The position numbers were made by a program, and so were the translations under genes. The notes beneath the pieces are model-generated. The model made no database searches. It worked only from the letters and a program-made list of their open reading frames with translations, and was not told the DNA's origin. A DNA stretch of 48,673 nucleotides from the NCBI GenBank assembly GCA_001940825.1, contig MSGT01000016.1:1-48673 (forward strand), read 5' to 3'. Below are positions 1 through 48,673 of this stretch, piece by piece (the stretch's first letter is position 1; the number at the start of each line of letters is the position of its first letter). The DNA comes from Sphaerochaeta sp. Phil3 (GTDB lineage Bacteria; Spirochaetota; Spirochaetia; Sphaerochaetales; Sphaerochaetaceae).

Positions 1-243
1 GTCCGAAGACCGGATGACTTCAATTTCCATATCCTTCAACTCGGCACCCTCTCAGATGCCACACGAACCCTGATCGTATCTACTTTCTCAGTTCGTTCGA
101 ATTGACTAGGAAGCCCTCATGCTTCCAAAATTGGAGCTTGCAACCAACGGCAAAAATGCAATCGTTGCAAACTAATTTCTTAACCTTCTCTTCTCTAATA
201 TCTCTGTAAAAATCTGTTGCAGCGCTCGCTCAATTGGAGCGCG
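1..243 (-). other. Non-coding, structured leader-like region
   Basis: There is no credible ORF here. The minus-strand transcript predicted from the promoter at 244-303 would begin with an imperfect GC-rich hairpin (about 221-246, arms around AGCGC and GCGCT). It then has a TTGCAAC/GTTGCAA pairing near 145-180 and a GTC-TTCG-GAC tetraloop hairpin at positions 1-10. It looks like the leader of a stable RNA operon whose genes lie to the left. Confidence 0.4.
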
Positions 244-303
244 CTTGAGTAACATACTCGATTCGCACCAAAAGTGTCAACACTTTTTTTAAAATTTTTT
301 CAA
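244..303 (-). promoter_or_regulatory. Strong rRNA-type promoter facing out of the window's left edge
   Basis: On the minus strand a perfect -35 TTGACA (275-280) is followed after 18 bases by TATGTT (251-256). A/T-tracts at 281-303 just upstream resemble the UP element of ribosomal RNA promoters. The predicted start is near 244, so everything from 243 down to 1 would be transcribed leader. The layout (UP element, consensus -35, long structured leader without an ORF) is typical of rrn operons, but no rRNA gene is inside the window, so the target is inferred. Confidence 0.6.
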
Positions 304-339
304 GGAAGTTCAAAAACCTCTTTCAAGCCTCTTTTGGCC

Positions 340-1140
340 CTATTTTTCACTATTCACGGCATTGGCCAAAAGACATGGATCATTGCCTATAAGACCGTAC
401 ACGCGCATTCCCTTGGGGCCTTCGTTGAGAGACACAAGACGCCTTGCATCCTCAACGGTGTTCACTGTCCAGCACACAACCGGCATTCCGTGAACCTTAT
501 CCAGATATGAAGACGAAACCTGCTTGTACTCAGGTTTGAGATAGGAGCTGCGACTCACGATATGACCTGCTCCGTTCCAAAGGGCCTTAGGAACGTCGTC
601 TGCATGGCAAAAGATATCGGCACGAGGGATGCTGCGTCCGCACACCGATCCAAACCGCCTCAACGCAAATGGATTGAAGGACGAAACCAGCACGCTCTTC
701 TCCACTCCGCAGCGACGGATTACTTCAAAGGTCTTTCTGCAAAGCTCAGGGTTTACCTTGCCGGCCTTCACCTTGAGTTCTATATCGTATATGAAGCGGT
801 CGCCGTATGTGCCAAGAAGATCTTCAAGCAAAGGAATGCGCGCATCGGAAAAAGAAGGGCCCTTGAAGGAGCCAACATCCACACGACTTAGCTCGTCCCA
901 TGTAAAATCCTCTATCTCTCTATCCATCCCCGCAGTCCTCTTGAGGGAGAAGTCATGAGCAACCACAACCTCGCCGGACTTGCAAAGGTGCACGTCAAGC
1001 TCAACGCCATCCACACTGGGATTCTTTGCACAGTTGTCGAACGAAACCATGGTGTTCTCAGGGTACAGCTGACTGTATCCACGATGTCCAAAGACCAAGA
1101 CCTTCCCTTCACGCCTACACTTCTCAAAAACGCCGTCCAT
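340..1140 (-). CDS. Glycerophosphodiester phosphodiesterase family protein
   Basis: A 266-residue GDPD-type TIM-barrel enzyme that would hydrolyse glycerophosphodiesters to sn-glycerol 3-phosphate and an alcohol. Near the N-terminus are the HRG motif followed by PENT (catalytic His and metal-binding Glu), then ELDVH, and VVAHDFSLKRTAG with the second catalytic His. There is no signal peptide, so the enzyme is probably cytoplasmic. I start it at the ATG at 1140, preceded by GGAGG with five bases of spacing; an in-frame GTG at 1152 overlaps that ribosome binding site and is less likely. It is divergent from the nucleotidyltransferase at 1218. The stop is only about 35 bases from the outward rRNA-type promoter. 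Family assignment is firm; substrate is not known. Confidence 0.9.
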   Translation of the reverse strand: MDGVFEKCRREGKVLVFGHRGYSQLYPENTMVSFDNCAKNPSVDGVELDVHLCKSGEVVVAHDFSLKRTAGMDREIEDFTWDELSRVDVGSFKGPSFSDARIPLLEDLLGTYGDRFIYDIELKVKAGKVNPELCRKTFEVIRRCGVEKSVLVSSFNPFALRRFGSVCGRSIPRADIFCHADDVPKALWNGAGHIVSRSSYLKPEYKQVSSSYLDKVHGMPVVCWTVNTVEDARRLVSLNEGPKGMRVYGLIGNDPCLLANAVNSEK

Positions 1141-1217
1141 GTCGTCCTCCACAGAGAAGCCTTACGCTTCCACGCAACAATCTACCCCAAACGCACGCGA
1201 AATGCTATCCTTCACGC

Positions 1218-1955
1218 ATGCAACCTGACAACGAAACCCTACAGTACATGAACGCAATACAACCCAAGACCGATGTCCTTGAATCCTGGCTTTCCAAGAC
1301 GCGCTCTGCCATAGAGGAAAGGTTTGGCGTCACAGATGGCGTTTCATGCATCATATTCAACGCAAACCCCTGTACGCTGGGGCACAGATACATAATGGAG
1401 ATAGCTTCCAAGAGAAGCCGCGGAGTCGTAGTGTTCGTGATAGAAGGCAAAACGGACTCAGGAAGCCTTGGCAACCACGAGAACTCGAACATCGAGATTC
1501 CGTTCAAGGACAGGTTGGAGCAGACCCAAATGTGCGCACATGGCATTCCAAACGTTCTGGTCCTGCCGGGAGGCCCTTATATAATAGGAAGGGACGATTT
1601 TCCATCTCAGTGGAGCACGGTCGAGCGAAGCCGGGCGCATTCCTATGCAATCCTCAACTCCAAGCTGCTGTGCCAGGTGATACTTCCAGGTTTGGGGATC
1701 ACAAACATGTTCGCAGGAGACGAGCCCAGGGATGAAATGTCCGAGATGCACCTCAACGCACTGCGTCAGCAATGCAGAGACAGAGGAATCGGTCTAAAGG
1801 TTGCGGAGAGGAAAAGGCTTGGAGATAGGTATATCTCGTCGGCCATGGTGCGTGGTGCGGCGGCCAATGGTGACTGGGACACAGTGCGTGCGACCGTGCA
1901 GCCCTTCGTGTACGAATACCTTAGCGGGTCATATCGTGGAGGGCTCCGCTCTTGA
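1218..1955 (+). CDS. Stand-alone citrate-lyase-ligase-like nucleotidyltransferase
   Basis: About 245 residues matching the C-terminal HIGH-type nucleotidyltransferase domain of [citrate (pro-3S)-lyase] ligase (CitC). Visible motifs are NANPCTLGHRY (adenylate-binding HxGH-like loop), IPFKDRLE, PGGPYIIG, GDEPRDEMSEMH, and RYISSAMVR near the end, the ISxSxVR motif of this superfamily. Full CitC proteins carry an N-terminal acetyltransferase-like domain, which is missing here, and no citrate lyase genes are nearby. The substrate is therefore uncertain: it could acylate or adenylylate another phosphopantetheine-type cofactor. The start could be 1218 or 1248; neither has a clear ribosome binding site. 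The 3' end overlaps the convergent pgsA-like gene by 35 bases. Confidence 0.7.
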   Translation: MQPDNETLQYMNAIQPKTDVLESWLSKTRSAIEERFGVTDGVSCIIFNANPCTLGHRYIMEIASKRSRGVVVFVIEGKTDSGSLGNHENSNIEIPFKDRLEQTQMCAHGIPNVLVLPGGPYIIGRDDFPSQWSTVERSRAHSYAILNSKLLCQVILPGLGITNMFAGDEPRDEMSEMHLNALRQQCRDRGIGLKVAERKRLGDRYISSAMVRGAAANGDWDTVRATVQPFVYEYLSGSYRGGLRS

Positions 1956-2517
1956 CGATGGCCTTCACGTATATGAGATAGGATGCCACGGATGCGAATG
2001 CGGCAAGTGCGAAGAGTACGGTGAGTACGGTCTTGAACGTTGCAAGCGCAGAGGCATCGAGAGCAAGCATTGAGCACACCCTAAAGGCTATTCCAAGTAC
2101 GCTGCAAAGTGCGTATAGGCAGGTCTTGGCCTTTCCAAAGATGTTGGCGGCCATGGCTTTGCCCTTGCCCATCATGAGCATGCGGGTGAACGACTGGCTG
2201 AACTCGCGCCACATTATGAGGACGAACGCCCACACAGGCATGATGCCGCTTGCAAGGAAGCAGGTGAAGAACGTAAGGTGGCTTATGACATCCGCAAATG
2301 GATCCATGACCTTCCCAAGGTCGGACACAAGGTTCCTTCTTCTTGCTATTTGGCCGTCCAGGAGGTCCGTAAGCTCCATGACCCCGTACATGAGGACAAG
2401 AACGATGCTGTAGGCCACAGGGGGGAAGGTTCCAAAGACATCTGGAACGAAGAAGAACAGGAAGAAGAACGGTGCAATGACAAGTCTTGTGACGGTGAGT
2501 TTGTTTGGAAGATTCAT
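1921..2517 (-). CDS. pgsA: CDP-alcohol phosphatidyltransferase (PgsA-like)
   Basis: A 198-residue integral membrane protein with the CDP-alcohol phosphotransferase signature, here TDLLDGQIARR followed by DLGKVMDPFAD (DGxxAR-8-GxxxDxxxD). It most likely makes phosphatidylglycerophosphate from CDP-diacylglycerol and glycerol 3-phosphate. The N-terminus LPNKLTVTRL is typical of PgsA, and about five hydrophobic segments follow. The start at 2517 is fixed by AGGAGG (2524-2529) with six bases of spacing; a longer reading to 2586 would run back into the upstream peptidase gene. It follows the M32 peptidase by 61 bases and probably shares its transcript. Substrate specificity within the family is inferred from length and N-terminus. 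Confidence 0.85.
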   Translation of the reverse strand: MNLPNKLTVTRLVIAPFFFLFFFVPDVFGTFPPVAYSIVLVLMYGVMELTDLLDGQIARRRNLVSDLGKVMDPFADVISHLTFFTCFLASGIMPVWAFVLIMWREFSQSFTRMLMMGKGKAMAANIFGKAKTCLYALCSVLGIAFRVCSMLALDASALATFKTVLTVLFALAAFASVASYLIYVKAIVKSGALHDMTR

Positions 2518-2578
2518 ATCAGCCTCCTTTGTTTTTGCATTGCCAGAACCCTTGTTTAGGCTCCGGAGGGTCTTGGGC

Positions 2579-4093
2579 TCAGCCAAAAAGGGCCTTGTAC
2601 TTGTCCTTTAGATACCTATCGAAATGGGAGGCGTCAAGCGCATGGCCAGAGCCTTTCTCAATAAGTTCGTTTGCAGGGTAGACGGCTCCAAAACGATAGT
2701 ACCTCTTTGAAAGGTACTCCTTTATTTCAACGAGGTTGCCCTGTTTCACGGCATCCTTCACGTCAAAGTCCTTTTCCATGTAGTGCCAAAGATGGGCGTT
2801 TATGAGATTGCCAAGCGCATAGGAAGGGAAGTATCCGAACATTCCGCCCGGCCAATGTACATCCTGAAGGACTCCGCTTTGGATGTTGTCAGGCTTCTTC
2901 CCCAAAAGCTTGAGGGACATCTCGTCCCATGCCTGCGGCAGGTCCCCAACCTTGAGGTCTCCATCGAAGAGGGCTTTCTCCAGCCTGAACCTTAGGATTA
3001 TATGAAGCCCGTATGTGACTTCGTCTGCATTGACCCTCACGTCATCGATCTTCACGTTGTTCACAGCTCTCATGAAGGCATCGAACTTCACGCCCTTGGT
3101 CTGGGTTGGGAACATATCGCAGAAGATTGGAAGGTAGTGCTCCCAGAACTCAGGGCTGCGGGCGACAAGGTTCTCCCAAAGCCTGCTTTGGCTTTCGTGG
3201 AACGCCATGTTCACGCCGCATCCAAGGGACGTCCCCTTTATCCAACCGGAGTTGGCGCCCATCTCGTAGATGGCATGTCCTCCTTCGTGGACTATTGTCA
3301 AAAGCTGGGATGTCACGTTTGGGTCTTCGAACCTTGTGGTTATTCGAATGTCGTCGCAGCCAACTGTGGAAGTGAAAGGATGTGCAACCTCCCCTATCGA
3401 GCCCCTGTCGAACTCAAAGCCCATGTCCTCAAGGACCTGCCTTGAGAACTGCTTCTGCTTTTCAATGTCGTAGTGCTCGTACAGAAACGCCTCATCCTTG
3501 GGGGATACGGTCTTGGAAGAGCCCTTGACCTCGTCCATCACAGCCTTTATGGTCTTTTCCATGCCACTGAACAGAGTCTCTATCTGGGCGGAGTCGAAGC
3601 CCATGTCGTACTTGTCCAGAAGGGTGTCGTAGAGGCTGCGTCCCTTGCTTGTAAGGTGGGCCTCCTCCTTGGTGAGTTCGACAAGCCTTTCGAGATACGG
3701 GGCGAAGGATTTGAAATCCCCTGACTTGCGGGCATCGAACCACTGGTTCTGACAGCTGTTGGAGGCGCTGGACAGGTCCTCTACAAGCTTCTGGGGAAGG
3801 GATGCGCTTCTTTCGTATGCCTTCCTTCGAACCCTTACGAGGGCCTTCTGCTCGTCCGTGGCGTCCTTCATGTTGGAAAGCTCTTCAAGGAGCTCACGCA
3901 TCCTTTCGCTTGAAGATATCTCGTGGTCCATGGATGAGAGGAACGCCATTTGGCTGGCCCTCTCGTCTCCGCCCTTTTTGCTCATGACGGTTTCGAAGTC
4001 ATAGCCAAGAACGGCGCTTATATGCCCTATCAAAACAGATCTTCTATCAAGCTCCTCAAGAGCGTCGAATGCCTTGCGTTCCCTCTGTGTCAT
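2579..4093 (-). CDS. M32 family metallocarboxypeptidase (carboxypeptidase Taq type)
   Basis: A 504-residue cytoplasmic zinc carboxypeptidase of family M32, the usual length for the family. The zinc site HEGGH is at residues 269-273 and the third-ligand motif HESQSR at 299-304. DDIRITTRF (248-255) and the C-terminal YPANELIEKGSG block are also family hallmarks. It would remove C-terminal residues from peptides in the cytosol. It lies downstream of thrS, separated by a terminator-like hairpin (4144-4169), and upstream of the pgsA-like gene. Its ribosome binding site is weak (GGAA), so the exact start is moderately sure. Confidence 0.92.
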   Translation of the reverse strand: MTQRERKAFDALEELDRRSVLIGHISAVLGYDFETVMSKKGGDERASQMAFLSSMDHEISSSERMRELLEELSNMKDATDEQKALVRVRRKAYERSASLPQKLVEDLSSASNSCQNQWFDARKSGDFKSFAPYLERLVELTKEEAHLTSKGRSLYDTLLDKYDMGFDSAQIETLFSGMEKTIKAVMDEVKGSSKTVSPKDEAFLYEHYDIEKQKQFSRQVLEDMGFEFDRGSIGEVAHPFTSTVGCDDIRITTRFEDPNVTSQLLTIVHEGGHAIYEMGANSGWIKGTSLGCGVNMAFHESQSRLWENLVARSPEFWEHYLPIFCDMFPTQTKGVKFDAFMRAVNNVKIDDVRVNADEVTYGLHIILRFRLEKALFDGDLKVGDLPQAWDEMSLKLLGKKPDNIQSGVLQDVHWPGGMFGYFPSYALGNLINAHLWHYMEKDFDVKDAVKQGNLVEIKEYLSKRYYRFGAVYPANELIEKGSGHALDASHFDRYLKDKYKALFG

Positions 4094-4143
4094 AAAAGTT
4101 CCAATCGCATCGAATGCACGTCAGTGTAAGTATCAATACAAGA

Positions 4144-4169
4144 AGAACTTGCACATACATGCAAGTTCT
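4144..4169 (-). terminator. Terminator-like hairpin after thrS
   Basis: A perfect 10-bp inverted repeat (AGAACTTGCA at 4144-4153 and TGCAAGTTCT at 4160-4169) with a 6-base loop. On the minus strand it is followed by a moderately T-rich tail (TCTTGTATTG). It lies 30 bases beyond the thrS stop. Confidence 0.65.
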
Positions 4170-4198
4170 CCCCCTTTCACAGCAGCCAAAGGCCCAGC

Positions 4199-5947
4199 TT
4201 AGAGCTGAGCCTTGTCTGCAACCATCTTGTTGATTTCGTCTATGAAGGCCTGAATTTCAAGACCATTGACCTGCTTTCCACCGCGGTAGCGGACGGAGAC
4301 CAGGTTTCCTGCCTCTTCCTTCTCGCCAACGATCACCGTGTATGGAATCTTCATGTTGGCGGCAAGCCTTATCTTGTTGTTCATCCTTTCGTCGGAAAGG
4401 TCTGCACTGGCTCTAAGGCCTGCTTCCTTGAAGGTCTTTTCAAGCTTCTTTGCATAGTCGAAGAACCTGTCACCAACCGGAACGATCCTGATCTGCTCAG
4501 GAGCAAGCCATGGTGGGAAAGCCCCGGCATAGTGCTCCAGGAGGACTCCAAAGAAACGCTCTATGGAACCAAGGAGGGCTCTGTGGATCATGTAAGGCCT
4601 CTTCTCGACGCCGTCCTTGTCAACGAACGTGAGTTTGAAACGCTCTGGCAGATTGAAGTCGAACTGAACCGTCGAAAGCTGCCACTCCCTTCCAATTGCG
4701 TCCTTTATCTTGAGGTCGATCTTTGGACCATAGAAGGCTCCGCCGCCTTCGTCTATGTCGTATGAAAGGCCTTCCTTCTCAACAGCCTTCTTGAGGGCTG
4801 CGGTTGCAGCCTCCCACTTCTCAGGTTCTCCAACGGATTTCTCCGGCTTTGTTGAGATGTATGCGTGGATGTCCTGGAACCCGAACGAATGGAGCATGTA
4901 GAGGGAGAACCTAAGGACCTCGATTATCTCCTCGTCCATCTGGTCTGGTGTGACGAAGAGATGCGCATCGTCCTGAGTGAACCCACGCACACGCATAAGT
5001 CCATGGAGGGCTCCTGCCTTCTCGTATCTATAGACGGTTCCAAGCTCTGCCCAGCGGCAAGGAAGGTCTCTGTAGCTCTTCTTGCTGTTCTGATAGATCA
5101 TGATGTGGAACGGGCAGTTCATTGGCTTTGCATAGTAGTCGGCCTTGTCCATCTCCATTGGAGGGTACATGCTGTCCTTGTAGAAACCAAGGTGTCCGGA
5201 CGTCTCCCACAGCCAGCTCTTTCCAACGTGTGGGGTGTAGACCATCTCGTAGCCGTTCTTGTAGTGCTCTTCGCGCCAGAAGTTCTCGATGAGCTGCCTT
5301 ACGCGTGCTCCCCTTGGATGCCAGTAGACAAGACCCGGACCGGCCTCCTCGTGGAGGCTGAACAGATCGAGCTCCTTTCCAAGCCTTCTGTGGTCGCGCT
5401 TCTCCACGTCCTCCAGGTACTGAAGGTATGCCCTCAGGTCCTTTGGATTGGTGAAGGCGGTTCCGTAGATCCTTGTGAGCATCTGGTTGTGCTCGTCTCC
5501 ACGCCAGTATGCGCCGGCAATGTTGAGGAGCTTGAAGGAATCCGCCCTAAGCTCCTTTGTGGATGCAACGTGCGGGCCTCTGCAAAGGTCTGTGAAGTTG
5601 CCCTGGTTGTAGACTGTGACGGTCTCGCCTTCAGGGATGGCTTCGAGAAGCTCAAGCTTGAACTTCTGGTCCTTGAACATCTCGGCGGCCTGTGCGCGGG
5701 TGACCTCTATGCGCTTGAACTCCTTGTTCTGCGCAATGATGTCCTTCATCTTCTGTGTTATAGTGTCCAGGTCCTCAGGCGTGAGGTTCCTTGGAAGTTC
5801 GAAATCATAGTAGAAACCATTTTCTATGGCAGGCCCTATCGCTATCTGGGCGGTAGGAAACATCTCAAGCACAGCCTCTGCCATGACATGGGCCATGGAG
5901 TGTCTTATCATCTTGAGCTTTTCATCCTGATAGATTTTTTCCGTCAT
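4199..5947 (-). CDS. thrS: Threonyl-tRNA synthetase lacking the TGS domain
   Basis: A 582-residue class II synthetase that charges tRNA-Thr. The N-terminus goes straight into the editing (SAD) domain with HSMAHVMAEAV, the first editing motif. The usual 60-residue N-terminal TGS domain is absent, as I recall for some spirochaete enzymes. The catalytic core shows YYAKPMNCPFHI with the zinc Cys, the motif 2 region CRWAELGTVYRYE, and motif 3 around GSIERFF. The anticodon-binding domain starts near PPWLAPEQIRI. The start is the ATG at 5947 with AAGGAG seven bases upstream; a TTG two codons earlier sits too close to that site. An inverted repeat (5968-6001) lies just upstream. Confidence 0.96.
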   Translation of the reverse strand: MTEKIYQDEKLKMIRHSMAHVMAEAVLEMFPTAQIAIGPAIENGFYYDFELPRNLTPEDLDTITQKMKDIIAQNKEFKRIEVTRAQAAEMFKDQKFKLELLEAIPEGETVTVYNQGNFTDLCRGPHVASTKELRADSFKLLNIAGAYWRGDEHNQMLTRIYGTAFTNPKDLRAYLQYLEDVEKRDHRRLGKELDLFSLHEEAGPGLVYWHPRGARVRQLIENFWREEHYKNGYEMVYTPHVGKSWLWETSGHLGFYKDSMYPPMEMDKADYYAKPMNCPFHIMIYQNSKKSYRDLPCRWAELGTVYRYEKAGALHGLMRVRGFTQDDAHLFVTPDQMDEEIIEVLRFSLYMLHSFGFQDIHAYISTKPEKSVGEPEKWEAATAALKKAVEKEGLSYDIDEGGGAFYGPKIDLKIKDAIGREWQLSTVQFDFNLPERFKLTFVDKDGVEKRPYMIHRALLGSIERFFGVLLEHYAGAFPPWLAPEQIRIVPVGDRFFDYAKKLEKTFKEAGLRASADLSDERMNNKIRLAANMKIPYTVIVGEKEEAGNLVSVRYRGGKQVNGLEIQAFIDEINKMVADKAQL

Positions 5948-5967
5948 TTGCAATCTCCTTATACAAA

Positions 5968-6001
5968 GCCATTGGCGTTGCCTTCATTGTAAACCAATGG
6001 C
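5968..6001. terminator. Inverted repeat between ispH and thrS
   Basis: The arms GCCATTGG (5968-5975) and CCAATGGC (5994-6001) form a perfect 8-bp stem. It lies between the ispH stop and the thrS ribosome binding site, so it could end ispH transcripts or act in the thrS leader. The T-tail on the minus strand is short (TTTG), so termination is uncertain. Confidence 0.35.
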
Positions 6002-6047
6002 ATGTGTTTTTTCAATAACCGCAAAGCAGGCAAGGACCAGATGCCGG

Positions 6048-6932
6048 TCAAAGCTCCTTGAGCCTTGCTTCGACCTCTTCTATGACCCACATTGGAGTGG
6101 ACGACCCTGAAAGAAGCGCTACAGAACCATATTGGGCCATCTTTGACAACGCATCATCGTCAAGACCCGCAGCGTTCTCCACGAAGAAAACCGGCCTTCC
6201 CGTCTTCCTTACCTCGTTTGCAAGGTTCCTGGTGTTTGCACTGTCCGCACCACCTACGACCACCGCGGCATCGCACTTGAGGGCAGTAGACACCGCATCG
6301 TCGATCCTTCTCTTGCAAGCAGGGCACGGGACATTTCCAAAACCGATATCCTTGAAACGGCCTTTGAGAATGGCGGCGATCTTTTCGTACACATCCCTTG
6401 GGAACGTCGTTTGGGTGACGACGAAGACAGGGTCGCCGTCGTCCAAAGTGTTGGACTTCACAAAACGCTCTGCATCTTCCACGGACGTTATGAGATGGGT
6501 CTTCGCTACTACCACCTCTTCTACCTCGACCCCCTGCAGTCCAAGCGTCTCGGCGTGGCCCGCAAATCCCAGAACTATTATGTTCCTGCCCTGGGAGGCA
6601 GCCGTCCTTATGGCATTTGCACCCTTGAGCACCGTTGGGCATGTTGAGTCAAGAAGCTCGAACCCTGCGTCTTTGAAAGTCCGTTTGTCTGCATCAGGTA
6701 TTCCGTGGGCGCGGATTAGGGCGACTCCTGCAGGTGCCTCATCGGAATCCTTTATGACGCGCAGCCCCTTCTCATTGAAATAGTCGACAACGTCCTTGTT
6801 GTGGATGAGGTCCCCTATGCTGTAGCACGGAAGCCCTTTGCGCTCTGCGATTCTAAGGCATTCCAAGGCCATGTTCATCGTATTGGACACACCAAAGCAG
6901 AATCCAAGGACCTCGCCTCTTACAACCTTCAA
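6048..6932 (-). CDS. ispH: 4-hydroxy-3-methylbut-2-enyl diphosphate reductase
   Basis: A 294-residue iron-sulfur enzyme for the last step of the non-mevalonate (MEP) pathway, making IPP and DMAPP. Conserved features are Cys12 in EVLGFCFGV, the IHN motif with His44, Cys98 in DSTCPTV, GHAETLG with His126 and Glu128, and TQTTFPRD. The third cluster Cys lies in an unusual NVPCPACKRR context (Cys203/Cys206) instead of the common TICxAT. The start is a TTG at 6932, chosen because TAGGAGG (6939-6944 core) lies six bases upstream and family homology begins right there. A yajC terminator-like hairpin overlaps this leader, so ispH expression may partly depend on readthrough. Confidence 0.93.
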   Translation of the reverse strand: MKVVRGEVLGFCFGVSNTMNMALECLRIAERKGLPCYSIGDLIHNKDVVDYFNEKGLRVIKDSDEAPAGVALIRAHGIPDADKRTFKDAGFELLDSTCPTVLKGANAIRTAASQGRNIIVLGFAGHAETLGLQGVEVEEVVVAKTHLITSVEDAERFVKSNTLDDGDPVFVVTQTTFPRDVYEKIAAILKGRFKDIGFGNVPCPACKRRIDDAVSTALKCDAAVVVGGADSANTRNLANEVRKTGRPVFFVENAAGLDDDALSKMAQYGSVALLSGSSTPMWVIEEVEARLKEL

Positions 6933-6942
6933 GGAACACCTC

Positions 6943-6988
6943 CTAAAAGAAACTCCCCTGCCAGGACGCTGCCTTGCAAAGGGGAGTT
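6943..6988 (-). terminator. Terminator-like hairpin between yajC and ispH
   Basis: The stem arms are AACTCCCC (6951-6958) and GGGGAGTT (6981-6988). On the minus strand they are followed by TTTCTTTT. The T-tract runs directly into the ispH ribosome binding site, so this may act as a partial terminator or attenuator between yajC and ispH. Confidence 0.6.
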
Positions 6989-7028
6989 CTCTACGCATCT
7001 CTATATGAGTATAGGGATAAGACCTTAA

Positions 7029-7502
7029 TCAGTCCTTCTTCTCCTGAGACTCGTTGGACTCTGTTGCAGCTGCTTCAGAAGCGGCCTCAACCTTTGGAGC
7101 CTCGACCTCGGCCGGCTTTTCGACCTTCTCGACCTTGTCTGCCTTCTCCTTCTTGGAGGAAGCGGCGGTCTCTGGCTTCTTGTCAAGGATCTGGGAGATT
7201 GCGTTCTTGCTGAACTCGATCCTTGCGTTGTCATCCACCTTTACGATGACGGTGCTTTCCTTGACGACGGCAACGGTTCCTCTGATTCCACCAATCGTGA
7301 CGATCTTGTCGCCCTTCTTCATGGATGCGAGCATGTCCTTGGCTTCCTTGTCCCTCTTCTTCTGCGGTCTGATGATGAGGAAGTAGAATATGAGGATGAT
7401 GACACCAAAGGTGATGAGCGTCGTGAACATGGAACCCTGCGTGCTGCCTGTCGTTGAGGATGTCGTTGCAGCTGTTCCCATAGCCATTATGAGTGAATAC
7501 AT
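7029..7502 (-). CDS. yajC: Preprotein translocase accessory subunit YajC
   Basis: A 157-residue inner-membrane protein of the SecDF-YajC complex. It has one transmembrane helix (about residues 27-45) followed by the family motif IIRPQKKRDKEAKDML and the KGDKIVTIGGIRGTV core. The C-terminal 45 residues form a low-complexity Lys/Glu/Ala tail that makes it longer than the usual roughly 100-residue YajC. It has a good promoter (7537-7565) and is not followed by secD/secF here, an unlinked arrangement. Confidence 0.93.
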   Translation of the reverse strand: MYSLIMAMGTAATTSSTTGSTQGSMFTTLITFGVIILIFYFLIIRPQKKRDKEAKDMLASMKKGDKIVTIGGIRGTVAVVKESTVIVKVDDNARIEFSKNAISQILDKKPETAASSKKEKADKVEKVEKPAEVEAPKVEAASEAAATESNESQEKKD

Positions 7503-7536
7503 TTTCTGACCTCTCTAGATTTGTACGTTAGGATAC

Positions 7537-7565
7537 AAGATACACGTATGGGCGATGATTGTCAA
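7537..7565 (-). promoter_or_regulatory. Promoter for yajC
   Basis: A minus-strand TTGACA (7560-7565), a 17-base spacer and TATCTT (7537-7542). The predicted transcript starts near 7530, leaving a leader of about 28 bases before the yajC ATG at 7502. Confidence 0.6.
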
Positions 7566-7599
7566 ACAACATCGGTCTACGGCATTGGCCTACTCAAGC

Positions 7600-9540
7600 C
7601 TACTCAAGCTCGAAGGATCCCATGTACAGGTCGTGGTAGACCCCACCCTGGGCTATGAGCTCGTCGTGGCTGCCTCGTTCGATTATGCGTCCGTGGTCCA
7701 GGACCATTATCACGTCCGAATTCTGCACGGTGGAGAGCCTGTGGGCTATGACGAACACTGTGCGGCCGTCCATTAGGTGGTCCATTCCGCTTTGCACAAG
7801 GGCTTCCGTGCGGGTGTCTATGGAGGATGTGGCCTCGTCAAGGATCATGACCGGCGGATTGGACACTGCGGCCCTGGCTATTGAAAGGAGCTGTCTCTGG
7901 CCTTGGGAAAGTCCGCTGCCATCGCCCTTGAGGACGGTGTCGTAGCCCTGTGGAAGCATGGTTATGAAGTTGTGCGCGTTGGCAAGCTTTGCAGCTGCTA
8001 TGCACTGTTCGTCCGTAGCGTTTGGGTTGCCGTAGCGAATGTTCTCCATGACGGTTCCCGTAAAGAGGTTCACGTCCTGCAGGACTATTCCAAGGGAACG
8101 TCTGAGGTCGGCTTTCCTCATCTTGTTTATGTTGATGCCGTCGTAGCGGATCTTGCCGTCTGCGATGTCGTAGAAGCGGTTGATCAGGTTGGTTATCGTG
8201 GTCTTCCCCGCTCCGGTGGCACCCACGAAGGCGATCTTCTGGCCAGGGTTTGCATAGAGGGTTATGTCGTGCAGGACCTCCTTGCCGGGGATGTAGGAGA
8301 AGTCCACGTGGTCGAACACTATGCGGCCTTCGAGCTTGGTGTAGGAGAGAGAGCCATCTCCATGGGGATGTTTCCAGGCCCAAATGCCTGTACGCTGGGG
8401 AACCTCCTCCAAAGTGCCGTCCTCGTTCTCCCTTGCGTTGACAAGCGTCACATAGCCGTCGTCGTCCTCAGGCTTTTCGTCCATGAACGCAAAGATCCTT
8501 GAAGCGCCGGCAAGGGCAACGACTATGGAATTGAATTGGTTGGACATTTGGGAGATTGGGTTTATGAAATTCCCTGAAAGGGTCAGAAACGACGCTATCA
8601 TTCCAAGGGACAGGGTGTTCATGCCCGTAAGCCCCAGATTTGGGGTTCCTGCTACTGCCATGTAGCCACCCACTACGGCGATGAACACACATGTGATGTA
8701 TCTCACAGAGTTCATCATTGGCATTATGGAGTTCGCCATGCCGTTTGTCCTGTATGCGTTGTAGGCCCAGTCTCTGTTGCGTTTCTCAAGCCCTTCGTAG
8801 TTCTCCTTCTCGTGGCAGAAGACCTTCACGACCTTTTGGCCGTTGACCATCTCCTCCACATAGCCGTTGAGAGTGGCAAGAAGCGTCTGCTGGGCCATGG
8901 AGTACCTCCCAATGCGGGAAACGAAGACCTTCACAAACTTCATGACGACGAACACAACAAGGCACACGAGCAAAGTAAGCCCCACGCTTTCATAGAGCAT
9001 GCAGAAGAAGACGGCCACCAATGTGAAGGCCGATGACACAAGATGAGCCATCGCCTGGGCTATCATCTGACGCAGAGTGTCGGAGTCGTTCGTATAAAGG
9101 CTCATTATCTCGCCGTGGGTATGGGTGTCGAAATAGCTTATGGGAAGGCTCTGCATCTTCTCGAACATTTCGTCTCTTATGCTCTTGAGTGTCCCTTGGG
9201 CCACCGTAACCATGCTTCTGGTGTAGATGAAAGTCGTGACGACTCCAATGAGATAAATGCCTCCAATCATGCACAAAGCCTTCAAAAGTCCGGTGAACAC
9301 AGGGTTCTGGGACATCACCAAAGGCTCTATGTAGGAGTCTATGAGGACCTGCAGGAACATTGCGGAGGCAGCGCCTGCCCCTGCACTGAGTATGATGCAC
9401 ACAAGCACCGTTAAGAGGGTGCTCTTGTACGGCTTCATATAGGAGAAGAGTCTTTTGAGGGTCTTGAAGTCCATCCTTGGCATTGGCTTCTTCATTGCAT
9501 CCATCGTTGAATCCTTGGTTGTATCTTTTCTTTTGTTCAT
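7600..9540 (-). CDS. Heterodimeric ABC exporter, subunit with intact catalytic Glu
   Basis: A 646-residue half-transporter with six N-terminal transmembrane helices (about residues 35-340) fused to an ATPase domain. Walker A is GATGAGKTT, Walker B MILDEATSSID has the catalytic Glu, and the signature is the variant LSQGQ. The variant signature is what is expected in the partner that completes the degenerate ATP site of a heterodimeric exporter of the BmrCD or TM287/288 type. The start ATG overlaps the stop of the upstream partner (ATGA, 9537-9540), so the two are translationally coupled. The likely cargo is a drug or lipid-like compound under MarR control; the substrate is not known. The last 10 bases, including the stop codon, are tandemly duplicated. 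Confidence 0.92.
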   Translation of the reverse strand: MNKRKDTTKDSTMDAMKKPMPRMDFKTLKRLFSYMKPYKSTLLTVLVCIILSAGAGAASAMFLQVLIDSYIEPLVMSQNPVFTGLLKALCMIGGIYLIGVVTTFIYTRSMVTVAQGTLKSIRDEMFEKMQSLPISYFDTHTHGEIMSLYTNDSDTLRQMIAQAMAHLVSSAFTLVAVFFCMLYESVGLTLLVCLVVFVVMKFVKVFVSRIGRYSMAQQTLLATLNGYVEEMVNGQKVVKVFCHEKENYEGLEKRNRDWAYNAYRTNGMANSIMPMMNSVRYITCVFIAVVGGYMAVAGTPNLGLTGMNTLSLGMIASFLTLSGNFINPISQMSNQFNSIVVALAGASRIFAFMDEKPEDDDGYVTLVNARENEDGTLEEVPQRTGIWAWKHPHGDGSLSYTKLEGRIVFDHVDFSYIPGKEVLHDITLYANPGQKIAFVGATGAGKTTITNLINRFYDIADGKIRYDGININKMRKADLRRSLGIVLQDVNLFTGTVMENIRYGNPNATDEQCIAAAKLANAHNFITMLPQGYDTVLKGDGSGLSQGQRQLLSIARAAVSNPPVMILDEATSSIDTRTEALVQSGMDHLMDGRTVFVIAHRLSTVQNSDVIMVLDHGRIIERGSHDELIAQGGVYHDLYMGSFELE

Positions 9541-11303
9541 TCCTTGGAGTCCCCCTTCTGCTGGGATTCGTACACTTCTCTGTAGATTTCGCAGGACTTC
9601 AGAAGTTCATCATGCTTTCCAATTGCATTGATGCATCCATCGTCCATGACGATTATCCTGTCTGCGTTCTGTACGGAGCTTATTCTTTGGGCTATGACGA
9701 GCTTGGTCGTCTGTGGCATGTACTGAGACAACGCCTTTTGGATGAGTGCATCGGTGTGGGTGTCGACCGCGCTTGTGGAGTCGTCCAGAATGAGGACCTT
9801 TGGCTGTGAGAGCAAAGCCCTTGCTATGCACAGCCTTTGCTTCTGACCTCCCGACACATTCACCCCTCCCTGCTCTATGTAGGTATCGTAGCCATTTGGC
9901 ATGGCGCTTATGAACTCGTGGGCGCAGGCGAGCCTACAGGCCTGTTCAAGCTGCTCGTCCGTAGCGTCCTCGTTGCCCCAACGGAGGTTCTCCTTTATGG
10001 TTCCGGAGAACAGCTCGTTCTTCTGAAGAACCATGGCCACGGAGCTTCTGAGCACTTCAAGGTCATAGTCCTTCACGTTCACACCGCCAAGGGAGAGGCT
10101 GCCGCCTGTAACATCGTAGAGCCTTGGGATGAGCTGCACGAGGGAGGTCTTGGAAGAACCGGTGCCACCAATGATTCCAATGGTCTCGCCGGACTTGATG
10201 TGGACATCTATGTTGGACAGAACCTTCTTGTCGGCCTTGGACGCATACACGAAATCCACATGGTCGAAGTCTATGCTTCCATCCTTCACCTCCATCACGG
10301 GACTGCTTGGATTTGAGATATCGGTCTTCTCATTGAGGATCTCCGCTATCCTACGGGCCGATGCCTGCGAGATGATTATCATTGAGAACACCATGGAAAG
10401 CATCATGAGACTCATGAGGATTTGCGTTGCATATGTGGAAAGGGCCGTCAGGTTCCCTGTGGTCAATCCAAGGGCGGCGTCGTTTCCGCTTGCGACTATG
10501 GCTTTGGCACCAAACCACGATATGAGGATCATGCAGGTATACATGCACAGCTGCATGAGGGGGCTGTTGAAGGCAAGGATCTTCTCGGCTTTCGTGAAGT
10601 TGCTTCGTATGTCCTCGCTTACACTATGGAACTTGTCTATCTCGTGCTGTTCCTGATTGAATGACTTGACCACCCTTATGCCCCTTACGTTCTCCTGGAC
10701 TATGTTGTTGAGCTTGTCATAGGTTCTGAACACCTTTGTGAATATTGGGTGCACGCCCTTGGAGATGAGGGCAAGCGGTATTCCAAGGACCGGAATGGCA
10801 ATGAGGAATATCCTTGATATGTCAGGGCTTATCCTGAACGACACTATCATTGCAAAGACGAGCATCGCAGGACCTCTCACGGCTATTCTCAGCATCATTT
10901 GATATGCATTCTGCACATTGGTGACGTCTGTGGTCAGGCGAGTCACTATGGATGATGTGGAGAACTTGTCTATGTTTGAGAACGAGAATGTCTGGACGTT
11001 CCTGTACATGTCCTCCCTAAGGTTCGCGGCAAGCCCAACAGATGCCCGTGCCCCTATGCGGGCTGCAAGTATTCCAGTCGTCATGGCCAGTGCGGCAAGG
11101 CCAAGCAGCTCTGCTCCATACCTCCATACTGCGGACATGTCTCCACTCTGGATCCCCTTGTCCAGAAGGTTGGACATGCATATTGGAATGACGATTTCGA
11201 ACACGACCTCGGCCATTGAGCAGAACACCGTTGCAACGGATACAGCCCTGTTGCCCCTTACGCTTTTGGAGAGTGTCTTCAAAGTACCTTGTCTATTGCT
11301 CAT
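9537..11303 (-). CDS. Heterodimeric ABC exporter, subunit with degenerate Walker B
   Basis: A 588-residue half-transporter: six transmembrane helices, then an ATPase domain with Walker A GGTGSSKTS and a canonical signature VSGGQKQR. Walker B is LILDDSTSAVD, with Asp replacing the catalytic Glu. This Asp is the known mark of the non-hydrolysing site in heterodimeric type IV exporters and matches the variant signature of the partner encoded next. The start at 11303 has a strong GGAGG-type site and overlaps the end of the marR gene by 11 bases. The order marR, then two exporter genes, is a common multidrug-exporter operon. Confidence 0.92.
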   Translation of the reverse strand: MSNRQGTLKTLSKSVRGNRAVSVATVFCSMAEVVFEIVIPICMSNLLDKGIQSGDMSAVWRYGAELLGLAALAMTTGILAARIGARASVGLAANLREDMYRNVQTFSFSNIDKFSTSSIVTRLTTDVTNVQNAYQMMLRIAVRGPAMLVFAMIVSFRISPDISRIFLIAIPVLGIPLALISKGVHPIFTKVFRTYDKLNNIVQENVRGIRVVKSFNQEQHEIDKFHSVSEDIRSNFTKAEKILAFNSPLMQLCMYTCMILISWFGAKAIVASGNDAALGLTTGNLTALSTYATQILMSLMMLSMVFSMIIISQASARRIAEILNEKTDISNPSSPVMEVKDGSIDFDHVDFVYASKADKKVLSNIDVHIKSGETIGIIGGTGSSKTSLVQLIPRLYDVTGGSLSLGGVNVKDYDLEVLRSSVAMVLQKNELFSGTIKENLRWGNEDATDEQLEQACRLACAHEFISAMPNGYDTYIEQGGVNVSGGQKQRLCIARALLSQPKVLILDDSTSAVDTHTDALIQKALSQYMPQTTKLVIAQRISSVQNADRIIVMDDGCINAIGKHDELLKSCEIYREVYESQQKGDSKE

Positions 11304-11763
11304 TCTTCCTCTCCTCCTTCATGTCATCCAGGTTTCCAAGTATTTGAAGGAGCGTGCGTTCCAGCTCCTCCTCCCTTTCCTTTGAAATTCCCTTCAGCAT
11401 CTTGGATTCGTTCCTGTCTATGAACCTGCACATAGAGTCCATGGTCTCGTCTGCCTTTGCTGTGGTGCTTATGACTCTGTTACGCTTGTCCTGCGGCGAG
11501 ACCCTGCATTCTATGAAGCCCTTGTCCTTGAGCCTTGCGATTATCCCAACGACAGTTGGGTGCGCAACTTCAAGGAAGTCCTCTATCTGCTTCTGGGTCG
11601 CCTCCCCTCCGTTGTTCTTTATTATCCTAAGCACTCTGCTCTGCGTGAACGTAAGGTCATGTCCCATGAGGTCTGCATCTGCACCGGCCTTTAGCTTGTC
11701 GTTCACAAGCTTTATCAGGAAGCCTATCCGTTTTCTCGGCTTTCCTTGTGTTTCCTTTGGCAT
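11293..11763 (-). CDS. MarR family transcriptional regulator
   Basis: A 156-residue winged-helix regulator. The helix-turn-helix is visible in TQKQIEDFLEVAHPTVVGII and the wing in CRVSPQDKRNRVI with the conserved DxR. It is the first gene of an operon with the exporter pair and most likely represses it until a ligand binds. The start at 11763 is chosen because GGAGG lies six bases upstream; an extension to 11811 would read through the putative operator. Two similar imperfect palindromes upstream (11803-11836) are probable binding sites. Confidence 0.92.
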   Translation of the reverse strand: MPKETQGKPRKRIGFLIKLVNDKLKAGADADLMGHDLTFTQSRVLRIIKNNGGEATQKQIEDFLEVAHPTVVGIIARLKDKGFIECRVSPQDKRNRVISTTAKADETMDSMCRFIDRNESKMLKGISKEREEELERTLLQILGNLDDMKEERKNEQ

Positions 11764-11802
11764 CACCTGCCTCCGTCTGAATATGATTTGCGCATAAAAA
11801 AT

Positions 11803-11836
11803 GTAGCGCACTACGTTTTATTGTGTAGTACACTGC
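11803..11836 (-). promoter_or_regulatory. Putative MarR operator: two repeated palindromes
   Basis: GTAGCGCACTAC (11803-11814) and GTAGTACACTGC (11825-11836) are two copies of an imperfect palindrome with GTAG/CTAC arms. Their centres are 22 bp apart, two helical turns, so both face the same side of the DNA. They lie 40-73 bases upstream of the marR start, where an autoregulatory operator is expected. The A/T-rich bases between them (minus-strand ACAATA) may hold the -10 box. Confidence 0.55.
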
Positions 11837-11875
11837 AAAATAACGGAACATGTTTTTTTCGTCAAGACAGTTTAG

Positions 11876-12199
11876 AAACCCACTTCGCAGGAATTCTGAC
11901 GTCAGCCTAGGAGACAGCGAAAGACAGTGCTATCTGCACGGCTTGAGTGCATCGACAACGGATGACATCAAAAGACCAAGAAGCTCGCTTCGCAGGGATT
12001 TGAGCCGTATTCAAGGACACTAACGAGGGATAGTACTATGCTGTACAGCCCGAGTGCAGTGACGTAGAAGACGACTCAAAGACCAAGAAGCTCGCTTCGC
12101 AGGGATTTGCGATGCAGTACAAGAAAGAAAGGCACAGACAGTACTTTTCTGTACGGCTGTGCCTGAACTGACGCAGTAATGCGCGCAAAGACCAAGAAG
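11876..12199 (-). repeat. Three tandem copies of a structured 3'-end repeat
   Basis: This gene-free stretch of more than 300 bases lies just beyond the tldE stop. It contains about three units with a period of 106-108 bases. A 32-base block is identical at 11971-12002 and 12078-12109. Each unit holds a hairpin: 11921-11944, 12027-12051 and 12131-12163. The hairpin sequences differ but the base pairing is kept by paired changes: lower stems AAG/CTT, GGG/CCC, CAG/CTG; upper stems GTGC/GCAC or GTAC/GTAC. Related copies follow three other genes (near 15.4, 17.2 and 20.4 kb), always in the same orientation relative to the preceding gene. Confidence 0.7.
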
Positions 12200-12200
12200 A

Positions 12201-13499
12201 CTACTTTGAACTTATTACTATGCCATTGACCGCCACGTAAGGGATAACCATGGATCCGTCGCAGACGACTTCCTTGGAAATCGCCTTCACGTTCTTGAGC
12301 ATGTCGCCAAGGTTGCCGTTTATCATGGTCTCACTCACAGCGCCTTTGATTTGGCCGTTCTCTATGTAGTAGCTGTTCTTGGCTACGCCTGAGAACTCAC
12401 CGTTTGTTCCTGGCTGTCCACCGGAGAAACCTCCTACGAGAAGACCACGGTCGATGGACGCAACGATATCGGCATAGGAATCATTGCCTGGGGCTATGAC
12501 GATGTCGGAGCTGGTGTTCTTCGTGACCGGGCGGCCCGTCTTGTTGGCAAGGTACAGTCCAATGAGGTGGTTCTTGAGGACGCCGTCCTTGATGATGTCC
12601 ACGTCCTGGGTCCTGTAGCCGTCTGCGGTGTAGGTTTCGCCTTCCACAATGCGTGGGTCCGACGAATTCATGGAGATTGTGATGCGTGGGTCTGCAACCT
12701 GCTGCCCAATCTTGTCCAACCACAGGCTTGTGCCGTCAAGAATCACGGACGATGAAACATAGTTGTTCAGCGTATAGGCGACGAACTGGGCAAAGCAGTC
12801 GGGAGTGAAGAGGACGGTGCCTTCGAACTTGCCCTCGAACGATGTGAGGTTGAGTTGGTTCTGTGCGCTTTCAAGGTGGACCCTGAAGCTGCCAAGGTCT
12901 ATGAAAGGCTTGTCAAGGTTGGCGGTTGTGACATCGGCATAGTCTAGGCCTGTGGTCTTCTCGCCATCGTTGCCAGAGAACTCGATGCTGACCGAATAGC
13001 TGCCGCCAAAGTCCTCGAAGTCCGTCCCGTTGGAGTTCATGTACAGGGCATGGTCCTTGGTGTGGGATGCAAAGACGTTGAGTATCTTGACCTTTGGATA
13101 CTGGGCCTTGATGTCTGAAAGAAGCTCCTCCACGCGGGAGAAGAACTTTTCAATGTCAGGCTCATAGCAGCCGTAGTGGAAGACCTCGGAGGGCTGCTTT
13201 TCAGCTATGTCGTAGGCGGGGTCCTCGACTGCGGACTTGGCTGAAAGGACGGCTTCGTCAACAGTTGTCTTGAGTGCTTCGTCGCTGAAGTCATTGCCGG
13301 CCTTTGTGCCCATCTTGTTGTCGTTGTAGACGGTGACGGCTGCGTTGTTGCCAAAGACGGTCCTGAAGAGGGAGAAGTCGCCAAGGTCTGCATTGAACTC
13401 CCTTGTCTCCTTTTCATGGAGCGCGAATGCGTATTTATCAACTTTGCTTTCGTTCAGAAGGTTCTGGATGTATTCTGCTGTTTTTCTTATTTCCTTCAT
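12201..13499 (-). CDS. tldE: TldD/PmbA family protein, TldE-like subunit
   Basis: A 432-residue member of the TldD/PmbA (U62) family. The HExxxH zinc motif is absent, which marks it as the TldE/PmbA-type partner that forms a heterodimeric protease with TldD. It has the C-terminal family features GGFSGGQPGTNGEFSGVA and IENGQIKGAVSETMI. Its start at 13499 has AAGGAGG seven bases upstream, and it follows tldD by 12 bases in one operon. Known TldD/E pairs process small modified peptides and antitoxins; the substrate here is not known. Its 3' end abuts the structured repeat array. Confidence 0.9.
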   Translation of the reverse strand: MKEIRKTAEYIQNLLNESKVDKYAFALHEKETREFNADLGDFSLFRTVFGNNAAVTVYNDNKMGTKAGNDFSDEALKTTVDEAVLSAKSAVEDPAYDIAEKQPSEVFHYGCYEPDIEKFFSRVEELLSDIKAQYPKVKILNVFASHTKDHALYMNSNGTDFEDFGGSYSVSIEFSGNDGEKTTGLDYADVTTANLDKPFIDLGSFRVHLESAQNQLNLTSFEGKFEGTVLFTPDCFAQFVAYTLNNYVSSSVILDGTSLWLDKIGQQVADPRITISMNSSDPRIVEGETYTADGYRTQDVDIIKDGVLKNHLIGLYLANKTGRPVTKNTSSDIVIAPGNDSYADIVASIDRGLLVGGFSGGQPGTNGEFSGVAKNSYYIENGQIKGAVSETMINGNLGDMLKNVKAISKEVVCDGSMVIPYVAVNGIVISSK

Positions 13500-13511
13500 T
13501 TAAAGACCTCC

Positions 13512-14897
13512 TTACCTTCCACCAATCATGATCTTGCATCTGAGCTGCGGTCCGCCGAGTCCAACCGGCATTGGCTGCTTCTTTCCGCAGAATCCGCTTG
13601 ACGACCAAAGCACGTTGTCGGACACCATGTCCACGGTCTTGAGCATGTCGAACGCAACTCCTGTAACGGTGGTGTCAAGTATTGCACGGCCAAGCTTTCC
13701 GTTCTTTATCTCGTAGCCCATGTTGATTCCAAACATGAACTCGCCCGTAAGGTCAGCCTGTCCGTTGCCGGTGGAGAGAAGATAGTAGCCGTCATCGACC
13801 GATGCTATCATGTCCTCAAGCTTGTCCTTGCCTGGAAGCACAGCTGTGTTCCTCATTCTTATGAGAGGTTCGTCGCTGAACGACCAGCCCCTTGCGTTTC
13901 CAAGTGGCTTGACTTCGTAGTGGTCCGCCGATTCGCGGTTGTGCATATAGCCTTTGAGGATTCCGTTTTCAATGAGAAGTGCATCCTCTGCCTTCGTGCC
14001 TTCGTCATCCATATAGACTGGAAGTGGAGCTTCCTTTCCCAAGGCCGTGTGGGCGTAGTCCACCATGCTTACAAGATCCGATGCAACCTTTTGGTTGAGG
14101 AGCTTGCTTGCAACTGATCCTCCCATCACGAGGTCCGCCTCAACTGTGTGTCCAACCGCCTCGTGGGCGAGCATTCCTGAGAGCTCTCCGCCAAGGACGA
14201 CCGTTTTATAGCCTGCCTGTGCATAGACACCCTCTTTTTTGTCCATAAGCATCTTGTACAGGGCATCGATGTCCTTGTACATCCATTCAACGTCCTTGAA
14301 GTGGTCTTCGAAGCTTCCCGCTCCGCCAAAGGCCTTGAATAGCTCGATTGGAACTCCGTCCTTCGTAACGGAATTGAGGAACACATAGATGTAGCATCTT
14401 GGGCTTGTGATGTGTCCGTCGTGGGCGTCGGACGTATAGATGACCTTGTCCATGGAATCCTCTGAGTACACGACCATGCGGCTGGTGAGGTCTGGGTACT
14501 TTGAGGCTACGTGGTCGTCTATGCGCTTGCAGGCGTCTATAATCCTCTTCTGCTCGAAGTCCACGATGTTGCGGTTGAGTGGTACCAAACCCTGTCCATA
14601 CGATTTGGCCATTGGCTTGTTCTTTGGTGCATGTGAATCCAGGAACAATGCGTTCCTTGTCGCTTCTGCAATGACTGAATCGGCTGCAGCCGACGAATAC
14701 TCGGCCATGGACGCGAATCCATAGACCCCGTTCTTGCACACACGTGCGTTTATACCTCTGGTCTCCGCCCTTAGGTTGCGGACAAGGTTTCCCTTGAGGA
14801 ATCCCACGGAACGTGACCTGTTCTCCTGTCCTCTGAGGATGGTCTGTACGCCATCTGCGAACAGGGCTTTCTTGCTTTCTAGAATATCGGTGAGCAT
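13512..14897 (-). CDS. tldD: TldD-type metalloprotease subunit
   Basis: A 461-residue TldD subunit with the zinc motif HEAVGH at residues 245-250 and the following EADLVMGGSVASK segment. The C-terminal GQADLTGEFMFGINMGYEIKN block and the final CGKKQPMPVGLGGP are family hallmarks. The ATG at 14897 has AGGAGG at 14903-14908; an upstream GTG overlaps that site and is rejected. A promoter (14917-14945) lies directly upstream. It is expected to act in the cytoplasm as a heterodimer with the next gene's product. Confidence 0.93.
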   Translation of the reverse strand: MLTDILESKKALFADGVQTILRGQENRSRSVGFLKGNLVRNLRAETRGINARVCKNGVYGFASMAEYSSAAADSVIAEATRNALFLDSHAPKNKPMAKSYGQGLVPLNRNIVDFEQKRIIDACKRIDDHVASKYPDLTSRMVVYSEDSMDKVIYTSDAHDGHITSPRCYIYVFLNSVTKDGVPIELFKAFGGAGSFEDHFKDVEWMYKDIDALYKMLMDKKEGVYAQAGYKTVVLGGELSGMLAHEAVGHTVEADLVMGGSVASKLLNQKVASDLVSMVDYAHTALGKEAPLPVYMDDEGTKAEDALLIENGILKGYMHNRESADHYEVKPLGNARGWSFSDEPLIRMRNTAVLPGKDKLEDMIASVDDGYYLLSTGNGQADLTGEFMFGINMGYEIKNGKLGRAILDTTVTGVAFDMLKTVDMVSDNVLWSSSGFCGKKQPMPVGLGGPQLRCKIMIGGR

Positions 14898-14916
14898 TGG
14901 CACCTCCTACTTTGAG

Positions 14917-14945
14917 AGTATAGTGGTTTATGCGGCACAAGACAA
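14917..14945 (-). promoter_or_regulatory. Promoter for tldD-tldE
   Basis: Minus-strand TTGTCT (14940-14945), a 17-base spacer and TATACT (14917-14922). It gives a very short leader that still includes the AGGAGG site at 14903-14908. Confidence 0.5.
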
Positions 14946-15017
14946 TTGAAGGAGGTTGAAAGAAGGCGGGAAACAACTGGAAGACGACAGAACTCAACCA
15001 TGTAGCGACCTTTTAAA

Positions 15018-15114
15018 CCACACTCATAATGCTCACCACGCTCACCTTGCACACCACACCCACCATGCCAACCTCACTCACACCAAACTCACCAGCACTA
15101 CAAAAAGCGCACAA
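15018..15114. repeat. Degenerate 9-bp tandem array A
   Basis: Nine consecutive units of about 9 bases (for example CCACACTCA, TAATGCTCA, CCACGCTCA, CCACACCCA, CCTCACTCA) run from 15018 to 15100, with one unit of 11. The following bases (15088-15114) recur inverted and exactly at 17336-17362. No coding function is apparent: stops interrupt the frames. Confidence 0.6.
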
Positions 15115-15311
15115 CTATGAGAGGAAGAGGGAGATTGCTCGTAACGATGGAAAAGGTATGAGAAGTGGATATTTCTTCCGCAAACGAAAAAAATGCAGGT
15201 TTATGAAGAAAGTTTTCTTCATTGAAGCCCAAAATTCGACAAAAAGAAGAAAACCTCTTCAGGTTAGATACGCAGGTCTATGTTGCTTTGTAGTTTTTTT
15301 GTAGGTGATTT
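15115..15311. other. Gene-free A-rich spacer between two inverted arrays
   Basis: About 200 bases of A-rich sequence without a credible gene. It contains small hairpins (an AACCT/AGGTT stem with a CTTC loop at 15252-15265, and a GAAGAAA/TTTCTTC palindrome near 15204-15219). Together with the arrays on both sides it fills the 550-base gap between tldD and the P-loop kinase gene. Confidence 0.4.
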
Positions 15312-15392
15312 GTAGCGGTTGTGAGCATTGTCGACCTGGTGGGTGTGGTGAGCATTGTGAAAGTTGTAAGCTTAATGGGTGTAGTTGAGCCA
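15312..15392. repeat. Degenerate 9-bp tandem array B, inverted relative to array A
   Basis: Nine units of exactly 9 bases, such as GTGAGCATT (twice), GTGGGTGTG, GTGAAAGTT and ATGGGTGTA. Read on the minus strand the units resemble those of array A (AATGCTCAC, CACACCCAC). A and B therefore form a broken inverted repeat around the A-rich spacer. Confidence 0.6.
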
Positions 15393-15447
15393 CTGGGACG
15401 CACAGCTTAAGCGATGTGACGCAGAAGACGATTCAAAGAGAAGGATT
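15393..15447 (-). repeat. Partial copy of the structured 3'-end repeat
   Basis: Read on the minus strand this begins at the stop of the P-loop kinase gene and carries the conserved TCTTTGAATCGTCTTCTG box, then TGCGTCAC. The hairpin part (GCAC, AG, CTT on the plus strand near 15400-15410) is only half preserved. It is the same element seen after tldE and after the dehydrogenase gene. Confidence 0.55.
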
Positions 15448-16074
15448 TCAAAGTTCAAGAGCTTTCAACACACGAGAAACGAGACTGTCAACATCGTAGG
15501 TTTCATCCTCGTTTTCACCTATCTCCACAATAGGGGATCCGTTGGCAATGCAGTCCTCCTTGAAGCCTTCGCTGCACATCACAAGACGTTCCATGTCAAG
15601 GCCGCTGTCGTCAAGACGCTTCTCAATGATATTGGCATAGTCCTTTATCAAGTCGAAGTGCTGTTCTATGTAGCTACGGCTCATGACGATGAAAGCACTG
15701 CGGATATTGGACATGTAGTCAGTTGAACAAATGCCTGATTCAGGGTTGTTAGTCGTTGGAGGTATGGAGTCGTAGGGTTTTGGACTATCGAATTGTGCTG
15801 TGAAACTATCCATCCAGTTGTGTGGGATGTAGCAGCCTTCTACGATGAGGTTCTGATGGTTTTCAATGGCGGTCTTGACGATTTCTGCGACGAACGGCCA
15901 CATCCAGTAGCGCATCTTCCAGTCGTCGTTGACGGTGAGCGTCGTCATGCCGCTGCGGATGAATCCCATCTTGAGGTGGTCGAGCGAGATATAAGGGAAA
16001 CCAAGCCTTTCCATGAGCTTCTGTGCCACCAACGTCTTTCCAACATGGCTGCTGCCACCAAGAAGTATTACCAC
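15448..16074 (-). CDS. P-loop nucleotide kinase-like protein
   Basis: About 208 residues with a Walker A motif GGSSHVGKT at the very N-terminus and the small-molecule-kinase layout of a P-loop, YISLDHLKMG, then LIVEGCYIP (Walker B-like) and a lid-like region. It resembles proteins annotated as 2-phosphoglycerate kinase or adenylate-kinase-like ATPases. The phosphate acceptor cannot be told from sequence. A GTG start at 16074 is chosen because GGAGG lies five bases upstream (16080-16084); longer TTG and GTG readings would overlap that site. It is divergent from the dehydrogenase gene. The 3' end is followed by a partial structured repeat. Confidence 0.7.
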   Translation of the reverse strand: MVILLGGSSHVGKTLVAQKLMERLGFPYISLDHLKMGFIRSGMTTLTVNDDWKMRYWMWPFVAEIVKTAIENHQNLIVEGCYIPHNWMDSFTAQFDSPKPYDSIPPTTNNPESGICSTDYMSNIRSAFIVMSRSYIEQHFDLIKDYANIIEKRLDDSGLDMERLVMCSEGFKEDCIANGSPIVEIGENEDETYDVDSLVSRVLKALEL

Positions 16075-16217
16075 ATGCACCTCCAAAAGCCTTCCTATCC
16101 ACAGGGAGCTCGTTTCGTTGGAATTATCCCTGTTTGGCTGCTTTTTGCCAAGAATCTGCTAGCAATTTGGTTGATTTGGATGTCGGGATGGTGGAGAATC
16201 ATCAAAGAGAGGCGCGT

Positions 16218-17180
16218 ATGGAATCTGTCAGTGAAACGAAGCTTATGGAAGGAATCTACTTCGACGGCAAGAAGGCAATCTATCGTGATGACCTTCCAGT
16301 TCCAACTCCAGGCGAAGGCCAAAGTCTCATAAGGGTTCTTCTTGCTGCGGTGTGCAGTACTGACAAGGAAATCCTCAAGGGCTACAGGCCTGACTTCAAA
16401 GGCGTCATGGGCCACGAGTTCGTTGGCATCGTGGAAAGCTCCGACGACCCCGCCCTTATTGGCAAACGGGTAGTGGGCGAAATCAACGAAAACTGCGGTC
16501 ATTGTCTCTACTGCACCACGGGCCGTCCCCACCACTGTTCCAACCGCCACACGCCGGGGCTCTCCAAAGATGGCTGCTTCGCCCAATACATGGTCCTCAA
16601 GACGAGCCTTCTGCACATCGTCCCAGACTCTCTCAAGACCGATGTCGCTGTGTTCACCGAGCCTTTGGCCGCCGCTTTCGAGATTCTGGAGCAGATCGAA
16701 ATAAAGCCTGGAACGCCGGTTGCCATCGTAGGCGACGGAAGGCTTGCCCTGTGCATCGCAAACGTGATGCACCTAGCAGGTGCAGACCTCACGGTCGTTG
16801 GTAAGCACTCTGAAAAACTTGATGTTTTCAAACCACTTGGCAATGTCCTGTTTCACGCAGAACCTGAGAGTTTTGAAGTGGTAATAGAAGCTACAGGCCA
16901 TCCTTCCGGAATGGAGGCTGCATTCCGTCTTGTGAGGAAGAAAGGAATCATTGTACTCAAAAGCACGTTCGCAGCCCCCGTCACATTGGACTTGAGCCAG
17001 ATACCGGTGAACGAACTTACGATAGTTGGCAGCCGCTGCGGCCCGTTCGAGCCAGCACTCAACGCGCTTTCGTCTGGGCAAGTCGTGCTTCCGGCAATCG
17101 AGAAACACGAGCTTGCGGATTTCGAAAGTGCGTTCTCATCCCCCGCCTTCAAGGCCGGCTTTGAAATCCTTGCTCTTTGA
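16218..17180 (+). CDS. Zinc-dependent medium-chain dehydrogenase (sugar/polyol type)
   Basis: A 320-residue MDR-family oxidoreductase. It shows the catalytic zinc motif CSTDKEI, the GHEFVG motif, a structural-zinc loop with four cysteines (CGHCLYCTTGRPHHC), and a nucleotide-binding Rossmann loop VAIVGDGRLA. The likely reaction is NAD(P)-dependent oxidation of a sugar alcohol or secondary alcohol. It is slightly shorter than typical (about 340-350). The start at 16218 has AGAGAGG five bases upstream. The stop codon lies inside the first box of the structured 3' repeat, so that repeat begins at the very end of the coding sequence. Confidence 0.85.
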   Translation: MESVSETKLMEGIYFDGKKAIYRDDLPVPTPGEGQSLIRVLLAAVCSTDKEILKGYRPDFKGVMGHEFVGIVESSDDPALIGKRVVGEINENCGHCLYCTTGRPHHCSNRHTPGLSKDGCFAQYMVLKTSLLHIVPDSLKTDVAVFTEPLAAAFEILEQIEIKPGTPVAIVGDGRLALCIANVMHLAGADLTVVGKHSEKLDVFKPLGNVLFHAEPESFEVVIEATGHPSGMEAAFRLVRKKGIIVLKSTFAAPVTLDLSQIPVNELTIVGSRCGPFEPALNALSSGQVVLPAIEKHELADFESAFSSPAFKAGFEILAL

Positions 17181-17323
17181 ATCGTTTTCTGCGTCACGTC
17201 GCTCAGGCTGTACCTCAAGTACTATCCTTCGCTCGTTTCCTTGAATACAATCCAAATAGCTTCGATTTACTTTCAAATAACGTCGAATCCTGAAAAGTCC
17301 TTGCTCTTTGAATCGTTTTCTGC
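17168..17323 (+). repeat. Structured 3'-end repeat after the dehydrogenase gene
   Basis: A 25-base box starting CCTTGCTCTTTGAATCG is repeated exactly at 17168-17192 and 17299-17323 (spacing 131). Between them is the hairpin 17205-17228 with lower stem AGG/CCT and upper stem GTAC/GTAC. Read on the opposite strand it aligns with the array after tldE. The first box overlaps the dehydrogenase stop codon. Confidence 0.7.
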
Positions 17324-17335
17324 ATCACTATGAAA

Positions 17336-17362
17336 TTGTGCGCTTTTTGTAGTGCTGGTGAG
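17336..17362. repeat. 27-base inverted copy of sequence at 15088-15114
   Basis: The 27 bases beginning TTGTGCGCTTTTTG are the exact reverse complement of 15088-15114. The two copies flank a 2.2-kb segment with the P-loop kinase and the dehydrogenase. Beyond it, the sequence continues with 9-bp units like those of array A. The remaining bases up to 17436 hold no visible gene. Confidence 0.65.
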
Positions 17363-17436
17363 CGTGGCGGGAGTCGAGAACGATACAAGCCCAAACCTCA
17401 CCACACTTCATGGACACTTTTATCACCCCTCGCTTC

Positions 17437-18543
17437 TCACTCTTCGTTTGAAGAGAGGAACTCGAACACGCGCGACCAGTATGGGGCTATGATCTCGTCG
17501 GGACTGTTGAAGATTTCATGCTTGGTATCGGGACAGAACACCACATGGACGCTTGGAGCCTTCTCTGCTAGTTTGAGTTGCCTGTCGTTTCTGACAAGCG
17601 TATCACCATCAGCCTGGAAGAGGATGGTTGGAATGGTTATCTTGGAAGAGTCCTTGACCATCTTGGTGGTGGCCCTGAGGGAGGATTTGAGCCATGACCA
17701 TGTTGCGCCATAGGTTTGGTGGTAGTCGTCCGAGCGTCTCAGTTCGTTGTAGTATAGATACCTAGGGTAGCTGATGCCAGGCGAATTGAGGAAGTCTCCA
17801 TCGTTGCCGTCCCATGCGCTGTGTCCAAAGACATAGCCGTCGCCCTGTCCAAAGAACACTGCGCTCCCTGCAATGAACTTGGAAAGGAACTCAGGCACAC
17901 CATTGGTCTGCACGCCAATCATAGGAGACGTAAGCACGGCCTTGTCGAAGTAGCCGGGATACTCCTCCAGAAAGCGTGTACCTATGCCACCTCCCATTGA
18001 ATGTGCAAAGAGGTACAGACCCCCGTTTCCCTTGCGCGGAAGGACCACTTCATCAAGGAACTGTTTGAGGTCTGCGGTGTAGACATCGAACTCCTTGACC
18101 TGAATCTTGGAAAGGTCCTCATTGAGGCTGTCGGCACGCTGCGAATAGCCATGGCCAAAATGCTCTATCATGAACACGTCGTAGCCTTCCTGCAGGAAGT
18201 AGTATATGACCTCGTTGTACTTTGCGATGAACTCCGAGAACCCATGGAGAATCACGACGGTCCCCTTCTCGCCCTCCACATCGTACTGCTCGTAGTAGAC
18301 ACGATGCCCATCGCCTGCCGCCGCTATGGTCCCCACTTTGCGAATCTTGTCCAAATAGGGCACAACGGTATCCGTCATGGACTCCTTGTATTGGGAATCC
18401 TTCACCACAGGAAAATCCGTCCCCACCTTGTAGTCCAAAGTCTCCACAGGGACGCTGCTTGCAGACGCACACCCCACAAAGAGGGCCACAACCGCAGCCG
18501 CCATAGCCAACACTAAACCGATATCCTTGAATTCACGTTTCAT
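17437..18543 (-). CDS. Lipoprotein alpha/beta hydrolase (monoacylglycerol lipase/lysophospholipase type)
   Basis: A 368-residue alpha/beta hydrolase exported as a lipoprotein: the signal peptide ends in the lipobox LFVGC with Cys25. The fold shows the oxyanion segment ILHGFSE, the HFGHGYS loop typical of PldB/monoglyceride lipases, the nucleophile Ser182 in AHSMGGG, and a downstream Asp (QADGDTLV) and His (TKHEIFN) completing the triad. It would cleave acyl esters at the cell envelope. The start has GGAGG six bases upstream. It stands alone, with long non-coding stretches on both sides. Confidence 0.88.
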   Translation of the reverse strand: MKREFKDIGLVLAMAAAVVALFVGCASASSVPVETLDYKVGTDFPVVKDSQYKESMTDTVVPYLDKIRKVGTIAAAGDGHRVYYEQYDVEGEKGTVVILHGFSEFIAKYNEVIYYFLQEGYDVFMIEHFGHGYSQRADSLNEDLSKIQVKEFDVYTADLKQFLDEVVLPRKGNGGLYLFAHSMGGGIGTRFLEEYPGYFDKAVLTSPMIGVQTNGVPEFLSKFIAGSAVFFGQGDGYVFGHSAWDGNDGDFLNSPGISYPRYLYYNELRRSDDYHQTYGATWSWLKSSLRATTKMVKDSSKITIPTILFQADGDTLVRNDRQLKLAEKAPSVHVVFCPDTKHEIFNSPDEIIAPYWSRVFEFLSSNEE

Positions 18544-19142
18544 GCCTTACCTCCATGCTGTGTGTAACAGAAGGTATTCCTTGGCTGCTGCAGGAGGCAA
18601 AGGAAACTCCTTCGCCTTGCTCTTTTTCACATCATTCTTTTCCTAGTCTTAACCGAAAACTCCTATGAGCCTCTGAAGAATTTCTCCCCTTTTTTGTTTC
18701 TTCACGGAAAGTTCAAGTAAGGGTGATGGAAATTGGAAAAGAGAAACCGTATGTGGATTCCACACCACAGGACGACGCACGATGACATAAAAGACTTTGT
18801 TTCCGCTGTTTGTGTGCATGGTTTTGCCTAGAAAAACGGTTTTCCGATGTTTTCATGTCATTTCGGACATGAAACGGATGCTGAAACGACTACCTCGACG
18901 AGGACTTCTTCGCTTCCACGAGGCATCTCCAGCCCTCCTAAAGGTTTATCCCCGAGAAAAATGTAAAGAGCCATCTAAATCATATGGTTTCTTAAGAACA
19001 TCCTCAGCCTTGTCCTCTATCTCAAGCAGCTCGATATAGAGGATCCAATAAAGTTCAGACGGTGTCTGAACTTTATTGGGTATCCAAGATGCAACTTTCC
19101 ATCTTCTTTCACTTAGTTCTTTTCCTTGTCTTAACCATATTA
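18544..19142. other. Long gene-free region with palindromes
   Basis: About 600 bases without a gene I can support. It contains an 8-bp palindrome (TTCATGTC/GACATGAA near 18859-18880) and a very strong hairpin at 19045-19079. A short minus-strand reading (18946-19149, 67 codons) ends in an acidic, protein-like stretch (LEIEDKAEDVLKKP), but it has no clear start or ribosome binding site. It may be a remnant of a lost gene. Confidence 0.35.
19045..19079. repeat. Perfect 16-bp inverted repeat
   Basis: CCAATAAAGTTCAGAC (19045-19060) is followed by a 3-base loop and its exact complement (19064-19079). There is no adjacent gene end that would need a terminator. It could be a decayed insertion-sequence end or a recombination site. 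Confidence 0.6.
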
Positions 19143-19170
19143 TTGACATTGGGACTTCAATTTGTTTATC
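19143..19170 (+). promoter_or_regulatory. Promoter for tRNA-Ala
   Basis: Consensus TTGACA (19143-19148), a 16-base spacer and TTTATC (19165-19170). The predicted start is about 6-7 bases before the tRNA. Confidence 0.6.
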
Positions 19171-19183
19171 ATCACCTTGTTTT

Positions 19184-19257
19184 GGGGCTGTAGCTCACCT
19201 GGCTAGAGCGATTGAATGGCATTCAATAGGTAGTCGGTTCGATCCCGATCAGCTCCA
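19184..19257 (+). tRNA. tRNA-Ala (anticodon GGC)
   Basis: A 74-base cloverleaf. The acceptor stem GGGGCTG pairs with CAGCTCC (one G-T), the D arm is GCTCACCTGGCTAGAGC, the anticodon stem ATTGA/TCAAT closes a 7-base loop ATGGCAT with anticodon GGC, and the T arm has GTTCGATC. The discriminator base is A and CCA is not encoded. It is followed at once by a strong terminator, so it is a single-gene transcript. Confidence 0.93.
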
Positions 19258-19263
19258 CTTTCA

Positions 19264-19294
19264 AAGCCGCACTCGTTTGGGTGCGGCTTTTTTT
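19264..19294 (+). terminator. Terminator of tRNA-Ala
   Basis: AAGCCGCAC and GTGCGGCTT form a 9-bp GC-rich stem, followed by a run of T. It lies seven bases after the tRNA. Confidence 0.9.
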
Positions 19295-19414
19295 GTAATT
19301 GAGTTTCAACCAGCTTTTGCCAATTTATGGACATTCATGGGCACTGAATTCGCTGTTTATGGGGAAGAGTTTTTACAAAAACGTTGCTATGCTCTTCGTA
19401 GGAGGCATGTGAAA

Positions 19415-19960
19415 ATGAATCAGATGAAGATAGGAAAATTCATAGCCACCCTGCGAAAAGAGAAAAACATGACGCAGGAACAGCTTGGAGAGAAGCTGGG
19501 AGTAACCAACAAAACCATTTCTCGTTGGGAGAACGGCAACTATATGCCAGACGTCGAAATGCTGTCACTGCTGTCGAAGGAGTTCGGCGTAAGCATCAAC
19601 GAAATCATAAGCGGAGAGCGAATTGCAACGGAGGACTTCAAGGAAGCTGCAGACAACAACCTTGTCACGGCACTGGACAACAGCTCCTTTACATTGAAAG
19701 AGAAGATAGCCTTCTTCAAGAAGAAATGGCTTCGCGAACATATTGCAACCATTGTCCTTTGCATCATAACGTGGATAGGTCTTGTTGCAATGCTGGCGCT
19801 GAAACTGCGAGGCCGCAACGCATATGCACTTTTGGGCGCAATAAGCAGTACGCTTGGCATACTCTTCTATGTAGTACTGTACAACCGCATGATGGTGTTC
19901 GTGGAAGACCTTGCCTATAGGGCAGTGCCAGACAAAAGAACAGAAACAAAAGAACCCTAA
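19415..19960 (+). CDS. XRE family regulator with membrane-spanning C-terminus
   Basis: A 181-residue protein with an N-terminal lambda-repressor-like helix-turn-helix (about residues 6-60, with TQEQLGEKLGVTNKTISRWE). A linker and two hydrophobic segments follow (around HIATIVLCIITWIGLVAM and LGAISSTLGILFYVVLY). Such membrane-tethered XRE proteins usually sense envelope conditions or control neighbouring transport genes; the target is not visible here. The ATG at 19415 has TAGGAGG upstream with nine bases of spacing, and a GTG two codons earlier is a possible alternative. A reading that extends upstream would run through the tRNA and is wrong. Confidence 0.82.
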   Translation: MNQMKIGKFIATLRKEKNMTQEQLGEKLGVTNKTISRWENGNYMPDVEMLSLLSKEFGVSINEIISGERIATEDFKEAADNNLVTALDNSSFTLKEKIAFFKKKWLREHIATIVLCIITWIGLVAMLALKLRGRNAYALLGAISSTLGILFYVVLYNRMMVFVEDLAYRAVPDKRTETKEP

Positions 19961-20030
19961 CATCATCAGCAAAAATGACAATCTCACACAAATGTATCAA
20001 CATACAAGGGGCAAATAAACAAGTACAGGT

Positions 20031-20138
20031 TGCACGTCCAGTTCGTCCTGCAACTTCAGCCATTCTGGGCGAACTGGCCACTCTAGCCACTCTGGTCAAT
20101 CTAGCCGTTCCAGCCGCTCTGGCCTGTCCAGCCAATCT
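20031..20138. repeat. Degenerate 9-bp tandem array C
   Basis: Twelve consecutive 9-base units, for example AGCCATTCT, GGCCACTCT, AGCCACTCT, GGTCAATCT, AGCCGCTCT and AGCCAATCT. A 63-codon reading through it (from 19975) gives tripeptide repeats but has no ribosome binding site. On the other strand one frame gives Gly-X-Y-like triplets interrupted by stops. I regard it as non-coding. Confidence 0.65.
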
Positions 20139-20169
20139 AAAACGGTCTAGGGTGGAGGTTTTGTGACAC

Positions 20170-20250
20170 TCAGGTACGGGTCAGGTACTATCAGGAACCA
20201 TCAGGCATGCTCAGGAACGCTCTAAAGCGCTCTACTTCATTCACAATTCA
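20170..20250. repeat. Degenerate 10-bp tandem array D
   Basis: About eight units with a 10-base period beginning TCAGG or TC (TCAGGTACTA, TCAGGAACCA, TCAGGCATGC, TCAGGAACGC and weaker ones). It follows array C in the 490-base gap between the XRE gene and the ParB-like gene. Confidence 0.6.
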
Positions 20251-20325
20251 ACGGTATTCAAGAGCCCAAACAGCCCAGTAGGCCCCATGGAGACAACACC
20301 AGGCCTGTTCACTTACGAAGTTATG

Positions 20326-20440
20326 GGCGCAAAGAGCAAGGACCTTGGGTTTGCACAGAGTCGATGCAGTTGCAAGGCGCAAACGAAGGACAGTGCTATG
20401 ATGCACGGCCTGAGTGCAGCAACGCAGCAAATGCGCCGAG
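20326..20440 (-). repeat. Structured 3'-end repeat after the ParB-like gene
   Basis: Just beyond the stop at 20451 on the minus strand. It contains a hairpin at 20387-20411 (lower stem AGG/CCT, upper stem GTGC/GCAC) and a GCAAAGAGCAAGGAC box at about 20329-20343, corresponding to the boxes at 12.0 and 17.2 kb. Confidence 0.65.
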
Positions 20441-20450
20441 TATGTGCAAA

Positions 20451-21347
20451 CTACTTGCGGCTGAGGCGTTGGCGGAGGTATAGAAACCATCGCTTGAACC
20501 TGTTCTTCCCCTCGCTCTCCTTCATGTCGTGGGCGGCGGCTTCCTGGGTCGCATAGGCATCGGTCCGTTTCATTTCGTCCCAGCGGCGCACAAGCCACAT
20601 GTAGATATCGGCCTCGGTGCAGCCGGGGAAGAGCTTCTTGAGGTGCTCCTTGTCAAGGGCGTCCACGATTGGGCGGTAGACGTTCTCGTACCAGCTGACG
20701 GCTCCTTCCTCAAAGGACAACTCCCTGTCTAGGTGCTCGTTGGCATAGTATTTGTGGACAAGTATATGGTTGACCATCTCAGGATAGGAACCAGGGGACG
20801 TGAAGACGATCTTGTCCATTGGAAGGTATGTGGGATGGTACTGCTCAATGAACTTCTCGCGTTCGTAGGCCACGACACGGCGCTTGAGCTCGTTCATCGT
20901 CATGCCCTCTTCAAGAGGGATCTTGGAGGAGAGCTCAACGACCTCGGCATCTATGAACTCCTGTCCCTTGGCCTTGGCAACGGAGACACGGTGGTTGCCA
21001 TCGCGCACGAAATACCAATCCCCAAGCTTGTAGACCGATATCGGTGGAAGTGGAATGTCGTCGAGGCGCGCTGCGTCTATGCTCTCCCATCGGTGCTGTA
21101 GGATGTGGGACTTAGGGTAGAAGGCAGCGGAGAAGTCATGGTAGCGGTTCTCGGAACCAATGATGTTCTTGACAGGGATGGTCTGCATCCCCTTGTAGAA
21201 CTGAGCATCCGGTTTTATGAGCTTCGTGACCTCATAGAAGGAAAGGAGGTCAGGGTTCTTCCAACGGAACGTGGAAAGGACCTTCTGGATCTGGGCTCTT
21301 CGGCGGGCTTCGTCGAAATCGCCTGAAACTATCATTCTGTCTGCCAT
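20451..21347 (-). CDS. ParB/Srx-like fold protein of unknown function
   Basis: A 298-residue soluble protein whose central segment VRDGNHRVSVAKAKG matches the ParB/sulfiredoxin-like nucleotide-binding loop (GNHRVxxA). I do not recognise a ParB DNA-binding part. The rest is charged and helical, ending in a very basic C-terminus. The ATG at 21347 has GGAGG eight bases upstream and lies one base after the stop of the metallophosphoesterase gene, so the pair is translationally coupled and probably functionally linked. I cannot assign a reaction. Confidence 0.7.
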   Translation of the reverse strand: MADRMIVSGDFDEARRRAQIQKVLSTFRWKNPDLLSFYEVTKLIKPDAQFYKGMQTIPVKNIIGSENRYHDFSAAFYPKSHILQHRWESIDAARLDDIPLPPISVYKLGDWYFVRDGNHRVSVAKAKGQEFIDAEVVELSSKIPLEEGMTMNELKRRVVAYEREKFIEQYHPTYLPMDKIVFTSPGSYPEMVNHILVHKYYANEHLDRELSFEEGAVSWYENVYRPIVDALDKEHLKKLFPGCTEADIYMWLVRRWDEMKRTDAYATQEAAAHDMKESEGKNRFKRWFLYLRQRLSRK

Positions 21348-21348
21348 G

Positions 21349-22083
21349 TCATAGACCTCCGGTTGTTTTCTCTCCGGCCTTGCGAAGGGAGCCGGCTCCA
21401 AGGGTTTCGTCGTCCAAAAGATAGGATGAATACACGTTCACGATCTTCGTATTGCCACGTTCCCTCACCCGTTGGGCGTTCATGTCATCCAAATGGATAT
21501 GTCCGTGCACAAGGTATTGCGGTTGGTATTTGTCAATGAAATGCAATAGGCACCTAAAGCCCATGTGGCAAAGGTCCGGGCCGTCTCCATAGCCAAACGG
21601 AGGCGCATGTGTCACAAGGATGTCCAAGTAGCGACCATACCGGCGCTTATTGTAGAGAAGCTGCGGCACGAGCTTCCATATACGGTACTTCATCTGCTTC
21701 TCAGTGTATTGGCTGTCCCCGTCGTTGTACCTCATGCTGCCGCCAAGTCCGGCGATCAGGAGCCCCGTGCGCTTGTCCCTGCAGCACTTGCCGTCAATGA
21801 GAAATCCATAGAACTTGGAAGTCTCGTCCTCGCCCATGATCCTGTAAGTATTTCCAAAACCAATCGATGGCCCTTCGAGCCTCATGGCGCGCCTAAAGTT
21901 CTTGAGATTGTGGTTTCCATATACGTAGTAGAGGTCTCGGCTGAGCATTGTAGATACATAGTCATAGGAATCTATTGGAAGGTCCCCGCAAGAGATTATC
22001 AAGTCAACATCCTTGTATATGTCCTTCACGTTCGAAGAGAAAGCCAAAGAGCTGGTGGTGTCCGAAATGCACAGAATCCTCAT
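21349..22083 (-). CDS. Calcineurin-like metallophosphoesterase
   Basis: A 244-residue cytoplasmic phosphoesterase. The metal-binding motifs are CISDTTSS (Asp present, but the usual His of DxH is missing), CGDLP, YGNHN, VTHAPP and VHGHIH. I recall this DxT-type first motif from similar proteins in spirochaetes and Thermotogae. The substrate is unknown. Its start has GAGGG four bases upstream. It precedes the ParB-like gene by a single base. Confidence 0.82.
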   Translation of the reverse strand: MRILCISDTTSSLAFSSNVKDIYKDVDLIISCGDLPIDSYDYVSTMLSRDLYYVYGNHNLKNFRRAMRLEGPSIGFGNTYRIMGEDETSKFYGFLIDGKCCRDKRTGLLIAGLGGSMRYNDGDSQYTEKQMKYRIWKLVPQLLYNKRRYGRYLDILVTHAPPFGYGDGPDLCHMGFRCLLHFIDKYQPQYLVHGHIHLDDMNAQRVRERGNTKIVNVYSSYLLDDETLGAGSLRKAGEKTTGGL

Positions 22084-22135
22084 AGAACCCTCACAAACTT
22101 CTCAAAGAGTCCCGAACAGACCCTCGTCATGGACA

Positions 22136-22164
22136 ATTATATCCGCAAGTTCAGACATAGGAAA
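22136..22164 (-). promoter_or_regulatory. Putative promoter for the phosphoesterase/ParB-like pair
   Basis: Minus-strand TATAAT (22136-22141) with a weak -35 (TTTCCT, 22159-22164) 17 bases upstream. The leader would be about 46 bases. Confidence 0.4.
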
Positions 22165-22385
22165 TCTTTTTACAAACTTTTCCAACACTACGGCAAAAAG
22201 GCATGTTATCCTTACAACAAAAAGGGGATGCCGACCAAGGAGGAGTCGGAACAGGCACTGCCAGAGCAAAAGCCCGGGCGAAGCGACCAAAGAAGCAAGC
22301 TAGGGAAAAACGAAGGAGGCGCAAAGGCATTGCCAAGGAGGCTTTCCGCCGGTCTGCATGTCCAAAAACAAAATCGGAGGAAAAA
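22165..22385. other. Leader region of the sugar transporter operon
   Basis: The gap between the phosphoesterase start and the binding-protein start is 302 bases. Apart from the minus-strand promoter, the plus strand holds an extended -10-like TGTTATCCT (22204-22212) that could drive the sugar operon. Open frames here are very basic and lack ribosome binding sites; I see no gene. Confidence 0.35.
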
Positions 22386-23651
22386 ATGAAAAAGATTGCC
22401 ATCATCGCATTGGTTGCAATGGTTCTCGCGACTCCTCTCTTCGCTCAGGCAGCGGCAGAGAAGAACGAAAAGGTCCACCTCACATTCGTAGAGGTCATGA
22501 CATCACCGGAAAGAACACTCGTGCTTCAGGAAGCCATCAAGAACTTCGAGGCGGCGAATCCAAACGTTGAAGTCGAACTTGTGTCACCACCATACGAGCA
22601 GGCTGAGACAAAGCTTGCATCCATGCTTGCAGCAGGCCAGGACGTTGACGTATGCGAAATCAGAGACAACTCGGTCGCAACCCTCATCAATGGAAACCTT
22701 CTTCTCAACCTTGACGACTATGTCGCACAGTGGAACACGAAGGACCAGCTCGTGGACGCAGCACTCCTTGCAGGCGCATCCATTGGAGACGCAACCTACT
22801 TCCTGCCACAGTACCTCTATGTGAAGGCCCTCATGGTCAGGACCGATATCCTTGAGAAGTACGGAATCGAGTATCCAAAGACGACCGATGAATTCTACGC
22901 AGCATGTGCAAAGCTCGCATCCCAGGGCAACGGTCAGTACGCATTCGCACTCAGAGGCAAAGGAAGCCCTTGCAAGACCACTGACATCATGATGCTCCCA
23001 GAAGTCGCAGACATAAACGAGGACAACCTCTATCTCACGAAGGACGGACAGTTCTACCTTGCAACGGAAGGTGGAAGAAAGGCCATGCAGGACTACCTCG
23101 ACCTCTTCAAGAACTGCTGCCCATCCGATGCAGTGAACTGGGGCTACGCAGAGCAGATCAACGGCTTCATAAGCGGAACTACTCCTTTCCTCATCCAGGA
23201 CCCAGACGCAGTCGGTTCAGTCAAGGATGCACTTGACGAGTCCCAGTACACAGCAATCCCAATTCCAGTAGGTGCATCTGGAAAGAGATACCTCGACTAC
23301 GGCTTTGCAGGCCTTGCAGTCGCAGCCAACTCAAAGCACCCGCAGGAAGCATTCGAACTTGTGAAGTACCTCATCTCAGCAGAGGTCAACGCACGCATAT
23401 GCGAGTTCTACGGTGCACTTCCAGTCAACAAGGATGCATACTCAATGAGCGACATGTTCAGCATGGGCATCTACAAGGAATGGGCGGACGAAATGGCAGA
23501 CGAGAACACGATCTTCGTCAAGTTCCCTCTCGAAGACCCACGCTTCACAGAGTACCAGACAGTTCACATGACAGCAGTCCAGAACATGCTTCTTGGCAAC
23601 GCTACGGTGGATGAAACGATCAAGATCCTCAAGGATTTCTGGGGATACTGA
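22386..23651 (+). CDS. Sugar ABC transporter substrate-binding protein (family 1)
   Basis: A 421-residue MalE-type solute-binding protein. A classic signal peptide (MKKIAIIALVAMVLATPLFA) is followed by the mature domain, with FVEVMTSPERTLVLQEAIKNF typical of the first lobe and FAGLAVAANSKHPQEAFELV of the C-terminal lobe. It captures a sugar or glycoside in the periplasm for the two permeases that follow. GGAGG lies five bases upstream of the start. Hairpins in the spacer after it (23663-23720) probably set a higher level of binding protein than permease. The adjacent mannosidase suggests a mannose-containing ligand, which is inference. Confidence 0.93.
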   Translation: MKKIAIIALVAMVLATPLFAQAAAEKNEKVHLTFVEVMTSPERTLVLQEAIKNFEAANPNVEVELVSPPYEQAETKLASMLAAGQDVDVCEIRDNSVATLINGNLLLNLDDYVAQWNTKDQLVDAALLAGASIGDATYFLPQYLYVKALMVRTDILEKYGIEYPKTTDEFYAACAKLASQGNGQYAFALRGKGSPCKTTDIMMLPEVADINEDNLYLTKDGQFYLATEGGRKAMQDYLDLFKNCCPSDAVNWGYAEQINGFISGTTPFLIQDPDAVGSVKDALDESQYTAIPIPVGASGKRYLDYGFAGLAVAANSKHPQEAFELVKYLISAEVNARICEFYGALPVNKDAYSMSDMFSMGIYKEWADEMADENTIFVKFPLEDPRFTEYQTVHMTAVQNMLLGNATVDETIKILKDFWGY

Positions 23652-23662
23652 CAAGAAGACCT

Positions 23663-23723
23663 GCACCGGTCGTAAAACGGTGCGAACCACCAACAGGGCT
23701 ATGGAATCCCATAGCCCTGTTTT
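23663..23723 (+). terminator. Intra-operon hairpins after the binding-protein gene
   Basis: There are two hairpins: GCACCG/CGGTGC (23663-23683) and a very strong perfect 12-bp stem ACAGGGCTATGG/CCATAGCCCTGT (23693-23720) followed by TTTT. Such structures between a binding-protein gene and its permeases usually cause partial termination or protect the upstream mRNA. Confidence 0.65.
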
Positions 23724-23738
23724 CAAAAGGGAGGATCC

Positions 23739-24620
23739 GTGAAAAAAAACAAGTGGTACATCATTATGATGATTCCTGCCCTTCTTTTCATAGGAATCTT
23801 TATATACTACCCCCTTGTCAAAGGGGTTCAGATGGCATTTCAGAACTACAATCTGTTCAATCTGAATGACATTCACTACATTGGACTTGAGAACTTCAAG
23901 AAGATAGTCACCAGCACAAGCGTAAGCTTCTGGCAAATCCTCAGAAACACATTCGTATGGGTGTTCTTCTCCCTCATATTCCAATTCCTGCTTGGTTTTC
24001 TGCTTGCCATGATGCTGAGAAAGCCTTTCAGGGGAAGAAGCATATACTGCGGCTTCGTCTTCTACACATGGGCTCTCTGCGGCTTTGCCATAGGCCTTAT
24101 ATGGTCATGGCTCTTCAACGGCCAGTTTGGAGTCATAAACGACCTTCTGATGAAGGTAGGACTTATAAAGAACAATATAGGATGGCTGTCCGAACCAGGC
24201 GTTGCAATGGTGAGCGTCATCATAACCAACGTATGGTACGGAGTGCCGTACTTTGGAATAATGCTTTTGGCGGCGCTTCAGTCCGTTCCAAACGAACTTT
24301 ACGAGGCTGCGACCATAGACGGCTGCACAGGCATACAGCAGCTCTTCTATGTAACCATACCATACATAAAGCCAACGATCATCAGCACCGTCCTGCTAAG
24401 GACGATGTGGATCGTCAACTTCCCTGACATCATCTATGCAATGACGCAGGGAGGCCCAATCAACTCCACCAACATCCTTGCATCCCACATGGTCACAAAG
24501 GTGTTCACGGAATATGACTACGGCCAAGGCTCGGCCATAGGAGTCATCATCATGGTGATCCTCCTTCTCTACTCTATCATCTACCTCAAGGTGATGAAAT
24601 CCACGGAGGACGACATATGA
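23739..24620 (+). CDS. Sugar ABC transporter permease (MalF/UgpA type)
   Basis: A 293-residue inner-membrane protein with six predicted helices and the EAA loop (NELYEAATIDGCTGIQQLFYVTIP) that docks the ATPase. The start is a GTG at 23739 with GGGAGG four bases upstream. It overlaps the next permease by 4 bases. No ATPase gene is in the cluster, so a shared MsmX/MalK-type ATPase encoded elsewhere is expected, as for many family-1 sugar importers. Confidence 0.93.
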   Translation: MKKNKWYIIMMIPALLFIGIFIYYPLVKGVQMAFQNYNLFNLNDIHYIGLENFKKIVTSTSVSFWQILRNTFVWVFFSLIFQFLLGFLLAMMLRKPFRGRSIYCGFVFYTWALCGFAIGLIWSWLFNGQFGVINDLLMKVGLIKNNIGWLSEPGVAMVSVIITNVWYGVPYFGIMLLAALQSVPNELYEAATIDGCTGIQQLFYVTIPYIKPTIISTVLLRTMWIVNFPDIIYAMTQGGPINSTNILASHMVTKVFTEYDYGQGSAIGVIIMVILLLYSIIYLKVMKSTEDDI

Positions 24621-25465
24621 TGGCAGGAAGAAAAGCAAAGAACACAATAGGAGCAATAGTCAGAGTCATAATACTCACGGCCTTCCTTCTTGCGGCCATC
24701 CTGCCGCTTTTCTGGATATTCATAACAAGCCTCAAAAGCGCAAAGGAGCTGTATGCACTGCCCCTCATCTACTGGCCAAAGGAACCATCGTTTGCGGCGT
24801 ACAAGAAGCTTTTCACCTACAGCAACTTTGGAGTCTACTTCCTGAACTCCCTCAAAGTCACACTTGTAGCATCCGTAGGCGCAATGGCGGTGGCGATATG
24901 CAGTGGGTTCGCCCTTTCAAGACTCAGGGCCCAGAAGCTCAAGGGGAAGATTGAAATTCTCATGTATTTCACCCAAACCGTGCCATCGTTCATGCTTATG
25001 GTCCCCCTTTTCATGATGTTCTCCAAGCTCAAGCTGGTGGACAACCACATATCACTTAGCACCATATACATAGCAACCGTAGTGGCGTTCTGTACGATCA
25101 TGGCAAGAAGCTTCTTCGACAGGATTCCAGCAAGCCTGGAGGAAGCGGCCAAGATAGACGGATGCAATCTATTCCAGTCGATCATCCATGTGGTTCTGCC
25201 AACCACGCTCCCTGGGATAGCCGCCATATTCTGCTTTGCGTTCATAAACATATGGAACGAGCTGTTCATATCGGTCATGATCATAAACAAGACGAGCAAG
25301 TACACCGTACCGGTTGCGCTCAACTCGTTCATATCCAAGGCCGGTGTAAGCTGGGACCTCATGAGCGCAGGCATAGTCGTGGCCCTGCTCCCAACGATGA
25401 TAGTCTTTGGAATAGGACAGAAATACATCGTTGCAGGCCTTACGGAAGGTGGAGTCAAAGGCTGA
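24617..25465 (+). CDS. Sugar ABC transporter permease (MalG type)
   Basis: A 282-residue second permease with six helices and the EAA loop (LEEAAKIDGCNLFQSIIHVVLP). ATG at 24617 overlaps the upstream stop, showing coupling. It pairs with the upstream permease to form the channel of the importer. Confidence 0.93.
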   Translation: MMAGRKAKNTIGAIVRVIILTAFLLAAILPLFWIFITSLKSAKELYALPLIYWPKEPSFAAYKKLFTYSNFGVYFLNSLKVTLVASVGAMAVAICSGFALSRLRAQKLKGKIEILMYFTQTVPSFMLMVPLFMMFSKLKLVDNHISLSTIYIATVVAFCTIMARSFFDRIPASLEEAAKIDGCNLFQSIIHVVLPTTLPGIAAIFCFAFINIWNELFISVMIINKTSKYTVPVALNSFISKAGVSWDLMSAGIVVALLPTMIVFGIGQKYIVAGLTEGGVKG

Positions 25466-25517
25466 TCCAAAGGATTTCAAAGAACAGCTTCAACACAAAG
25501 AGAAAGGAGTTCAAAGC

Positions 25518-26708
25518 ATGGGAGAGAATAAAAAGGAAGCATTCAGGGAAACCACAGACATACTGCACCACATGGGGGAGCATGACCTGCCGTTTGGAGC
25601 GGTGAGCCCTCCAATCTTCCAGTCCTCGATCTTCAGCTTCAAGGATTTCGACGCCTTCCAGGACGCACTTGCGGACGAGCCGTCGCATTTCATCTATTCA
25701 AGAGGCAACAATCCAACGGTGAACCTGTGCGAAGAGAAGCTTGCGGCTCTTGAACACGGAGAGGCGGCAAAGCTGGTCTCAAGCGGTGTAGCGGCCATCT
25801 CGACGGCACTTTTCAGCTGTCTCAAGGGAGGAGACCACATCATAATGGTCCAGGACTCCTACGACTGGGCCCAGTACATAGTACGCACGTACCTCTCACG
25901 CTACGGCATAGAACACACATTCGTGGAAGGCAAGGACATAAAGGACTTCGAAGAGGCCATTCGCCCGAACACGCGCGTCATCTACCTTGAAAGCCCAACT
26001 TCTTTCACATTCAAGCTGCAGAACCTAAGACAGGTCGCCAGCCTTGCGAAAACCCACGGCATCAAGACGATCATAGACAACACCTGGGCCACCCCTCTGT
26101 TCCAAAACCCGCTTGATATGGGCATAGACCTTGTAGTCCATTCCGCCACGAAGTACATAGGGGGCAATTCCGATATCGTTGCCGGGGTCATAGTTGGAAA
26201 ACGCAAGGAGGACATAGTCCACCTGTTCCAGATGGAATTCCTTCCACTGGGCCCCACTCCCGACCCGTTCATGGCATGGCTCATACTAAGGAACCTAAGG
26301 ACGCTCCACATAAGGATGCCGGTACACTACGACAACGCCCTCACCATAGCCAAATGGCTTGAAGGAAGGAACGAAGTGGAATCCGTACTGTATCCAATGC
26401 TACCATCCTACGAACAGTACGAGCTTGCAAGAAAGCAGATGCAAGGCGGAAGCGGCCTCTTCTCCTTTAGGCTCAAGACCCGTGATGTAGAGAAGGTCAA
26501 ACGATTCACAAACAGCCTCTACTACTTCAAGAAGGCGGTGAGCTGGGGAGGCTACGAAAGCCTTGTGTTCCCCGCCGCTACGCATTTCAAGAAGGGGGAA
26601 CCTGTGCCGGAGGACAGAGTCAGCCTCATAAGGGTCCACATTGGACTTGAAGACAAGAACACCCTAATTGAGGATCTTGAAAAAGCCTTCAAGGCAATGG
26701 AAGAGTAA
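25518..26708 (+). CDS. PLP-dependent Cys/Met metabolism family enzyme
   Basis: A 396-residue fold-type I PLP enzyme of the cystathionine gamma-synthase/beta-lyase family. The PLP-binding lysine is Lys212 in SATKYIGG, the cofactor-ring Asp187 is in IIDNTWATP, and YSRGNNPT and SSGVAAIS are further family motifs. The reaction (C-S lyase, gamma-synthase or another gamma-replacement) cannot be settled from sequence. AAAGGAG lies eight bases before the ATG. It lies within the sugar operon, 52 bases after the permease and 9 bases before the mannosidase, an unexpected place for a sulfur amino-acid enzyme; it may act on an amino-acid-linked glycan or simply be co-transcribed. Confidence 0.88.
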   Translation: MGENKKEAFRETTDILHHMGEHDLPFGAVSPPIFQSSIFSFKDFDAFQDALADEPSHFIYSRGNNPTVNLCEEKLAALEHGEAAKLVSSGVAAISTALFSCLKGGDHIIMVQDSYDWAQYIVRTYLSRYGIEHTFVEGKDIKDFEEAIRPNTRVIYLESPTSFTFKLQNLRQVASLAKTHGIKTIIDNTWATPLFQNPLDMGIDLVVHSATKYIGGNSDIVAGVIVGKRKEDIVHLFQMEFLPLGPTPDPFMAWLILRNLRTLHIRMPVHYDNALTIAKWLEGRNEVESVLYPMLPSYEQYELARKQMQGGSGLFSFRLKTRDVEKVKRFTNSLYYFKKAVSWGGYESLVFPAATHFKKGEPVPEDRVSLIRVHIGLEDKNTLIEDLEKAFKAMEE

Positions 26709-26717
26709 CGAGAAGCG

Positions 26718-29699
26718 ATGATCTACAAGAAAGCAGAGAAGAGAATAGACGCCATAATGGCGCAGCTGAAAGGTCGGATGACCCATGAACTGGACATCTC
26801 CAGAAACCTAGTGTGGCGAACAGCCTCCACGAAGGAGACCTACGGAGACGTTCCAGCCGGAGAGGAACTCAAATGGAAGAGGATTCCAGGATTCCCGTTC
26901 GAATACGGCAGGCCATGGACGAACTTCTGGTTCTCCTGCTCCGTGGATTGCGAAGAAATGGCAAAGGAAAGAGACGAAGACCTCTATCTTGAACTCCTTA
27001 CAGAGACGGACACGATGGTATACCTTGATGGAAAGCCACAAGGTGCGACGAACCCTTTCCACCCTCTTCTCAAGCTGAACCAATTCATCCAAGAAGGAAA
27101 GGACACCTTTGAGATAAAGGCCGAATCCTGGGGAGGGCATTTCTTCCCTGGCTACCATCCTTCAGAGGGAGGACGGGTCATGACAGCCGTGGCAGTGAAG
27201 AAGAAAGCCTACCCTTTGCTGCTATCCCGTCCAAGGATCCTTGCAAAGAACGATGCAATATGGAACCTCTACTACGATGTTGCTGTGCTGCGGGGCTTGA
27301 GCCGCACCCTTGACGAAAACAGCCTTCACTACATGAAGATCGTATCTATTCTCCACAACAGCCTTCTGCAGTTGGACTTCTCCTGCAATGATGAGGAATT
27401 GGAGGAACAGACAAACGAGTCCAGAGCCTTGATAAAGCCCCTATTGGAAGCGAAGAACGGCACGATATCGCCTCAGGTGATATCCGTTGGCAACGCCCAC
27501 CTTGACCACGCTTGGCTGTGGCCAATAGCCGAAACCACGCGAAAGGCTGCAAGAACCGCACTCAACATGACGAACTACGCCATCGAATTCAAAGACTTCT
27601 CGTTCATGTTCACACAGCCTGTGCAAATGCTTGCAGTGAAGGAGCAGTACCCTTCTGTATACGAAAGGGTACTTGATGCATACAGGCAGGGCAGATGGGA
27701 GCCTCAGGGGACAAGCTGGGTGGAACCGGACTGTATGCTGCCTTGCGGAGAGGCTTTCATTAGGCAGTTCATAGAAGGGCTCAAAGCCAACAGAGAGCTC
27801 TATCCAGGCTACAAAGGCAAGGTCTTCTGGATTCCGGACTCGTTTGGATACAACGCCCAGCTTCCGCAGATCCTCAAGGGATGCGGCATGAAATACTTTG
27901 TAACAAGCAAGATAGGATGGAACGACACCAACGCCTTTCCCTACGACTTGTTCGTTTGGGAAGGTATAGACGGGACCAAGATACCCGCACACATGATAAT
28001 TGGCGCATACGAAGGAAAGAACGAACCTGAACAGATACAGCAATGCTGGGACAAGATACGCCACAAGGACCTCCAACCCATACTCATGAGGAGCATAGGC
28101 GAAGGCGATGGAGGTGGAGGAACCATGCTGGAGGACCTTGAGCAAATGCAAAGGGAGCATGACCTACAGGGTCTTCCACGCAACCGTTGGGGAAGGCTTG
28201 AAAATGCCATGGATGAAATATTCACTGCATCACCTCCTTCCACCCTACCTATCTACAAAGGAGAGCTGTACCTTGAACTTCATAGGGGGACATACACGGT
28301 CCAAGCTGACATAAAGAAAGGTAACAGAGCCCTTGAGACGGCGCTTCACAATGCAGACTATCTGCTGGCCATGGTGTTCGCCAACGAAGGGATGTCCAAG
28401 CGAGTCAGGGACGCAAAGGTCCTTATAAACAAGGCATGGAGGGAGCTGCTTACGAACCAGTTCCACGACATACTTCCAGGCTCGTGCATAAACAAGGCCA
28501 TGGAGGAGGCAAAGGATTCCTACAGGAAAGCCCTTGGTACTGTGAAAAGAGCAATGGAACTGCTTCAGGATGACAATGTTCCAAAAAGAACGTTTGATCT
28601 GACCTGCACTCCGCCGGCAACGATAAAAAGGAAGGTCTCAAGGACATCGGCCTGCATCGTGGAGGGAAGTACGATAAGGACTCCGTGGTGCGAAATGCAG
28701 CTTGACGGATATGGTGGGATTGAATCCCTCCTCACGGTGAATGGAAATGGGGTACGACGCGAGATTGCAGGCGAAGGGAAAAGTCTGAACACGATAACGC
28801 TGTCCCAGGATACGACCATCAACTGGGATGCGTGGGACATGGAGTACGATACGTTGGCAGGACGTACCCGCATAGAGAAGCCGGTTGGGATCGAAATTGA
28901 GACCAATGGAGGAAATGCAGTTGTCAGAATGCGATACAGGCTTTCCGAAAGGTCGTCTCTTAGCCAGACCATGACGGTGCATGCGAACGAACGCAGGATT
29001 GATTTCGATACAGTTGTCGATTGGCACGAAGAACACAAGATCCTGCGTGCGGAGTTCCCTACGACTATTCAGGCCCCAAGCGCCCAGTTCGCCGTTCCAT
29101 TTGGTCATGTGGATAGGTCAACGACGGAGAACACTTCCATAGAGAGGGCGCAGTTCGAGGTTCCCGCCCATCGTTGGGTTCATCTTGGAGATGCATCTGC
29201 ATCGTGCATATTGGCAAGTGCATCCAAGTATGGCTACAGGGTCAAGGCTGGGGAGATGAGCATATCGCTTCTTAGGAGTCCAAGTGCACCGGATCCCAAG
29301 GCTGACATGGGCAGGCACGAATTCAGCTACAGTTTCTTCGTCGAAGAAGGCTCCAACAAAGGATTGGAAAAGGCTGTGGACGACGGGTACGGAGTATCGA
29401 ATCCCCCTGTGGGTATTTCAACGAACGCAACGCTTCCAATAACCGCTTCGACCGTCTGCGGCAAGGTTGTACTTGAAACCGTAAAGATAAGCGAGAAAGA
29501 GGACGGAATAGTCCTTCGTTTCTACGAAGCCCTTGGTGCTGTTGGAATCCTGGACCTTTCGAATTTCGATTCCTCAGTTTTCAAGAGGGTGTATGAATGC
29601 GACATGATTGAGGAGAACTTCACAGAGATTGAAAAAAAGGACCTCGAAAGGCTGGAGTTCCAACCGTTCAAGGTCCGTAGCTTCCTGTTCAGAAAGTAG
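26718..29699 (+). CDS. GH38 alpha-mannosidase
   Basis: A 993-residue glycoside hydrolase family 38 enzyme. The zinc site AHLDHAWLWP (His261, Asp263) and the nucleophile Asp374 in WIPDSFGYN are clear, followed by the helical domain and the long beta C-terminal domains. There is no signal peptide, so it is cytoplasmic and would cleave imported alpha-mannosides. It follows the PLP gene by nine bases with only a weak ribosome binding site (GAGAAG). Its location after the sugar importer suggests the importer brings in mannose-containing oligosaccharides. Confidence 0.95.
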   Translation: MIYKKAEKRIDAIMAQLKGRMTHELDISRNLVWRTASTKETYGDVPAGEELKWKRIPGFPFEYGRPWTNFWFSCSVDCEEMAKERDEDLYLELLTETDTMVYLDGKPQGATNPFHPLLKLNQFIQEGKDTFEIKAESWGGHFFPGYHPSEGGRVMTAVAVKKKAYPLLLSRPRILAKNDAIWNLYYDVAVLRGLSRTLDENSLHYMKIVSILHNSLLQLDFSCNDEELEEQTNESRALIKPLLEAKNGTISPQVISVGNAHLDHAWLWPIAETTRKAARTALNMTNYAIEFKDFSFMFTQPVQMLAVKEQYPSVYERVLDAYRQGRWEPQGTSWVEPDCMLPCGEAFIRQFIEGLKANRELYPGYKGKVFWIPDSFGYNAQLPQILKGCGMKYFVTSKIGWNDTNAFPYDLFVWEGIDGTKIPAHMIIGAYEGKNEPEQIQQCWDKIRHKDLQPILMRSIGEGDGGGGTMLEDLEQMQREHDLQGLPRNRWGRLENAMDEIFTASPPSTLPIYKGELYLELHRGTYTVQADIKKGNRALETALHNADYLLAMVFANEGMSKRVRDAKVLINKAWRELLTNQFHDILPGSCINKAMEEAKDSYRKALGTVKRAMELLQDDNVPKRTFDLTCTPPATIKRKVSRTSACIVEGSTIRTPWCEMQLDGYGGIESLLTVNGNGVRREIAGEGKSLNTITLSQDTTINWDAWDMEYDTLAGRTRIEKPVGIEIETNGGNAVVRMRYRLSERSSLSQTMTVHANERRIDFDTVVDWHEEHKILRAEFPTTIQAPSAQFAVPFGHVDRSTTENTSIERAQFEVPAHRWVHLGDASASCILASASKYGYRVKAGEMSISLLRSPSAPDPKADMGRHEFSYSFFVEEGSNKGLEKAVDDGYGVSNPPVGISTNATLPITASTVCGKVVLETVKISEKEDGIVLRFYEALGAVGILDLSNFDSSVFKRVYECDMIEENFTEIEKKDLERLEFQPFKVRSFLFRK

Positions 29700-29707
29700 C
29701 TTTTAGA

Positions 29708-29738
29708 AGATAGCGTCAACCTCTCATTGGCGCTATCT
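29708..29738. terminator. Inverted repeat between convergent genes
   Basis: AGATAGCG (29708-29715) and CGCTATCT (29731-29738) form an 8-bp stem over the convergent ends of the mannosidase and oxidoreductase genes. There is no long T-run on either side, so it is only a candidate bidirectional terminator. Confidence 0.4.
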
Positions 29739-31002
29739 CTATGCTCTCTCCGTTTTCAAGTCTGGACTTCTCCGCCGCAAGGGCGACGAGATGGCTCTCG
29801 ACGCTGGTCTCAAGGGTTGTGATGGTACCATCAGGCTCCTTACCCTGCATGAGATCCACGAACTGCTCCATAAGAAGTCTATCCCCTCCGCCATGACCGG
29901 CGAAATCCTTCTCCTCCTTGCCAAGGTCTATGACCTGTGGCTCCTTTCCAAAGACCCCTATCCTAATCCTGTTTTCATGCATGTCGCCCCAAAGGTCTCC
30001 AAGGGTTCCCATGACCTTTATGGTCCTTCCTCCAATGCTGGTGAAGGCGCTCATGGTAAGGGACAACGAAGCACCGCCCTCCATTTGCATATTCACTATC
30101 TGGTGATCTACGACATCGTTGTCACAATGGAACACACATCTACCATAAGGGCCTGTTTCTATGGCATGACGGATTTTTTCCTCTGTAGGATTCTCCGCCA
30201 GGACATCAATTGGCCATTCTACGTTTCCACACAGGATTCCAGTATCCTTGTTTGTAAGGTATATCTTCTCGGCATCGTAAGGACAGCTTTCCTTTGCCTT
30301 GCATCCTTGGGTGCATCTCAAGGCTGCTCCTTCAGGAGCGTTTGACTTCTTGAAATACATGAGCGATCCATAGGAGGATACGCGTTCGCACTTCTTGCCG
30401 CACAGCCACACAAGATAGTCCAAATCGTGGCAGCACTTTGCAAGGATCATTGGACTTGTGTCCTCCTCCCTTCTCCAATTGCCCCTTACGAAGCTGTGGG
30501 CCTGATGCCAATACCTTACGTTCTCAAGCGCCTGTATGGACACAATCTCTCCAAGGACTCCGCTGTCAATCGTCTTCTTTATCGTCTGGAAAAATGGCGT
30601 GTACCTAAGCACGTGACACACAACTACACGCCTTCCATTCTCACGCGCAACCTTGGTGATCTCCTGCAAATCCTCCAGCTTTGGAGAGATGGGCTTCTCC
30701 ATCATGACATCGTAGCCCTTCTTCAAAGCCGCCACGGCATGTGGAACGTGCTGTCTGTCCTGAGTGCATACAAGCATTGCATCCGCAAGCCTTGGCATTG
30801 CAAGCATGGCTTCAGCACTTGGAAAGCGCATCTCGTCAGGAACTCCGTGGGCATCACCGGCAAGAGCCAACCTCTCTGGATCTATGTCTGCAACGGCAAC
30901 GACCTTTGCGCGGTCCTTCATGTTCAAAAGCTCAAGACCATAGGCGTTCTTACCCCTTGATCCAACGCCGGCAATGGCAATGCGGACGATCTTTCCACTC
31001 AT
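29716..31002 (-). CDS. Gfo/Idh/MocA family oxidoreductase with cysteine-rich insert
   Basis: A 428-residue NAD(P)-binding oxidoreductase. The Rossmann motif AIAGVGSRG is N-terminal, the EKPI segment (MEKPISPK) carries the catalytic Lys, and HDLDYLVWLCG contains the substrate-site His/Asp. A mid-protein insert has cysteines in the pattern CTQGCKAKESCPYDA, which I have seen in a subfamily of unknown specificity. It probably oxidises or rearranges a sugar or cyclitol. It is convergent with the mannosidase and divergent from the kinase gene, with AAGGAG nine bases before the ATG. Confidence 0.9.
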   Translation of the reverse strand: MSGKIVRIAIAGVGSRGKNAYGLELLNMKDRAKVVAVADIDPERLALAGDAHGVPDEMRFPSAEAMLAMPRLADAMLVCTQDRQHVPHAVAALKKGYDVMMEKPISPKLEDLQEITKVARENGRRVVVCHVLRYTPFFQTIKKTIDSGVLGEIVSIQALENVRYWHQAHSFVRGNWRREEDTSPMILAKCCHDLDYLVWLCGKKCERVSSYGSLMYFKKSNAPEGAALRCTQGCKAKESCPYDAEKIYLTNKDTGILCGNVEWPIDVLAENPTEEKIRHAIETGPYGRCVFHCDNDVVDHQIVNMQMEGGASLSLTMSAFTSIGGRTIKVMGTLGDLWGDMHENRIRIGVFGKEPQVIDLGKEEKDFAGHGGGDRLLMEQFVDLMQGKEPDGTITTLETSVESHLVALAAEKSRLENGESIEIAPMRG

Positions 31003-31026
31003 ACAGCTGCACTCCTTTCATGATCC

Positions 31027-31055
31027 TTGAATCACCGTTCCTCCAATCATTATAC
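31027..31055 (+). promoter_or_regulatory. Promoter for the hexosamine-kinase-like gene
   Basis: TTGAAT (31027-31032), a 17-base spacer and TTATAC (31050-31055). The leader to the ATG at 31089 would be about 27 bases. Confidence 0.45.
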
Positions 31056-31088
31056 CAAACAACTTGGAAAATGCATTACAATTGTTTC

Positions 31089-32207
31089 ATGGACAAACGG
31101 ATAACGAACAGCTACACAGCAACCATACTCAACGCCTTTGGAATCCACGAAGAACCCTCCTGCGTCAAAGAACTCACAAACGGCAACATAAACGGGACGT
31201 TCCGCATCGAGATGCCAACAGGCCACGGCTACATCCTCCAAAGCGTCAATACGGGCATATTCAAAGACCCATACTCCATGATGCGCAACATAGACCTTGT
31301 CACAGACCACATACGAAGAACAGTCATTGCAGAGGGGCTGGACCCATCCCGCGCCACACTCAACTTCCATCACACCCAAGAAGGTGCCCTCCTGTTTCCG
31401 CACGAAGACCATCTCTTTCGCCTTGCAGACTACATCCACGACAGCATGGCCTTCAACACAAAGGCCGATACCTCTGTGCTCGCCAAGGCAGGCGAAGGCT
31501 TTGGCCGATTCGAAGCCCAACTTGCAAACTTCGATGCCTCCCTGCTTTCAGAGACGATTCCAAACTTCCACAACACGAAGCTAAGAATAGAGAGTTTTGA
31601 AAGAACCGTTGAAGAAAATCCTTGCGGAAGGCTTGCAGAATGTGAAAGAGAGGTGTCGCACATTCTAGACAACAAAAAGGAATCAAGCGTTCTGTGCAAG
31701 CTGATAGAGAACGGAGAACTGCCGCTCAGGGTGACCCACAACGACACCAAGACGAACAACGTGCTTTTCGATAGGAATACGCATGAATTTCTTGCAGTCA
31801 TAGATCTGGACACCGTCATGCCAGGACTGTTGGCCTATGATGCGGCAGACACGATAAGGTTCTCTGCAAACACAGCAGAAGAGGATGAAAAGGACCTCTC
31901 AAAGGTGTCTCTGGACCTGTCCCTATACGAAGCTTTTCTCATGGGCTTCCTTGGAAAGACAGCCTGTTTCATGACAAGGCTCGAAAAAGAAACGCTTGTA
32001 CTTGGAATCCAGACCATCGTATATGAACAGGCCCTTAGGTTCCTGGACGACTACATTGCTGGAGACAAGTACTACAAGACCTCAAAGCCAAGGCAGAACC
32101 TTGACAGGGCCCGCTGTCAGCTGGCCCTGTACGACGACATGAAGAGAAAGGAATTGCAGATGCATTCGATAGCCCGCGGAATTATTAGGGCTAACCTTGG
32201 ATGTTGA
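31089..32207 (+). CDS. Aminoglycoside-phosphotransferase-fold sugar kinase (N-acetylhexosamine 1-kinase-like)
   Basis: A 372-residue APH-fold kinase. The nucleotide loop lies around NGNINGTFRI, the catalytic loop is VTHNDTKTNNVLFD (Asp acting as base, Asn binding metal), and VIDLDTVMPG is the DFG-like metal site. Length and the N-terminal half resemble NahK, which phosphorylates GlcNAc/GalNAc at C1. With the mannosidase, importer and alpha-galactosidase it fits salvage of host-type glycans. The start at 31089 is preferred; ATG 31071 is in frame, and neither has a strong ribosome binding site. The 3' end overlaps the convergent small gene by 17 bases. Confidence 0.82.
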   Translation: MDKRITNSYTATILNAFGIHEEPSCVKELTNGNINGTFRIEMPTGHGYILQSVNTGIFKDPYSMMRNIDLVTDHIRRTVIAEGLDPSRATLNFHHTQEGALLFPHEDHLFRLADYIHDSMAFNTKADTSVLAKAGEGFGRFEAQLANFDASLLSETIPNFHNTKLRIESFERTVEENPCGRLAECEREVSHILDNKKESSVLCKLIENGELPLRVTHNDTKTNNVLFDRNTHEFLAVIDLDTVMPGLLAYDAADTIRFSANTAEEDEKDLSKVSLDLSLYEAFLMGFLGKTACFMTRLEKETLVLGIQTIVYEQALRFLDDYIAGDKYYKTSKPRQNLDRARCQLALYDDMKRKELQMHSIARGIIRANLGC

Positions 32208-32391
32208 TGCCCCTATCCCTGCACAGGGCCTCTATGCTCCTGTCGTATGTGGCCTCTGCAGCAGTAGAGAAGAAACAGCCAGGAACACCCTCGTTGTTGT
32301 CGCGGTGATGTGCAACGCACTCGCAGCACCTGCCGTGGCGTGGGCAGTCGAAGGTGCAGGGACAGGGACGATTGTTACTACAGACACTCAT
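32191..32391 (-). CDS. Small cysteine-rich protein (DUF6485-like)
   Basis: A 66-residue protein with clustered metal-ligand residues: CPCTFDCPRHGRCCECVAHHR and a C-terminal GCFF. The spacing suggests a zinc-binding domain, and I recall the pattern from DUF6485. There is no signal peptide. The start at 32391 has GGAGG eight bases upstream. It follows the large transporter fusion gene by 16 bases and may be the last gene of that operon. Function is unknown. Confidence 0.75.
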   Translation of the reverse strand: MSVCSNNRPCPCTFDCPRHGRCCECVAHHRDNNEGVPGCFFSTAAEATYDRSIEALCRDRGINIQG

Positions 32392-32407
32392 TTTCAATTC
32401 CTCCAAA

Positions 32408-35101
32408 TCAAAGGCTTATCACAAGGCGGTTTGCACCGTTTTCATACTCGTAGCCGCCGTCTTTCATAGCGGCCTTTACAAGGCAAAGGGATATCTCATC
32501 GCCGTTTTCCAAAGGATTGTATTCCTCTCCATTCCACTTGAAACGCATCTCAAGTACATCCTTCTCACCATCGTACTCGACGGCAAGCTCCAAAGGGAAA
32601 GGAGAACGACAGTTTGGGAGTATGTTGACGGCGACAAGCTCTTCGAAAAGAAGTCGCAGGTTGCGGGTCCTCTTGGCACCAAGCATGTTCTTCTCGCCAA
32701 AAGACTGAAGCTTTTCGTTCATTGCAATGAAATCGTAGTCCTTGGACTCCACAAGCAAGGAAAGCACCTTGAGACGTTTGACGAACGCCCTCGTCCTGCC
32801 CTTTTCAGGATGGTCGAATATCTGCTGAGGCGTTCCGTCTTCGTATATGACACCCTCGTCCATGTAGAAGATGCGGGTGGAGACGTCACGGGCGAACTTC
32901 ATCTCATGGGTGACGATCATCATCGTCATCCCCTCTTTTGCAAGCTCCTTCATGACGGACAGGACCTCACCTACCATGGTAGGGTCAAGTGCCGATGTAG
33001 GCTCATCGAAGAGGACTATCTCAGGATCCATCGCCAATGTACGGGCAATGGCTACACGTTGCTTCTGACCACCTGACAGCTCGTCAGGATAGGAAAGGGC
33101 CTTCTCAGCCATTCCAACCATCCTCAAGAGCCTCATGGCATTGCCGTATGCAGATTCCTTGCTTTCCTTCTTGAGGACCATTGGAGCCAACGTGACGTTC
33201 TCTATCACATTGAGGTGTCCAAAGAGATTGAAGCTTTGGAACACCATACCCATCCTGCGCCTTAGCATCCTAAGGTCCGTTTTCTTGTCTCCTGTGTCAT
33301 AGCCAAAGACCTTTATGGTTCCGCTCGTTGGTGTCTCAAGACGGTTTATGCATCGCATCAAGGTTGACTTACCGGTTCCTGAAGGACCAATGATCGTTAT
33401 GACCTCGCCCTTCCTTATCGTGGTGTTAACATCCCTAAGCGGCGTTATGTTTGGATATTCCTTCCTCAAATGCTCGACTTCAATGAGAACAGGATTCTCC
33501 TGCGTTGAAGACCCAACCTTTTCATGCTTGTTTTCATGTAGCTTCTCTTCCTTGAACTCCCCTTCAAGGAAGGCAACCCTTCTTCGCTTCTTTGGATTTA
33601 TTTTCACTTCAATTCGTCCTACAAGAGCACCAATCAAAGTGGAAAGGGCGAAATAGATGGCGGCTACGGCCAAAAGTGGGAAGAAAGCCTCGTATGTGCG
33701 GCTTCTTATGATGTCGCCGGCCTTGGTCAGATCCTGGATTGCAATGTAGCCAACGATGGATGTCAGCTTCATCATGCCAACGATCTCACCTTTGTAGAGT
33801 GGAAGGATGTGGGAAATGGCCTGAGGCATGATGATACGGCCAAAAACGGAGACCTTTCCAAAGCCAAGGGCTGTGGAAGCCTCCCACTGCCCCTTGTCAA
33901 CGGCATTGATCCCCGTCTGTAGAATGCCTGCAACGGACACGGAGAAGATGACGGAGAACGCAACTATGGCCACGGCTATGGGGGAGGCGTCCACGGAGCC
34001 AAAGACTATGAAGTAGACGATAAGCAGCACAACCAGTGCAGGGACCCCCGTCATAAGGGACGAAAAGGCCTTTGCAAAAGCACTCAGGCAACGGACCTTG
34101 TTTCTAAGAAGAAGCATCAGGAGGAATCCCAACACAGTGCCAAACACTGCAGAGCAAGCGGAAATGAGAAGGGTCACGCCCAAACCTTTGAGGATGAGCT
34201 TCCAGCGGCCTTCCTTCACAAAGGTCTTTTCAAAGCTCTCCCCCACCTTGTCAAGGAAGCTCCTTTCGTCCACAGCCCCATCACCAGATGCGTCAATGAG
34301 GTTCTCGCTGCGGCACACGAATACGTTTCCACCCTTGTAGTGCGCAACAGGGAAATCTACCTCCTTGGCACGTTCCTCCGTGATTGAAATGCAGCCGGAG
34401 GCGACATCGGCCTTGCCTGTCTGGACGAAGTTGATGATGGATGAGAACGTCGTGGTGGAGATATCGGCCCCCATGTCGAGCCTGTCTGCAATCATAAGAA
34501 GCAGTTCCACTTCATAGCCTGCGGCATTTCCGGTGGAGTCCATATAGCTCATGGGGTATACGCTTGGCTCATAGACGTACTTGAGCTTTCCATTGACCCG
34601 TTCGCCAATGTTGTATTGGGACCAATCGATATGCATCTTTCCTTCGTCGCCGGATAGCCACTTCTCCCTAAGCGCTGCAAGCGTGCCGTCCTGCGAGAAC
34701 CCCTCGATGATCGAAGAGAAGATGCTGGTCAGCGAATTTCCTTTCTTCAAGATGAAACCATAGCTGTCAGAGACTATCACTTCTGGGAATATTGCAAATT
34801 CCTTCCTTTGGCCTGTGACTACACGGGCTATTGGCTCGTCCACAATGGAGGCATCCACATCCCCTCTTTTGAGGGCCTCGAGGGCTCCGGCCTGGTCGTC
34901 GTAGTAATGCCAGGTGAGGCCATCCACGACATTGTCCACAGCTCGATCGACCACAGTGCCTGTAATGCAGGCTATGTCGTGTCCTGAAAAATCCTCCTTG
35001 GAAGAGAATACCAAAGAAGACCCGGCATGGTCGTTGCTGCAACCTACAAGAAAGACGACAAAGAGCACTGCAATCAGAATCAGACTTGCTATACGTTTCA
35101 T
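32408..35101 (-). CDS. One-chain amino-acid ABC importer: binding module, permease, ATPase and HATPase-like domain
   Basis: An 897-residue lipoprotein-type fusion. A signal peptide with Cys21 (FLVGC) is followed by a type-3 solute-binding module whose halves are in reversed order (residues 35-150 match the usual C-terminal half, 170-265 the N-terminal half). A HisM/GlnP-type permease follows (300-495), then a GlnQ-type ATPase: Walker [10 protein letters not shown] 572-580, LSGGQ 675-679, Walker B LFDE 697-700, His732. The last 117 residues resemble an RsbW-like HATPase_c_2 domain with an N-box-like FEELVAVN (819-826) and NGEEYNPLE (857-865), but the Asp of the DxG box is missing. It probably imports a polar amino acid, with regulation through the C-terminal domain. 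It follows the symporter gene by 12 bases. Confidence 0.88.
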
Positions 35102-35113
35102 ATTTTCTCTCTC

Positions 35114-36700
35114 CTAACCCCGTACAAGGGTCTCCTTATCAAGCATGTTCAATCCACCTGAGGCCATGACTGCTTCCACCTGCAGGCATGTGAGGTTGTT
35201 GGCCGTCATTATGAAGTCTATTATCGAGTTGATCGCCACAGCTATGGCCACCGCCTCCATTGGAATGGAAAGCTGCGTGAACATAACGGTGTAGCAAGTG
35301 AGCGCTCCGCCAGGGATAGGCGGCGCCGCCATGGACAAAAGGCTTGTCACTATGACCATGGTCACGATCCAAGCCGGAGTGATTGAAACGCCGTAGTTCT
35401 CCGCCATGCAAAGGCAGACGGCGGTAAAGCCAATGAGAGCTCCTGGCTTGAATATCACCTGTCCCAGAGGGACGGCGAAATGGGAGATCGTCTCAGGTAT
35501 CCCCAGCCTCTTCTCGCACGTCTCCATATTTGTGGCGAATGCAGCCGCAGATGAAGCGGTCGTGACGCCTATGAGGAATGTAGGAAGTAGCTTTCTTACG
35601 AGCATTCCAAAACCAACCTTATATCTTACAGAGAGCACGGCTATGAAGACGAGGCTCAGCACTGGACAAAGGACGAAGGTGATTGCCAGGGCCTTGAATA
35701 TCCCAACTATTTCAGATCCAAAGTCCGATCCCATAAGGGAGAACAGGGAGAAGAATACGAATACTGGGATAAGGGAGCTTATGGCTTCCATGAGAAGGCT
35801 CACGACTTCGTTCATCTGTTCTATGATGGCACGGGTAGCAGATACCCTGTCTCCTAGAACCAACAGAGCGAATCCAACCGCAGCGCCAAGGAAGATTATC
35901 TGAAGGGTGTTACCCTCAAGGAAGGGAGAGACTATGTTGCTTGGAACTATGTCAAGGACGATTTGGTATATCTCAGAGAACCCTGAAAGGGACGTACCGT
36001 CAATTGAAAACTCCAAGGGGAAGAACCACACAATGAAAGCCGTCGCTATGGCATCTACTAAGAATGTCAGGATTACAAAACGGGAGATTACCCTTTTGCC
36101 AATCCTTCCCATGGCAGACATGTCCCCAACGTTGAAGATCCCCCAGCAGATGGCAAGGAATATCATAGGAGACGAAATGGAGCACAGCAGGTTCAGAATC
36201 AGGCTGAAAAGCGGGTCGGTCACAGCCCTGATGGTGCTTTGGACCCCATTTGGAAGAAGCCTTTGGAGAAGACCCAGCCCAACGGCAAGCACGATTGCGA
36301 CCACAAGCCTTTGCATCTGTCCTGTCTTGCGTTTCTTCCTAATGTATACGCAAAGGGTGTTCTCTCCGTTGCTGTAGCCTTTGTTCAGACTAAGGCCTGC
36401 CTGCGCCAACAGCTTGTTCGAAAGCGCGTAGTCCTCCAGATCCTCCCCTGGAGAAATCTCATGGCCTCTTACACGGACCTCTGCATAGTCCTTCCCTAGC
36501 CTTCTTCTTGCAACATACGTGACAGGGGCATCTGGAATGGAGCCAAGCCATCCTTCGAGGATCTCCTCGAGGGACAGCCTAAGCCTTATGCAGTCCTTCT
36601 TGTCTACACCGGCCTCCTTCAACGTTTGTGAGAACTCCTTGGAAACGTCGTCTATCGCTTCCAAGGAAAGCTTGTACTCCTTTCTTTTCGCTTCAATCAT
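35114..36700 (-). CDS. Dicarboxylate/amino-acid:cation symporter with N-terminal HATPase-like domain
   Basis: A 528-residue protein. Residues 1-122 form a cytoplasmic domain resembling HATPase_c_2 anti-sigma kinases (LSLEEILEGW at the N-box position, then RVRGHEISPGEDLED at the G1 position) but lacking the N-box Asn and the G1 Asp. From about residue 131 it is a DAACS (GltP/SdcS) symporter: TTASSAAAFATN is the SSxxAT hairpin, and later come AAPPIPGGA and the sodium/substrate segment around NSIIDFIMTANN. It likely takes up glutamate, aspartate or a C4-dicarboxylate. It lies 14 bases after the phosphatase gene in one operon. Confidence 0.88.
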   Translation of the reverse strand: MIEAKRKEYKLSLEAIDDVSKEFSQTLKEAGVDKKDCIRLRLSLEEILEGWLGSIPDAPVTYVARRRLGKDYAEVRVRGHEISPGEDLEDYALSNKLLAQAGLSLNKGYSNGENTLCVYIRKKRKTGQMQRLVVAIVLAVGLGLLQRLLPNGVQSTIRAVTDPLFSLILNLLCSISSPMIFLAICWGIFNVGDMSAMGRIGKRVISRFVILTFLVDAIATAFIVWFFPLEFSIDGTSLSGFSEIYQIVLDIVPSNIVSPFLEGNTLQIIFLGAAVGFALLVLGDRVSATRAIIEQMNEVVSLLMEAISSLIPVFVFFSLFSLMGSDFGSEIVGIFKALAITFVLCPVLSLVFIAVLSVRYKVGFGMLVRKLLPTFLIGVTTASSAAAFATNMETCEKRLGIPETISHFAVPLGQVIFKPGALIGFTAVCLCMAENYGVSITPAWIVTMVIVTSLLSMAAPPIPGGALTCYTVMFTQLSIPMEAVAIAVAINSIIDFIMTANNLTCLQVEAVMASGGLNMLDKETLVRG

Positions 36701-36714
36701 CCGTTTTCCAAACC

Positions 36715-39525
36715 TCAGTCGAAGCTCTTTCTCAAAGAGAGCCTGTTGTAGCCGTCCATGTACTCGTATGTGACCTGATCCATGGTCTTCTTCACCATGA
36801 AGATTCCAAGGCCCCCAATCTCGCGCTCTTCCGCTGAAAGGGTTATGTCAGGGTCCTTCGTCTCCAACGGGTTGTACGGCCGTCCATTGTCCATGAATAC
36901 AAGCTGTACAGTGCTGTTCAATACGGAACATTCGACCTTGGCGGTAGTGGCTCCGCTATACAGCCTTATGTTGGAGTAGATTTCATCCACGGCAATGCTC
37001 ATCTTCCTAATGGTCTTCACTGGAACATCGCTTGCTTCCAACCTCTCTTCCACAAAGCCAAGGAGGGTCTCCATGTTCTCTTCCTTTGGATCGAGGGAGA
37101 TGCAGTCCTTCTCCATCAGGAGAAGGGAGAGCATGGTCATGTCATCGAACTGAGGGGCTTCGCCCACAAACTCGTCCACGTCCTTCTTCACCGCACGGCA
37201 TATCTCTTTGGCATTCATCCCAACAAGACCGTTCAGACACTTTTCAAGACGTTCGTCCCCATAGAGCTCGTTCCTACTGTTGGTGGCCTCAGTCACCCCG
37301 TCCGTATACAGGAAGATTTCATCGCCAGGCATAAGGGAAAGCTCTCCCAAACGGTACTTCATACCCTCCATGCCGGCAAGGACGAATCCCGGCCTCGTCT
37401 TGAAGAACTCGAACCTACCGTCCTTGTGTCTGACAAGAGGCGGATTGTGGCCTGCATTTGCAAACGTCACTATGTTCGTCCTGAAATCCAGAATCCCCAT
37501 CCAACAGGTCACGAACATCTCGGCTTCGTTGTTCTCGCATAGATCCCTATTCGCTCTAGTGAGGATGAGGGCCACATCGCTTTCGTTGTCCGCATGGCTC
37601 TTTATGATGGTCTTGGCCTTCATCATGAACATTGCAGCGGAGATCCCCTTTCCGGAGACATCGGCTATAAGGAAAGCAAGTCTATTGTCATCAAGAAGAT
37701 AGAAGTCATAGAAGTCCCCTCCAACTTCCTTGGCGGTGTCCATGGTGGCGAATATGTCAAAGTCGGTCCTGTCTGGGAAGGCGGGGAATACGGACGGGAG
37801 CGTGGACAGCTGTATGGTCCTTGCGAATTCAAGCTCCTTGTCTATTCTGGCCGCCGCCTCCTTGATGTAGCCCTTGAGGGTCTGGACGGTCGAATTGATG
37901 TCGTCTGAAAGCGAGACGAACTCCTTGTTGGTACGCACGTCCACGGATACGTTAAGGTTTCCACCTGTTATCTCCTCCAACGAGGAGTTTATCTTCTGGA
38001 TGTTCTCTACGACCAGTTTCTTGACGAGGAAGTAGATCAACAGGAAAAGGAAGGCGAACACCATGATCATTATGAACACCGTGGTGTACAAGGACATATC
38101 ACGACCGAACACGACTTCTCTCATGGGCATCACGCCTATGATGTAATAGCCTTCCGTAACGCCGTACATCACAAGGGAATCCTCACCATAGACAACCTCC
38201 CTTGTGAGCTGCCATTCGCCTCCTACCTCAGTCTTGAGACCTGTAGTCGCATACAGGCTCTCTCCTTCGTGGTCGTTCGGGTCGCTTACAAGGTTGAAGT
38301 TGTTGTTGGCTATGAGCATGAATCCGTCCTCGCCTACATGCCTGTTTCTCGTAAGCCCTTCGACCCTTTCGTCTATATCCCTTTGGAAGCGCTGTGAATT
38401 GTACCCAACCTGCACGAAACCACCCTGCGACAGGGTGACTGCGGCGTATTTCATGGCAACACCGGCTTTATGGGATACTGTCTGATATCGCTGGACAAGC
38501 TCATTCGTGCCATCCAGAAGGACAAGGAACTCCTTGGACTGTTCACCGCTTGCCATATCGAATCCATAGTAGATGAGCGTCGTACTCTCTACGATTATGC
38601 CGTTCTCGTCTATGATGCTTATTTCAGAGACGTCGTATTTCTTAAGAAGCTCCACAAGAGCCGCCCTGTTGAGGCTTCCAAGGTCCTCAACCTCCTCCCT
38701 TATTGCCCTTGTAAGGGCAAGGAGGTTCTCGTCGGAAGCATCGTTGATGTCGTCTCTGACATCCTCTATGTAGAGGGTGAGCATGCTCTCGGCATCGCTG
38801 TAGGCAAGCCTCGTCTCAAGCCCATAGATGAAGAGGAAAGAGACGACGAACGCTAAAACGACACAGCAAAGAAGCCAGCGGGAGAACGCCTCTGCAAGCC
38901 TAAGCCTGTCCTTTCTCCTTTCATTGTGCCTGAAATCCCCAGAGAGGATCGAGACTGCAAGCATTGAAAGCAGAACGGCAAGACCATTGATTGCAATCAT
39001 TGGAAGCGCCGCACTCTCCACGAGAAGGAAAGACTCCCTTACGTTCTGCATGTTCGTAAGGAACACAAGTAGCATGTTCACCACTTCCAGGACAAAGGCA
39101 ATGGCCGTACCGTAGAACAAAGAAGGCCTCTTGTCGTCGAACATCCATTTCCTTAGGGCCGCACCAACCATACCGGCAAGGATGGTGGTAAGGCTTGCTC
39201 CAAGGGAAGTATATGTATCCCCCTTCAGGAACCTTCCAACTCCTCCAATGAAACCGGCGACAAGACCGGACGGAGCTCCAAAGACCAAGCCGGCTGTCAA
39301 CACACAGGCATCCCTTGCGCTTACAAGAGCTCCTCCAAGGGGCACGCTAAGTTTTGTTGAGGCTACGGCGGCCCACCCAAAGACGAGACCAAAGATGATT
39401 TTCTTGACGATCTTCCCTTTGCCTGCGAAGAACGACGACCTACTGCACCATTTGTTGCACCAATACAGAAGACAGGTGACAACGGAAGGAAGCAAAGTCA
39501 GGAGGATAAGTTGTACATATACCAT
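36715..39525 (-). CDS. Membrane SpoIIE-type phosphatase with 5TMR, dCache-like, HAMP and HATPase domains
   Basis: A 936-residue sensor. The N-terminus has several helices resembling the 5TMR-LYT sensor (SARDACVLTAGLVFGAPSG). A helix near residue 230, an extracytoplasmic dCache-like domain (about 255-490), a second helix and a HAMP linker follow. The PP2C/SpoIIE domain (about 590-790) has EVGGDFYDF, IADVSGKG, LYTDGVTEA and FDDMTML, so all metal-binding Asps are present. The last 130 residues are a canonical HATPase_c_2 domain with VDEIYSN, DNGRPYNPL and GGLGIFMVK. It could both dephosphorylate and phosphorylate the STAS partner encoded 40 bases upstream. No sigma factor lies nearby. Confidence 0.9.
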   Translation of the reverse strand: MVYVQLILLTLLPSVVTCLLYWCNKWCSRSSFFAGKGKIVKKIIFGLVFGWAAVASTKLSVPLGGALVSARDACVLTAGLVFGAPSGLVAGFIGGVGRFLKGDTYTSLGASLTTILAGMVGAALRKWMFDDKRPSLFYGTAIAFVLEVVNMLLVFLTNMQNVRESFLLVESAALPMIAINGLAVLLSMLAVSILSGDFRHNERRKDRLRLAEAFSRWLLCCVVLAFVVSFLFIYGLETRLAYSDAESMLTLYIEDVRDDINDASDENLLALTRAIREEVEDLGSLNRAALVELLKKYDVSEISIIDENGIIVESTTLIYYGFDMASGEQSKEFLVLLDGTNELVQRYQTVSHKAGVAMKYAAVTLSQGGFVQVGYNSQRFQRDIDERVEGLTRNRHVGEDGFMLIANNNFNLVSDPNDHEGESLYATTGLKTEVGGEWQLTREVVYGEDSLVMYGVTEGYYIIGVMPMREVVFGRDMSLYTTVFIMIMVFAFLFLLIYFLVKKLVVENIQKINSSLEEITGGNLNVSVDVRTNKEFVSLSDDINSTVQTLKGYIKEAAARIDKELEFARTIQLSTLPSVFPAFPDRTDFDIFATMDTAKEVGGDFYDFYLLDDNRLAFLIADVSGKGISAAMFMMKAKTIIKSHADNESDVALILTRANRDLCENNEAEMFVTCWMGILDFRTNIVTFANAGHNPPLVRHKDGRFEFFKTRPGFVLAGMEGMKYRLGELSLMPGDEIFLYTDGVTEATNSRNELYGDERLEKCLNGLVGMNAKEICRAVKKDVDEFVGEAPQFDDMTMLSLLLMEKDCISLDPKEENMETLLGFVEERLEASDVPVKTIRKMSIAVDEIYSNIRLYSGATTAKVECSVLNSTVQLVFMDNGRPYNPLETKDPDITLSAEEREIGGLGIFMVKKTMDQVTYEYMDGYNRLSLRKSFD

Positions 39526-39565
39526 GGCAGTCTCTTTTCCTAAGCTTCTTAAGTCTTCCTAGAGC

Positions 39566-39862
39566 CTATTCGATCGTCAGGATATCCACGAAGCCCGTGA
39601 CCTCAAAGACCTCCATGACGGTTTCGTTCACATTCCTTATCGTCATGGAACCCTGCTTGTTCATGATCTTCTGCATTGCAAGCAGAACCCTAAGTCCTGC
39701 CGATGAGATGTATTCAAGCTTCTCGAAATCGAACACGAGACTCTTCATTCCATCTATACTGGAGCGGACGTTCTCCTCCAGCTGAGGGGCGGTGGTTGTG
39801 TCCAGTCTACCCTCTACAGCTACAAGCAGTTCGTTTCCATTCAGCGTCTTTTTGATTTCCAT
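39566..39862 (-). CDS. STAS-domain anti-sigma-factor-antagonist-like protein
   Basis: A 98-residue single STAS domain of the SpoIIAA/RsbV type. The conserved phosphorylation loop is LEYISSAGLRVLL, with Ser54 at the position of the phosphoserine. The N-terminus VEGRLDTTTAPQLEE is typical. GGAGAGG lies eight bases before the ATG. It precedes the SpoIIE/HATPase gene, its likely phosphatase and kinase, and has a promoter-like element upstream. Because no sigma factor is present, its binding targets may be the HATPase-like domains fused to the neighbouring transporters. Confidence 0.92.
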   Translation of the reverse strand: MEIKKTLNGNELLVAVEGRLDTTTAPQLEENVRSSIDGMKSLVFDFEKLEYISSAGLRVLLAMQKIMNKQGSMTIRNVNETVMEVFEVTGFVDILTIE

Positions 39863-40070
39863 AATATCGACCTCTCCTTATCAGGTGTTTTCCAGAGGAA
39901 CTTTCAAAACTATGCTTTGTGTGGATTGGACATGGATTGCCGAGATGGAGGCCGTCTGAAGCAACTGAGATAATACTTTGTGTATTATGAAGTTGCCAAA
40001 GGCGGTATTCCAGCCGTGCAGGGCATGGCCAGGACACATGAAGGAGCTTTGAAAGTTGCCCTCCAATCAA
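39863..40070 (-). promoter_or_regulatory. Probable promoter region of the STAS/phosphatase/transporter operon
   Basis: This 208-base gap contains on the minus strand TTGGCA, 18 bases, then TATTAT. The -10 lies in a perfect 7-bp hairpin (ATAATAC/GTATTAT, loop ACAAA, about 39969-39987). An inverted pair AACTTTCAAA / TTTGAAAGTT lies about 150 bases apart (near 39899 and 40048). The gap is the clearest transcriptional break within the block. Confidence 0.45.
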
Positions 40071-41189
40071 TCATTTTCCAAGAGCCGCGGAAAGCCAAGG
40101 AGTCGAAGGCATCCAGCTCTTGTCCATATAGGCAGCATCCACGACATCTCCAAGGTTGTCTATCGAGACCCCTTCCTTTGGCATGACTTCATTCTGCCTT
40201 ACTATCACGGATGGAATCTCCATCCACATTCCAGGGCTCTCGTAATAGCACGAAGCAGCCTTGATGGAATCATAGTCTCCAGCTATTTCCAGCGCAAGGA
40301 CCCTTAGAGCGAACTCTCCGTTGAGGCTCCAGTTGGTGGTGGCGCAGGCTTTCCAGTTGAGTCCTTCCTGCATACTCAGAATATCTATGTTCGAAATATC
40401 GACCGAAACAAGAGGAATGCTGCTCCCGCACTCCTTCAAAACCTGATAGACGCCTTGTGCGTAGGCATCGTAGCAGCACCAGATTGCATCTATTTCACCA
40501 TCTTCGTACTTGCAGAGAACGTCCTTCGCCACTTCCTTGATGGATTCGACAGCATCCAAATGGTCGCTTGGAGCTATCGTTTCGACGGTTCTGATTCTTC
40601 CTACGGTCTCGTACAGTTTATACCCAACCTCTCTGCGGTCGAATGCCGCAATATACCCCTCTTCCTGGACCTTGAGGATGTTCACCCTCTCCTTGTTTGC
40701 AGTCTTCTCCGGATACATCGAAAGAATCTCTTCGACAAGCACAGCTGCAAGTCCAGAGTCCCTCTGGAAGAACTGGACGACGCCATCGATCGTCCTCGCA
40801 TTGCCTTCGTCATCCTTGAAGAATGTATCGAATGTCGCAATCTTGAAGTTTGGATATCTTTCGATTATGTCAGACAAGAAGGACCATGCGTAGGTCTCTC
40901 CTCCATGGGATACGACCACCCCGTCGTAGCCTTCCTGTGCACACAGCTCAATCCTGCTGCGCCATTCTTCGTCGCTGTCGTTGCAGAAGAACGTGTCTGC
41001 GGACATGCCAAGCTTTTGTGCGGACTGCTCAAAGGAATCGGCCCAAAGCTCGAAGATCGGGGAAGGGGCCATGTACATGATGTATGCGACCTTCTTCCCC
41101 TGCGTAGGGTTCTTCAAGGAGACGCAGCTTGTGAAAGACACAGCTACAAGCAGTGCAGCCAAAACCAAAGCAACGGTTCTTTTCTTCAT
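40071..41189 (-). CDS. Periplasmic sugar-type binding lipoprotein (Peripla_BP_4/RbsB-like), orphan
   Basis: A 372-residue lipoprotein (lipobox FTSC, Cys22) with a type-1 periplasmic binding fold: KKVAYIMYMAPSPIFELW opens the first lobe, GYDGVVVSHGG and DAIWCCYDAYAQGV are typical segments, and PLVSVDIS lies in the second lobe. This family normally binds sugars or autoinducer-2-like ligands, yet the adjacent permease and ATPase belong to the amino-acid type, so no matching transporter is present. It may instead present a ligand to the membrane sensors of this locus. It follows the type-3 binding protein gene by 14 bases. Confidence 0.83.
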   Translation of the reverse strand: MKKRTVALVLAALLVAVSFTSCVSLKNPTQGKKVAYIMYMAPSPIFELWADSFEQSAQKLGMSADTFFCNDSDEEWRSRIELCAQEGYDGVVVSHGGETYAWSFLSDIIERYPNFKIATFDTFFKDDEGNARTIDGVVQFFQRDSGLAAVLVEEILSMYPEKTANKERVNILKVQEEGYIAAFDRREVGYKLYETVGRIRTVETIAPSDHLDAVESIKEVAKDVLCKYEDGEIDAIWCCYDAYAQGVYQVLKECGSSIPLVSVDISNIDILSMQEGLNWKACATTNWSLNGEFALRVLALEIAGDYDSIKAASCYYESPGMWMEIPSVIVRQNEVMPKEGVSIDNLGDVVDAAYMDKSWMPSTPWLSAALGK

Positions 41190-41203
41190 CTTCCAATCCC
41201 TGC

Positions 41204-42019
41204 CTATTTGTCCATGTTCTCCATGGCTTCCTGGATCCTCTTCATGTCGAAGGACTTCGTGACATACGATATCCCATCCTTGTAGTATGAGGAGGTGACA
41301 AGCAGCTCTTCGCGCTGAGAAGTATAGCCTTCCACGTTTCCATACCAGAAGATCACATCAATCCTCTTGCTCGTAAGGGCGACGAGGCGCACCTCCGCAT
41401 CGACCTGGACGAACGTGAACGAAACGCCCTGGGTCTTTGCTATCTCGTTCATCAATGCAACGTTGAAACCTGATGGATTGCCATCAGATGCAACATAGTC
41501 CATTGGAGGAAGGTCTCCCGTCACACCAACCACATAGGTTTTACCGGTCTTTGCAGTTTCGATGCCGTCATCGGAAACCGATATACTTGCGATGTATTCG
41601 TCCACAAGCTTCTCCAACGTTCCATTGTCCATTAGAGTTGTGATTCCCTGCTCAAGTATTCCAAAGAGCTCACCGTCATCCTTTCTTACAGCCATCCTTA
41701 TCTCCGTAGGAACCCCCTTTCCTCCAGGAGCGACGGTCAATGAGTCGTCCTGAGCCTTAAGGTAGTTGGCAACCGATGTTGGAACCAGCAGATACTCTAC
41801 GTTCCCTGCGTTCAGGTCCAGAATCATCGAGGTGAGGTTCGTGTACTGCTTCCACTCTCCAATGGCAGGATGAGGGAAGATTTCAAGATCGGACGGCTCC
41901 TGCCAATTCATGATTCCACATTCGATGTCGTTGGTCGTAGCCTTTTCACTGGAGGCACCGGCGAACGCCAGGGAAAGAGACATCAACAAAACCATAGCGA
42001 TTACAAAAGCTTTCTTCAT
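41204..42019 (-). CDS. Amino-acid binding protein (type 3), apparently circularly permuted
   Basis: A 271-residue exported protein; the signal peptide ends near AFAGASS. The first half of the mature protein (to about residue 150) matches the usual C-terminal part of Bac_3 proteins (VEYLLVPTSVANYL, then GILEQGITTLMDNGTLEKLVDEY). The second half matches the usual N-terminal part (GVTGDLPPMDYVASDGNPSGFNVALMNEIA, here split by position). This is the same reversed order as in the fusion protein at 32408-35101. It probably feeds the permease and ATPase encoded upstream. The ATG at 42019 has AGGAGAG six bases before it. Confidence 0.82.
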   Translation of the reverse strand: MKKAFVIAMVLLMSLSLAFAGASSEKATTNDIECGIMNWQEPSDLEIFPHPAIGEWKQYTNLTSMILDLNAGNVEYLLVPTSVANYLKAQDDSLTVAPGGKGVPTEIRMAVRKDDGELFGILEQGITTLMDNGTLEKLVDEYIASISVSDDGIETAKTGKTYVVGVTGDLPPMDYVASDGNPSGFNVALMNEIAKTQGVSFTFVQVDAEVRLVALTSKRIDVIFWYGNVEGYTSQREELLVTSSYYKDGISYVTKSFDMKRIQEAMENMDK

Positions 42020-42050
42020 TTCCAACTCTCCTATACCTTATGTATGTTTT

Positions 42051-43205
42051 CTATATTTCGATTTCAAAAAGGTTTTCACGGTTTCCAGCGTCATAGCGAT
42101 ACCCGATCCGCCTGGCGGTGTTCTTCAGAATCGTTATGCCTAGGTGGACCATATCGTCGCCACCGACTGAGACATCGGCCTTGCCATGAATCCCGTCTCC
42201 AAGCCCATCGCAGGCCTTTTCGAAAGGATTGTATTCCACCCCTTTGGAGGAGAGCCTAATCAGGGAGCTCTTCTCCTTTTCGTCGAACGAAAGCTCCAGG
42301 GACATATCCACGCAGTCGCTTTTGCCATAGTCGAGCATCTCATAGATGAGCTCTTCCGTGCAAAGCTGCAGTCTATACGCTTTCTTCTCGCCAATTCCGT
42401 ACTTTGAGGCAAAGTCCCTGATACTCCCCTGCAGCTGCATGAGATCGAACGAACGGGAGTCTATTTTGTACGAAAGGTACTTCATCTTATGTATGAAATC
42501 CCTTGTCTTCTTTCTTTTTGGGTTGTCGAATATCTCCTGTGGAGTGCCCTCTTCATAGATGCCTTTTTCATCCATGTAGAGGATTCTTGTCGCAATCTCG
42601 CGGGCGAATGACATCTCGTGCGTAACTATCACCATTGTCATGCCGCTTTTGGCAAGGAGCCTGAGCGTTGCAAGGACCTCGCCCACCATTGTTGGATCCA
42701 ACGCACTTGTAGGCTCGTCGAACAGCATGACCTCAGGTTCCATGATGAGTGAACGGACTATGGCAATACGCTGTTTCTGACCACCAGACAGTACATCAGG
42801 CATTGCATATTTCTTGCTTTCAAGGCCAACCATCCTAAGGAGCTTGAGGGCCTTCTCCTCTGCTTCAGCCCTCTTCATCTTCAACAACCTGATTGGAGCA
42901 AGGGTTATGTTGTCCAACACGCACAGGTGGGAGAACAGGTGAAAGCCCTGATAGACGAAGCCTACACGGCGTCTTATCCGGTTCAAATCCGCCTTTGGAG
43001 ACGTAAGCTCGTCGTCTCCAATGTAGATGGAGCCCTTGTCAGGAACCTCAAGCAAATCCATGGAACGCAGGAATACGCTCTTTCCACCGCCGGATTCACC
43101 AATTATGACGATCCTCTCACCCTTCTCCACAGTAAGGCTTACATCCTTGAGTACCTCCAAGGAACCAAAGGACTTGGAGATGTTCTCAACCCGAATCATG
43201 CTCAT
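42051..43205 (-). CDS. Amino-acid ABC transporter ATPase with C-terminal HATPase-like domain
   Basis: A 384-residue protein. Residues 1-240 are a GlnQ-type ATPase: Walker A GESGGGKS 36-43, LSGGQ 139-143, Walker B LFDE 161-164, His196. Residues 245-384 are an appended RsbW-like HATPase_c_2 domain with CTEELIYEML at the N-box position (282-291), SSKGVEYNPFE at the G1 position and HLGITILKN (354-362) at the G2 position. The N-box Asn and the G1 Asp are absent, so ATP binding by this domain is doubtful. The gene overlaps the permease gene by 20 bases. The extra domain is the same type as in the neighbouring symporter and one-chain importer. Confidence 0.9.
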   Translation of the reverse strand: MSMIRVENISKSFGSLEVLKDVSLTVEKGERIVIIGESGGGKSVFLRSMDLLEVPDKGSIYIGDDELTSPKADLNRIRRRVGFVYQGFHLFSHLCVLDNITLAPIRLLKMKRAEAEEKALKLLRMVGLESKKYAMPDVLSGGQKQRIAIVRSLIMEPEVMLFDEPTSALDPTMVGEVLATLRLLAKSGMTMVIVTHEMSFAREIATRILYMDEKGIYEEGTPQEIFDNPKRKKTRDFIHKMKYLSYKIDSRSFDLMQLQGSIRDFASKYGIGEKKAYRLQLCTEELIYEMLDYGKSDCVDMSLELSFDEKEKSSLIRLSSKGVEYNPFEKACDGLGDGIHGKADVSVGGDDMVHLGITILKNTARRIGYRYDAGNRENLFEIEI

Positions 43206-43914
43206 TGCCTGAGGCCTCCTTTTTCAAAGGTGTTTTCTTCAAGGGTTTCTCCTTCAAGGATGAAAGCCTATCGACCAAGGCAAAGATTCCGTAGCACAGG
43301 TAGGACAGTCCTAGATAAAGCAGAAGGCCTATGACGATCATGAACAGCGGCTCGATCGTGCGGCTTGAAATGTTGTTGATCACCCTTGTGAGGTCGGTTA
43401 TGGTGACATAGCCCACAACGCTGGTCCATTGGATCAAAGTGACTATCGTGGATTGGTACGTCCCTTTTGCAATGGCAGCAGCCTGCGGCAGCGTAACAAG
43501 GAAAAAAGCCTGATATTTGGAAAAGCCAAGAGTCCTTGCAGCCTCCACCTGGTTCTTGTCCGTCGCCTCGATGGCCGAATAGAAGCAGGCCGCCGAATAG
43601 GCGCTCATATGCAGTGAAAACGCCACTATGGCGACGAAAGTGGGAGAGACGTGGCTTGAAGCGAACACCACATAGTACATCAGCATGAGAAGAAGCAGAA
43701 CAGGACTTCCTCTGAGGATGGCAATGTACAGGGACGCGGCCTTTCTGACAGGCCAGATGCGGCTTCTTCGCATTGCACAGACGGCTATCCCAAGCAAAGA
43801 GCCAAGAATGACGGAAAAGACGGCAATCTGAACAGTCACACCCAAACCCCTTAGAAGGGTCTTGTAGGAGTCTCCGCTTATGAGAGTTTTATAGACAATC
43901 TCCTTGATCTTCAC
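43186..43914 (-). CDS. Amino-acid ABC transporter permease (HisM/GlnP type)
   Basis: About 242 residues with four to five helices and the EAA-like loop (VEAARTLGFSKYQAFFLVTLPQA). It belongs to the polar amino-acid uptake family. The start is uncertain: the ATG at 43923 directly abuts AGAGGG with no spacing, whereas a GTG at 43914 has that site nine bases upstream and is preferred here. It is the first gene after a 130-base gap that carries a LytTR-like direct repeat, so it is probably the first gene of a regulated operon. Confidence 0.88.
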   Translation of the reverse strand: MKIKEIVYKTLISGDSYKTLLRGLGVTVQIAVFSVILGSLLGIAVCAMRRSRIWPVRKAASLYIAILRGSPVLLLLMLMYYVVFASSHVSPTFVAIVAFSLHMSAYSAACFYSAIEATDKNQVEAARTLGFSKYQAFFLVTLPQAAAIAKGTYQSTIVTLIQWTSVVGYVTITDLTRVINNISSRTIEPLFMIVIGLLLYLGLSYLCYGIFALVDRLSSLKEKPLKKTPLKKEASGNEHDSG

Positions 43915-43973
43915 CTGAGTCATCCCTCTATGGGAGATACTACTCCAATCGCCGTTCTACAGTGCGGGACGAC

Positions 43974-44005
43974 TCCGAAATTGGTCAATTGGATTCCGAA
44001 ATTGG
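43974..44005 (-). promoter_or_regulatory. Putative LytTR operator upstream of the ABC genes
   Basis: TCCGAAATTGG occurs twice, at 43974-43984 and 43995-44005, exactly 21 bp apart. LytTR regulators bind pairs of short direct repeats spaced two helical turns apart. The site is 50-90 bases before the permease start and immediately after the LytTR system genes. Confidence 0.55.
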
Positions 44006-44055
44006 AACACCCCGGCAAAGGAGGCGAAGAAGGAGAAAAGGCTCAAAAGGCCATA

Positions 44056-45333
44056 CTATGGACTCAGGACCACGCAAACTGTGCAGATACCATCCTCAAC
44101 TTTGTATTCGACCTCACCATTGTATCTCTTGGAGGCTGTGATGACGCTGTCTATTCCAGTGCTTCTATTGATGGGGAGGCCGTTCTCCAACTTCAAGCCC
44201 GATGGCGCTGGGTTGCTCACGACGATCACAGTCTTCCCTCCAACACCCTTGACTGCAGCACGAATAGGCCCAGAGCTTTCCATGCCTTTTGCAGCATTGA
44301 GAGCGTTCTCCAAAAGGTTTGCAAGTATTGCAACGTAGTCCACATCCTTTATTCTGGAATAGAACGGGGTATCGGCCTGCGCAATGAACGAAACGCCTGC
44401 ATCCTTGGTCTTGTTCCTATAGGAGGAAAGTATCCCATTGACCATGACATGCGGGCAGAACGACGATGGACGCTCCTGTCTTTCCTCTTCCTCACCCAGA
44501 TATCTGAGGATGCCTTCCGTATCCCCCTCCCTGGCCATGGAGGCAATGCAGTCATAATGATGCCTGACATCATGCCTGATACGTCTAGTCTCCTTCTCCA
44601 TCTCCTTCACACCTTCTACATACGAGGTCAGGTATTCGACGTTCTGCTTCACAAGCTCATCCCTGGCTTCCTTCTTCATGTAGTAGATGTTGCTTATGTT
44701 CACGAGAGTCACAGCAACGAACGAAAGCGCAACGAAGACATAGAACAGCAGCACACCAACATCCTTCTCATTGGACCTCAACTTGACCATAAGCATGGAG
44801 AACATGATGAAGTAGAACAGCGATACGATGAACAGCCTCCTCCAGTTCTTGGAGTGGAATCCACTGACCTCCCTTATGAAGCTACGTCCATATCTCCTGT
44901 AGACCAATAGAATTGGAAGACAGAACGCTATTTGGATCAGGCTGCGCAGATAATATACGAGAACCACCGAACCTTCTATAGCTAAAAGATTGCTTAGAAT
45001 CGAAGAAAGGGACCAGAAGAAACAGAACACGCATCCGTATGACACCCAAAGATAGCACTTCTTCCAAAAACCATCGGCCGATGCATATATGAAGGTCCCC
45101 CAAAAGTACAGGAACGACCCCATGAACGAGGCTGTGAACCTAATGGACTTTGTCAAAAGGCTATGGCACAGGTAGACGACGGCAAAGAACACGATTCCGG
45201 CCACAATCCAAAGCAGAACCGTCTTCTTCTTCGAGAACCTCCTTTCCTCCAACGACAGGACAGCGACCAGATGAAGGGCGAAAAGGAAAAAGCAGACGAA
45301 GAAGGTAGTCACGGTATACTTCAGACCTAACAC
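44056..45333 (-). CDS. GHKL sensor histidine kinase with seven-helix sensor
   Basis: A 425-residue sensor of the AgrC/ComD-like class. About seven hydrophobic segments lie between residues 8 and 213, a linker follows, and the phosphoacceptor is His254 in RIRHDVRHH. The GHKL ATPase domain has its N box at ILANLLENALNAA (Asn339, Asn343). It starts with a GTG at 45333 that overlaps the response-regulator stop by seven bases, so the pair is coupled. Such sensors often detect peptides or small ligands at the membrane. Confidence 0.88.
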   Translation of the reverse strand: MLGLKYTVTTFFVCFFLFALHLVAVLSLEERRFSKKKTVLLWIVAGIVFFAVVYLCHSLLTKSIRFTASFMGSFLYFWGTFIYASADGFWKKCYLWVSYGCVFCFFWSLSSILSNLLAIEGSVVLVYYLRSLIQIAFCLPILLVYRRYGRSFIREVSGFHSKNWRRLFIVSLFYFIMFSMLMVKLRSNEKDVGVLLFYVFVALSFVAVTLVNISNIYYMKKEARDELVKQNVEYLTSYVEGVKEMEKETRRIRHDVRHHYDCIASMAREGDTEGILRYLGEEEERQERPSSFCPHVMVNGILSSYRNKTKDAGVSFIAQADTPFYSRIKDVDYVAILANLLENALNAAKGMESSGPIRAAVKGVGGKTVIVVSNPAPSGLKLENGLPINRSTGIDSVITASKRYNGEVEYKVEDGICTVCVVLSP

Positions 45334-46055
45334 GTTTCCCCGGCCTCCTTCAGATAATAGTCAACGTAGGCCCCCTTAAGAAATGTACGGAGCCTTCGAG
45401 GAATGGGAATGACCGATCCGTCATCCATTACCAAGCCCTGCGAAAGGCTGCGGACATGCGAAAGGTTCACGATGAACGAACCTCCGCACTTTACAAAACC
45501 CTTCTTGCCAAGCACAAGCTCCTCAACTTCCTTTACGGAGAGCCACGAAGTCAGTTTCTTTCCAGAGGACAAAGCAAAGACCTTCTTCTTGTCTATCGTC
45601 TCTATGTAGAGGATGTCCTCCAACGCTATGCGGTTGAGCCGCCCTTCCGATGAAAGCAGAATCCACGTCTTTCTTTCCCTAAGGGAGAGGACGCGGTCGA
45701 GCGCAGCGTCGAACTTCTCCTGGGTGTATGGTTTCTTTATGTAGTCTGAAACATGGAGGGAAAAGGCGTCCACTGCAAAATCAGAGCTCGTAGTCAAGAA
45801 TGTGATGTTGGTGTTTTCACTACGGGAAAGGATTTCATGCGCAAGCTCAGTCCCCAGCATCCCTGGCATGCATATGTCCAAAAGCGCGACATCGGGCGAC
45901 CCTGTCTTATCAAAGGACTCCAGCATGTCGAACCCAGAGGAATAGACCTCAATCTTCATCGCCCTCTGAGGGTGCTTGCTCGAGTAGACCAATAGATTGT
46001 CCTCAATGTCCTTACGCTCTACAGCATCGTCATCGCAAATGGCTATCCTAAACAT
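45327..46055 (-). CDS. LytTR family response regulator
   Basis: A 242-residue regulator: receiver domain with acidic residues Asp8-10 and phosphoacceptor Asp60 (VALLDICMPG), the conserved Lys in DYIKKPY, then a LytTR DNA-binding domain (about 140-242, with IEDILYIETIDKKKVF-like core and FVKCGGSFIVNLSHV). The ATG at 46055 is chosen because AAAGGA lies five bases upstream; an extension to 46079 is possible. It follows the alpha-galactosidase gene by 32 bases and precedes the kinase gene. The direct repeat at 43974-44005 is a likely target. Confidence 0.92.
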   Translation of the reverse strand: MFRIAICDDDAVERKDIEDNLLVYSSKHPQRAMKIEVYSSGFDMLESFDKTGSPDVALLDICMPGMLGTELAHEILSRSENTNITFLTTSSDFAVDAFSLHVSDYIKKPYTQEKFDAALDRVLSLRERKTWILLSSEGRLNRIALEDILYIETIDKKKVFALSSGKKLTSWLSVKEVEELVLGKKGFVKCGGSFIVNLSHVRSLSQGLVMDDGSVIPIPRRLRTFLKGAYVDYYLKEAGETC

Positions 46056-46087
46056 CTTTATCCTTTCCATCCAACGCATCTGCCGAG

Positions 46088-48394
46088 TTATATCATCATT
46101 CTATCCACGATGTACATCTCGGTCGAGAAATCGGGCCGTATACGTGTAAGCCTTATATCCCCGGAACCAGTGAATCGCTGTCCAAGCACGATGCCCGCAC
46201 TTTCAAGCTGTCCCGCATAGACCGATGTCTCCAAACCCAACCCTCGTTGGTCTTCCTTAAACTTCGATGCATTGTCTCCAAGCCTGCTTCTATCGATCCG
46301 TTGTACACGGGAGGAGACAAGAAGGCGCTCGGTTCCGCGAGCATTGAAGCCTGCATCCAACAAGGGTACCACAAGCCTGTCATTCGGCATGTTCGGAACA
46401 TTGAGCATACAGGCATCCAGCATTACAAGATGCTCTTCGTCAGCCACAAGCCATTTGAGATTGTTTCCACCATTGAAATAGGAAATGTCCCTTGTGAAGG
46501 TTCCAAATTGGAAAAGCCTTCTGTTCTTCTTGTAGAACCGTATCTGCTCCTTAATGATGTCAAGTTCGTTTGAAGGAAGCCGCGTGAGGTCCATTTCATA
46601 CCCAAGGATTCCAAAGGCAGCCACATTGAAGCGGTCCTCAATGGAGCTTATTCGAAGGCTTTGATGGTTTGGAGAGGCCGATACATGACAGCCCATAACG
46701 CTTTGAGGATAGAAGAAGCTAGTACCCCATTGGATGAATTGGCGCATTAGGACATCTGTGTCATCGCTCGTCCAAATCTGGTTCATGTAGCACAGCACCC
46801 CAAGGTCGAACCTGTTTCCACCTGAGGCGCAGCCCTCGAAGAGAATGTCCGGGAACTTTGCAGTCAAGGCTTCGAGCACCTTGTAGAATCCAAGCACGTA
46901 CCTGTGGAGGAACTCGCCCATGAAGTACTTGTCAGACCCTTGTGTGTTGAAGTCAGAGAAAAACCTATTCATATCCCATTTCACATAGTTGGCCTTGGAT
47001 TCTTCAAGAAGAGTCGAGATGCAGGCTATCATGTAATCCGTCACATCCTCTCTTGTCCAGTCAAGGATGTACTGGTTTCTTCCAACTCCGGGCTTTCTAT
47101 TTGGTATTGCGATGCGCCAATCAGGATGCCTTTCGAAGAGCCTACTCTTCTCGCTCACCATCTCAGGTTCTATCCAGATTCCAAACATCAAGCCCTTTTC
47201 GTGCAGTTTGGAGGAAAGACCTGCAAGTCCGTTTGGGAGCTTGCGCCCGTTGGCAGTCCAGTCCCCAAGGGAGGTCGTATCGTCCTCACGTTCACCAAAC
47301 CAGCCGTCATCCAGAACGAAAAGCTCTATACCTACATCTTTGGCGGTGTCTGCAAGATCCAGCAGCTTCTCTTCGTTGAAGTCGAAATACGTCGCCTCCC
47401 AGTTGTTCACAAGAACAGGCCTCTCCTTGTCCCTCCAAGGGCCTCGGCACACGTTCTCATTCACAAACCTATGCATTTCATGGCTCATTCCGTTCAAACC
47501 TTTGTCAGAATAGACCATCACGGCCTGAGGAGCCGTGAACGACGATTTTGCCTTGAGCCTCCATGTAAACGTATTTGGGTTTATCCCTGTCAGAAGCCTT
47601 ACCCTGCCGTAGGGGCTTAGCTCAACGGACTCCTGATGGTTGCCGGAATAGATAAGGTTCAATCCAATGACATCGCCTTGGAGCTCAGTTGCATTAGGGG
47701 CTTTCAGTGCAATTGCGGGATTGTGGAACGCTCCGCTCGCACCTGTCTTGCTGTCGTTTATGTGGATTCCCGGTCGCAGAGGTCTGTCGCACACCATGCG
47801 CTCCCTTGCCCATGCACCGTCAAGTGTGACAAGGTTCCAATAGGGGTTTGGAACATCCAGTTGCAATGAGGCCAAGGCTTGAATGTAGACATCCTCGCTT
47901 CCTTCGTTTTCAACTCTGGAAAACCGTACAATTGCATCCTTTTCATCGCTTACAAGGTAGTAGAGTCTTAGCCGTAGAGGAAACAGCCTCTCCTTGAGCA
48001 CAACTTCCAATGTACAGAACTCATCACCATAGACACTGGGAAGCCCCTCCATTGATGGGATTCCTTGGGTGATCGAATATGTTTCGTAGACGAAGTCAAG
48101 GACGCTGTGGCCGTTGTCGTATGAAGCCTTCATGGATGCGAGCCTATAGTCGCCCCTTCCCTCTGTTGAGAACTCCGTCATGAGGTTGTCGAGGAAAAGC
48201 AGGCTGTGGTCCTTGTCGTATGCGGTTGCATCGCAGATCTTGACGTTCTGGACGTTTGACATGAGCTCTGCATCAAAGGCATCGAGCCTCTTTCCATAGT
48301 ACAGATGTTCAAGCACCCCGCACTCTCCAACCTTGAAGATATAAGAGGTATTTGGCGTTGCAAGGTTGAAAACCCCATTCTTGGCTTCTATCAT
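46088..48394 (-). CDS. GH36 alpha-galactosidase
   Basis: A 768-residue family GH36 enzyme, about 700-750 being usual. The nucleophile is Asp474 in YVKWDMNRFF and the acid/base is Asp544 in WTSDDTDV; DDGWFGERED and FEGCASGGNRFD are also present. There is no signal peptide, so it acts in the cytoplasm on imported alpha-galactosides. AAGGGA lies seven bases before the start, with an extended -10 promoter upstream (48449-48454). It may be co-transcribed with the two-component genes that follow. Confidence 0.95.
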   Translation of the reverse strand: MIEAKNGVFNLATPNTSYIFKVGECGVLEHLYYGKRLDAFDAELMSNVQNVKICDATAYDKDHSLLFLDNLMTEFSTEGRGDYRLASMKASYDNGHSVLDFVYETYSITQGIPSMEGLPSVYGDEFCTLEVVLKERLFPLRLRLYYLVSDEKDAIVRFSRVENEGSEDVYIQALASLQLDVPNPYWNLVTLDGAWARERMVCDRPLRPGIHINDSKTGASGAFHNPAIALKAPNATELQGDVIGLNLIYSGNHQESVELSPYGRVRLLTGINPNTFTWRLKAKSSFTAPQAVMVYSDKGLNGMSHEMHRFVNENVCRGPWRDKERPVLVNNWEATYFDFNEEKLLDLADTAKDVGIELFVLDDGWFGEREDDTTSLGDWTANGRKLPNGLAGLSSKLHEKGLMFGIWIEPEMVSEKSRLFERHPDWRIAIPNRKPGVGRNQYILDWTREDVTDYMIACISTLLEESKANYVKWDMNRFFSDFNTQGSDKYFMGEFLHRYVLGFYKVLEALTAKFPDILFEGCASGGNRFDLGVLCYMNQIWTSDDTDVLMRQFIQWGTSFFYPQSVMGCHVSASPNHQSLRISSIEDRFNVAAFGILGYEMDLTRLPSNELDIIKEQIRFYKKNRRLFQFGTFTRDISYFNGGNNLKWLVADEEHLVMLDACMLNVPNMPNDRLVVPLLDAGFNARGTERLLVSSRVQRIDRSRLGDNASKFKEDQRGLGLETSVYAGQLESAGIVLGQRFTGSGDIRLTRIRPDFSTEMYIVDRMMI

Positions 48395-48448
48395 TCTGCG
48401 TTCCCTTCTCGTTGTTTCACCGCCATTGGCTGTTTTGGGTTAATTTGG

Positions 48449-48454
48449 ATTATA
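48449..48454 (-). promoter_or_regulatory. Extended -10 promoter for the alpha-galactosidase gene
   Basis: Minus-strand TATAAT preceded by TGT (an extended -10) lies about 55 bases before the start codon. The -35 region (GTCAAA) is weak. Confidence 0.5.
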
Positions 48455-48471
48455 ACATGCCACCACCCTGT

Positions 48472-48499
48472 TTGACATTGCCTGTTTTTATGATATATT
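48472..48499 (+). promoter_or_regulatory. Promoter for tRNA-Ser
   Basis: TTGACA (48472-48477), a 16-base spacer and TATATT (48494-48499), preceded by TGA. It points at the tRNA that begins at 48546. Confidence 0.65.
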
Positions 48500-48509
48500 G
48501 GCAACGTTG

Positions 48510-48536
48510 CAAAGGTTGCTTTGACTGCAACCTTTG
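48510..48536 (+). other. Hairpin in the tRNA-Ser leader
   Basis: CAAAGGTTGC (48510-48519) and GCAACCTTTG (48527-48536) form a perfect 10-bp stem with a 7-base loop. It sits between the predicted transcription start and the tRNA, so it would be part of the precursor. Confidence 0.55.
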
Positions 48537-48545
48537 TCATGACCA

Positions 48546-48633
48546 GGAGCGATGTCCGAGTGGTCGAAGGAGCCAGACTCGAAATCTGGTGTGGGGCTCG
48601 TCCTCACCGTGGGTTCGAATCCCACTCACTCCG
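48546..48633 (+). tRNA. tRNA-Ser (anticodon CGA)
   Basis: An 88-base class II tRNA with a long variable arm. The anticodon stem CCAGA/TCTGG closes the loop CTCGAAA with anticodon CGA. The T arm has GTTCGAATC. The acceptor stem GGAGCGA/TCACTCC contains one C-A mismatch. The discriminator is G and CCA is not encoded. Confidence 0.9.
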
Positions 48634-48651
48634 CTTTTTATTGTTTTGAAG

Positions 48652-48673
48652 AGGGGCTGTAACAAAAGTCGGG
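48652..48673. mobile_element. Possible insertion-sequence end at the window edge
   Basis: The last bases (GAGGGGCTGTAACAAAAG) resemble terminal inverted repeats of some IS families, which often begin GGGGCTGT. No transposase is inside the window, so this is only a hint that an element starts just after the tRNA. Confidence 0.25.

Follow-up and report, generated by a model that had tools for sequence, protein, structure and literature searches.

Three transport proteins encoded in a minus-strand gene block of Sphaerochaeta sp. Phil3 carry an extra domain each, and profile and model comparisons confirm that all three extra domains have the predicted RsbW/SpoIIAB fold. What is new, judged from the alignments, is that the ATP-binding residues of the symporter and ABC domains are gone while the glutamate expected to contact the STAS serine is mostly kept. 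The putative kinase is instead part of a SpoIIE-type phosphatase protein of the same block, which also encodes a single STAS protein. We give about even chances to the reading that this is a partner switch whose outputs, i.e. the readers of the STAS protein, are the transporters. The window is the whole stretch of DNA analysed (48,673 nucleotides), and all positions refer to it.

Organisation of the block

The five minus-strand open reading frames named in an earlier note on this DNA are all present where it placed them, and their domain content is confirmed by Pfam together with profile-profile and fold comparison, Table 1. Gaps of 12-40 bp separate the four core genes from one another, and the STAS gene lies directly upstream of the SpoIIE gene. 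The minus-strand block extends to position 43923 and adds genes for a permease and two periplasmic binding proteins, the first of them an SBP_bac_3 solute-binding protein. A promoter and terminator scan of the block gave no excess over shuffled sequence. As the earlier note had stated, no sigma factor gene accompanies the switch: the genome has one primary-type sigma factor, one 302-aa RpoD-like and four shorter ones, all located elsewhere and none adjoining the switch genes.

Table 1. Features of the block, with their positions in the window and the evidence for each.
Feature	Position	Strand	Evidence
One-chain ABC importer: SBP_bac_3, permease, ATPase and C-terminal RsbW-like domain	32408..35101	minus	Pfam
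C-terminal domain of the one-chain importer (RsbW-like, about residues 770-897)	32411..32794	minus	Match to ABC ATPase C-terminus; profile comparison
DAACS (SDF) symporter with N-terminal RsbW-like domain, a likely pseudokinase	35114..36700	minus	SDF 4.7e-57
N-terminal domain of the symporter (RsbW-like, residues 1-125), which has lost its ATP-binding residues	36326..36700	minus	hhalign; AF2; Foldseek/VIA; motif loss
SpoIIE (PP2C) membrane phosphatase with intact C-terminal RsbW-type kinase domain	36715..39525	minus	Pfam; catalytic Asp; kinase motifs
HATPase_c_2 domain (residues 804-936) of the SpoIIE protein, a putative STAS serine kinase	36718..37116	minus	E 5e-13; N-box Glu/Asn, G1 Asp/Gly, G2 Gly
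Stand-alone STAS protein	39566..39862	minus	Pfam; TIGR00377 above cut-off; sole STAS match in genome
Ser54 codon of the STAS protein, predicted phospho-acceptor	39701..39703	minus	Alignment to SpoIIAA/RsbV phospho-serine
Peripla_BP_4-like lipoprotein	40071..41189	minus	3e-8, slightly under cut-off
SBP_bac_3 solute-binding protein that probably serves the ATPase and permease	41204..42025	minus	6.3e-20
ABC ATPase of the polar amino-acid type, with an RsbW-like domain at its C-terminus	42051..43205	minus	ABC_tran 1.4e-30; HATPase_c_2 8.5e-5
RsbW-like C-terminal domain of the ABC ATPase	42054..42503	minus	AF2 pLDDT 78; Foldseek PDB matches
ABC permease, partner of the ABC ATPase, 20-bp overlap with the ATPase gene	43186..43923	minus	BPD_transp_1 1.1e-15; TIGR01726 above cut-off

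The earlier reading of a SpoIIE phosphatase with a C-terminal HATPase is borne out by Pfam, which divides the protein into a 5TM-5TMR_LYT region, a HAMP-like linker, a SpoIIE domain (6.9e-51) and a HATPase_c_2 domain (5e-13). An extracytoplasmic sensor region lies between the 5TM region and the linker. The metal-binding and catalytic residues D604, D622, D742 and D794/D795 are invariant in an alignment of relatives, and the N, G1 and G2 boxes of the HATPase_c_2 domain are all intact. There is exactly one SpoIIE match in the whole genome.

The stand-alone STAS protein of the block (Pfam STAS 2.8e-16, TIGR00377 above cut-off) is the sole STAS detected in the genome. Its Ser54, which the earlier note had proposed as phosphorylatable, aligns with the phospho-serine of RsbV and SpoIIAA, and this column is Ser in 51 of 52 stand-alone STAS rows, the remaining row having a gap. 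Together with Asp21 and Tyr51, the other equivalents of RsbV contact residues, it is near-invariant across the 52 proteins. The score against the MlaB equivalog is 22.9 bits, below the cut-off of 90, and the ABC parts of the block are of the amino-acid importer type, not MlaFEDB.

Among the carriers, the DAACS symporter matches SDF (PF00375) with 194.2 bits (cut-off 27.9, E 4.7e-57). The ABC set is of the polar amino-acid type, with SBP_bac_3, BPD_transp_1 and a GlnQ/HisP-like ATPase all present, and the one-chain importer combines SBP_bac_3, BPD_transp_1 and ABC_tran according to Pfam. No substrate-specific equivalog cut-off was reached by the ABC importer parts.

Fold and motifs of the extra domains

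The HATPase_c_2 match of the ABC ATPase (8.5e-5) is slightly under the curated Pfam cut-off, and Pfam gives no match of its own for the symporter N-terminal or the one-chain importer C-terminal domain. In profile-profile comparison true HATPase_c_2 domains are matched by the symporter domain with a probability of 98.0 (hhalign, E 2.5e-13) and by the one-chain importer domain with 97.4 (profile A4 vs A3, E 1.2e-11). These two domains match each other at 96.0, and an unrelated control gave 0.1. The one-chain importer domain also resembles the C-terminus of the ABC ATPase (28%, E 1.7e-7).

AlphaFold2 models were obtained for the symporter domain (pLDDT 88, pTM 0.80) and the ABC ATPase domain (pLDDT 78). 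For both, the significant Foldseek matches in the PDB are all SpoIIAB, RsbW or UsfX, including the top 16 for the ABC ATPase domain. With VIA-align ten anti-sigma kinase entries match the symporter domain at Z 10-11.5, and the next entry falls to 8.3. Comparisons that could have excluded a GHKL/HATPase fold gave the RsbW/SpoIIAB fold instead.

The claim of RsbW-like domains on three transporters therefore holds for the fold (profile probability 96-98%, Foldseek) but not for kinase competence. The G1 Asp is kept in 0/34 symporter and ABC domains and in 69/69 SpoIIE-linked or stand-alone kinases, and the same counts apply to the first G2 Gly (0/34 vs 69/69). The N-box Asn remains in 8/34 domains, compared with 68/69 kinases, and the N-box Glu in 30/34, compared with 69/69. 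The equivalent glutamate of RsbW, Glu49, directly touches the substrate Ser56 of RsbV (PMC7340262). Lacking the ATP-binding residues, the transporter domains cannot be the kinases and would at most be readers; by their motifs they look like pseudokinase docking domains. RsbW-type proteins bind STAS in the nucleotide-bound state, so the loss of these residues may alter or abolish STAS binding.

Occurrence in other loci and genomes

We scanned 80 loci around relatives of the window's SpoIIE on six-frame translations, with SpoIIE as the query, the full DAACS fusion alignment being too poorly conserved for a profile search. Gut Bacillota MAGs show the arrangement again. STAS, SpoIIE/HATPase and DAACS follow in the same order in two loci (L163, L167), and a third (L199) holds all five module proteins together: the periplasmic binding protein, the DAACS fusion (51% identity), the one-chain ABC fusion (52%), STAS (66%) and SpoIIE-HATPase (54%). 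The one-chain architecture is found in L199 and also in L192, which with L195, L204, L232 and L235 makes up the further clusters of switch and transporter fusion. The Peripla_BP_4-like lipoprotein has a relative beside SpoIIE in L164 (64%), and its relative in L199 belongs to the module (45%). All six DAACS genes near SpoIIE carry an RsbW-like domain. In some MATE exporters, too, the C-terminus matches HATPase_c_2 above the Pfam cut-off, and MATE fusions adjoin SpoIIE in L171, L210, L221 and L225. A transporter fusion is present in 12 of the 80 neighbourhoods and missing from 68, and most of the clusters have an intact HATPase.

The earlier note had pointed to co-occurrence across genomes as a check, and the answer differs between the transporters. 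SpoIIE is present in 9/10 family genomes with a DAACS fusion and in 17/63 without (Fisher p 0.0002), and the switch co-occurs with DAACS fusions in 10/11 genomes. A DAACS-like fusion in the company of neither STAS nor SpoIIE occurs in one genome (G028, 96% complete), and in most same-family relatives the fusion does not adjoin the switch genes. We rejected the idea that ABC C-terminal domains always track the switch, as the presence counts show no association: ABC ATPases with a related domain occur in 15 genomes without detected STAS and in 16 without SpoIIE, which weakens the partner-switch reading for the ABC ATPases. The ABC domains include a distinct conserved subtype keeping EEICIN, and the second ABC-fusion operon of the window's genome (G000:C47) is far from the switch.

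A mis-binned contig was also considered and rejected: GC is even, and ThrS (4202-5953) is 70-86% identical to many same-family genomes. The block appears to lie in its host lineage; in a quick tree, however, its SpoIIE falls with gut Bacillota.

A possible mechanism and its alternatives

The proposal that the switch is wired to the transporters keeps the fold, the complete set of switch parts and the recurrence, MATE included, and loses the part in which the transporter domains act as kinases. In the mechanism that we propose, the 5TM and extracytoplasmic part of the SpoIIE protein would sense an extracytoplasmic signal, and the adjacent periplasmic binding protein, a possible co-sensor or sugar-binding protein, may share in this. 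The signal would set the balance of kinase and phosphatase and through it the phosphorylation level of Ser54. By analogy with STAS-RsbW docking, dephosphorylated STAS would dock on the pseudokinase domains that symporter and ABC importers expose to the cytoplasm, and would gate or stabilise the carriers until phosphorylation releases it. A wider version is more tentative, with somewhat less than an even chance: a mobile, multi-phylum post-translational control of uptake, in which a single STAS phosphoprotein, under the control of a bifunctional membrane kinase/phosphatase, binds to DAACS, ABC and MATE pseudokinase domains and gates the carriers together, i.e. inducer-exclusion logic built from partner-switch parts.

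Alternatively, the extra domains could be intramolecular modules for assembly or regulation (dimerisation, cytosolic ligand sensing) that descend from RsbW and are uncoupled from the STAS switch, their position reflecting shared history. The C-terminal domains of MetN and MalK are modules of this type, and the related ABC domains in genomes without detected STAS or SpoIIE, the EEICIN-keeping subtype and the remote second operon would all fit. We regard this as unlikely given the regular company of switch and DAACS fusions, the adjacency in several lineages and with MATE, and the retention of the STAS-contacting Glu where the ATP residues are lost.

It is rather unlikely, too, that the information runs in the reverse direction, with the carriers as co-sensors whose transport state or flux sets STAS binding by the degenerate domains and so alters the free STAS seen by the kinase/phosphatase and some downstream target. 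Transporters inform signalling proteins in DctA-DcuS and BceAB-BceS, and DAACS carriers act as co-sensors in other systems. The genes, the docking domains and the co-localisation fit equally, and several carriers converging on one STAS would suit integration of nutrient flux. However, beside the switch the window shows no other downstream output, although one may act in trans.

That the degenerate domains bind the intact SpoIIE-borne kinase as RsbW-type heterodimers, sequestering or activating it at the carriers, and not STAS, seems very unlikely. RsbW and SpoIIAB do dimerise, via beta1/alpha1 (PMC7340262), and intact HATPases accompany most clusters, but the window's kinase sits on a large membrane protein, awkward for reaching several carriers, and the conserved Glu is on the STAS face and not on the RsbW dimer face. 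An ordinary uptake locus beside an unrelated partner switch for an unlinked sigma factor or other target is highly improbable, since, for all the fluidity of gut MAG neighbourhoods and the many SpoIIE relatives without a nearby fusion, the carrier domains are homologous to the kinase itself, DAACS fusions are associated with SpoIIE, and the recurrence in other lineages and with MATE argues against a chance neighbourhood.

Relation to known systems

To our knowledge, partner switches are known almost only as transcription controllers. The block shares with RsbU/RsbV/RsbW and SpoIIE/SpoIIAA/SpoIIAB of Bacillus the PP2C phosphatase, the STAS protein with its conserved Ser, the RsbW-type kinase, the folds and the motif residues. 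It differs in encoding no sigma factor with the switch, in placing kinase and phosphatase on one membrane protein, and in the added RsbW-fold copies, devoid of ATP-binding residues, on transporters. The proposed logic, and only the logic, resembles enterobacterial inducer exclusion by EIIA-Glc, where one phosphorylation-switched protein acts on several unrelated carriers; that protein is a PTS phosphoprotein and not a STAS, and no protein families are in common.

In SypE/SypA of Vibrio fischeri, kinase and phosphatase domains are likewise in one protein with one STAS target, and the output is not a sigma factor (PMC10120452). SypE, however, carries a receiver domain and lacks a membrane sensor, and no carriers with RsbW-like domains are described for that system. 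MlaB, a STAS protein, binds the ABC ATPase MlaF and is needed for stability and function of MlaFEDB (PMC7367683), a parallel to the presumed action of STAS on an ABC transporter here. MlaB is a subunit that attaches directly to the nucleotide-binding domain, whereas the presumed docking site of the block is a dedicated RsbW-like domain, also found on non-ABC carriers. SulP/SLC26 transporters tie STAS to membrane transport as well (PMC8256260), but with the STAS domain itself on the carrier and not its kinase-like partner. In agreement with the earlier note, which knew of no described system of this form, searches of open-licence PMC text, with the hits judged by title and abstract, gave no paper recognisable as an account of transporters that bear fused RsbW-like domains.

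Should the mechanism be confirmed, bacteria would have in it a novel means to open or close uptake directly. A switch read by transporters would provide a fast, phosphorylation-set coordination of several unrelated carriers, and would explain what the RsbW-like domains do that DAACS, ABC and MATE transporters carry in many uncultured gut bacteria. Natural pseudokinase docking domains of this kind may also help to separate STAS recognition from ATP-dependent phosphorylation.

The block and its genes

All five reading frames attributed to the block by the earlier note are present on the minus strand, and searches with Pfam and NCBIfam recover their SpoIIE, HATPase_c_2, STAS, SDF/DAACS and ABC parts. 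The block also encodes a permease, a solute-binding protein and a Peripla_BP_4-like lipoprotein, and reaches position 43923. The genes for STAS, SpoIIE, DAACS and the one-chain ABC importer are separated by 40, 14 and 12 bp, respectively, and these short gaps are consistent with a single transcript. The one-chain importer joins its ATPase, permease and binding protein to a fourth domain in a single polypeptide; the layout recurs at locus L199 of another genome (1142 aa), there with two tandem binding-protein regions. The genome (2.36 Mb, 96% complete) contains one STAS protein, one SpoIIE match and one HATPase_c_2 domain over the cut-off, all within the block. Locus L165 has kinase and regulator genes weakly similar to the window's AgrC-like/LytTR pair, close to STAS-SpoIIE (6202-8353).

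Genes of the window, with domain assignments
Feature	Position	Strand	Assignment
One-chain ABC importer	32408-35101	-	SBP_bac_3 + BPD_transp_1 + ABC_tran; C-terminal surplus of ~125 residues
DAACS symporter	35114-36700	-	PF00375, 194 bits; N-terminal surplus of ~125 residues
SpoIIE protein	36715-39525	-	5TM-5TMR_LYT + HAMP-like linker + SpoIIE (6.9e-51) + HATPase_c_2 (5e-13), Pfam
STAS protein	39566-39862	-	TIGR00377 above cut-off (NCBIfam)
ABC ATPase	42051-43205	-	C-terminal surplus of ~150 residues, HATPase_c_2 8.5e-5
AgrC-like histidine kinase and LytTR response regulator	44056-46079		directly upstream of the block
ThrS	4202-5953		

Fold of the extra domains

Symporters with a related extension are encoded elsewhere in the genus and the family and also in one further family; the C-terminal domain of the ABC proteins has relatives in a much larger set of genomes. 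In profile-profile comparisons, the symporter and ABC domains match true HATPase_c_2 domains at 98.0% (E 2.5e-13) and 97.4% (E 1.2e-11), E-values that refer to single pairwise comparisons, and each other at 96.0%; an unrelated control, STAS, gave 0.1%. AlphaFold2 gave a good model for the symporter domain (pLDDT 88, pTM 0.80). Its 13 Foldseek matches in the PDB at E <= 0.001 are all UsfX, SpoIIAB or RsbW, and in VIA-align ten such entries have Z-scores of 10.2-11.5 before a fall to 8.3 (histidine kinases). For the ABC ATPase domain (pLDDT 78) the 16 significant Foldseek matches are likewise only SpoIIAB, RsbW and UsfX. According to these models, the extra domains have the specific anti-sigma kinase fold, beyond generic GHKL, which bears out their description as RsbW-like. 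A VanZ/RDD membrane protein at locus L171 (4241-5734) has a C-terminus weakly like the symporter domain (phmmer 1e-3).

Intact switch, degenerate transporter domains

In a joint alignment, the 69 SpoIIE-linked or stand-alone HATPase domains all keep the N-box Glu, the G1 Asp and the first G2 Gly, and 68 keep the N-box Asn. Among the 34 symporter and ABC domains the G1 Asp and the first G2 Gly are absent throughout, the N-box Asn is found in 8 and the N-box Glu in 30. Domains borne by MATE exporters are intermediate (G1 Asp in 9 of 10, first G2 Gly in none of 10). In the RsbV-RsbW crystal structure the N-box Glu (Glu49 of RsbW) directly touches the substrate serine, Ser56 of RsbV (PMC7340262). 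The symporter and ABC domains have thus lost what ATP binding needs and retained a residue of the STAS face.

Ser54 of the STAS protein, proposed earlier as phosphorylatable, aligns with the known phospho-acceptor position; together with Asp21 and Tyr51, the other equivalents of RsbV contacts, it is near-invariant in 52 standalone STAS sequences. The catalytic Asp residues of SpoIIE are invariant. Judged by residues intact in kinase and phosphatase and lost on the carriers, the writer and the eraser, both within the SpoIIE protein, look functional, and for the transporter domains the only role left is that of reader, provided they have any part in the switch.

Recurrence in other genomes

Genomes were scanned with the SpoIIE protein as query, and 80 neighbourhoods were examined in six frames. 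The relatives come from gut MAGs labelled (perhaps wrongly) mainly Clostridia, Lachnospiraceae, Oscillospiraceae and Bacilli, with a few labelled Bacteroidota or Actinomycetota. A STAS gene is present in 47 neighbourhoods and a domain-bearing transporter in 12. Loci L163 and L167 have the window's order, STAS-SpoIIE/HATPase-DAACS, with identities at L163 of 67% for SpoIIE and 75% for STAS. L199 holds the periplasmic binding protein, DAACS (51%) and one-chain ABC (52%) fusions, STAS (66%) and SpoIIE-HATPase (54%); other versions are L192, L195, L204, L232 and L235. All six DAACS genes near SpoIIE carry the domain, and no plain DAACS gene was found in the 80 neighbourhoods.

MATE exporters bearing HATPase_c_2 above the Pfam cut-off also exist, and such fusions adjoin SpoIIE in L171, L210, L221 and L225. 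MATE, absent from the original observation, extends it by a third transporter fold. At L124 (9461-16409), SpoIIE, a stand-alone HATPase, a MATE fusion with a degenerate C-terminal domain and STAS lie beside an NRPS-like gene. STAS fused to an APH-like phosphotransferase adjoins SpoIIE in 15 of the 80 loci (e.g. L173, L179, L181, L185, L242), and one protein of L257 (6916-8487) has an intact HATPase_c_2 domain as well as STAS and APH; such fusions are possibly a second kind of output or input for the same switch.

Co-occurrence and exceptions

The co-occurrence that the earlier note proposed to survey is seen for one carrier and is not supported for another. Among 120 related genomes, DAACS fusion and SpoIIE occur together in 10 of the 11 fusion genomes; within the family SpoIIE is found in 9/10 genomes with the fusion versus 17/63 without (Fisher p 0.0002, related genomes being non-independent). 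However, an ABC ATPase with a related domain at its C-terminus is also encoded by 16 genomes that lack a SpoIIE match and by 15 that lack STAS, so the switch cannot account for retention of the domain there. Several ABC domains share the motif EEICIN and make up a conserved subtype of their own, present also on another contig, C47, of the window's genome. In most same-family relatives the DAACS fusion lies apart from the switch genes, and genome G028 has a DAACS-like fusion and neither STAS nor SpoIIE. A rival reading that would suit the ABC cases, though we consider it unlikely, is that the extra domains are assembly modules whose connection to STAS is lost. RsbW-type proteins are normally nucleotide-bound when binding STAS, so loss of ATP binding in the transporter domains could also entail loss of STAS binding.

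On C47 (59176-61799, locus L120), far from the switch, a second ABC ATPase with a C-terminal RsbW-like domain stands with an SBP-permease fusion, a two-gene unit that recurs in several genera.

Origin of the module

In a quick tree with some long branches, the SpoIIE protein of the window clusters with sequences from gut Bacillota (L163-L165, SH-aLRT 98) and not with most of those from its own family. Relatives of the Peripla_BP_4-like protein are found in just 2 of the 120 related genomes searched. The contig looks native to the lineage, as its GC is even and its ThrS shares 70-86% identity with that of many genomes in the family; the module probably moved by horizontal transfer. These ThrS matches are to other genera of the family and identity to the listed same-genus genomes is just 39-42%, a pattern of either replacement or odd genus assignment.

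Proposed mechanism

The sequences show a membrane protein in which kinase and phosphatase are both intact, an intact STAS and RsbW-fold pseudokinase domains at carrier ends expected to be cytoplasmic. On the reading that we favour, at about even odds, STAS would dock on transporters that act as readers, activating or inhibiting them. A signal would be sensed by the 5TM/extracytoplasmic part of the SpoIIE protein, perhaps together with the neighbouring Peripla_BP_4-like protein, and the balance of kinase and phosphatase would set Ser54 phosphorylation. Unphosphorylated STAS would dock on the RsbW-like domains, altering carrier activity or stability, and phosphorylation would release it. The opposite direction, with the carriers as sensors and the switch as reader, seems unlikely.

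The closest working precedents are SypE/SypA, MlaB-MlaF and, in logic, inducer exclusion by EIIA-Glc. SypE/SypA likewise has kinase and phosphatase in one protein and a non-sigma output (PMC10120452), and in MlaB-MlaF a STAS protein binds an ABC ATPase (PMC7367683).

No paper describing RsbW-like domains fused to transporters was recognisable among the open-licence full texts searched. Every component belongs to a known family, and the core switch is likewise of a known kind; the new element is the pseudokinase domains borne by transporters.
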